The translations under genes and the position numbers were made by a program. Source: a candidate division FCPU426 bacterium (GTDB lineage Bacteria > Oederibacteriota > JAJYGY01 > DAIDJD01). Taken from it: DNA of 33,187 bases. Positions 1 through 33,187 of this stretch are shown here, in pieces (positions within the stretch are counted from its first letter, which is position 1; each line of letters begins with the position of its first letter). The notes under the pieces were generated by a model that saw nothing but the letters and a program-made list of their open reading frames with translations, did not search any database and had not been told where the DNA came from. Where the stretch lies: contig DAIDJD010000078.1 in assembly GCA_027451505.1 (NCBI GenBank), positions 1-33,187 of the forward strand. Reading direction: 5' to 3'.

Positions 1-2
1 CA

Positions 3-347
3 TTGACCGACACCGAGACGGCCACGCCCACGGACACGGTGTCCCCGACCGTGACCCTGACGGACACGCTGACGTCGACGGATACCTACACTTCGACAGC
101 CACGCCCACGGTGACGCTGACGGACACGGAGACGGCGAGCCCGACGATCACGCTGACGGCTACGCAGACCGACACGCCTACGGTGACATTGACCGACACC
201 GAGACGGCCACGCCCACGGACACGGTGTCGCCGACCGTGACCCTGACGGACACGCCGACGTCGACGGACACCTACACTTCGACGGCCACACCGACGGTGA
301 CGCTGACGGACACGCAGACGGCGAGCCCGACGATCACGCTGACGGAC
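3..347 (+). repeat. 186-bp in-frame tandem repeat, about 1.9 copies visible
   Basis: The segment starting TTGACCGACACCGAGACGG at 3 recurs at 189, giving a 186-bp (62-codon) period. The second copy stays aligned to about 345 and then diverges. Over the first ~155 bases the copies differ at about 7 positions, mostly silent. Within each unit there is a finer 6-bp rhythm encoding T-x-T-x. More copies may lie to the left of the window. Confidence 0.85.
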
Positions 348-1376
348 ACCCGGACGGCGACCGGAACCGCGACCACTACGGCGACAGGCACACCGACGGC
401 CACCGGGACCATGACGCCGACACGAAGCCCCACGGATACCCCGACCCGGACTCCGTCCCCCACGGCCACCCCGAGCCCCACGGCCACCGCGAGTCCGGTG
501 GCCTCCCAATCGGTGATGGTGCGGGTTTTCAACAGCGCGGGCGAGCTGGTCTTCGCGATACCCCAGCCGCTGCAGTTCGTCGATGCGATGAGCGGGGTCC
601 GCGCCGTGGATCCGGCCTTCACCCCACTTTCGGCGACGGCGACCATCGTCATGGTGGGCAACGGCGGTACTTTCGTGTGGAACGGCTCGAACGCGAACGG
701 CCAGGTGGTGGCCCCAGGGGTCTACATGGTCGAATTCACCCAAAGTTCAGGGGGCAGCCGGACGCAGCAATTCATGGTCCAGGAGACCGTGCTCCAGGCG
801 CCCTCGGCCTGCTCCGTGCAGATCTTCAACGCCGCGGGCGAACTGGTGAAAAGCTACCCGTCCCAACCGGGGCCGGTTGAAGACCTCAAGCTGAGCGCGG
901 CCACCCTGGTGGCGGAGGCCGGAGGGCCCGGAGTCGGCATCTCCTGGGGGCCGGACCCGGAGGACTCCCTCACCTGGGACGGGATGAACGGGTCCGGCGC
1001 GCCGGTGCAGCCGGGCGTCTATCAGGTGCAGGTCACGGACCAGACCCCGGGCGCGTCCTCCGGGGTCCGCACCGCCTTTGTGCAGGTCCTGGCCGCCTCC
1101 GCGGATGCTCTGGCGGGCGCGGAGTTGGCGCCCAATCCCTTCGGGGGCGGCAGCTTGTTCATCAGCGTTCCCAACCTGGGCCCGGCGGATTCCGTGCAGG
1201 TCCGCGTCTACAACCTCGCGGGCCAATGGGTGCTGTCCGGACAGGGCTCGGGCCCGTCCCTGAGCCTAGCCTTCCCCAGGACCCTCGCCGCGGGCGTCTA
1301 CCTGGTCGTGTTGGATGCCCGCGGGGCCTCCGGCGTCCCCCGCCGCGCGGTGCTGCGCCTGGCGGTGGTGCAATAG
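3..1376 (+). CDS. Secreted Thr-rich repeat protein with FlgD-like and sorting-like C-terminal domains (5' partial)
   Basis: The reading frame is open at the left edge, so the true start and any signal peptide lie outside the window; 457 residues are visible. Residues 1 to about 165 are a low-complexity stretch built on T-x-T, with Asp, Ser and Pro, like surface stalk or linker regions. Two FlgD/Ig-like modules follow at about 168-262 and 266-365, each with a V-x-(V/I)-(F/Y)-N-(S/A)-A-G-E-L start and a W-(N/D)-G-x-N-(A/G)-x-G...PGVY end. The last ~85 residues (NPFGGG...VRVYNLAGQWV...LAAGVYLVVL) resemble C-terminal sorting domains of type IX-secreted proteins. The likely role is an extracellular or surface protein; its function is unknown. 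The membrane-protein gene downstream has its own promoter, so this gene is probably separate. The domain calls are pattern-based. Confidence 0.75.
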   Translation: MTDTETATPTDTVSPTVTLTDTLTSTDTYTSTATPTVTLTDTETASPTITLTATQTDTPTVTLTDTETATPTDTVSPTVTLTDTPTSTDTYTSTATPTVTLTDTQTASPTITLTDTRTATGTATTTATGTPTATGTMTPTRSPTDTPTRTPSPTATPSPTATASPVASQSVMVRVFNSAGELVFAIPQPLQFVDAMSGVRAVDPAFTPLSATATIVMVGNGGTFVWNGSNANGQVVAPGVYMVEFTQSSGGSRTQQFMVQETVLQAPSACSVQIFNAAGELVKSYPSQPGPVEDLKLSAATLVAEAGGPGVGISWGPDPEDSLTWDGMNGSGAPVQPGVYQVQVTDQTPGASSGVRTAFVQVLAASADALAGAELAPNPFGGGSLFISVPNLGPADSVQVRVYNLAGQWVLSGQGSGPSLSLAFPRTLAAGVYLVVLDARGASGVPRRAVLRLAVVQ

Positions 1377-1407
1377 TCGGGAACTGGCGCCGGGGGGGCC
1401 GCGGACC

Positions 1408-1413
1408 TATAAT
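1408..1413 (+). promoter_or_regulatory. Perfect -10 box (TATAAT) placed for leaderless transcription
   Basis: TATAAT is a 6/6 consensus match in a very GC-rich background. It ends 5 bp before the ATG at 1419, so the expected transcription start falls on or next to the A of that ATG. No Shine-Dalgarno sequence precedes this start. No convincing -35 box is visible at 16-18 bp spacing. Inference: a leaderless mRNA for the membrane-protein/nth pair. Confidence 0.6.
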
Positions 1414-1418
1414 CCGGC

Positions 1419-1850
1419 ATGGTCCTTTCCCACCACGCCACCTTGTCCGCCTGCGCGGCGGCCGCGCTGGGTTTCGCCACCGGGAGCGCGCTGGATGCGG
1501 CGGCCTTCTGGACGGCCGCCACGCTGGTGGATTGCGACCACATCGTGGACTACTGGCGCGACGCCGGGTTCAACCTGGACGCGCCGCGTTTTTTCTCCTG
1601 GTTCCGGCTCCGCGAACCGCGCTACCTTCTGCTGGCCCTCCACGCCTGGGAATGGCCCACCGCGCTCCTGGCGCTGGCCTGGGGGGCCGGCGCCCCGGAA
1701 TGGGTCTGGGCCTTCGGCATTGGCTGGCTCTACCACCTTTCCCTGGACCAACGCCACAACCCCCACCAGGCTTCCCGCTGCTATTTTTTCGCCTTCCGCT
1801 GGAGCCGCGGGTTCCGGGCGAGGGACTTCTATTCGGACCAGGGGGCGTGA
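1419..1850 (+). CDS. Small multi-pass membrane protein with His/Asp motifs
   Basis: This is a 143-residue protein with hydrophobic segments near residues 8-25, 28-36, 69-88 and 91-107. Conserved-looking polar residues sit at H5-H6, the D-C-D-H cluster at about 38-41, H75 and Y-H-L-S-L-D near 105. The D-x-D-H and spaced His pattern recalls membrane-bound metal-dependent hydrolases of the YdjM/DUF457 kind, but the match is weak and I do not assign a function. The start is the ATG at 1419, immediately after a TATAAT box, with no ribosome binding site. The stop overlaps the GTG start of nth in a GTGA junction, so the two are very likely co-transcribed and translationally coupled. Confidence 0.6.
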   Translation: MVLSHHATLSACAAAALGFATGSALDAAAFWTAATLVDCDHIVDYWRDAGFNLDAPRFFSWFRLREPRYLLLALHAWEWPTALLALAWGAGAPEWVWAFGIGWLYHLSLDQRHNPHQASRCYFFAFRWSRGFRARDFYSDQGA

Positions 1851-2482
1851 AACGGACCCGGCGGATCTTCGCGATCCTGGCGCGCGCCTACCCCGATGCC
1901 CGCTGCGAACTCGACCACCGCGGCCCCTTCCAGCTCCTGGCCGCGACCATCCTTTCGGCGCAGTGCACCGACCGCAACGTCAACCGGGCGACCCCGGCCC
2001 TGTTCCGGCGTTGGCCCGACGCCGCCGCGCTGGCCCGCGCCCGGCCCGCGGAGGTCGAGCGAGCCATACGCACCCTGGGCCTTTTCCGCACCAAGGCCCG
2101 CAATCTGGTGGGGATGGCCCAGGCCCTGGTGCGGGAGCACGGGGGGCGGGTCCCGGACACGATGGAGGCCTTGGTCCGGCTCCCGGGGGTGGGGCGCAAG
2201 ACCGCCAACGTGGTCCTGAGCGAGGCCTTCGGCGTCCCCGGCCTGGCGGTGGATACCCACGTCCTCAGGGTGGGAAAGCGCCTGGGGCTGTTTCAGGCCG
2301 GAGACCCGGTGGGCGTGGAACGGGAGCTGTGCGCCCAACTGCCTCCGGCGCAGTGGGGGCGGGCCTCCCACCTTTTGATCTGGCACGGAAGGCGGGTTTG
2401 CGAGGCTCGCTTACCCCGGTGCGGGGAATGCGCGCTGCGGCGGGATTGCCCCTCGGCCCGGGAGGACGGGGGCGCTTCTTAG
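1847..2482 (+). CDS. nth: Endonuclease III (DNA glycosylase/AP lyase)
   Basis: This 211-residue protein is the usual length for Nth, which excises oxidised pyrimidines and cleaves the resulting abasic site in base-excision repair. The helix-hairpin-helix reads LPGVGRKTANVV (112-123) with catalytic Lys118. The catalytic Asp136 is in VDTHV. The [4Fe-4S] ligands are Cys185, Cys192, Cys195 and Cys201 in exact C-x6-C-x2-C-x5-C spacing. I chose the GTG at 1847 because it overlaps the upstream stop as GTGA and starts right before the conserved N-terminal region; the open frame reaches further upstream only as a shadow of the preceding gene. No terminator with a T-run is visible after the stop. Confidence 0.95.
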   Translation: MKRTRRIFAILARAYPDARCELDHRGPFQLLAATILSAQCTDRNVNRATPALFRRWPDAAALARARPAEVERAIRTLGLFRTKARNLVGMAQALVREHGGRVPDTMEALVRLPGVGRKTANVVLSEAFGVPGLAVDTHVLRVGKRLGLFQAGDPVGVERELCAQLPPAQWGRASHLLIWHGRRVCEARLPRCGECALRRDCPSAREDGGAS

Positions 2483-2518
2483 GGTCCGGCCCGCGACCTT
2501 TTCCCGGTCGGAACGGGC

Positions 2519-2546
2519 TTGTCCGGCGCCTCCGGCGGGGTATGAT
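2519..2546 (+). promoter_or_regulatory. Possible promoter upstream of polC
   Basis: A TTGTCC element (2519-2524; 4/6 match to -35) lies 16 bp upstream of TATGAT (2541-2546; 5/6 match to -10). Transcription would start near 2553 and give polC a leader of about 93 nt. It sits in the 163-bp gap after nth, the only AT-richer patch there. The support is sequence similarity only. Confidence 0.45.
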
Positions 2547-2645
2547 GTTTGTTCCCCATTTCCCCCATCCGGTGTCCGGCTTGGCTCCCCTAGCCCCTTC
2601 CTCCCCCGTCCCCAGATCCGCGCGGACCGTCCCGCGCCAACGGCC

Positions 2646-5600
2646 ATGATTTCGCTTGGCTGGAAGGCCGGCGGTGGCTGGCTGGAGCGGCTCGAACTGC
2701 CCCCCGATGTGGCGGCGGCCTTCGTCGGCGCCGAATGGGAGGAGGTGCGGGTCTGGCCGGAGGGCCCGTCGCTGCGTCTGACCTTGGCCCTGGCCTCGCC
2801 GCCGGGCGAGGTGCGTCCCTATGAGGGGCTGAGGGAACGTTTGAAGGGCCACGGATTCCGCGAGATCGAGCTCCGGATCCGGTACCGCGACCCGATTCCG
2901 GCGGGGGAATACCTGGCCCTCCATTTCGACGACATGTGCCTGGCCCTGGGCCGGGAACTCGGCCTGGACGCGCATTGGACCGGCGGCCTGGACTACCGCC
3001 TGGAGGGCGAGGACAGCGAAAGGGTCTGCCTCCAGGCGGCGGGCTCCCTGGCCCTCCGGGCGCTCATGGAGCGCAAGGCCGAAGCCCATTTTCTGGAGCG
3101 GCTGGCTTGGGGCTGCGGTGCGCGCCCCGAGGTGCGCCTCGATCCCGTCCCCGGCCCCCTGGGATCCGTCGAGGAGCGGCCCGCTCCGGAAGCCCCCGCC
3201 CCGGTCCCGGGCAAGGAGGGGGCCCGGCGCCCGGCGGCGTCCGGGAAGGACGCCCCCCCCGCCGCGGGGAAGACCGCCGCGGAAGCGGCCGCCGAAACGG
3301 TCCTGGTGGGACGGACCATCCCGGCCAAGGCCGTCCGGCCCATCTCGGAACTCAACGCCCCCGCCGACGAAGCGGCCCTCCAGGGGCGCATCTTCGACGT
3401 CCGTTCCAGCCTGCTCAAGAGCGGGGGCACGCTCCTGAAGCTTTCGGTCACCGACGGGACCGATTCCCTTTTGTGCACCCTGCGCGTCCCCGAGGGCAAG
3501 TCCGCCCCCGCCGCGCTGAAGCCCGGCGCCCTTTGCCGCCTGCGCGGCCGCCTCGAGATCAACCGCTTCGAGGGCGACGAGTTGGCGATGCAGGTGTCCC
3601 ACGCCGTGGCCCTCCCGGCCCTGCCGGGGAGGCGCGACGACGCCCCGGTCAAGCGGGTGGAACTGCACGCCCACACCAAGATGTCGGCCCTGGACGCCGT
3701 CACCCCGGTCGAGGCCTATGTGGCCCGGGCCATCGAATGGGGGCATCCCGCCGTGGGGATCAGCGACCACGGGGTGGTCCACTCCTTCCCCGAGGCCCAC
3801 AAGGCGGCCAAGGGGCGCATCAAGCTGCTGCTGGGGATGGAGGCCTACCTGGTCCCGGACGTCGATTTCGTGGACCAACTGAGGCAGGCCAAGGAGGGGC
3901 GCCGGTCCCGCGACGAGGTTCGGATCCCGGAGTATTGGCACTGCATGCTCTACGCCGCCACCGACGAGGGGCGCCGGCACCTCTACGAACTGGTGAGCCA
4001 CAGCCACACGCGGAGCTTCTACCGCAAACCGCTGATCTCGAAGGCGCTGCTCGCGTCCAAGCGCGCCGGGCTCCTGGTCGGCAGCGCCTGCGAGCAGGGA
4101 GAGCTCTACCAAGCCGTGGTCGCGGGGGCCGGGGACGCCGACCTGGAGCGCATCGCCTCGTTCTACGACTACCTGGAGGTTCAGCCGGTCGAGAACAACG
4201 CCTTCATGGTGCGCAAGGGTACCGCCACCGAGGAGGGCCTCCGCGACAACGTGAGGCGCATCGTGGCCCTCGGACTGAAGCTGTCCAAGCCCGTGGTGGC
4301 GACCTCCGACCTCCACTTCCTGGACCCCGAGGACGCCCTGCACCGGGGCATCCTCCAGGCCGGCCAGGGCTACGCCGACGCCGACCTCCAGCCGCCGCTC
4401 TATTTCCGGACCACCGGCGAGATGCTCGAGGCCATGGGGTTCCTGGGGCCCGAGCTCGCCCACAAGGTGGTCGTGGAGGACCCCAACCGCGTGGCGGCGT
4501 TGTGCCAGTCGGTACCCCCCGTCCCGGAGGGGCGTTTTTTCCCCACCCTTCCGGGGGCCGATGAGGACATCCGCGCGGCCGCCTACGCGCGGGCGGGCGA
4601 ACTCTACGGCGAGCCCCTGCCCGGACTCGTGGCGGCGCGCCTGGAGCGGGAGCTTGGGGCCATCATCGGCAACCGCTTCGCGGTCCTGTACGAGATCTCC
4701 CGGCGCCTCGTGCGCGCGTCGCAGGAGCGGGGCTACTCGGTGGGGAGCCGGGGTTCGGTGGGGTCCAGCTTCGTGGCCTTCTGCCTCGGCATCACCGAGG
4801 TCAACCCGTTGCCCAGCCACGAACTCTGCCCGGCGTGCCGTTTCGTGGCCTTCCGCGAGGGGGAGCGCCTCGTCGGGGTGGACCTGCCGGATCGCCCCTG
4901 CCCGAACTGCGGGGGCCCTCTCCGACGCGACGGGTTCAACATCCCCTTCGAGACCTTCGTCGGCTTCAAGGGCGACAAGGTCCCGGACATCGACCTGAAC
5001 TTCGCCCCGGAGGTGCAGGGGGAGATCCAGAAGTACGCGGAGACCCTCTTCGGGAAGGGCTTGGCGTTCAAGGCCGGCACCATTTCGACCCTCGCCGAGC
5101 GCCAGAGCTTCGGGATGGTGAAAAAGTACTTCGAGGCCCGCTCGATCGTGAAACGCCGGGTCGAGATCGAGCGGCTCAAGGCCGGATTGGAGGGCGTCAA
5201 GCTCACCAGCGGACAGCACCCGGGCGGGGTCGTTCTGGTCCCGGAGGGCGTGGACATCAATTCCATCACGCCGGTCCAGTATTCCGGGGACAAGAACGAG
5301 CTGGGCGGGTCGGAAAAGGCGGGTGAGGAGACCCTGCTGACCACCCACTTCGACTACCACGCCTACGACGAGGCGCTGGTGAAGCTCGACATCCTGGGCA
5401 AGGACGACGCCTCGGCCTTCAGGCACCTCCAGGAGCTGACCGGGGTCGCCGAGACCACGGTCCCGCTCGACGACCCCGCGGCGCTGTCGCTGTTCTCCAG
5501 CGACCGGGCCTTGGGCCTGGGCACCGCGTCGCGCGAGGAGCACGACTGGCTGGGGGACACCGGGGTCGTCTCGATCCCCGAGTTCGGCACGGCCAACACG

Positions 5601-6467
5601 CGGCGCATGCTCGAGCTCACCCGCCCGCGCAATTTCACGGAGCTCATCTACATCTCGGGCCTGAGCCACGGCACCGGCGTCTGGGCGGGGAACGCGGAGA
5701 GGCTGATCAAGGAGAAGGTGGCCACCCTCGCCACGGTGATCTCCACGCGCGACGACATCATGAACCGGCTCATCGGCCAGGGCATGGACGCGGTGACGGC
5801 CTATGACATCACCGAGAAGATCCGCAAGGGGGCGGTGGCCCGGGAGGGGTTCAAGCCGGCGCACCAGGAAGCCCTGGCCGCGGCCCGGCTCCCGCAGTGG
5901 TGGATCGAATCCTGCGGCAAGATCCAGTACATGTTCCCCAAGGCCCATGCGGCCGCCTACTGCCTCACGGCCGTGCGCATGGCCTACTTCAAGGTCCACC
6001 ACCCCGCGGCCTACTACAGCGCCTGGCTGACGCTGCACGCGGCGGCGGCGGAGGCCGACACCCTGCGGGGCGGGCGCGCCGCGGTGATCGCGCGGATGCG
6101 CCAGCTCAAAGCCCTTTCCGAGGCCCGCCAGGCCACCCCCAAGGACGAGGCCGTGCTGGGCGTCCTGGTGGTCGTCCTTGAGGCGATCCTGCGCGGCGCC
6201 ACCTTCGCCGCGGTGGACCTCTACCGCAGCCATCCGTGGCGGTTCACGCCCCTGGGCGGGATGGAGATCCTGCCGCCCCTGGTGTCGCTTCCGGGGCTCG
6301 GCGGGACGGCCGCCACCCGCATCGAGTCCGAGCGGGCCCAGGGCCCCTTCAGCAGCGTCGAGGACCTCGTCCGCCGCTGCGGCTTGAACAAGACCGTCGT
6401 CGAGAAGCTGGACGCGGGCGGGGCCCTGGCGGGGCTCCCGCGCAGCGACCAGGGGGAGCTGTTTTGA
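2646..6467 (+). CDS. polC: DNA polymerase III alpha subunit, PolC type, lacking the exonuclease insertion
   Basis: This 1273-residue replicative polymerase is clearly PolC rather than DnaE. It has an N-terminal domain (1-170), a Pro/Ala-rich linker, an OB fold (about 230-322), a PHP domain (338-560: HAHTKMS at 341, SDHG at 373, SDLHFLD at 554), SRGSVGSS (701-708), a CPAC...CPNC zinc ribbon (728-755), and catalytic Asp781 and Asp783 in PDIDLNF with Asp915 in KLDILGKDD. PolC normally carries a DEDD 3'-5' exonuclease inside the PHP domain. Here only about 25 residues (404-428) join the two PHP halves, and the protein is about 160 residues shorter than Bacillus PolC. Proofreading would have to come from a separate DnaQ-like protein. 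The start is the ATG at 2646; no ribosome binding site precedes it. The stop overlaps the next gene's TTG. Confidence 0.95.
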   Translation: MISLGWKAGGGWLERLELPPDVAAAFVGAEWEEVRVWPEGPSLRLTLALASPPGEVRPYEGLRERLKGHGFREIELRIRYRDPIPAGEYLALHFDDMCLALGRELGLDAHWTGGLDYRLEGEDSERVCLQAAGSLALRALMERKAEAHFLERLAWGCGARPEVRLDPVPGPLGSVEERPAPEAPAPVPGKEGARRPAASGKDAPPAAGKTAAEAAAETVLVGRTIPAKAVRPISELNAPADEAALQGRIFDVRSSLLKSGGTLLKLSVTDGTDSLLCTLRVPEGKSAPAALKPGALCRLRGRLEINRFEGDELAMQVSHAVALPALPGRRDDAPVKRVELHAHTKMSALDAVTPVEAYVARAIEWGHPAVGISDHGVVHSFPEAHKAAKGRIKLLLGMEAYLVPDVDFVDQLRQAKEGRRSRDEVRIPEYWHCMLYAATDEGRRHLYELVSHSHTRSFYRKPLISKALLASKRAGLLVGSACEQGELYQAVVAGAGDADLERIASFYDYLEVQPVENNAFMVRKGTATEEGLRDNVRRIVALGLKLSKPVVATSDLHFLDPEDALHRGILQAGQGYADADLQPPLYFRTTGEMLEAMGFLGPELAHKVVVEDPNRVAALCQSVPPVPEGRFFPTLPGADEDIRAAAYARAGELYGEPLPGLVAARLERELGAIIGNRFAVLYEISRRLVRASQERGYSVGSRGSVGSSFVAFCLGITEVNPLPSHELCPACRFVAFREGERLVGVDLPDRPCPNCGGPLRRDGFNIPFETFVGFKGDKVPDIDLNFAPEVQGEIQKYAETLFGKGLAFKAGTISTLAERQSFGMVKKYFEARSIVKRRVEIERLKAGLEGVKLTSGQHPGGVVLVPEGVDINSITPVQYSGDKNELGGSEKAGEETLLTTHFDYHAYDEALVKLDILGKDDASAFRHLQELTGVAETTVPLDDPAALSLFSSDRALGLGTASREEHDWLGDTGVVSIPEFGTANTRRMLELTRPRNFTELIYISGLSHGTGVWAGNAERLIKEKVATLATVISTRDDIMNRLIGQGMDAVTAYDITEKIRKGAVAREGFKPAHQEALAAARLPQWWIESCGKIQYMFPKAHAAAYCLTAVRMAYFKVHHPAAYYSAWLTLHAAAAEADTLRGGRAAVIARMRQLKALSEARQATPKDEAVLGVLVVVLEAILRGATFAAVDLYRSHPWRFTPLGGMEILPPLVSLPGLGGTAATRIESERAQGPFSSVEDLVRRCGLNKTVVEKLDAGGALAGLPRSDQGELF

Positions 6468-7309
6468 GGCGTCCGGTCCTCCGCGCGGCTTTCTCCGCCG
6501 CGGCCCTGGCCGCGGCGCTGGTCCGCGCCGCGCCCCTGCAGGCCTGGGACTACGCGGTGCCGCCGGCTCCGGCCGCCGTGACGCCGGCCCCGGTCTTGGT
6601 CCTGGAGCCCTTCCGGGACGCGCGCCGGAACCGGGACCTCTGGGACGGCCCGACCCGCTTCGACCGGGTCGGCGTGACGGCCGTCGGGCTGGACGCCCAG
6701 GACCCGGCCTGGAGGGCGGCCGACTACGGGTCGGCCTCCTTCCTCTGGGAAAGGGCGCTGGGCCGGGCCCTGGACGCGCAGGGGTTGCCCGTGTTCGAGG
6801 CCCCGCCCGGGGCCCGCCCGGGCGTTGGGGCCCGCGGCGTTCTGGACGGACGGATCACCCGCCTGGAGGTGCGCAAGCGGGGGGACGACCCCGTGTTCGG
6901 GACCGACGTCAACGGGGACGACTATGTCTTCATCCTGGACCTGGACCTGGGGCTCCGGCCCCTCGCCCCCGGTTTCCGCGGCGCCTCCCAATCCTGGGAG
7001 TTCAGCCACACCTTCCACGATCCGACCAGGTTCGGCCGCGCCCCCAAGGACACCTTCCCGGGGTATTTCGCCCAGGGCCTCAGCCTGGCGGCCGACTCCC
7101 TGGCCAAGGCCCTGGCCGCCTTCGAGGGGACCGCGGCGCCGGGGGGGTGGGAGGAGTATTGGATCAACCCCAGGAGCCGCCGGCGCATGGACCCGACCTG
7201 GAATTTCGACCCTTCCGACGGCACGCCCCGGAGCCGTTTCGTGGAGGCGCGGGGCCCGGCGGGCATACCCGTGGGCGCCCCGGTCCCGGCCGGGACGGGC
7301 AAGCCTTGA
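6464..7309 (+). CDS. Secreted protein of unknown function
   Basis: This is a 281-residue protein. I chose the TTG at 6464, which overlaps the polC stop as TTGA, because it yields a classic signal peptide: basic MRRPVLR, an Ala-rich hydrophobic core, and a likely cleavage after LQA near residue 27. There is no lipobox Cys. The mature part begins with a strand-like PVLVLEPFRDARR (about 43-55), followed by a GV-x-A...WERALGRAL...GLPVFEA segment and a GVLDGRITRLEVRKRGDD segment. This alternation loosely recalls periplasmic YajG/LPP20-type folds, but I do not recognise the family. The C-terminus (about 225-281) is rich in Arg, Pro and Gly and looks disordered. The overlap suggests co-transcription with polC, although a functional tie to replication is not evident. 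Confidence 0.6.
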   Translation: MRRPVLRAAFSAAALAAALVRAAPLQAWDYAVPPAPAAVTPAPVLVLEPFRDARRNRDLWDGPTRFDRVGVTAVGLDAQDPAWRAADYGSASFLWERALGRALDAQGLPVFEAPPGARPGVGARGVLDGRITRLEVRKRGDDPVFGTDVNGDDYVFILDLDLGLRPLAPGFRGASQSWEFSHTFHDPTRFGRAPKDTFPGYFAQGLSLAADSLAKALAAFEGTAAPGGWEEYWINPRSRRRMDPTWNFDPSDGTPRSRFVEARGPAGIPVGAPVPAGTGKP

Positions 7310-7351
7310 CCCGCAAGGCGCCATCGCCGCGGGTTCGGGGATAGGGCGGGC

Positions 7352-7365
7352 ATGACCCGGGTCAT
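7352..7365. promoter_or_regulatory. Perfect 14-bp palindrome, possible operator
   Basis: ATGACCCGGGTCAT is a perfect inverted repeat, flanked by an outer GGGC (7344-7347) and GCCC (7369-7372) pair. It lies in the 174-bp gap between the secreted-protein gene and the quinone-tail/nuo block, about 84 bp upstream of the -35 box at 7449. No T-run follows it, so a terminator is less likely than a protein-binding site. No known regulator is recognised. Confidence 0.4.
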
Positions 7366-7448
7366 ACAGCCCAGTCGCGGCGGGGCGTAGCCTGGGAAGG
7401 TGCCGTCGCTGCCCTACCGGGGGGGGACTTCCTCCCGAGCCCGGCGCC

Positions 7449-7476
7449 TTGACTGCCCTGGTGGCGGGTGTAGAAT
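7449..7476 (+). promoter_or_regulatory. Promoter of the polyprenyl synthase/nuo block, leaderless geometry
   Basis: TTGACT (7449-7454; 5/6) and TAGAAT (7471-7476; 5/6) are separated by 16 bp, the best -35/-10 pair in the window. The predicted start of transcription, about 7 bp after the -10 box, is near 7483, one base before the ATG at 7484. That ATG has no Shine-Dalgarno sequence. Another in-frame ATG at 7475 lies inside the -10 box and would not be transcribed from this promoter. Confidence 0.7.
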
Positions 7477-7483
7477 GGCCACT

Positions 7484-8518
7484 ATGCCCAATTCCGCCCT
7501 TCCCGCAGGTGATCCGCGACCGGATTTGGCCCAGATCTACGGGCCCGTCCAGCAGGACCTGGACCGCACGGACCGCCTCTTCGAGGAGGCCCTGGCCACC
7601 GACAACCAGTTCGTCCTGGATATGGTGCGGTATCTGGGCGAAACCCAGGGCAAAAAGGTGCGGGCGGCCCTCTGCCTCCTGTCCTACCGGGCCTGTTTGG
7701 CCGGGGCCGCGGGGATGGACTCGGAGAGCTACCGCCAGAGCTTGGTGACGGCGGAGGCCGTGGAACTGATCCACAACGCCACCCTGGTGCACGACGACGT
7801 CATCGACGACAGCGACACCCGACGGGGCCGCAAGACGCTGAACTACCGCTGGGGCAACGAGGTGACGGTCCTCATGGGGGACTTCATCTTCGCCCGCGTC
7901 TTCGGGCTGCTGGCGCGCCACGTCTCCCCGGAGGTCATCCAGGTCATCTCGGTGGCCACGGACCGCCTCTGCGAGGGCGAGATCCAGGAGGTGCGCGCCC
8001 GGTTCATGGTGACGCAGAACGAGGCCGAGTACTACGACATCATCGGCAAGAAGACCGCGGCGCTCATGGCGGTGGCCTGCGAGGCGGGGGCCATGCTCGC
8101 GGGCGCGGAGGATGGCGTGAGGTCGGCCCTGCGCCGTTACGGCGAGGGCGTAGGGGTCGCCTTCCAGGTGGCCGATGACCTGCTGGACTTGACCGCGCCC
8201 GAAGCGCGCTTGGGCAAGCCCAACGGCCATGACATCAAGGAGGGCAAGTTCACCCTGCCCCTGCTGCACGCCCTCAAGGCCTGCGGCCAGGGTGAGCGCG
8301 CCGAGGTCCAGGAGGTCCTGCTCAAACCGGAGTTGGCGCCCCACGATGTGGAATTCGTGATGGGCTTCATCCGGCGCCACGGGGGCATCGCCCACGCCCG
8401 GAACCGGGCCGCGGAGTTGGTCCGCGAGGCCAAGGCCGAGATCTCCGCGCTTCCCGAGTCCTCGGCCAAGGCCGGGCTCCTGGGCCTGGCCGACTACATC
8501 ATCGCGAGGGAGTTTTGA
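7484..8518 (+). CDS. ispB: Polyprenyl diphosphate synthase (quinone side chain)
   Basis: This 344-residue trans-prenyltransferase elongates allylic diphosphates with isopentenyl diphosphate to make the long tail of menaquinone or ubiquinone. The first Asp-rich motif is DDVIDD (104-109) inside [12 protein letters not shown]. The second is DDLLD (231-235) inside AFQVADD, followed by [17 protein letters not shown]. The small residue context before the first motif fits long-chain octaprenyl/heptaprenyl synthases, but chain length cannot be fixed from sequence. The start at 7484 matches the leaderless promoter; frames starting at 7400 or 7475 are possible but lie on or before the -10 box. The stop overlaps the TTG start of nuoA (TTGA), tying quinone synthesis to complex I expression. 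Confidence 0.9.
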
Positions 8519-8889
8519 GCCTCATCAACCTGACGGCCTACGGATACGCGGGCTTCTTCTTCCTGGCTGGCATCGCCTTCGTCGTGGGGGGGCTGGCGGC
8601 GGCGTGGGTCCTGCGCCCGAGCAACCCCAACCCGACCAAGCTCGACAACTACGAGTGCGGCGAGGTCCCCATCGGTTCGGCCTGGGTGCAGTTCCACGTG
8701 GGCTACTACCTCATCGCGCTGGTCTTCGTCCTCTTCGAGGTCGAGGTGGCCTTCCTTTTCCCCTTCGCCGGGGCCTTCCGCCTGTGGGCCGATCCCTGGG
8801 GCCCCATGGCGGCGGCGGGCGTTTTCATCGGGATCCTGGCCCTGGCGGATGCCTGGGCCTGGCGCAAGGGGGCGCTGGAATGGCTCTGA
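8515..8889 (+). CDS. nuoA: NADH-quinone oxidoreductase subunit A
   Basis: This 124-residue membrane subunit of complex I has three transmembrane helices. The conserved loop around Cys48 ([13 protein letters not shown]) and the acidic helix [15 protein letters not shown] with Glu75 and Glu77 are diagnostic. It helps form the quinone-site/E-channel region with NuoH, NuoJ and NuoK. The start is a TTG overlapping the preceding stop as TTGA, with GAGGG just upstream. Its 3' end overlaps nuoB by 10 nt. Confidence 0.93.
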
Positions 8890-9440
8890 GCCCCCTCCAG
8901 AAGGCGGCCGGGGTCCTGTCCGCCGCGCCGGGCGGGCAGTTCGTGCTGCTCAACGCCGAGGCCCTGTTCAACTGGTCCCGGGCCAACAGCCTGTTCCCGC
9001 TCACCTTCGGCCTTTCCTGCTGCGCCATCGAGTTCATGGCCGCGGGTATGTCGCGCTACGACATGGCCCGTTTCGGCGCCGAGGTGGCCCGGGCCACCCC
9101 GCGCCAGGCGGACCTGATGATCGTCGCCGGCACGGTCACCGAGAAGATGGCCCCGGTCGTGCGTACCCTTTACGACCAGATGCCCGACCCGAAGTACGTG
9201 ATCAGCATGGGGGCCTGCGCCACGGCGGGCGGACCCTTCTACTACGACAACTATTCGGTGCTGAAGGGGGTCGACCAAGTGGTGCCCGTGGACGTCTACG
9301 TGCCGGGCTGCCCACCCCGGCCCGAGGCCCTCATCTACGGCATCCTCAAGCTCCAGCAGAAGATCATGCGCGAGCACCCCATCCTGGGCCCGCGGCTGAA
9401 GGCCCAGGCCGAGGCCCGCGCCGTCGGGGGGGGCGCCTGA
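8880..9440 (+). CDS. nuoB: NADH-quinone oxidoreductase subunit B (N2 cluster)
   Basis: This 186-residue peripheral subunit carries the terminal [4Fe-4S] cluster N2, which passes electrons to quinone. The four ligands are the tandem Cys47-Cys48 in LSCCAIEF, Cys113 in GACATAGG and Cys144 in PGCPPRPEA, all in the family positions. The ATG at 8880 lies 10 nt inside nuoA, with AAGGGGG about 8 nt upstream. nuoC follows after 2 nt. Confidence 0.95.
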
Positions 9441-9442
9441 CC

Positions 9443-9907
9443 GTGGAGCGCGCGGAACTGCTCGCGGCGGTCGTGGCCGCCTGCCCCACCGCCGCGGTCG
9501 ACGCGGCGCCCCAACTCCCCGAGGCCAAGGTCCCCCGGGAGGCCTTCCGGCCCCTCATGGAACGGCTCAAGGCCGATCCCGCCCTGGCCTTCGACTACCC
9601 GATGTCCATGACCGCCGTCGACTGGCCCGAGGCCGGGGCCATCACCTGCGTCTACCACCTCGCCAGCATGGCCCATGGGCACAAGATCGTGGTGAAGTGC
9701 GACGCCGACCGGGCCCGCCCCGAGGTGCCCACGGTCTCGGACCTTTGGCGTGGCTGCGAGTGGTTCGAGCGCGAAGTCTACGACCTCTTCGGGGTCGTCT
9801 TCACGGACCACCCCGACCTGCGACGCATCATGCTCACCGACGACTGGGTGGGCTACCCCCTGCGCAAGGACTACCGCGACTCACGCATCGCCGGGAAGCC
9901 CTACTGA
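9443..9907 (+). CDS. nuoC: NADH-quinone oxidoreductase subunit C
   Basis: This 154-residue 30-kDa-type subunit supports NuoB and NuoD in the quinone-reducing Q module. The signature WFEREVYDLFGVVFTDHPDL (107-126) is nearly canonical and is followed by RRIMLTDDW...PLRKDY. The GTG at 9443 starts just after the nuoB stop. It is a separate gene rather than a nuoCD fusion; nuoD begins 2 nt after its stop. Confidence 0.94.
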   Translation: MERAELLAAVVAACPTAAVDAAPQLPEAKVPREAFRPLMERLKADPALAFDYPMSMTAVDWPEAGAITCVYHLASMAHGHKIVVKCDADRARPEVPTVSDLWRGCEWFEREVYDLFGVVFTDHPDLRRIMLTDDWVGYPLRKDYRDSRIAGKPY

Positions 9908-9909
9908 CC

Positions 9910-11046
9910 ATGGACTCCCCCGCACCCAACCGCGCGCCCCAGGCCAAGGACGCCCTCAAGACCGAGGAGTACTTCATCAACATGGGGCCCCAGCACCCCT
10001 CGACCCACGGGGTGCTGCGCCTGGTGATGCGCCTCGACGGGGAGACCGTGCTCCAGGTGGTCCCGCACCTGGGCTACATCCACCGTTCCATCGAGCGCAT
10101 GTGCGAATGGGACGTCTACCCCCAGTTGGTGCACTTCACCGACCGCATGGACTACCTTTCGGCCATGTCCACCAACTGGGCCTATGTCCAGGTCGTGGAG
10201 AAGGCCCTGGGCTTGGTGGTCCCCGAGCGGGCCGAATACATCCGGGTGATGGTGGCGGAGCTCAACCGCCTGTCCAGCCACGCCATGTGGTTCGGGGCCT
10301 ACTGCATGGACCTGGGGGCGGCCTCGGCCTTCTTCTACGGCTTCCGCGAGCGCGAACTGGTGGTGGACCTCTTCGAGACCCTCTGCGGCCAGCGCCTCAC
10401 CTACAACTACATGCGCATCGGCGGGGTCTCCAAGGACCTCACCGAGGACTTCGCGCCCCGGGTGCGCGACATCTGCGAGACGTTCAAGCGGGCCGTGGAC
10501 GAGTACGAGCGGCTGGTCAGCGGGAATGTCATCTTCCGTCAGCGCACCGAGGGCATCGGGATCCTTTCGCCCGAAAAGGCCGTGGGCTACGGGTGCGGCG
10601 GGCCGGTGCTGCGGGGTTCGGGGGTCCGGTACGACCTGCGCAAGGACGACCCCTACAGCGTCTATCCGCGCCTGAAGTTCGACGTCCCCGTGGGCTCCCG
10701 CGGCGACTGCTTCGACCGCTACCGGGTGCGCCTGGAGGAGATGCGCCAGAGCGTCCGCATCCTGGAGCAGGCCCTCGAGCAGTTGCCCGGGGGGGCCTGG
10801 ATGGCCGACGTCAAGGCCGTGCGCCCGGCCAAGGGCGAGTACTACGCGCGCCTGGAGACCGCCCGCGGCGACATGGGCGTCTACTTCGTCAGCCAGGGCG
10901 GCACCAAGCCCTACCGCATGAAATTCCGCACCGCCTGCTTCAGCAACCTGTCCTGTTTGCCCGAGATCAGCGTCGGCTGGAAGATCGCCGACGTGGTCTC
11001 CATCCTGGGCAGCTTGGACGTGGTCATCCCCGACATCGACCGGTGA
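9910..11046 (+). CDS. nuoD: NADH-quinone oxidoreductase subunit D
   Basis: This 378-residue 49-kDa-type subunit lines the quinone pocket with NuoB. The conserved N-terminal NMGPQHPSTHGVLRL includes the His loop that contacts quinone, and LGYIHRSIERM and DRMDYLS follow. The C-terminus ends in DVVIPDIDR, as typical. It descends from the [NiFe]-hydrogenase large subunit; the hydrogenase Ni-binding Cys pairs are absent, so a hydrogenase reading is excluded. The ATG at 9910 is 2 nt after the nuoC stop. Confidence 0.95.
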   Translation: MDSPAPNRAPQAKDALKTEEYFINMGPQHPSTHGVLRLVMRLDGETVLQVVPHLGYIHRSIERMCEWDVYPQLVHFTDRMDYLSAMSTNWAYVQVVEKALGLVVPERAEYIRVMVAELNRLSSHAMWFGAYCMDLGAASAFFYGFRERELVVDLFETLCGQRLTYNYMRIGGVSKDLTEDFAPRVRDICETFKRAVDEYERLVSGNVIFRQRTEGIGILSPEKAVGYGCGGPVLRGSGVRYDLRKDDPYSVYPRLKFDVPVGSRGDCFDRYRVRLEEMRQSVRILEQALEQLPGGAWMADVKAVRPAKGEYYARLETARGDMGVYFVSQGGTKPYRMKFRTACFSNLSCLPEISVGWKIADVVSILGSLDVVIPDIDR

Positions 11047-11050
11047 CGCC

Positions 11051-12187
11051 GTGACCCCCGCGCCCCTTCCCCTGGTCCCGCCCCCGGCCTTCCGGCTGGG
11101 CGCCTTCCTCTGGAAGCTCGTCCTGACCCCCGGCGCGGCCCTTTCCGGCACCGTGGCCCCGGCGCTGCGCGCGGCCTTGGGGCCCCACCTGCCGCCGGCC
11201 GGGGTCGAGGCCGTGCTGGCGCTGCTGTGCTTCGTGGCCATGTCCGGTTTCGTCACGGTGACGGCGCTGGTGTTGACCCTGGCCGAGCGCAAGGTGGCGG
11301 CGTTCTTCCAGAACCGCAAGGGCCCCAATCGGGTCGGCCCCTGGGGCCTGCTGCAGCCCATCGCCGATGTGGTCAAGCTCCTGCAGAAGGAGGACACCGT
11401 GCCGCGGGCGGCCGACCGGCCCGTGTTCCTTCTGGCGCCCTTCATGGCCATGGCGGCCACCTACATGGTCCTGGCCGTCCTGCCCTTCGATCGGGGCCTG
11501 GCGGTCACGGATCTCGACCTGGGCGTGCTCTACATCACGGCCGTCTCCGGGCTCGGCGTCCTGAGCATCCTGATGGCGGGCTGGGCCAGCGCCAACAAGT
11601 ACTCGCTGCTGGGCGGGCTGCGCAGCGCCGCCCAGATCGTCAGCTACGAGTTGAGCCCGGCCCTGGTGGTCCTCAGCGTGGTGCTGTTCTCGGGCACCCT
11701 CAGCGTCCAGGGCATCGTGGAGCGCCAGGCCGCGGGGTGGAACCTGTGGGCCATGGGCCCCATGGGCGTGGTGGGAATGCTCATCTACCTCACGGCGGGC
11801 ACGGCCGAGATCAACCGCGCGCCCTTCGACCTACCCGAGGCGGAAAGCGAGCTCACGGCGGGCTACCACACCGAATACAGCGGCATGCGCTTCAGCATGT
11901 TCCAACTCGCCGAGTTCATGAACATGTTCGTGGTGGCGGCGTTGACGGCGACCCTGTTCCTGGGCGGCTGGCAGCCGCTGGGGCCCCTGGCCGCGCTGCA
12001 CATCCCCGGGTACCTCTGGTTCTTCGGCAAGTCGGGCGCGATGGTGTTCGTGATCATGTGGTTCCGCTGGACCTTCCCGCGGGTGCGCGTGGACCAGCTC
12101 ATGACCCTGGAATGGAAGATCCTGCTGCCCCTCTCGTTCCTCAACCTCATCGGCGTGGCCCTGTGGACCGCGCTGGGGATGAAGTAG
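11051..12187 (+). CDS. nuoH: NADH-quinone oxidoreductase subunit H
   Basis: This 378-residue membrane subunit links the Q module to the proton-pumping arm and has about eight transmembrane helices. Key segments are AERKVAAFFQNRKGPNRVGP (78-97), the DVVKLLQKED loop, and NRAPFDLPEAESELTAGYHT, whose acidic residues form the E-channel entry. The N-terminus carries about 50 residues before the first diagnostic helix, longer than many homologues; the GTG at 11051 is 4 nt after the nuoD stop and no better internal start is evident. Confidence 0.94.
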   Translation: MTPAPLPLVPPPAFRLGAFLWKLVLTPGAALSGTVAPALRAALGPHLPPAGVEAVLALLCFVAMSGFVTVTALVLTLAERKVAAFFQNRKGPNRVGPWGLLQPIADVVKLLQKEDTVPRAADRPVFLLAPFMAMAATYMVLAVLPFDRGLAVTDLDLGVLYITAVSGLGVLSILMAGWASANKYSLLGGLRSAAQIVSYELSPALVVLSVVLFSGTLSVQGIVERQAAGWNLWAMGPMGVVGMLIYLTAGTAEINRAPFDLPEAESELTAGYHTEYSGMRFSMFQLAEFMNMFVVAALTATLFLGGWQPLGPLAALHIPGYLWFFGKSGAMVFVIMWFRWTFPRVRVDQLMTLEWKILLPLSFLNLIGVALWTALGMK

Positions 12188-12188
12188 C

Positions 12189-12656
12189 ATGGGACCTCTG
12201 CGCTGGATCGCCGGGATTCTCCTGGGGGCCTGGAGCCTGCTCAAGGGCATGGGCGTGACGATCCGCGAATTCTTCTCGCGGGACGTGACCCAGCAGTACC
12301 CCAACGAACGCTGGCGCGTGGCCGACCGCTTCCGCGGCCGCGTGGACCTGCCGCTGGATCCGGTGAGCGGATCCCACAAGTGCACCCTGTGCATGCTCTG
12401 CGTCCGGGCCTGCCCCAACGGCAGCCTCGAGATCGTCGCGGGAAAGGGAACCGACGGGCGCACCCGGGTGCTGGAGAAATACATCTACAAGCTCGGCACC
12501 TGCACCCTCTGCGAACTGTGCGTGGAGGCCTGCAACTTCGACGCGATCCGCATGAACCACGACTACGAGCTGTCCACGTACGACCGCCAGTCCCTGACGC
12601 TCGTCCTGAACGAGCCCGCGCGGTCCGCGGGCCCTGGCGCGGCGGGGCGGCCGTGA
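12189..12656 (+). CDS. nuoI: NADH-quinone oxidoreductase subunit I (two 4Fe-4S clusters)
   Basis: This 155-residue ferredoxin-like subunit binds clusters N6a and N6b that relay electrons to N2. The ligands are Cys65, Cys68, Cys71 and Cys75 (CTLCMLCVRACP) and Cys105, Cys108, Cys111 and Cys115 (CTLCELCVEACN). The second motif has Asn where the last Cys is usually followed by Pro. An N-terminal amphipathic helix precedes the clusters. The ATG is 1 nt after nuoH; the stop overlaps the nuoJ GTG as GTGA. Confidence 0.95.
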   Translation: MGPLRWIAGILLGAWSLLKGMGVTIREFFSRDVTQQYPNERWRVADRFRGRVDLPLDPVSGSHKCTLCMLCVRACPNGSLEIVAGKGTDGRTRVLEKYIYKLGTCTLCELCVEACNFDAIRMNHDYELSTYDRQSLTLVLNEPARSAGPGAAGRP

Positions 12657-13177
12657 CGCTGCCGGCCCTGGTCTTCTACGCCTGCGCCCTGGGCGCGCTG
12701 GTGTGCGCGCTCCTGGTCGTCAGCAGCCGCAACGTCTTCCACAGCGCCCTGTTCCTGGCCGGGGCCCTGGCCAGCTTGGCCGTGGTCTACCTGCTCCTGG
12801 ACGCCGAGTTCCTGGCCGTGGTCCAGTTGCTCATCTACGTCGGGGCCGTGATCGTGCTGGTGATCTTCGCGGTGATGCTCACGGCCAAGGTGGGCCTGTC
12901 CGCGGCCCCGCAGACCAACCGACTGGCCCTGCCCGCCGGCGTGGGCGCCGCGGGCCTGCTGGTGGTCCTCCAGCGCTGGCTTCTGGCCACGCCCTGGGCC
13001 CAAGCCCAGGCCTCCGCGGCGGCGGACCGGGACCCCCTCGCGGCGGGGTCGCCGAACCTGCAGGCCTTGGGCCTTTCGTTGTTCACCCGCTACGTCTTCC
13101 CCCTCGAGATCACGGCCCTCATCCTCTTCGCCGCGCTGGTGGGCGCCGTGCTCATCGCCCGAAAGGACCGGCCATGA
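12653..13177 (+). CDS. nuoJ: NADH-quinone oxidoreductase subunit J
   Basis: This 174-residue membrane subunit has five transmembrane helices. The third-helix region with FLAVVQLLIYVGAVIVLVIFAVML is the family signature, including the helix that changes conformation during turnover. The C-terminal helix ends in GAVLIARKDRP. The GTG start overlaps the nuoI stop and the stop overlaps the nuoK ATG (ATGA), so translation is coupled on both sides. Confidence 0.93.
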   Translation: MTLPALVFYACALGALVCALLVVSSRNVFHSALFLAGALASLAVVYLLLDAEFLAVVQLLIYVGAVIVLVIFAVMLTAKVGLSAAPQTNRLALPAGVGAAGLLVVLQRWLLATPWAQAQASAAADRDPLAAGSPNLQALGLSLFTRYVFPLEITALILFAALVGAVLIARKDRP

Positions 13178-13491
13178 TCCCCGGAATCTCGCTGGGCCAG
13201 GTGTTGGCCCTTTCGGCGGCGCTTTTTTGCGTGGGCCTCTACGGCGTGGTCACCCGGCGCAACGCGGTGGGGGTCCTGATGGGGCTTGAGCTGATGTTCA
13301 ACGCCGCCAACCTGAATTTCGTGGCCTTCAACGGGTACCTCCACCCCCTGGCCCTCACCGGGCAGACCTACGTCGTGTTCACCATCACCATCGCCGCGGC
13401 CGAGGCCACGGTCGGTCTGGCCCTGGTGGTGAGCATGTTCCGGGCGCGCCGCAGCGTGCTGCTGGAGCACGCCGACCTGCTCAAGGGCTGA
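13174..13491 (+). CDS. nuoK: NADH-quinone oxidoreductase subunit K
   Basis: This 105-residue MrpC-like subunit has three transmembrane helices. The two intramembrane glutamates needed for proton transfer are Glu39 (LMGLELMFNAANLNFVAF) and Glu77 (TIAAAEATVGLAL). Length and motifs are canonical. The start overlaps the nuoJ stop as ATGA; nuoL starts 18 nt downstream with its own AAGG. Confidence 0.95.
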   Translation: MIPGISLGQVLALSAALFCVGLYGVVTRRNAVGVLMGLELMFNAANLNFVAFNGYLHPLALTGQTYVVFTITIAAAEATVGLALVVSMFRARRSVLLEHADLLKG

Positions 13492-13509
13492 GCCCACCCA
13501 AGGTCCTCC

Positions 13510-15573
13510 ATGCCACTGTCGCCCGCCGTCTTCCTCATCCCCCTGCTGCCCTTCGCCGGCTTCGCGGCCAATTTCCTGTTCCTGCGCAGGAGCCGGCGCG
13601 GCGCGCCCCTGGTGGCGCTCGCCGCCGTGGGCCTCTCCCTGGTCCTGAGCCTGTGGATCGCGGCCGGGGTCCTGGCCTCCCCCGCGGCGCGGACGCTGCA
13701 GACGCCCTGGCTCGCCGTTTCGGGGCCGCTCCCCGGGGGCTTCGCCATCTCCGTGGGCGCCCTGGTGGACCCCCTGTCGGCCCTGCTGCTGGTGGTGGTG
13801 ACCCTGGTGTCGTTCCTGGTGCACCTATACAGCCTGGGCTACATGCGCGAGGATCCGGGCCTGCCGCGCTTCTTCCTCTACCTGGGCCTGTTCACCTTCA
13901 GCATGCTGGGCCTGGTGCTCAGCCCCAATTTCTTCCAGATGTACATCTTCTGGGAGTTGGTGGGCCTGTGTTCCTACCTGCTCATCGGCTTCTACGTCGA
14001 CAAGCCCGAGGCCAACCAGGCCGCCAAAAAGGCCTTCGTGGTGAACCGGGTGGGCGACTTCGGGTTCTTCCTGGGCATCGTCGCCCTCACCGCCTATCTC
14101 GGAACCGCCGACTTCGCGCACGTGCCCGCGATGGTGGGGCGCTGGCCCCTCTACGGCCCGGCCTGGCTTCCGCTGGGCGCCGTGGCCCTGCTCCTGTTCG
14201 GGGGGGCCGTGGGCAAGAGCGCGCAGTTCCCCTTGCACGTCTGGCTTCCCGACGCCATGGAGGGGCCCACGCCGGTCTCGGCGCTCATCCACGCGGCCAC
14301 CATGGTCGCGGCGGGCGTCTTCCTGGTGGCGCGGGCCTACAGCGTGTTCGACGCCGCCCTGATGGGCAGCGTCGACGCGCCCCTGGTGGTGGCCTGGATC
14401 GGTGGCTTCACGAGCATCTTCGCGGCCACGATCGCCTGCACCCAGCATGACATCAAGCGGGTGCTGGCCTATTCCACCCTTTCCCAACTCGGCTACATGG
14501 TCCTGGCCCTGGGGGCGGGCGGCCTGGGCGTGACCGCCGGCGTGTTCCACCTCTTCACCCACGCCTTCTTCAAGGCCCTCCTGTTCCTGGGGGCGGGTTC
14601 GGTCATCCACGCGGTCCACAGCAACGACCTGCGCGCCATGGGGGGGCTGCGCCGCCGCATGCCGGTGACCGGGATTACCTTCCTGGTGGCCTGCCTGGCC
14701 ATCTCCGCGATCCCTCCCTTCGCCGGGTTCTTCAGCAAGGACATGATCCTGGACGCGCTGCGCCAAGCCCACCTGACGGCGCTCTACACGGTGGCTGCGG
14801 GGGTCTCGTTCCTGACGGCGTTCTACATCTTCCGGCTCTACTTCCTGGCCTTCGAGGGCGAGCCCGCCCCGGCCGATGGCCACGGGGGCCACGGGGCGGC
14901 CCACGCCCACGAGTCGCCCGGCACCATGACCGCGCCGCTCCTGGTCCTGGGGCTGCTCAGCTGCGTGGCGGGCTTCGCCGGTCTGTCCTGGGGCGGGAAG
15001 AGCTTCGGCTCCTACATCCGGTTCGACCGCCCCGCGTCCCTGGCCGCGGATTGGACCCGCGCCACCGCGCTGGCCTCCGCCCATCCGGACGCCCGCGGGC
15101 ACCTGGCCCTGGCCGACGCCCTCTGGGCCGGGCCGGAGTCCGCGGAACCCGCCGCGGCCCCGCCCGCCCCTGAGCCTTCCCGTGCCTTCACCTTGGACCT
15201 CTCCGTGAGCATCCCTGCGACCCTGCTGGGCTTGGCGGGCCTGTTCCTCGCCTACGCGGTCTACCGCCGTCGCTGGCTGCCGGCCGAGCGCCTGGCCGCG
15301 GCCTTCGGGCCGGTGCACACGCTCGTCCAGCGCAAGTACTACGTCTACGAGGCCTATCGCTGGGCGCTGGACCACCTCTACTACGTCCTTTCGGCGGGCA
15401 TCGCCTGGTTCGACCGGCACGTGGTCGACGGGTTCATGAACGCACTGGCCTGGGCCTCCCAGGCCGGGGGGGCCGGGGCCCGTCGCCTCCAGACGGGCCG
15501 CGTCCAGGCCTACGCCCTGGCCATGCTGGCGGGGCTGCTGTTGCTGCTGGCTTCGCTCAAGGTGCTGCTGTGA
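13510..15573 (+). CDS. nuoL: NADH-quinone oxidoreductase subunit L (antiporter-like)
   Basis: This 687-residue distal antiporter-like subunit pumps protons and carries the lateral C-terminal helix. Conserved residues include Glu149 in FWELVGLCSYLLIGF, Lys236 in GKSAQFPLHVWLPDAMEG, the TQHDIKRVLAYSTLSQLGYM helix, HAFFKALLFL with Lys355, and Lys410 in GFFSKD. Between the core helices and the lateral region there is a His/Gly-rich loop (about 455-468). The ATG at 13510 follows AAGG by 7 nt. The stop overlaps the nuoM GTG. Confidence 0.95.
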   Translation: MPLSPAVFLIPLLPFAGFAANFLFLRRSRRGAPLVALAAVGLSLVLSLWIAAGVLASPAARTLQTPWLAVSGPLPGGFAISVGALVDPLSALLLVVVTLVSFLVHLYSLGYMREDPGLPRFFLYLGLFTFSMLGLVLSPNFFQMYIFWELVGLCSYLLIGFYVDKPEANQAAKKAFVVNRVGDFGFFLGIVALTAYLGTADFAHVPAMVGRWPLYGPAWLPLGAVALLLFGGAVGKSAQFPLHVWLPDAMEGPTPVSALIHAATMVAAGVFLVARAYSVFDAALMGSVDAPLVVAWIGGFTSIFAATIACTQHDIKRVLAYSTLSQLGYMVLALGAGGLGVTAGVFHLFTHAFFKALLFLGAGSVIHAVHSNDLRAMGGLRRRMPVTGITFLVACLAISAIPPFAGFFSKDMILDALRQAHLTALYTVAAGVSFLTAFYIFRLYFLAFEGEPAPADGHGGHGAAHAHESPGTMTAPLLVLGLLSCVAGFAGLSWGGKSFGSYIRFDRPASLAADWTRATALASAHPDARGHLALADALWAGPESAEPAAAPPAPEPSRAFTLDLSVSIPATLLGLAGLFLAYAVYRRRWLPAERLAAAFGPVHTLVQRKYYVYEAYRWALDHLYYVLSAGIAWFDRHVVDGFMNALAWASQAGGAGARRLQTGRVQAYALAMLAGLLLLLASLKVLL

Positions 15574-17087
15574 GCGCGGCCTTGGCGGGGTTCCCCATCC
15601 TCTCGGCCATTTGGCTGGCCCCGTTTTTGGCCGGCATCGCCCTGATGTTCGCGCCCGCGTCCTGGACCCGGGCGCCCCGCATGGTGGCCCTGGCCGCCTC
15701 GGCGGTGTCGCTGGCGCTGACCGTGGCCCTGCTGTTCGCCTTCGACTACCGAGCCGCGGGCGCGCTCCAGTTCCAGGAGCGGTGGACCTGGATCGCGGAT
15801 TTGGGGGTGGAATACCGCCTGGGGGTCGACGGCATCAGCCTGCTGATGGTGGCCCTCAACGCCGCCATCCTCTTCTCCGGCGTGCTGGCGAGCTGGGGCC
15901 TCCGCGAGCGGTCCAAGGAGTTCTTCGTGCTGCTCCTGCTGCTCGGCGGCGGCGTCTTCGGGGTCTTCACCGCGTTCAACCTGTACCTCTTTTTCGCGCT
16001 CTACGAGATCGCGGTGCTGCCGATGTACCTGCTCATCGGGGTTTGGGGGACCGGCCCGAAGGAGTACTCCGCCATGAAGCTGACGCTGATGCTGATGGGC
16101 GGATCGGCCTTCCTGCTGCTGGGGATCCTGGCGCTGTATTTCGGCTCCACCCCGCATTCCCTCGACATCCCGACGCTGCAGCGGGCCGCGGCCTCGGGCC
16201 AGTTCGGGATCGCCTTCCAGCGGCTCTGGTTTCCCGTGCTCTTCCTGGGCTTCGCGGTGCTGGCGGCCCTGTGGCCCTTCCACACCTGGTCGCCGGACGG
16301 CCACGCCTCGGCCCCCACGGCCGTGTCCATGCTGCACGCGGGCGTGCTGATGAAGCTGGGCGCCTATGGCTGCCTGCGCGTGGCCATCGGACTCCTGCCC
16401 CAGGGGGCCCACCTGTGGGCGCCCGCCGTGGCCGCGTTGGCGCTGGTCAACGTGGTCTACGGATCCATCGGCGCCGCGTCCCAGACCGACCTCAAGTACG
16501 TCACCGCGTACTCCTCGGTGTCGCACATGGGGATGGTCCTCCTGGGCCTGGCGACCCTGGGCACCCTGGGGCTCTCCGGCGCCGTGCTCCAGATGTTCGC
16601 CCACGGGCTCATGACCGGCGTCTTCTTCGCCCTCATCGGACTGACCTACGGGCGCACCCACACCCGCCACCTGCCGTCGTTGGGTGGGCTGGCGCGGGTG
16701 ATGCCCTTCGTCGCCGCGGCCTACGTCGTCGCGGGCATGGCTGGCCTGGGCCTCCCGGGGCTGAGCAGCTTCCCGGCCGAGCTGCTGGTCTTCCTGGGCG
16801 CCTTCCTGCACGGCGGCCTGTTCTTCCGGGTGGTGGGTGTGGCCGCCGTGTCGAGCATCGTGTTCACCGCGCTCTACGTGCTGCGGGTCCTGCAGAAGGC
16901 CTTCTACGGCCCGATCACCGAGCCCAAGTATCTGGAGCTCAAGGACGCCACCTTCGTCGAGCGCGTGCCGGTGGTGTTCCTTTTGTCGATCATGGTCGTG
17001 GTGGGGCTGTGGCCCTTTCCCGTGCTGAGGCTGATCGACGGGGCCCTGGCCCCGCTGGTCCAGGCGCTGGGGGGACTGCCGCGATGA
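15570..17087 (+). CDS. nuoM: NADH-quinone oxidoreductase subunit M (antiporter-like)
   Basis: This 505-residue antiporter-like proton-pumping subunit has about 14 transmembrane helices. Signatures are the Glu in FALYEIAVLPMYLLIGVWG, WPFHTWSPDGHASAPTAVSM followed by LHAGVLMKLGAYG, LKYVTAYSSVSHMGMV, and SSFPAELLVFLG near the C-terminus. The GTG overlaps the nuoL stop as GTGA; the stop overlaps the nuoN ATG as ATGA. Confidence 0.95.
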   Translation: MSAALAGFPILSAIWLAPFLAGIALMFAPASWTRAPRMVALAASAVSLALTVALLFAFDYRAAGALQFQERWTWIADLGVEYRLGVDGISLLMVALNAAILFSGVLASWGLRERSKEFFVLLLLLGGGVFGVFTAFNLYLFFALYEIAVLPMYLLIGVWGTGPKEYSAMKLTLMLMGGSAFLLLGILALYFGSTPHSLDIPTLQRAAASGQFGIAFQRLWFPVLFLGFAVLAALWPFHTWSPDGHASAPTAVSMLHAGVLMKLGAYGCLRVAIGLLPQGAHLWAPAVAALALVNVVYGSIGAASQTDLKYVTAYSSVSHMGMVLLGLATLGTLGLSGAVLQMFAHGLMTGVFFALIGLTYGRTHTRHLPSLGGLARVMPFVAAAYVVAGMAGLGLPGLSSFPAELLVFLGAFLHGGLFFRVVGVAAVSSIVFTALYVLRVLQKAFYGPITEPKYLELKDATFVERVPVVFLLSIMVVVGLWPFPVLRLIDGALAPLVQALGGLPR

Positions 17088-18550
17088 ACCTGGCGCTGCC
17101 GCTGCCGGAATACGGGGTCCTCGGACTGGCCCTGGTGGTGCTGCTCTACGATCTGGTCGTCCCGGAGCGCGTCTCGCGGCGGGCGCTGGGGTGGGTCTGC
17201 GCCCTGGGGTTCGCCGGGGTGCTGGCGCTCCTTCTGCGCTCCGACGCCCCGCAAGTGGCTCCGGTGCCGACCGCCTTCGGGGGCATGTACGTGGCCGACG
17301 GGCTGGCCTTGGCCTTCAAGACGCTCATCGTGGCCGCGGCGATGCTGGCCTCCCTGGCCAGCCTGGATTACCTGGAGGCCCGTGGGGTGCGCTGGCAGGG
17401 CGAGTACTACCTGCTGCTGACCCTGGTGACCTTCGCCCTGATGTGCCTCGTCTCGGCCGGCGACCTGCTCACGCTCTACGTGGCCCTGGAGCTCAACAGC
17501 ATCGGCTTCTACGCCCTGGTGGCGGTCCTCAAGGGGCGCAGCCTCACCAGCTCCGAGGCCGGGCTGAAGTACCTCATCCTGGGGGCCCTTTCCTCGGCCC
17601 TGCTGCTGTACGGGATCTCCCTGCTCTACGGCCTCAGCGGCACGGTCTCCCTCGCCGGCCTGGCCGCGTGGGCCGCGGGCGCGGCCCGCAGCCCGGCGCT
17701 GGTGGTCGCTCTGGCCCTCGTGGCCGCGGGACTGGCCTTCAAGATGTCGCTGGTGCCCTTCCATATGTGGGCGCCCGACGTCTACCAGGCCGCCCCCACC
17801 CCGGTGACGGCCTTCCTCAGCGTGGCCGGGAAGACGGCCGCTCTGGCCCTGCTGGTGCGGGTCCTGGACGCGGCCCTGGGGGGCTTCATCGGGGTCTGGG
17901 ACAAGCTCTTGATGGTGCTGATGGCCGCGACCTTCGTGTGGGCCAACCTGGGCGCCCTCAAACAGCGCGACGCCAAGCGGCTCATGGCCTATAGCTCCGT
18001 GGCCCAGGCCGGCTACCTGGCCATCGGCGTGGCCGCCGGTTCGGCGCTGGGGCTGCAGGCGGCGCTCTTCTACGCGCTGGTCTACGTCTTCACCAACGTG
18101 GCCGCCTTCCAGGTGCTCCAGCTCGTGGCCGAATCCGGCGGGCCGGAGCTCTCCGGACTGCGCGGCCTGGGGCGGCGTTCCCCGGGGCTGGCCCTCATCC
18201 TGGCCGCGGCGGTTCTGTCCCTGGCCGGGATCCCGCCCTTCGGGGGCTTTTTCGGCAAGTTCTACCTGTTCGCGGCGGGCGTACGGGAGGGTATCGTGGC
18301 GGGGCGGTCCTGGCTGCTGGCCCTGGTGGGGTTGGCCGTGGTGATGAGCATCGTGTCGTTGTTCTACTACCTCATCCTGGTGAAACAAATGTACATCGAG
18401 CCCGCCGACCCGGAGGCGCCGGGAACCGGGGGGCCGGTCGCGGTCCCGTTGGGCGCGCGGCTGGTGCTGGGGGTGTGCGCCGCCATGATTCTGTGGACCG
18501 GATTGTATCCATCGCCCATACTGGCCTGGATCCGGCAGGCGCTCTTCTAG
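17084..18550 (+). CDS. nuoN: NADH-quinone oxidoreductase subunit N (antiporter-like)
   Basis: This 488-residue third antiporter-like subunit sits next to NuoK. Diagnostic segments are LYVALELNSIGFYALVAVLK, FKMSLVPFHMWAPDVYQAAP, VAGKTAALALLVRVL, and AKRLMAYSSVAQAGYLAIGV. It is the last nuo gene; nuoE, nuoF and nuoG (the NADH-oxidising module) are not in the operon, so the complex is of the 11-subunit type or borrows an input module coded elsewhere. A GC hairpin and T-run directly follow the stop. Confidence 0.95.
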   Translation: MNLALPLPEYGVLGLALVVLLYDLVVPERVSRRALGWVCALGFAGVLALLLRSDAPQVAPVPTAFGGMYVADGLALAFKTLIVAAAMLASLASLDYLEARGVRWQGEYYLLLTLVTFALMCLVSAGDLLTLYVALELNSIGFYALVAVLKGRSLTSSEAGLKYLILGALSSALLLYGISLLYGLSGTVSLAGLAAWAAGAARSPALVVALALVAAGLAFKMSLVPFHMWAPDVYQAAPTPVTAFLSVAGKTAALALLVRVLDAALGGFIGVWDKLLMVLMAATFVWANLGALKQRDAKRLMAYSSVAQAGYLAIGVAAGSALGLQAALFYALVYVFTNVAAFQVLQLVAESGGPELSGLRGLGRRSPGLALILAAAVLSLAGIPPFGGFFGKFYLFAAGVREGIVAGRSWLLALVGLAVVMSIVSLFYYLILVKQMYIEPADPEAPGTGGPVAVPLGARLVLGVCAAMILWTGLYPSPILAWIRQALF

Positions 18551-18580
18551 GGCGCCCGAGGAGCGCCCCCGTTTTTGGGG
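18550..18580 (+). terminator. Possible intrinsic terminator or attenuator after nuoN
   Basis: GGGCGC (18550-18555) can pair with GCGCCC (18563-18568) around a 7-nt loop, followed after three bases by five T residues (18572-18576). An alternative hairpin, CCCC-GTTTTT-GGGG (18567-18580), shares the C-run and hides the T-run in its loop. The two structures exclude each other. It could partly end nuo transcripts before resB. Confidence 0.45.
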
Positions 18581-18614
18581 AGGGGAACCTTCTTCTAGGG
18601 AACGCAAGGAAACC

Positions 18615-20156
18615 ATGCCCGAACCCAACGCCGCCGCGCTCCCGCGCGAGGAGGCCGTGCTCGCCGCGGCCAAGCCCGCCCCGGCCGCCCCCCTGGCCCG
18701 CATCCTCGGCAGCTTCAAGCTGACGTTGTCGCTCTTCGCCCTTCTGGGGCTGTTCGCGGCCCTGGGGACCTTCATCCCGCAGGGGGAGGACTCGCCCCGC
18801 ATCCTCCAGGACTACGGACCCCGCTTCTACCAGCTCGCCCTCCAGCTCGGCCTGGACCACGTGTACCGGTCCTGGTGGTTCATCATGGTGCTGGCCATGA
18901 TGGCGTTGAACCTCATCATGGTGACGTGGGTGCGGGTGCCCCACGTCTGGAGGATCTCCCGGGAGGCCGACGCGGTCCTGCTGAAGGACCCCCTGGTGCC
19001 GAAGACGGCCTTCACGCGGGTCTGGGAAAGCGACCTGGACCCCCTCGAAGCCCTCGACCGGGCCCGTCGGGGCCTGCAGGTCGAGTTCCCCCGTTTGGCC
19101 CAGAAGGACGGGCCCCGGAGCCGGCTCCTGGTCGGGGAGCGCCACTACCTGTCCCTGTGGGCCGCCCACATCGTCCATCTGGGGCTTCTGCTGCTGCTGG
19201 CCGGCGGCGTGGTGAAGATCCTCTTCGGTTCCAGCCAGCCGGTGGCCATCCCCGAGGGGCAACAGAGCCCGGTCCCGGTGGAGAAGGTCCGCATCGATCC
19301 GCGGATCGAATGGCTCCGCCTGGGGCCCCTGCGGCTGCCGCTGCCGCTTCTGTATGAGCGCTACTTGGGGACCGCGCCTTTCCAGGTCTACCTGGACCAC
19401 TTCTCGGTGCGCTACTATCCCGGCACCGTCAATCCCAGGCTTTTCCGCTCCGACGTCAAGATCATCCGGGGCGGCCAGGTGCAGCGTGCCGCCTCCATCC
19501 GGGTGAACTCCCCGCTGGACATGGGGGGCGGCCTGCTCCTGTACCAGGCCTCCTGGGGCTACGACGGGCTCTACAGCGCCCAGTTCCGGGTCAAGCTCCC
19601 GGGCGAGCGCGACCAGCTCGAGATCCGGGCGCCCTACAAACAGCGTGTCCGGCTGCTCAACACCGGCTGGGAGCTCGAGGTGGTCGACTTCTATCCCGAC
19701 GCGGGGATGGCCGGCCCCGGCCAGCTCGTCAACGAGAGCGACGACCTCAACAACCCCGCCATCCGCGTCCAGTTCTGGCGCCACGGCGTCAAGAAAACCC
19801 TCACCTGGTTCGTGTACGCGATGCCGGACATCCAGATGGCGAAGGTGCCGGGGCTCAAGCTCTACGGCGAGACCGTGGACCCGACCCCCTTCACGGTGCT
19901 CGACGCCAATTTGGACCCCAGCGTGCCCTTCGCCGCGGCCGGTGCGCTGCTGGTCCTCTGCGGGACTTTTTCTGCGTTCTACCTTTTCTACCGTAAGGCC
20001 TGGGTCCTGGTGGAGCCGCGGGAGGGCGGCGGCAGCAGGGTCACCTTGGCGGGCTTCGTCCGACGCAACAAGTTCGCCTTCCAGCGGGTCTTTTCCCGCC
20101 TGGGGCGCGCCGTCGACGAGGCCCTCACCTCCCGGGACGCCTCCCTGAAAGGATAG
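18615..20156 (+). CDS. resB: Cytochrome c biogenesis protein ResB/Ccs1
   Basis: This 513-residue protein is half of the system II haem delivery and ligation complex with CcsA. Early helices occupy about residues 34-55 (SFKLTLSLFALLGLFAALGTFIPQ, the usual ResB opening) and 89-110 (SWWFIMVLAMMALNLIMVTW). A third helix is near 185-205, a large extracytoplasmic domain spans about 210-435, and a final helix lies near 440-460 (AAGALLVLCGTFSAFYLFY). The start is the ATG at 18615 with AAGGA 4 nt upstream. ccsA starts 5 nt after its stop. Its presence implies c-type cytochromes outside the cytoplasm. Confidence 0.92.
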   Translation: MPEPNAAALPREEAVLAAAKPAPAAPLARILGSFKLTLSLFALLGLFAALGTFIPQGEDSPRILQDYGPRFYQLALQLGLDHVYRSWWFIMVLAMMALNLIMVTWVRVPHVWRISREADAVLLKDPLVPKTAFTRVWESDLDPLEALDRARRGLQVEFPRLAQKDGPRSRLLVGERHYLSLWAAHIVHLGLLLLLAGGVVKILFGSSQPVAIPEGQQSPVPVEKVRIDPRIEWLRLGPLRLPLPLLYERYLGTAPFQVYLDHFSVRYYPGTVNPRLFRSDVKIIRGGQVQRAASIRVNSPLDMGGGLLLYQASWGYDGLYSAQFRVKLPGERDQLEIRAPYKQRVRLLNTGWELEVVDFYPDAGMAGPGQLVNESDDLNNPAIRVQFWRHGVKKTLTWFVYAMPDIQMAKVPGLKLYGETVDPTPFTVLDANLDPSVPFAAAGALLVLCGTFSAFYLFYRKAWVLVEPREGGGSRVTLAGFVRRNKFAFQRVFSRLGRAVDEALTSRDASLKG

Positions 20157-20161
20157 CGAAT

Positions 20162-21241
20162 ATGGACACAACCTCCGCGGCCTCCGCCTTCCAGAACTCC
20201 CTCAGCCAGGGGCTCTTCATCGCCCTGCTGGGGGTCCTGGCGGGCTCCTGGTCCTTGTACCTGGCCCACGTGCTCACCGGAAAGGAATCCTACCACCGCT
20301 GGGCGCGGCGGGTCCTGTGGTTCGCCGTGGTGTTCAACGCCGCGGCGCTGGCGTACCGTTGGGTCGCGGCCGGGCACGCGCCCTGGGCCAACCAGTACGA
20401 GAGCGCCACCATGGTGGCCTTCGGCGTCCTGGTCATCTTCACCTACTTCGAGCGGGAAGCCCGCCTTCCCCTGCTGGCCCTTCTGGTGCTGCCCGCGGCC
20501 ATGGTCGCCATCGCCGCGGCCAACCTGCTGCCCGAGCAGTACAAGATGATGGAGCCCCTGGTGCCGGCGCTCCAGAGCTACTGGCTCAAGATCCACGTCA
20601 CCTGCATGCTCACGAGCTACGGGGCCTTCGCCAGCACCTTCGCCTTGAGCCTGCTCTACCTCATCCGGGTCGGCGCGTGGACCCGGCGCACCACCTGGGT
20701 GGCCCTGGGGATCTCCTCGCCCCTGGCGGGCTGGTTCTTCGGCTACGTGCACCAGTCGGTGCGCAGCGACTTCTGGAACTGGCTGATGACCAGCCTGCAC
20801 CTCACGGAGCTGGCCGCCGGCGACACGGCCAAGGCCTACGCGGTGTGCGCCGCGGGGGGGCTGGCCGTAGGCATGCTCCTGGCCGCGGCGCTCCAGGCGC
20901 TCCCCGCCAAGTTGATGGAATCGGTGCCCTCGGCCGAGGTCCTCGACGAGCTCAACTACCGCAGCGTGGCCATCGGGTTCCCCCTGCTGACCCTGGGCAT
21001 CATCCTGGGGGCCGTGTGGGGACATGTGGCCTGGGGACGCTACTGGGGCTGGGACCCCAAGGAAACTTGGGCCTTCATCAGTTGGCTGGTCTTCGCCTTC
21101 TTCCTCCACATGCGGGTTTTCGGCGGCTGGAGCGGACGCAAGATCGCCTGGGTGGGGCTCATCGGCGCCGGGTCCATCGTCTTCACCTATTGGGGCGTGA
21201 ACTTCCTGCTGTCCGGGCTGCACGCCTACGCCAAGCCCTAG
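20162..21241 (+). CDS. ccsA: Cytochrome c biogenesis protein CcsA (haem handling)
   Basis: This 359-residue multi-pass protein carries the tryptophan-rich WWD haem-binding signature WGHVAWGRYWGWDPKETW at 286-303, followed by FISWLVFAFFLHMR with a candidate haem-ligand His at 316. Other conserved points are NQYESATM (78-84) and the WLKIHVTCMLTSYGAF helix with His145. Together with ResB it exports and attaches haem to apocytochrome c (system II). The ATG is 5 nt after resB, preceded by AGGA at 20150-20153. It is followed by tetrapyrrole genes, consistent with a shared haem role. Confidence 0.93.
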   Translation: MDTTSAASAFQNSLSQGLFIALLGVLAGSWSLYLAHVLTGKESYHRWARRVLWFAVVFNAAALAYRWVAAGHAPWANQYESATMVAFGVLVIFTYFEREARLPLLALLVLPAAMVAIAAANLLPEQYKMMEPLVPALQSYWLKIHVTCMLTSYGAFASTFALSLLYLIRVGAWTRRTTWVALGISSPLAGWFFGYVHQSVRSDFWNWLMTSLHLTELAAGDTAKAYAVCAAGGLAVGMLLAAALQALPAKLMESVPSAEVLDELNYRSVAIGFPLLTLGIILGAVWGHVAWGRYWGWDPKETWAFISWLVFAFFLHMRVFGGWSGRKIAWVGLIGAGSIVFTYWGVNFLLSGLHAYAKP

Positions 21242-21251
21242 GGCCGTTCCC

Positions 21252-21887
21252 GTGCGCCGGGGCGCCCTGTATCCCGCCTTCCTGGACCTGCGCGGAGCGG
21301 GCGTCCTGGTCGTGGGCGGCGGGGCCGTGGCCCTGCGCAAGCTCAGGGGCCTGCCGCCCGGCGCCGGCCCCATCCGGGTGGTGGCCCCCCGGTTCTCCGC
21401 GGCCCTGGAGTCCTGGGCCCGCCGCAGGGGCGGCGTGGACCTCGTACGGAGGCCCTTCCGGGCCACGGACCTCAAGGGGTGCCGCCTGGTGTTCTGCTGC
21501 GCCGACGCGCCCGGGCCCAACGCGGCCGCGGCCCGGGAAGGGCGGACCCGGGGCGTCTGGGTGTGCCAGGCCCAGGAACCGTCCCAGGGGGACCTTCAGG
21601 TCCCGGCCGTGGCGCGCGCGGGGGGACTGGCGTTGGCCTTGTCCACAGGCGGGGCGAGCCCGGCGGTCGCCCGCGGCCTGAGACTCCGTCTCGAGGCCCT
21701 CCTGCGCGGCTCGGACCTCCCCTGGCTTCTGGGACGGCTGCGGCGGCTCCGGCCCCGCCTGAAGGCCGATCCGGCCCTCAAGGCCCGCGTGCTCGCGCGG
21801 GCCACCACCCCCGCGGCCCTGGCCCTGGCCCTCGCGCCGCGCGCGGGTTCCCGCCGCCGCCGACTCGAATCCCTGTTGGAGCCATGA
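21252..21887 (+). CDS. Precorrin-2 dehydrogenase / siroheme synthase N-terminal type
   Basis: This 211-residue protein matches the NAD-binding CysG-N/Met8/SirC family, which oxidises precorrin-2 to sirohydrochlorin; some members also insert iron. The nucleotide fold is seen in VLVVGGGAVALRK (18-30). The second conserved block is GDLQVPAVARAGGLALALSTGGASPAVARGLR, with the STGG-x-SP signature at 131-137. The start is the GTG at 21252, 10 nt after ccsA. It lies between cytochrome c maturation and hemA, pointing to a siroheme or siroheme-derived haem branch together with the CobA domain downstream. The C-terminal ~50 residues are Arg/Leu/Ala-rich. The stop overlaps the next ATG. Confidence 0.85.
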   Translation: MRRGALYPAFLDLRGAGVLVVGGGAVALRKLRGLPPGAGPIRVVAPRFSAALESWARRRGGVDLVRRPFRATDLKGCRLVFCCADAPGPNAAAAREGRTRGVWVCQAQEPSQGDLQVPAVARAGGLALALSTGGASPAVARGLRLRLEALLRGSDLPWLLGRLRRLRPRLKADPALKARVLARATTPAALALALAPRAGSRRRRLESLLEP

Positions 21888-22729
21888 CCGAAAGCCTTCC
21901 CGCGTGCTTCCCCGTCTACGAGGCGGCCTTCGCGCTGCAGGTCCCGGCGCTGCTTTTGTTCCTCGCCTACACGATTCGGCCGAGGAGGGCCCTGGCCGCC
22001 TCGGCCACGGCCCTCCTCACGGCCTCCCTGGCCCTGCACATCGCCTTCACCGTCTGCCTGGGCGCGGCCTCGGGGGGCCTGCCCCTGTCCAGCGCCTTCG
22101 AGGCCGTGTCCCTCTGGGGGCTGTGCCTGACGGCGCTGGTGGTGGCCGTGGAATGGCGCCACCGCCTGGGGCTGCTGGGGGCCTTCCTGGCCCCCTTGAG
22201 CGCCGCGACGCTGCTGATGGGCTTCCGCTTCGCCCATTCCGCCTCGCGGACCGCGCCGGGGCTGGGGGACGCCTGGTTGCTGGCGCACGTGGCCCTGGCC
22301 ATGGCGGGTTTCGCGCTGTTCACCGCCGCGGCCGGGGTCGCCGGGGCCTACCTGGTGCAGGACCGCCAGCTCAAATCCAAGCGCATCGACGCCCTCACCT
22401 ACGAATTGCCCCCCCTGGGCTCCCTGGAGTCCCTGCTCGTCCGGCTCTCCGCCGCCGGGGCGCTGACCTTCCTGTGCGCGGTGGCGGCGGGCTTCGTCTG
22501 GCGCCTGCGCCTGGGCGTGCCCCTGGCCGCGTGGGACCCCAAGGTGGCCTTCAGCCTGGGCGTGGCCGGGGCCTACGCCGCCTGCCTCGGGCGGCGCTGG
22601 CGGGGGGCCATGGGCGGGCGGGCCTTCGCGCTGGCCTGCGTGGCGCTGTTCCTGGTCCTGTTCTTCGGGATCTACCTGGTGGACCTCTACTTCGGCGGCC
22701 ACGCGTTCCTTCGCGGCGGGGGCGGCTGA
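21884..22729 (+). CDS. hemX: HemX/CcsA-family membrane protein
   Basis: This 281-residue protein has about eight transmembrane helices and belongs to the cytochrome c assembly (CcsA/HemX) superfamily. The region FLCAVAAGFVWRLR...AWDPKVAFSLGVAGAYAACLGRRWRG aligns with the WWD-PKE(V/T)W region of CcsA, but the Trp-rich haem-binding part has eroded to a single AWDPK. It is therefore more likely a HemX-type protein, known next to hemA and reported to affect glutamyl-tRNA reductase level in Bacillus, than a second ligase. The start overlaps the upstream stop (ATGA) and the stop overlaps the hemA start (TGATG). Confidence 0.75.
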   Translation: MTESLPACFPVYEAAFALQVPALLLFLAYTIRPRRALAASATALLTASLALHIAFTVCLGAASGGLPLSSAFEAVSLWGLCLTALVVAVEWRHRLGLLGAFLAPLSAATLLMGFRFAHSASRTAPGLGDAWLLAHVALAMAGFALFTAAAGVAGAYLVQDRQLKSKRIDALTYELPPLGSLESLLVRLSAAGALTFLCAVAAGFVWRLRLGVPLAAWDPKVAFSLGVAGAYAACLGRRWRGAMGGRAFALACVALFLVLFFGIYLVDLYFGGHAFLRGGGG

Positions 22730-23994
22730 TGCCCATGCTGGTGGTCGGCGTCTCGCACCACACGGCGCCGCTGGACCTCAGGGAGGCGCTTTCCCTGGAG
22801 GGGCGCCTGGAGGGCGCCTACGGCTCCCTGGCGGAGGCCGCCGAGGAGCTCGTGTTGGTGAGCACGTGCAACCGCGTCGAGGCCTACGCCGAGGCGGCGG
22901 ATCCGCGCGCCGCGGAGGCCCGGCTTCGCGGGTTCTTCGAGGGTCTGGCGCCGGACATGGCGCCGCGGATCCGCAAGGCGCTGAAGGTCCTGCACGGGGA
23001 CGAGGCCCTGTGGCACCTCCTCAGGGTGGCCGCCAGCCTCGACTCCATGGTGCTGGGCGAGACCCAGATCCTGGGCCAGATGAAGGCCGCCTACGAGGGG
23101 GCCGTCGGCGCGGGCCGGGTGGGGGCGCGCTTCCACGGGGTGTTCCAGCGCGCCTTCGCCGCGGCGAAGCGCGTGCGCAACTCCACCGAGATTGGGCGGC
23201 ACCCGGCCAGCGTCCCCAGCGTGGCCGCCCAGGTCGCCGAACGGCTTCTGGGCGAGCTCAAGGGGCGCGCCGTGGCCGTGCTGGGGGGCGGGGACATGGC
23301 CGAGCTCACCGCCGAACACCTGGTCTCCTCGGGCGCCGACCGCCTGGCCTTTTGCAACCGCTACGTGGCCAAAGCCCGCGAGCTGGCCCGCCGTTTCAAG
23401 GGGAAGGCGGCCGGGCTCGACGACCTCGAGGGCGTGCTGGCCGAGGCCGACGTGCTCGTCTGCTCCACCGGCGCCCCCCGGGCTTTGGTCGGCCCGGACC
23501 TCGCGGCCGCGGCCCAGGCCCGCCGCCACCGCCGGCCCCAACTGTTCATCGACATCAGCGTCCCGCGCAACATCGACCCGGCGGTGGGGGCCCTCGAGAA
23601 CGTCTACCTCTACAACCTCGACGACTTGGATACCCTGGCCTCCGAGCACCGCGGGCGGCGCGAGCAGGCCGCGCGGGAGGCCGAGGAACTGCTGCGGGAG
23701 GCCCTGGATGGACTCCACGGGTGGGCGGAGTCCTCCCGGCTCGGGCCGGCCTTGGGCCGCCTCAGCGCCCATTTCGAGTCCGTGCGCGCCGCCGAGGTGG
23801 CCCGGGCCTCGGGGCGACTGTCCCATCTGCGCCCCGAGGACCGCGAGAAGGTCGAGGCCCTCACGCGCGCCATCACCCATCGGCTGCTCCACGGCCCCCT
23901 CGTCCGCATCAAGGCCCAGGCCCTCAAGGGCGGGGGCTCCCTGCTCAAGGGCGCCGAGGAGCTGTTCGGGCTCGAGCCGGGGGACGAATCGTGA
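22729..23994 (+). CDS. hemA: Glutamyl-tRNA reductase
   Basis: This 421-residue enzyme reduces Glu-tRNA to glutamate-1-semialdehyde, the first committed step of C5-pathway tetrapyrrole synthesis. The start VVGVSHHTAPLDLREAL, the catalytic Cys47 in VSTCNRVEAY, LGETQILGQMKAAYEGA, and DISVPRNIDPAVGALENV are all canonical. A C-terminal dimerisation domain occupies the last ~100 residues. I took the ATG at 22729, which overlaps the preceding stop; an ATG two codons later is also possible. The stop overlaps the hemC GTG. The enzyme shows that the organism uses glutamate rather than glycine/succinyl-CoA. Confidence 0.95.
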   Translation: MPMLVVGVSHHTAPLDLREALSLEGRLEGAYGSLAEAAEELVLVSTCNRVEAYAEAADPRAAEARLRGFFEGLAPDMAPRIRKALKVLHGDEALWHLLRVAASLDSMVLGETQILGQMKAAYEGAVGAGRVGARFHGVFQRAFAAAKRVRNSTEIGRHPASVPSVAAQVAERLLGELKGRAVAVLGGGDMAELTAEHLVSSGADRLAFCNRYVAKARELARRFKGKAAGLDDLEGVLAEADVLVCSTGAPRALVGPDLAAAAQARRHRRPQLFIDISVPRNIDPAVGALENVYLYNLDDLDTLASEHRGRREQAAREAEELLREALDGLHGWAESSRLGPALGRLSAHFESVRAAEVARASGRLSHLRPEDREKVEALTRAITHRLLHGPLVRIKAQALKGGGSLLKGAEELFGLEPGDES

Positions 23995-24881
23995 GGACCC
24001 TCAGGCTGGCCACCCGGGGCTCGGCGCTCGCGCTGGCGCAGACCCGGGTCGTGGCCGCGGCGATCGCGGCCCTGCCCGGGGCCCCCGCCGTGGAACTGCG
24101 CGTGGTGCGCAGCGAGGGGGACCAACGCTCCGACGCCGCCCTGTCCGAGGCCGGGGGCACCGGGCTGTTCACCCGGGCCCTCGAGGACGCCCTGCTCGCC
24201 GGGGAGGCCGACGCCGCGGTCCACAGCCTCAAGGACTTGCCCACGGCCCTGGCGCCGGGCCTGGGACTGGCCGCGGTGGGCGCGCGCGAGGACTGGCGCG
24301 ACGCCTGGATCTGCGCGACCCACGCTTCGCCCCGGGACCTTCCCCCCGGGGCCCTGGTGGGGACGGGGAGCCCGCGCCGGCGGGCCCAGTTGCTGCGCTT
24401 GAGGCCGGACCTACGCTGCGTGGAGCTCCGGGGGAACGTGGACACGCGCCTGCGCAAGGTCGCCCAGGGCGAGGTCCAGGGCGCCGTGCTGGCGCTGGCC
24501 GGGCTGCGCCGCCTGGGCCTGGAGGGCCGGGCGCGCGCGGCCTTCGGTGAGGAGGAGATGCTCCCGGCCCCGGGGCAGGGCTTTGTCGCGGTCGAGGCCG
24601 CGGAGGGGGGCGGGGCCTTCGACCTCTGTCGGGCCGCCTTCCACGACCCCGGGGCCGCGGCCGAGGCGGCCTGCGAAAGGGCCTTCCTGGAGCGTCTGAG
24701 GGCCGGGTGCATGGCGCCGGTAGGGGCCCTGGCCCGGCGCGGCCCGGCCGGCCTGGAACTGAAGGTGTTCGCGGAGTTGAAGGCCGGCGCCCCCCGTACC
24801 CTGGCCCGCGTCGGCCCGGCGGAGGACCCCCGGGCCCTGGGGCTGGGACTGGCCGAGGCGCTGCTGGCGGACGGGGGCTGA
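23991..24881 (+). CDS. hemC: Porphobilinogen deaminase (hydroxymethylbilane synthase)
   Basis: This 296-residue enzyme polymerises four porphobilinogens to hydroxymethylbilane. The N-terminal LRLATRGSALALAQ, the catalytic Asp82 in VHSLKDLPT, TGSPRRRAQLL, and ELRGNVDTRLRK are conserved. The dipyrromethane cofactor attaches to Cys240 in RLRAGCMAPVGA. The GTG start overlaps hemA as GTGA, and the cobA-hemD gene begins 1 nt after the stop. Confidence 0.95.
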   Translation: MRTLRLATRGSALALAQTRVVAAAIAALPGAPAVELRVVRSEGDQRSDAALSEAGGTGLFTRALEDALLAGEADAAVHSLKDLPTALAPGLGLAAVGAREDWRDAWICATHASPRDLPPGALVGTGSPRRRAQLLRLRPDLRCVELRGNVDTRLRKVAQGEVQGAVLALAGLRRLGLEGRARAAFGEEEMLPAPGQGFVAVEAAEGGGAFDLCRAAFHDPGAAAEAACERAFLERLRAGCMAPVGALARRGPAGLELKVFAELKAGAPRTLARVGPAEDPRALGLGLAEALLADGG

Positions 24882-24882
24882 G

Positions 24883-26442
24883 GTGGCCGCCCCCCGGACG
24901 GGCAAGGTCTGGCTGGTGGGTGCGGGCCCGGGGGACCCGGGCCTTCTGACCCTGCGCGGGCGCGACGTCCTGGCCCGGGCGGACGCGGTGGTGCACGACC
25001 TCCTGGCCAACCCCGAGCTTTTGGAACTGGCCCCGGCCGGGGCCAGGCGCATCAACGCGGGCAAGCGCGCCGGGGCCCATGTGCTGGGCCAGGAGGAGAC
25101 CAACGCCCTGCTCGTGCGCCTGGCGCGCGCGGGCAAGCGGGTGGTGCGCCTCAAGGGCGGCGACCCCTTCGTCTTCGGCCGGGGGGGCGAGGAGGCCCTG
25201 GCCCTCGCGGCGGCGGGCGTCCCCTTCGAGGTGGTGCCGGGGGTCAGCAGCGGCGTGGCGGCCCCGGCCTATGCCGGCATCCCGATCACCCACCGCGGCT
25301 TGGCCACGGCCGCCGTGTTCGTGACCGGGCAGGAGCGCTCCGGAAGGCCGTTGCGTTCCGCGACCCTGGCGCGGCTGGCGGGGCTGGACGCCACCCTGGT
25401 GTTCTTCATGGCCACCGGGTCCGCCGAGCGCGTGGCCGAGGGCCTGATCCGCGCCGGGAAATCGGGCGCGACGCCGGCGGCCTGCGTGACGAACGGGACC
25501 CTTCCGGGGCAGCGTACGGTGGTCGCCCCGCTCAAGGACCTGCCGCGGCGCATGCGCGAGGAGGGGCTCGGCGCCCCGGGGCTTTTGGTGGTGGGTCCGG
25601 TGGCCGGGCTGAGGCGGAGCTTGGCCTGGTTCGAGACGCGCCCGCTCTTCGGACGCCGCTACCTGGTGACGCGCGCGCGCGAGCAGGGCGGGCGGCTGGC
25701 CGAGGAATTGAGGGCCCTGGGCGCCGACGCCCGGGAACTGCCCCTGCTGCGCTACCGGCCCCTGCCCCTGGATGAGTCCATGCGGGCGGCCTTCGCGCGG
25801 CTGCGTTGGACCGACTGGCTGGTGCTCACCAGCGCCAACGGCGTGGCCCACCTCTTCGAACGGCTGGCCGAGGCCGGGCTCGACGCGCGGGCCCTCGCGG
25901 GGGTCCGTGTGGCGGCCGTGGGTTCGGCCACGGCCCGGGCCCTGGTCGAACACGGGGTCGCCGCGGACCTGGTGCCCGAGACCTACGATGGAGACCACCT
26001 GCTGAAGGCCCTGCTGCCCCGGCTGCGGCGGGGCGGCCGGCGCCGCGGCGTGCTTTTGGCCCGGGCCGCCGAGGGCAGCGCGGTCCTGCCCGAGGGGCTG
26101 GCCCGCCATGGGGTGGCCTGTCGGGACCTCCACCTCTACCGCGCCCTTCCGGTGGCCCGGAGCGGGGGGGAGGCCGCCGCCGCCCTTGAGGAGGGGGGCG
26201 CCGACGGGGTGGTGTTCACCAGTTCCGCGGCGGTGGAGCGTTTCCGCGCCCTTTTCCCGCGCGGGCGTTGGTCCGAGGCGGCCCCGCGGATCCGGGCCCT
26301 GTGCCTGGGACCGGTCACCCGGGGCGCGGCCGAGGCCGCCGGCATGGCGGTGGACCTGGAGTCCCCGCGGCCCCTCATCGCGGACTTGGTCGCGGCCATC
26401 GAACGCAGGGACGGCGCCGCGGGGCGGGGACGCCCGTCGTGA
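24883..26442 (+). CDS. cobA-hemD: Fused uroporphyrinogen-III C-methyltransferase / uroporphyrinogen-III synthase
   Basis: This 519-residue two-domain enzyme has an N-terminal SUMT domain (about 7-245) with VWLVGAGPGDPGLLTLRG, VRLKGGDPFVFGRGGEEA and VPGVSSGVAAPAYAGIPITHRG. This domain methylates uroporphyrinogen III to precorrin-2. The C-terminal HemD domain (about 257-510) has RRYLVTRA, DWLVLTSANGVAHLF and DGVVFTSSAAVERF and closes the macrocycle. The CobA-HemD fusion is known in several anaerobes and Firmicutes. With the upstream precorrin-2 dehydrogenase it forms a route to sirohydrochlorin. The start is the GTG at 24883; the stop overlaps the next GTG. Confidence 0.93.
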   Translation: MAAPRTGKVWLVGAGPGDPGLLTLRGRDVLARADAVVHDLLANPELLELAPAGARRINAGKRAGAHVLGQEETNALLVRLARAGKRVVRLKGGDPFVFGRGGEEALALAAAGVPFEVVPGVSSGVAAPAYAGIPITHRGLATAAVFVTGQERSGRPLRSATLARLAGLDATLVFFMATGSAERVAEGLIRAGKSGATPAACVTNGTLPGQRTVVAPLKDLPRRMREEGLGAPGLLVVGPVAGLRRSLAWFETRPLFGRRYLVTRAREQGGRLAEELRALGADARELPLLRYRPLPLDESMRAAFARLRWTDWLVLTSANGVAHLFERLAEAGLDARALAGVRVAAVGSATARALVEHGVAADLVPETYDGDHLLKALLPRLRRGGRRRGVLLARAAEGSAVLPEGLARHGVACRDLHLYRALPVARSGGEAAAALEEGGADGVVFTSSAAVERFRALFPRGRWSEAAPRIRALCLGPVTRGAAEAAGMAVDLESPRPLIADLVAAIERRDGAAGRGRPS

Positions 26443-28556
26443 CCCTCTGGCCCTTCGTGGTCCTGGCCGTCCTGGTGGCGGAGGTCGCCGCCGGCCTTCT
26501 GGGCGCCCTGGCCGCGCTGGGGACCCGCCTGGACCTCGCATCGGCGCCGCTGGCGGCCAGCCTGGGCTTCCTTTGCCTGGGCCCGCTGGCCTTCTACGTC
26601 GTGGCCATGGAGCGCGGCAAGTCGGCCCCGGCGTTGCGCTCGCCGGCCGCGCCCTGGGTGCTCTTCGCCCTGGCCTATCTCTGCGTCGGGCTCAGCGGCG
26701 ACCTGGGATCGCCCCTGTGGGCCGTGTACCCGCTGCTGGCGCTGGCTTTGGCGCGCAACGCCGGGCCCATGGCCGCCCTGGGTCCCGCCGCGCTGGTGAC
26801 GCTGCTGGAGTCCTTCCCGGTCTGGATGCAGGCGCATTCCGACGGCGCGGCCTCCCCGGGCGTCGGGGGGATCTGGCCGCGGGCCCTGACGCTGGCCTTC
26901 CCGCTTTTGGGCTGGACCTTGGGCGCGCTGTTCCGGGCCGAACCCGGGCCGCGTCCGGCGGCCGTGGGGGACCCCGGCGACCGGGGCGTCCGCCCCGACC
27001 GGTCCCGCGACAAGGAGGCGTCCGGCGAGCGCAACGACGCCCCTCCGCCCCGGCCGGCGCCCCCGTCCCTGGCCCCGACCACGGACCCCGGTCCGGGCGC
27101 GGATCCCCTGGAGCGAAGGCAGGCGCGCCTCCTGGATCTGGCGTTCCATTCGCACCCCGATTGGAATTCCCTGGGCTTGTGGCGGGCCGGCGCGGACGCC
27201 GCGGAACTTTGGACGCTGCGCATGCGCCGGGGCCGTCCGCGGACCCGTGCCCGCGTCGCCGTGGGCGAGGGCTACCTCGGGTTGGCCCTGAGGGAGCGGC
27301 GGGCCATCGGGATGGATTCCCTGAGCCCGACCGCCTGCGCCGCGTTGCCCTACGCGGAGCCGCCCTACGAGGTCGGCTCGCTGCGCGCGGTGCCGCTCCT
27401 GGACGAGGGTCGCCTGGTCGGGCTGCTGTGCTGCGACCGCGCCGAGCCCGGAGCCTTCGACGCCGACGCCTGCGCGGCCCTGGACGCCCTCGGAGGCCTC
27501 GTCGTCGGCGAACTCCAGGCCGCGGGGCACCTCCAGAGGTTGACGCGCTCCGGCGAGCGCAGCCGCATGCTCTACGAGGCGAGCAAGGCGCTGTCCTTGG
27601 ACCTGGAGCGGCCGGAGTTGCTGGAGCGCTTCGGCGCGCTCCTGAAGGGGCTGGTCCCCTGCGACAGTTGGGCCCTGGGCATGCGCGAGGAGGAGGGCGG
27701 CGCGCTGCGGCGCATCGCCGGCGAGGGCTACCGCGGCGACGCCCCGGAGGCCCTTTCCCTCGACCGTTCGGCCGCCCTCAGCGCCACCCTGGCCCAGGCC
27801 GAGGGGGCGGTCCTCTTCAACGCCCCGGCCGGGGCGGCCGCCCCGGCCGCGTTCCTGGAGGGGCTCGACTCGAGCCCCCGGAATTTCCTCCTGGCCCCGC
27901 TGCGGATGGGGGGGCGCCTGGCCGGCGTGCTCAAGCTCGACCGGGCCGCGGAGCCCTTCACCGAGGAGGAGCGCGACGCCGCCTACATCTTCGCCAGCCA
28001 GGCCGCCGTCACCCTGGAGCACGCCCGCCTCTACGCCCTGCACCGCAAGCTCGCGACCACCGACGGGCTCACCGGCCTCTACAACCACCGCTATTTCCAG
28101 GAGCGCCTGGCCGAGGAGTTGGGCCGGGCCCTGCGCGTCGGGGAGCCCCTCTCCCTGGCCCTGACGGACATCGATTTCTTCAAGAAGTTCAACGACACCT
28201 TCGGCCACCAGGAGGGCGATGTGGTGCTGCGCAAGGTGGCCACGCTCCTGCGCGAGGGCGTCCGCCGGGACACCGACGTGGTGGCGCGCTACGGCGGGGA
28301 GGAATTCGTCGTCATCATGCCGGGCTGCGACATCGTGGAGGCCCGCGAACGCATGGACGCGCTGCGGGCCGATTGCGCCGCGCGCCTCAGCGGCGGCCAG
28401 GGGGAGCAGGCCCAGCGCATCACCCTTTCGGTCGGGCTGGCCACCTTTCCCCAGGCCGCCCGCGAACAGCGCGACCTGATCCATCTCGCCGACGAGGCCC
28501 TGTACAAGGCCAAGCACACCGGGCGCAACCGGGTGTGCAGCTTCAAGGACCTTTGA
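26439..28556 (+). CDS. Membrane diguanylate cyclase with two GAF-like domains
   Basis: This 705-residue protein has about five hydrophobic helices in residues 1-165, a Pro/Arg/Asp-rich linker (166-225), two GAF-like regions (about 227-365 and 372-530), and a GGDEF domain (about 538-705). The active site is GGEEF at 619-623 with the metal-binding DIDFFKKFNDTFGH at 577-590. An RxxD inhibitory I-site (610-613, RDTD) lies exactly five residues before GGEEF, so product feedback is expected. It should make c-di-GMP in response to a ligand or redox cue sensed by GAF or membrane regions; the ligand is unknown. The GTG overlaps the cobA-hemD stop as GTGA, linking it to the tetrapyrrole operon. Confidence 0.9.
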   Translation: MTLWPFVVLAVLVAEVAAGLLGALAALGTRLDLASAPLAASLGFLCLGPLAFYVVAMERGKSAPALRSPAAPWVLFALAYLCVGLSGDLGSPLWAVYPLLALALARNAGPMAALGPAALVTLLESFPVWMQAHSDGAASPGVGGIWPRALTLAFPLLGWTLGALFRAEPGPRPAAVGDPGDRGVRPDRSRDKEASGERNDAPPPRPAPPSLAPTTDPGPGADPLERRQARLLDLAFHSHPDWNSLGLWRAGADAAELWTLRMRRGRPRTRARVAVGEGYLGLALRERRAIGMDSLSPTACAALPYAEPPYEVGSLRAVPLLDEGRLVGLLCCDRAEPGAFDADACAALDALGGLVVGELQAAGHLQRLTRSGERSRMLYEASKALSLDLERPELLERFGALLKGLVPCDSWALGMREEEGGALRRIAGEGYRGDAPEALSLDRSAALSATLAQAEGAVLFNAPAGAAAPAAFLEGLDSSPRNFLLAPLRMGGRLAGVLKLDRAAEPFTEEERDAAYIFASQAAVTLEHARLYALHRKLATTDGLTGLYNHRYFQERLAEELGRALRVGEPLSLALTDIDFFKKFNDTFGHQEGDVVLRKVATLLREGVRRDTDVVARYGGEEFVVIMPGCDIVEARERMDALRADCAARLSGGQGEQAQRITLSVGLATFPQAAREQRDLIHLADEALYKAKHTGRNRVCSFKDL

Positions 28557-28573
28557 GGGCCGCCCGGGCCCTC
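28555..28573 (+). terminator. GC hairpin at the end of the GGDEF gene
   Basis: GAGGGCC (28555-28561) and GGCCCTC (28567-28573) form a perfect 7-bp stem with a 5-nt loop, starting inside the stop codon. Only CCTTG follows, so the T-tract is poor. It may still be a termination or 3'-end stabilising structure separating the long block from the lipA block. Confidence 0.4.
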
Positions 28574-28575
28574 CC

Positions 28576-28605
28576 TTGTGCGGCGGCTCCCGGCCGGGAC
28601 ATAAT
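28576..28605 (+). promoter_or_regulatory. Possible promoter of the cupin/lipA block
   Basis: CATAAT (28600-28605; 5/6 match to -10) is preceded at 18 bp by a weak TTGTGC (28576-28581; 3/6). Transcription would start near 28612, leaving about 20 nt of leader with an AAGGGG ribosome binding site at 28623-28628. It lies in the 76-bp gap after the GGDEF gene. Confidence 0.45.
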
Positions 28606-28632
28606 GTCCGTCACCCGAGCTCAAGGGGCGCC

Positions 28633-28896
28633 GTGAAGCCGGTCGTCCGCAGGTCCACGCCCCGGGAGGGGGCCGAAGCCGCCGCCTGGGTCCCCTGGGT
28701 CTGCGGCCCCTGTTCCTTCGAGTGGGGCTACGCCGCCGCCGAAACCTGCCTGGTCCTGGAGGGCGAGGCCGTGGTCGAGTCCGGGGGGGCCGAGGTCCGC
28801 GTGGGCCCCGGGGACCTCATCCAGTTGCCCAAGGGTCTCGCCTGCCGGTGGCGCGTGCTGAGCCCCGTGCGCGGGCGCCGCCGAATCGAGGAATGA
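28633..28896 (+). CDS. Small cupin-fold protein
   Basis: This is an 87-residue protein. The GTG at 28633 is chosen because AAGGGG lies 4 nt upstream; an upstream TTG or GTG in the same frame would fall on the promoter. The pattern is a single short cupin: CSFEWGYAAAETCLVLEGEAVV (motif 1 area) and VRVGPGDLIQLPKGLACRWRVLSPVR (motif 2 area), close to DUF861/EutQ-like cupins. The usual motif-1 metal-ligand His residues are absent, while the core G-E and G-D-L-I-x-L-P-K-G are present. The ligand is unknown. It sits 4 nt upstream of lipA, so the two are surely co-transcribed. Confidence 0.75.
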   Translation: MKPVVRRSTPREGAEAAAWVPWVCGPCSFEWGYAAAETCLVLEGEAVVESGGAEVRVGPGDLIQLPKGLACRWRVLSPVRGRRRIEE

Positions 28897-28900
28897 AGCC

Positions 28901-29812
28901 GTGACCCTCATCCCCACCGCCGTCATCCGCGCCCAGGGGCGCAAACCCCCCTGGCTGAGGGCCCAACTCCCGGGCGGTGAGGGCTACGAGGCCACCCGCG
29001 CCCGCGTCACCGGCCTGGGCCTGCACACGGTGTGCGAGGAGGCCCGCTGTCCCAACCTCGGGGAATGCTGGTCCCGGGGAACCGCCACCATCATGATCCT
29101 GGGCGACGTGTGCACACGGGCCTGCGGCTTCTGCGCCGTGAAGACCGGTCGTCCCCCGGCCTTGGACGAGGCCGAGCCGGAACGGGTCGCCGAGAGCGTC
29201 CGGCGCATGGGCCTGCGGCACGTGGTCATCACCAGCGTGGCCCGGGACGAACTGCCCGACGGAGGGGCCGCGATCTGGGAGCGCACCATACGGCTGACCC
29301 GGGCGGCGGCCCCGGGGACGAGCGTGGAGGTCCTGGTGCCGGACTTCCTGGGCAAGCGCGGCTCCTGGGACCTGGTCTTCGGGGCGCGTCCGGACATCCT
29401 CAACCACAACGTGGAGACGGTGCCGCGCCTGGCGCCCCGGGTGCGCAGCGTGGCGCGGTGGGACCGCAGCCTCGCGCTGCTCAAGGCGGCCGCGGACGCC
29501 GGATTGGCCACCAAAAGCGGGCTCATGCTGGGGCTCGGGGAGGCGGATTCCGAGGTGGAGGAAACCCTCGCCGCGCTCCGGGCCGCCGGGGTGGGCATCG
29601 TGACGCTGGGGCAGTACCTCCAGCCCACCCCCGACCACCTGCCGGTGGTGGAGTACGTGCGTCCCGAGGCCTTCCAGGGATGGCGCCGCCGCGGCTTGGA
29701 GATGGGCTTCCGGGTGGTGGAGAGCGGCCCCCTGGTCCGCTCCAGCTACCACGCCGACGAGCAGGCCTCCCGGGCGGCTGAGGCCCCGTTCCAGCCCCGG
29801 ACCGGGGGGTGA
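28901..29812 (+). CDS. lipA: Lipoyl synthase (radical SAM)
   Basis: This 303-residue enzyme inserts two sulfurs into octanoyl groups on lipoyl domains. The auxiliary cluster Cys45, Cys50 and Cys56 has the C-x4-C-x5-C spacing (CEEARCPNLGEC); the radical-SAM cluster is Cys71, Cys75 and Cys78 (CTRACGFC). The C-terminal RSSYHA near residue 280 supplies the conserved Ser that ligates the auxiliary cluster. GDVCTRACGFC, NHNVETVPRL and KSGLMLGLGE are typical. The GTG has GAGGA 8 nt upstream. No lipB is adjacent. The stop overlaps the next GTG. Confidence 0.96.
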   Translation: MTLIPTAVIRAQGRKPPWLRAQLPGGEGYEATRARVTGLGLHTVCEEARCPNLGECWSRGTATIMILGDVCTRACGFCAVKTGRPPALDEAEPERVAESVRRMGLRHVVITSVARDELPDGGAAIWERTIRLTRAAAPGTSVEVLVPDFLGKRGSWDLVFGARPDILNHNVETVPRLAPRVRSVARWDRSLALLKAAADAGLATKSGLMLGLGEADSEVEETLAALRAAGVGIVTLGQYLQPTPDHLPVVEYVRPEAFQGWRRRGLEMGFRVVESGPLVRSSYHADEQASRAAEAPFQPRTGG

Positions 29813-30690
29813 ACCCGGCCCTGGACCTCTCCGCCTGGCTGGGGCCGGGCAGCGCCGGGGCCGAGGCCTTCGAGGCCCGGGCATCGTTGTTCCGGCGCGT
29901 CTATCCCCGCTGGTACCGGCTGGACCCCCGGGGCCTGCCGGAGCGTTCCGCCGACCCGGCCGCGGAGCGGGTGCGCGCCTCGGCCGGGGCCGCCGGCGTG
30001 GAGCTGTGGCCCCGGCTGGAGGCCGCCGTCCCCCCGCCCGCGGGGGACTGGGATCCCGGCGTCCTGGCGCGCCGACTCGGGCAGGAGGGCGCGCGGGGGA
30101 TCTGCCTGGATCTGGGGCCCGCTCCGGGCGCCGCGGGCGCGGACTTCGTCCGCGCCCTGGCTCCGGCCCTGCGCGCGGCGGGGCTGGCCTGCGCCCTGGT
30201 GGCGGCGCCCTCGGACCCGGGCGGCCCGCCCCCCGGCGCCGACTGGTCCGGATGGGCGGGTCTCTGCGACCGGCTCCTGGTGCGGGGGTACCGCCCCGCC
30301 GGCGGGCCCGGGCCCCTGGCCCCGCCGGCGTGGTGCGCCACGGTGTTGGAGGGCTTGGCCGGGGTGCCCGCGTCCCGGATCGAATGGACGCTGCCGGCGG
30401 CGGGGCGCCTCTGGGACGCCGCCGGGTCCTCCGAACTCCCCTACGCCGCCTGGGAAACGCTCATGCGCACCCGCGGACCCGAGCGCCGCGATCCCCCGAG
30501 CGGCGAGATGTTCCTGAGGTCCCCCGGCGCCGAGGCTTGGGCCAACGACGCCGTGAGCCTGACGGGGAAGCTGCGGGTGGTCCTCCTCCGGGGGATCCGC
30601 GCGCTGTCCCTGGACGGGCTCGGCCACGAGGATCCGCGACTTTGGACCCTGCTCGACGCCCTGCCCGACTCCGTCTTCATCCGCTCCTGA
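29809..30690 (+). CDS. Degenerate GH18-like (YaaH-type) protein, probably non-catalytic
   Basis: This 293-residue protein has no signal peptide. Several stretches follow the order of spore-cortex-type family 18 glycosidases: the strand EGARGICLDLGPAP (93-106) where the family has a (I/L)DFE catalytic block, ADFVRALAPALRAAGLACALVAAPS, LCDRLLVRGYRPAGGPGPLAPPAW (the M-x-Y-D strand region), RIEWTLPAAGRLWD, and the closing GIRALSLDGLGHEDPRLWTLL. The catalytic Glu is replaced (LDLG), so hydrolysis is unlikely. This assignment is my alignment by eye and is inference. The start is the GTG at 29809, overlapping lipA as GTGA. Role unknown; a cytoplasmic scaffold or binding function is possible. Confidence 0.55.
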   Translation: MNPALDLSAWLGPGSAGAEAFEARASLFRRVYPRWYRLDPRGLPERSADPAAERVRASAGAAGVELWPRLEAAVPPPAGDWDPGVLARRLGQEGARGICLDLGPAPGAAGADFVRALAPALRAAGLACALVAAPSDPGGPPPGADWSGWAGLCDRLLVRGYRPAGGPGPLAPPAWCATVLEGLAGVPASRIEWTLPAAGRLWDAAGSSELPYAAWETLMRTRGPERRDPPSGEMFLRSPGAEAWANDAVSLTGKLRVVLLRGIRALSLDGLGHEDPRLWTLLDALPDSVFIRS

Positions 30691-30707
30691 AGGGGGCCCT
30701 CCGCCCC

Positions 30708-31562
30708 ATGGACACCTCCAAGATCCTACGCCTCGCCCGGGAACTCGCCCTTGAGGCGGGCCGTCTCCAGATGCGCAAGTTCCGCGGACGCCTGGCCATC
30801 AGCTGGAAGGGCGCCACCGACCCCGTCACCGAGGTCGACCGCGCCTGCGAGGCCCTCATCGTCCGGGGCATACGCCGGGCCTTCCCGGGCCACGCCATCG
30901 TCGGCGAGGAGGGCGGCCCGCAGGGCGACGAATCGGGCGGGGCCGAATGCACCTGGTTCATCGACCCCCTCGACGGCACGGTCAATTACAGCCACGGCCT
31001 TCCCACGTTCTGCGTCAGCATCGGGGTCTGGAGCCGCGGCGCGCGCGCGGCCCGGGGCCGCATCTCCGACGCCGCGGCCGGGGTGCCGCTGGTGGGGGTG
31101 GTCCACGCGCCCGCGTTGGGGGAGACCTGGACCGCCGCGCGGGGCCGGGGCGCCCTCCTCAACGGGCGGCCCACCCGCGTCTCCGGCCAGGCCAAGCCCC
31201 TGGAGGCGGTCCTCGCCAGCGGCTTCAGCTACACCGCCCGGGAGAGCGGGGAGAACACGCGGGAATGGATGGCGGCGCTGCGGCGCTTCCAGGCGCTGCG
31301 GCGGATGGGCTCGGCCGCGCTGGATCTTTGCTTCACGGCCTCGGGGCGTTTCGACGGGTTCTGGGAATACGGGCTCAAGAGCTGGGACGTGGCCGCGGCC
31401 GGCCTGGTCCTGGAGGAGGCCGGCGGCCGCGTGACCAACATCCAGGGCGGTCCCTACGCCCTGGGCCGCCCCGGCATCGTCGCGACCAACGGTCGCCTGC
31501 ACCGCGCCCTCCTGGGCTGCCTCGCGGGGGCCCTGCGGGAACCCCTGGACTGGAAGCCCTGA
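30708..31562 (+). CDS. suhB: Inositol-1-monophosphatase family phosphatase
   Basis: This 284-residue Mg-dependent, Li-sensitive-type sugar phosphatase has metal ligands Glu67/Glu68 in VGEEGG, Asp86 and Asp89 in DPLDGTVNY, and Asp227 in SWDVAAAGLVLEEAGG. Between the second and third strands (about 109-126) there is a 10-15 residue Arg/Ala-rich extension compared with E. coli SuhB. The natural substrate could be inositol phosphate, fructose-1,6-bisphosphate or another sugar phosphate; sequence does not settle this. The ATG at 30708 has AGGGGG about 11 nt upstream. The ABC-F gene starts 1 nt after its stop. Confidence 0.9.
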   Translation: MDTSKILRLARELALEAGRLQMRKFRGRLAISWKGATDPVTEVDRACEALIVRGIRRAFPGHAIVGEEGGPQGDESGGAECTWFIDPLDGTVNYSHGLPTFCVSIGVWSRGARAARGRISDAAAGVPLVGVVHAPALGETWTAARGRGALLNGRPTRVSGQAKPLEAVLASGFSYTARESGENTREWMAALRRFQALRRMGSAALDLCFTASGRFDGFWEYGLKSWDVAAAGLVLEEAGGRVTNIQGGPYALGRPGIVATNGRLHRALLGCLAGALREPLDWKP

Positions 31563-31563
31563 C

Positions 31564-33187
31564 ATGCCCCTGGTCACCTTCGCCAAGGTCTCCAAATACT
31601 TCGGCGCCCGCGACATCGTCGAGGGCGCCGACTGGGCCATCGAGGACGGGCGCCGCATCGGCCTGATCGGGGCCAACGGGGCGGGGAAGACGACCCTGTT
31701 CCGCATGCTTCTGGGCGAGGAGGAGCCCTCGGAGGGGGACATCTCCCGGCAAAAGGGCCTCACCGTGGGGCACCTCAGCCAGCACCCCAACTTCAACCCG
31801 GGGCACACGCTGCGCGAGGAGATGCTCACCGCGCGGCCCGAGCTCCTGGCCCTCGAGGCGGAGATGAAGCGCCTCGAGCACGAGATGGCCGACCCGGCCG
31901 TGGCCGCGGACGCCGAACGCCTGGACAAGGTCATGCACCGCTACGCCGACGCCCAGGGCCGCTTCACCGCCTTGGACGGCTACGCTTACGAGAGCCGGGC
32001 CGAGGGCGTGCTGCAGGCGATGCGCTTCAGCCCCGCGGACTTCGAGCGGGAAGTGGCCGGGTTCTCCGGCGGCGAGAAGACCCGCCTGATGCTGGCCAAG
32101 CTGCTCATCAGCCAGCCCCGGCTGCTGCTGCTGGACGAGCCCACCAACCACCTGGACACCGGGATGTGCGAATGGCTGGAGGGCTTCCTGGCGGACTACC
32201 CGGGCGCCCTGGTGTGCATCAGCCACGACCGCTACTTCCTCGACCGGGTCGTCACCGAGATCGTGGAGCTCAAGGACGCGCGCCTGAAGCTGTACCCCGG
32301 CAATTACAGCTTCTACAAGGCCAACAAGGACAAGGAGCAGGAGCTCGCCGCCAAGGCCCTGGACGAGCAGAACGCCCTGATCGCGCGCACCGAGGACTTC
32401 ATCCGCAGGAACATCGCCGGGCAGAACACGAAGCAGGCCCAGGCCCGGCGCAAGATGCTCGAAAAGCTCGAACGCGTCGAGGGCCCCGACCGCAAGCCCC
32501 GGGGAATGGCCTTCGCCATCAACCAGAAGCAGGCCTCGGGCAAGGAGGTCGCCGTCTTCGAGGGGGTGGCCAAGTCCTTCGGGGAGCGGACCCTGCTGGA
32601 ACCCTTCACCCACACGCTCTACCGCGGGTCGCGGGTCGGGCTCATCGGGCCCAACGGGGCGGGCAAGTCCACCCTGCTGAAGGTGCTGGTGGGGCGCGAA
32701 CCGGCTTCGGCGGGCCGGGCCGGCCTGGGCAAAGGGGTGGAGCTCGGCTACTACGACCAGATGCAGTCCGACCTCGACCCGAAGAACACGGTCATGGAGG
32801 AGATCTGGAGCCTGCTGCCCGGGGAGGGCCAGCAGACCATACGCGGGATAGGCGGGCGCTTCCTGTTCAGCGGGGGGGACATCGACAGCCGGGTGGGAAA
32901 CCTCTCCGGCGGCGAGAAGGCCCGCCTGGTCCTGGCCAAGCTGATGCTTCGGGGGCCCAACTTCCTGGTGCTCGACGAGCCCACGAACCACCTGGACATC
33001 CTCAGCCGCGAGGTCCTGGAGGAGGCCCTGGACGAGTTCGAGGGGACCCTGCTGGTGGTCAGCCACGACCGATACTTCCTGGACCGGGAGTGCGACGAGA
33101 TCTGGGAGTTGGACGGGGCCGGGATCCGCGTCACCGAGGGCAACTACACCGCCCACCTGGAGCAGCGGCGGCGCCGGGAGCGGGAAG
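31564..33187 (+). CDS. ABC-F family ATPase (ribosome-associated), 3' partial
   Basis: The 541 visible residues contain two ABC ATPase domains and no membrane segments, so this is an ABC-F protein, a family that binds the ribosomal E site in translation or antibiotic protection. Domain 1 has Walker A GANGAGKTT (36-44), signature FSGGEK (167-172) and Walker B with D191-E192. The linker (about 241-345) holds the charged helical P-site-tRNA-interaction region. Domain 2 has GPNGAGKST (362-370), LSGGEK (447-452) and D471-E472. Both signatures lack degeneracy. It resembles Uup/YfmR-like housekeeping members more than a resistance variant, but that is inference. The frame runs off the right edge in an Arg/Glu-rich tail. 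Confidence 0.93.
   Translation, partial: MPLVTFAKVSKYFGARDIVEGADWAIEDGRRIGLIGANGAGKTTLFRMLLGEEEPSEGDISRQKGLTVGHLSQHPNFNPGHTLREEMLTARPELLALEAEMKRLEHEMADPAVAADAERLDKVMHRYADAQGRFTALDGYAYESRAEGVLQAMRFSPADFEREVAGFSGGEKTRLMLAKLLISQPRLLLLDEPTNHLDTGMCEWLEGFLADYPGALVCISHDRYFLDRVVTEIVELKDARLKLYPGNYSFYKANKDKEQELAAKALDEQNALIARTEDFIRRNIAGQNTKQAQARRKMLEKLERVEGPDRKPRGMAFAINQKQASGKEVAVFEGVAKSFGERTLLEPFTHTLYRGSRVGLIGPNGAGKSTLLKVLVGREPASAGRAGLGKGVELGYYDQMQSDLDPKNTVMEEIWSLLPGEGQQTIRGIGGRFLFSGGDIDSRVGNLSGGEKARLVLAKLMLRGPNFLVLDEPTNHLDILSREVLEEALDEFEGTLLVVSHDRYFLDRECDEIWELDGAGIRVTEGNYTAHLEQRRRRERE

Follow-up and report, generated by a model that had tools for sequence, protein, structure and literature searches.

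An exonuclease-less PolC with a complete PHP metal site in a candidate division FCPU426 bacterium

PolC is usually described as a polymerase with a built-in DEDD exonuclease (Exo). The polC gene of a candidate division FCPU426 bacterium, located in a stretch of 33,187 nucleotides (hereafter the window; contig DAIDJD010000078.1 of assembly GCA_027451505.1), raises the question of whether this domain is truly missing from its product, how such a form arose, and what would proofread in its place. An earlier note on this DNA had proposed a PolC without its built-in exonuclease, by domain loss or as an ancestral form, with a separate subunit or a proofreading-capable PHP domain as a substitute.

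Architecture of the window PolC

The window protein (P0001; Table 1) matches the NCBIfam models NF001688 (1163 bits; cut-off 873) and TIGR01405 (1053.6 bits; cut-off 1043.45), and its residues 241-1273 align by phmmer as one block (E=2e-269) to 3f2b, the G. kaustophilus PolC chain, in whose alignment the PHP halves are not split by the Exo. Pfam recognizes PHP (339-505, E=3e-28), polymerase (DNA_pol3_alpha), finger, and HhH domains. The OB fold (240-323), for which the Pfam tRNA_anti-codon match (E=9e-5) falls under its gathering score, lies N-terminal to PHP (339), as is the case for PolC. In the AF2 model, which covers residues 1-640 with a mean pLDDT of 82 and has the PolC chains 3f2b/3f2c/9qpc as its best PDB matches, alpha/beta elements that appear PolC NTD-like precede the OB fold and are followed by a disordered linker (171-213). 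The palm Asp triad (D781, D783, and D915, the last with its codon at 5388-5390) is kept, as in all 105 aligned PolCs; together with CPAC...CPNC and the nine PHP ligands, it bears out the claim that polymerase, PHP, and zinc ribbon are intact and not decayed. The gene encodes an Exo-less PolC that is probably functional. The QxxLF clamp consensus also applies to PolC. Quoted for PolY (PMC12926913), this consensus is fitted by the C-terminal QGELF of the window protein. A 1322-aa open frame lies antisense to polC (2265-6233, - strand) and is probably an effect of the 72% G+C. Elsewhere, the window encodes a protein matching FlgD_ig and C-terminal sorting domains of the Por_Secre_tail/CHU_C type (3-1376) and a series of complex I (nuo) subunits, namely B, C, D, H, I, K, and L plus further antiporter-like ones (8604-18550), after which come genes for ResB, cytochrome c assembly, and the biosynthesis of haem; an Rfam search of the whole window gave no match.

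Table 1. Features of the window polC gene and its product
Feature	Window coordinates	Strand	Evidence
polC, Exo-less PolC-type DNA polymerase III alpha subunit, 1273 aa	2646..6467 (coding 2646-6464)	+	NCBIfam, PDB 3f2b
N-terminal region, residues 1-170, PolC NTD-like alpha/beta, without Pfam match	2646..3155	+	AF2 model
OB fold, residues about 240-323	3363..3614	+	Pfam tRNA_anti-codon 245-318; AF2 beta strands 240-323
PHP domain, residues about 336-557	3651..4316	+	Pfam PHP; ligand alignment
Exo insertion site, residues 406-430	3861..3935	+	Alignment, Exo profile, AF2
Polymerase core (palm/thumb) and zinc ribbon CPAC...CPNC	4569..5399	+	Pfam DNA_pol3_alpha
C-terminal beta-clamp binding motif QGELF	6450..6464	+	Sequence

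The DEDDh exonuclease that normally splits the PHP domain is missing from the window PolC by Pfam, alignment, Exo profile, and AF2 model, as the earlier note had claimed. The gap between the two PHP strands measures 25 residues, against about 205 in Exo-bearing PolCs, and holds a short loop with one predicted helix (408-416) between GMEAYLVPD (397-405) and EYWHCMLYA (429-437); the latter motif had been placed correctly, the former (GMEAYLVPDV, actually 397-406) one residue too far on, at 398-407. Over a shared alignment interval, P0001 has 21 residues, other Exo-less PolCs 1-73 (medians 6), and Exo-bearing PolCs about 187-206, a group that included one sequence (L081) later identified as a dead relic. 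Pfam finds no RNase_T domain in the window PolC; when PolCs are searched without any filter by a profile built from 29 PolC Exo domains, P0001 is absent from the best matches listed, and significance is reached by the L081 relic alone; and the AF2 model of residues 1-640 contains no exonuclease-sized domain between or beside the N-terminal region, OB, and PHP. These three lines rule out an Exo hidden elsewhere in the protein, a fold that the earlier note had named as fatal to its own reading, and the profile finds no trace of a decayed Exo in the loop. D-x-E triplets exist at residues 123, 499, and 560, none of them in an exonuclease context. Because a canonical PolC has a DEDDh Exo inserted in PHP and this protein does not, it is an Exo-less variant, with an uninterrupted PHP and a DnaE1 encoded in the same genome, and not the canonical form. 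The assembly is MAG-like (252 contigs, 89.6% complete), but a deletion or misjoined contig as the source of the absence is extremely improbable, because the identical junction and Exo-less architecture recur in independent assemblies, both in G001 of the same order (63% identity to the window PolC) and in all assessable relatives across the phylum.

Distribution and origin of the Exo-less form

Our sample of the window's phylum, which is diderm by Omp85 (Negativicutes are diderm, too), comprised 45 genomes from 16 families, 34 with PolC and 11 without. The Exo is missing from 33 of 33 assessable PolCs (30 alignment rows plus G027, G039, and G043, read from single-block matches; G013, a fragment without the site, was left out), and the PolCs of the phylum form one clade (FastTree 99, IQ-TREE 96), apart from the clostridial ones. 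The clostridial phylum, that of a Parasporobacterium MAG (class Clostridia), is larger than the 150 genomes sampled evenly from it; 109 of their PolCs had the site covered, of which about 67 (about 60%) are Exo-less, 1 has a dead Exo, and 41 have an Exo, the classes being set by match blocks and frame length, with G129 moved to Exo-less and G199 to dead Exo after reading of the loop. Among PolCs surveyed earlier, 6% were Exo-less, from Clostridia and Negativicutes apart from one additional copy in Thermotogae, and among systems that combine PolC with DnaE1 the share was 16% (Timinskas et al. 2013, PMC3919608). The architecture itself is thus already known, and the reservation in the earlier note that the form might be common and already classified was partly justified, since it is common and has been described since 2013. 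What is new is that Exo-less PolC is the rule in what appears to be a second phylum and accounts for about 60% of the PolCs of an even clostridial draw; also new are the contrast in PHP ligand completeness, the RNase_T-free genomes, and the clostridial trio of intact, dead, and vanished Exo. Phage-labelled records (OR846608.1, OR848252.1, and others) hold PolC matches at 40-46% identity and are possibly bacterial chromosome fragments.

In the PolC trees, for which the clostridial Exo-less rows were chosen from higher-scoring matches and not randomly, well-supported branches require at least 5-6 changes of the Exo label. Within a related clostridial trio, L084 has an intact Exo (DEDHD), L081 a relic (aligned to about 405-431 of P0001) with AAGGE for DEDHD at the catalytic positions and no RNase_T match, and L051 no Exo, with PHP intact in all; the trio captures loss under way and is a clear, recent example of it. 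Distances between Exo domains correlate with those between backbones (Mantel r=0.79, 0/2000 permutations), so the Exo is mostly passed on with the polymerase and has long been travelling with PolC. Multiple independent gains of Exo from free DnaQs are not supported, as the starred branches do not force them and the Exo follows the backbone. The Exo tree, built from short sequences, is poorly resolved, with long branches given by the partial rows L132-L143, and the DnaE-rooted PolC tree has a very long DnaE-PolC branch and an unresolved base. It is conceivable that the PolC of the window's phylum is primitive and never had an Exo, rather than having lost it, given that all 33 assessable PolCs lack it, form one clade, and show no relic in the loop; we lean against this origin, because the agreement of distances has the Exo long with PolC and the passage from L084 through L081 to L051 shows loss under way. 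As to the alternatives of domain loss or ancestral form, Clostridia show repeated change with one clear recent loss, while in the window's own phylum either may apply.

The PHP metal site and other candidate proofreaders

PHP metal-ligand completeness, which the earlier note had asked to be checked, is nine of nine in the window PolC: H341, H343, D350, H375, E399, H432, C482, D555, and H557 (HHDHEHCDH). The pattern HHDHEH[C/H]DH has been called active in a 2026 survey (PMC12926913). All 81 assessable PolCs that have no working Exo (including L081; L043, cut before the first ligands, was left out) possess the full nonet, versus 21 of 29 Exo-bearing ones (Fisher p=1e-5, uncorrected for the relatedness of rows and with exceptions that may represent as few as three events). 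The eight incomplete nonets consist of six D555N replacements, including Bacillus and Enterococcus, plus those of Fusobacterium and Mesomycoplasma, and the DEDDh site is complete in 29 of 29 Exo-bearing PolCs; every PolC so compared therefore keeps at least one intact proofreading site. In M. tuberculosis DnaE1, proofreading is carried out by the exonuclease activity of a PHP site with the same nonet; the groove to this site is lined there by a PHP loop (29 residues in M. tuberculosis, 18 in Taq, and 9 in E. coli), and it is in this loop that PolC carries its Exo (PMC5636811). With a complete nonet, an Exo-less PolC is thus arranged much like DnaE1, and the uninterrupted loop of the window PolC is about the size of that in DnaE1 enzymes with a proofreading PHP. 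The G. kaustophilus PolC, with one PHP ligand mutated, is without PHP exonuclease activity (PMC5636811), and no biochemical result on an Exo-less PolC was found in the literature. By analogy with M. tuberculosis DnaE1, we put at about 0.7 the probability that the PHP domain of the window PolC proofreads, with the caveat that complete PHP ligands do not prove nuclease activity; the PHP substitute suggested in the earlier note is likely in view of the nine ligands present. The window PolC most likely works alongside DnaE1: after addition of a wrong base, the primer end would shift to the PHP metal site of PolC and be cut there, and the PHP site of DnaE1 would likewise cut DnaE1's own mispaired products. 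In this scheme, the nuclease activity, the metals bound, and the way in which PolC and DnaE1 share the work are inferred.

The search of the genome for dnaQ and dnaE that had been called for yielded a DnaE1 (G000:C162) with a complete PHP nonet, a DnaE2-type polymerase, and one small DEDDh protein (G000:C30:7849-8301), the single RNase_T protein of the genome (59.6 bits); MutS is present, and the genome has no match to the PolA-type exonuclease (PF01612). This DnaQ-like protein could proofread in trans as a bound partner of PolC or DnaE1, in the manner of E. coli epsilon. It keeps the motifs DxE, HNxxFD, and HxAxxD, and its best NCBIfam match is the Pol III epsilon model PRK06195, but the score of 119.9 bits is far under the cut-off of 373, the TIGR00573 dnaQ cut-off is not reached either, and the match to PolC Exo is weak (77 bits). 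Moreover, RNase_T matches are missing from 17 of the phylum's 34 PolC genomes, among them G001 (76% complete) and seven that are at least 94% complete, although strongly divergent members may escape a profile search and many of the genomes have gaps; we thus consider proofreading in trans unlikely. It is similarly improbable that PolC is a non-proofreading accessory polymerase, with DnaE1 and its PHP site as the main replicase, a possibility raised for PolC + DnaE1 systems by Timinskas 2013 (PMC3919608). A complete DnaE1 and the absence of PolC from 11 of 45 genomes of the phylum would fit such a role, but across the PolC-bearing part of the phylum both the polymerase and its nine PHP ligands have been retained, and clamp motif and palm Asp triad are undamaged; an unused site should degenerate, and it has done so in the PolCs of Fusobacterium and Mesomycoplasma. 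Proofreading by the PHP domain of PolC itself remains our preferred reading.

Across the wider sample, about half of the PolC-bearing relatives in the phylum have some RNase_T protein, a strong DnaQ occurs in 9 of the 11 PolC-less genomes, and an RNase_T-family exonuclease is undetected in about 20 of 67 clostridial Exo-less genomes; a DnaQ-like protein of family f8 is recognized by Pfam but hardly by the PolC Exo profile. The free DnaQs of the PolC-less families f4 and f12 (L121-L128, L130) score 170-220 bits to this profile, versus 77 for the small DEDDh protein of the window genome, and may either lie close to the origin of PolC's Exo or descend from it. The DnaE2-type error-prone polymerase (G000:C179; L158:947-4249, - strand; NF004225, 1141 bits, cut-off 939) is possibly a contamination, because its contig is short (6.3 kb); similar weak matches occur in G001, G008, G013, G029, and G033. 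DnaE2 is found almost only in DnaE1-only species (PMC12926913). In G012, whose Exo-less PolC has a complete PHP site and which also encodes an 89-bit DnaQ-like protein, the PHP ligands of the DnaE (L162) are altered (HHEKEHCDH).

Comparison with known systems and implications

With the canonical PolC of Bacillus, Staphylococcus, and G. kaustophilus (3f2b; 38% identity over 418 structurally aligned columns), the window PolC shares the polymerase core, zinc ribbon, OB fold, and C-terminal clamp motif, but it has no DEDDh Exo in the PHP loop and keeps Asp555, which is Asn in Bacilli. The Exo-less PolCs of Clostridia and Negativicutes (PMC3919608) have the same order of NTD, OB, uninterrupted PHP, Pol3, and HhH and the same pairing with DnaE1, whereas here the form belongs to a small diderm phylum, apparently outside the groups named there, is fixed in all its assessable PolCs, and occurs with a third, DnaE2-type polymerase. 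The DnaE1 enzymes of M. tuberculosis and Thermus with a PHP exonuclease (PMC5636811) have the same complete nine-ligand site and an uninterrupted loop of similar length but follow the DnaE domain order, with a C-terminal OB, and their PHP activity was shown, whereas that of the window PolC is predicted.

On a broader reading, which we judge evenly balanced, the whole phylum and the majority of sampled clostridial PolC bearers would replicate with PHP as the only built-in proofreader of PolC; as many of these genomes are without any DnaQ-family exonuclease, Exo and PHP would be interchangeable proofreaders in PolC, one of which is always kept. Bacteria across wide parts of their diversity do without the Exo, and wherever it is lacking, the PHP metal site has all its ligands, so that PHP proofreading in PolC becomes directly testable. 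Because PHP inactivation sensitises mycobacteria to nucleotide analogues (PMC5636811), this may also be of relevance to replication inhibitors and nucleotide analogues.

Follow-up and report, generated by a model that had tools for sequence, protein, structure and literature searches.

Directly behind the lipoyl synthase gene lipA of a candidate division FCPU426 genome lies a frame (29809–30690, + strand) that an initial annotation had described as a YaaH-type family 18 glycosidase (GH18) with a ruined catalytic block, raising the question of whether it encodes a folded protein, whether such a protein could still cleave glycosides, and what it does between lipA and an inositol-phosphatase-family gene. 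We analysed the whole 33,187-base stretch around it, hereafter the window, which is the entire contig C78 of a MAG of 2.36 Mb in 252 contigs (89.6% complete).

Family models bear out the placement between these two genes. lipA (28901–29812, + strand) encodes a 303-residue lipoyl synthase (TIGR00510, 360.4 bits against a cut-off of 310.25) with 67% identity to the copy in the sole same-order genome, the inositol-monophosphatase-family gene (30708–31562, + strand; PF00459, 222.9 bits) starts 17 nt downstream of the GH18-like frame, and an ABC-F ATPase gene (31564–33187, + strand; PF00005; NF000355, 462 bits) begins one base further on and runs off the contig end at 33187. The GTG start of the GH18-like frame lies within the lipA stop codon, giving a 4-nt overlap (GTGA), and translation of its 293-residue product would be coupled to that of lipA on the same message. 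A promoter and terminator scan returned two terminator-like sites, against 0.6 expected, and no promoter-like site. The frame is open throughout, ends with the closing motif GIRALSLDGLGHEDPRLW, has a codon bias like that of its neighbours (GC1/2/3 of 0.795/0.642/0.935) and, alone among the six frames there, has a positive coding score; an antisense frame (29746–30627) is also open, which means little at such GC, as is a second + frame (from 30006). Since the frame combines its neighbours' codon bias with a GH18 alignment over residues 7 to 283, nearly the whole length of the product, it is, in origin at any rate, a genuine coding sequence.

Other parts of the window carry features of their own. 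The protein encoded at 513–1373 (+ strand) combines a FlgD-like Ig domain with a sorting domain for type IX secretion (Por_Secre_tail), a hint that the genome may possess such a secretion system, and a 281-residue frame with no Pfam match at E ≤ 0.01 is flanked by DNA polymerase III alpha and polyprenyl synthetase genes (6464–7306, + strand). From 8604 to 26442, with all genes on the + strand, a complex I run (Oxidored_q6, 49 kDa, NADHdh, Fer4, 4L and three Proton_antipo_M genes) is followed by ResB, a cytochrome c assembly gene, a sirohaem-type NAD-binding gene, and genes for glutamyl-tRNA reductase, porphobilinogen deaminase and a uroporphyrin methylase-HemD fusion.

The assignment to GH18 comes from profiles and structure comparison. 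No Pfam or NCBIfam model matched the window protein at E ≤ 1, and no Pfam model, PF00704 included, did so even at E ≤ 10. A family HMM built from 47 relatives, with the window protein excluded, scored it at 69.5 bits against 4.4 bits for the best of 1000 shuffles, and a phmmer search of PDB sequences matched the Chromobacterium violaceum chitinase 5jh8 (E 3e-6). An AlphaFold2 model from a 48-row alignment (pLDDT 89.4, pTM 0.88) contained strands and helices that read, by DSSP, as a (β/α)8 barrel with strand 1 at residues 6–10 (29824–29838, + strand) and a small inserted domain before strand 8; modelling from the single sequence gave no barrel and a pLDDT of 40.4, so the barrel model leans on the relatives. 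Both Foldseek and VIA-align ranked 5jh8 first (Z 29.6, r.m.s.d. 2.6, 286 aligned), followed in VIA-align by 4q6t (Z 28.9), SleL 4s3k (Z 28.7) and 4s3j (Z 28.2), rows within one Z unit counting as tied, and the 50 matches listed for each search were GH18 enzymes or chitinase-like proteins. One region past strand 3 is shortened: the relatives carry about 16 extra residues, in stretches of 9 and 7, around residues 83–92 (30055–30084, + strand), which form a helix in the model and fall within a part of the alignment that is poor (residues 72–96). The YaaH-type layout and closing motif proposed in the initial annotation thus hold up, structure prediction yields a TIM barrel, albeit an alignment-dependent one, and the window protein is a degenerate GH18 barrel.

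If the scaffold is that of GH18, the active site is not. The 47 named relatives derive from 80 loci caught by DxDYE and MTYD search patterns, 48 having been chosen for coverage, less one that contained a stop, and their counts at these two motifs are therefore biased. Where they mostly read G-I-D-I-D-Y-E, the window protein has GICLDLG (residues 97–103; bases 30097–30117), and the former DxDxE motif has become Cys99-Leu-Asp101-Leu-Gly103 (30103–30117, + strand), which agrees with the LDLG variant reported earlier. The first Asp (42/47) is replaced by Cys99 and the second (47/47) is retained as Asp101, while the catalytic Glu, present in all 47 aligned relatives, is absent, Gly103 standing there in an ungapped comparison and a gap in the MAFFT alignment. 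The Glu is also kept in all 41 distinct rows that came from protein or profile searches and not from motif patterns (best loci per search), a count not wholly free of bias in that profile searches also favour the motif, in all nine rows fetched with the window protein itself (L002–L009, L040), and in 117 of the 118 rows with at least 150 profile positions, the sole exception being the window protein. The strand-6 motif M-x-Y-D reads Arg159-Gly-Tyr161-Arg162 (30283–30294, + strand), with both Met and Asp exchanged for Arg and the Tyr kept, against motif-biased counts in the relatives of 47/47 for Met, 47/47 for Tyr and 44/47 for Asp. In columns outside the search patterns, a conserved Lys (46/47) is replaced by Ala133, a conserved Asn (44/47) by Ala72, and the invariant strand-8 Trp (47/47) by Asp269 (30613–30615, + strand). 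The site is not rescued by a conserved Glu elsewhere: E274, located past strand 8, is shared with the family (41/47), and E71, where strand 3 ends, is foreign to the family and the sole new acid noted near the mouth besides D269.

The losses are unevenly distributed. Among conserved polar and aromatic positions, some of which are search-motif columns, 10 of 17 are lost and 7 kept, compared with 2 lost and 9 kept of 11 conserved glycine and aliphatic positions (Fisher p 0.054). The core-hydrophobic columns number 75, with residues in 65 and gaps in 10, and 55 of the 65 hold hydrophobic residues, a share of 85% against 46% across the protein and 87% in the lowest of the 47 relatives. These counts suggest that the scaffold is largely retained and the pocket lost. 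Because the proton donor and most sugar-contacting residues are missing, glycoside hydrolysis would be impossible for the window protein; the pocket mouth appears to have been rebuilt and to be more charged (C99, D101, R159, Y161, R162 and D269), and any remaining role would at most be binding or protein contact.

The export signal is missing as well. Strand 1 starts at residue 6 in the model, leaving no room for a signal peptide before it, the frame upstream of the GTG stays open for just 9 codons, and the next start codon, a TTG, falls at residue 27, beyond strand 1, in line with the absence of a signal peptide noted in the initial annotation. By a crude hydropathy check, the 37–74 residues ahead of the barrel include a hydrophobic stretch in the ordinary GH18 proteins L002–L009 and L040, where the Kyte-Doolittle mean of the best 15 residues is 1.6–2.6. 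LysM repeats precede the barrel in the YaaH/SleL subfamily; the window protein has none, as its frame begins at strand 1 and Pfam finds nothing.

Searches for further copies place the window protein on its own. Protein scans of genome contigs and viral contigs gave no relatives of it, and a viral contig scan with an FCPU426 GH18 query gave no match. Matches occurred in 8 of 59, 7 of 45 and 6 of 384 genomes at E ≤ 0.01, 0.001 and 1e-6, respectively, the own genome being included and the sets overlapping, and the relatives behind them (L002–L009, L040) all have the ordinary Glu. Conservation of the LDLG variant, a check proposed with the initial annotation, did not materialise, since no other degenerate copy carrying it was found in the searched genomes, contigs or fetched rows, and no second copy was found at E ≤ 1 in the own genome, an 89.6% complete MAG. 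PF00704 is present in 28 of the 45 genomes of the phylum. Contig C119 of the own genome carries the one other GH18 found there, a chitinase-like gene of the ordinary kind (PF00704, 68.8 bits; GVDIDWE); considered as a catalytic partner, it was rejected as unlinked to the window gene, and another copy may be missing from the incomplete MAG.

The window protein is 22–31% identical to the FCPU426 members L002–L006 and L008. In a quick tree of 41 hand-picked rows it groups with FCPU426 copies from the same order and from f8 at an SH-aLRT of 81, which is weak, and its odd composition makes the placement unsure; its end branch is the longest in the tree (3.22 against a median of 0.48). Some rows are identical in the tree (L006/L042, L008/L043, L007/L044), and L041 is 100% identical to the L004 query. 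The ancestry of the window protein lies in the secreted GH18 type resembling YaaH/SleL, and it is placed weakly with the FCPU426 members. Its weakly supported sisters, the secreted FCPU426 GH18 proteins (L004, equal to L041, of the same order, and L003, L006, L007 and L008), differ from it in having the DxDYE-type Glu, MTYD, YGYDW, the Trp, and a hydrophobic stretch before the barrel. L004 (G001, contig C338) belongs to a tandem of two GH18 genes of different types in the sole same-order genome. A separate divergent GH18 branch (L159–L163, the genes of L143–L147) occurs in five of the six f9 genomes of the phylum, with GVDLDYE or GVDVDYE, VMCYD and YGNDW motifs and a long common branch of 2.09.

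The arrangement behind lipA is likewise not conserved. lipA is found in 30 of 45 genomes of the phylum, the own genome included; its 30 places besides the window's own yielded 29 loci, one per other genome. None of these 29 lipA loci has a GH18-like frame beside it by tblastn or the family HMM, the stretch covered being mostly some 1.5 kb to either side; 27 loci include 1.2 kb or more of downstream sequence, and in the other two, which have 0 and 56 downstream bases, the upstream side alone was covered. In the same-order genome the gene next to lipA reads, by eye from its frame, as a putative pyruvate dehydrogenase E1.

The fold type, the lost motif, the lost leader and the coupling layout are shown computationally at this locus. 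We consider it probable that the window protein is a folded, cytoplasmic, non-catalytic GH18-fold protein, that is, a pseudoenzyme. This reading is supported by homology over nearly the full length, the barrel model, the in-frame coding bias, the 4-nt overlap with lipA, pocket losses that exceed scaffold losses, a mostly hydrophobic core and a frame that survives indels. Against it stand the single sequence, for which genome and contig searches found no ortholog with the same changes, the compositional extremes described below, the 10 non-hydrophobic residues among the 65 filled core positions and the 10 gapped ones, the failure to obtain a barrel from the single sequence, and the weakness of an open frame as evidence at high genomic GC. 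The pseudoenzyme would fold and possibly bind something, and possibly it is fading; most likely it is a lineage-specific oddity and not part of a conserved system.

A first alternative is that no role remains at all, the frame being the relic of a once secreted GH18 whose signal peptide disappeared, perhaps on landing behind lipA, and that is still open in a setting (~93% GC3) where stops are rare. Composition speaks for it. Among 144 genes called by our own script in 20 contigs (the window and 19 others), the window gene has the highest GC2 (0.642, against a mean of 0.492 and s.d. of 0.059 for the others) and the second highest share of Gly, Ala, Arg and Pro (GARP, 51%), whereas the 47 relatives, including 12 with GC3 of at least 0.9, reach at most 0.538 and 37.7%. 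Together with the very long end branch, the extreme GC2 indicates weak constraint on the window gene, and the high GC2 and GARP are as expected from loosened constraint under GC-biased mutation; the openness of the antisense and second + frames and the missing ortholog fit as well. However, the frame is unbroken across some nine deletions and two internal insertions absent from the relatives (alignment-dependent counts), about 11 indels without a frameshift, the core hydrophobics and glycines are mostly retained, and GC1, GC2 and GC3 remain far from equal; the unbroken frame and the still strongly different codon positions argue against complete decay. We regard a relic without any role as unlikely, although with a single sequence 'repurposed' and 'fading' are indistinguishable for this protein, so that from the earlier description as dead and apparently repurposed it is the loss of the Glu that stands.

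A new enzyme on the old barrel is a more doubtful proposal, in which C99, D101, Y161, R159, R162 and D269, perhaps with E71, would form an anion-friendly site for a cytoplasmic substrate. The replacements found where strands 6 and 8 end are charged, strand 4 has a Cys, the change from Trp (TGG) to Asp (GAC) takes three base changes for which GC drift alone is insufficient, and the neighbouring families act on phosphorylated or thiol-cofactor substrates. Yet these residues have no support from conservation, Arg is itself encoded by GC-rich codons, no known family model in Pfam or NCBIfam matches, and the link to the neighbours is not conserved. It is rather improbable, and we offer it as speculation, that a GH18 barrel moved to the cytoplasm, where its new Arg/Asp/Cys pocket would bind or convert an anionic metabolite, and that the barrel is made together with lipoyl synthase and the inositol-phosphatase-family enzyme.

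Retained glycosidase activity, for which another residue such as E71, or the substrate together with D101, would provide the acid, seems to us very unlikely. D101 and Y161 are the counterparts of hevamine Asp125 and Tyr183, which are reported to assist at the acetamido group (PMC3662789), and E71 sits at the end of strand 3. The strand-8 Trp, the Met and Asp of MxYD, the Lys (A133), the Asn (A72) and the first Asp of DxDxE, however, are gone together with the Glu. Enzymes of the YaaH/SleL-like type act on substrates outside the cytoplasm, and the window protein has no export signal. A chance frame or an assembly error encoding no real protein is scarcely credible: high GC does yield long spurious frames, but the homology over residues 7 to 283 lies in this very frame, which also has the codon bias, and neither other frame of bases 30100–30130 holds an IDYE-like block by eye.

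The pseudoenzyme we favour most resembles the YaaH/SleL-type GH18 structures (4s3k and 4s3j, also 5jh8 and 4q6t; Z 28–30), with which it shares the barrel with a small inserted domain and the closing GxEDPxxW; in contrast to them it lacks the catalytic Glu, the MxYD motif, the strand-8 Trp, the signal peptide and LysM, and is about 16 residues shorter before strand 4. GH18 barrels without the catalytic Glu are known from the chitinase-like proteins and chi-lectins of animals and plants (YKL-40, SI-CLP, TCLL), and the model also matches 1hjv (YKL-40; Z 26.0) and SI-CLP 3bxw (Z 26.8), slightly below the bacterial structures. The natural GH18 pseudoenzymes encountered among the structures and the literature consulted, namely TCLL, SI-CLP, the YKL-40 group and Ym1/Ym2, are eukaryotic and secreted, and some chitinase-like proteins of eukaryotes bind sugars. 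TCLL has Ala, Val and Phe at the three key places (PMC3662789). GH18 pseudoenzymes are thus a known kind, from which the window protein differs in being bacterial, leaderless, further decayed in its sugar-contact residues and single. A search of open-access titles and abstract openings, which is weak, found no leaderless bacterial GH18 pseudoenzyme and none tied to lipA. As a singleton from one MAG with no conserved neighbourhood, the window protein raises no general question yet; a leaderless bacterial GH18 pseudoenzyme with most of its active site gone would, on a small scale, illustrate in nature how a secreted hydrolase decays or finds a new use within the cell.
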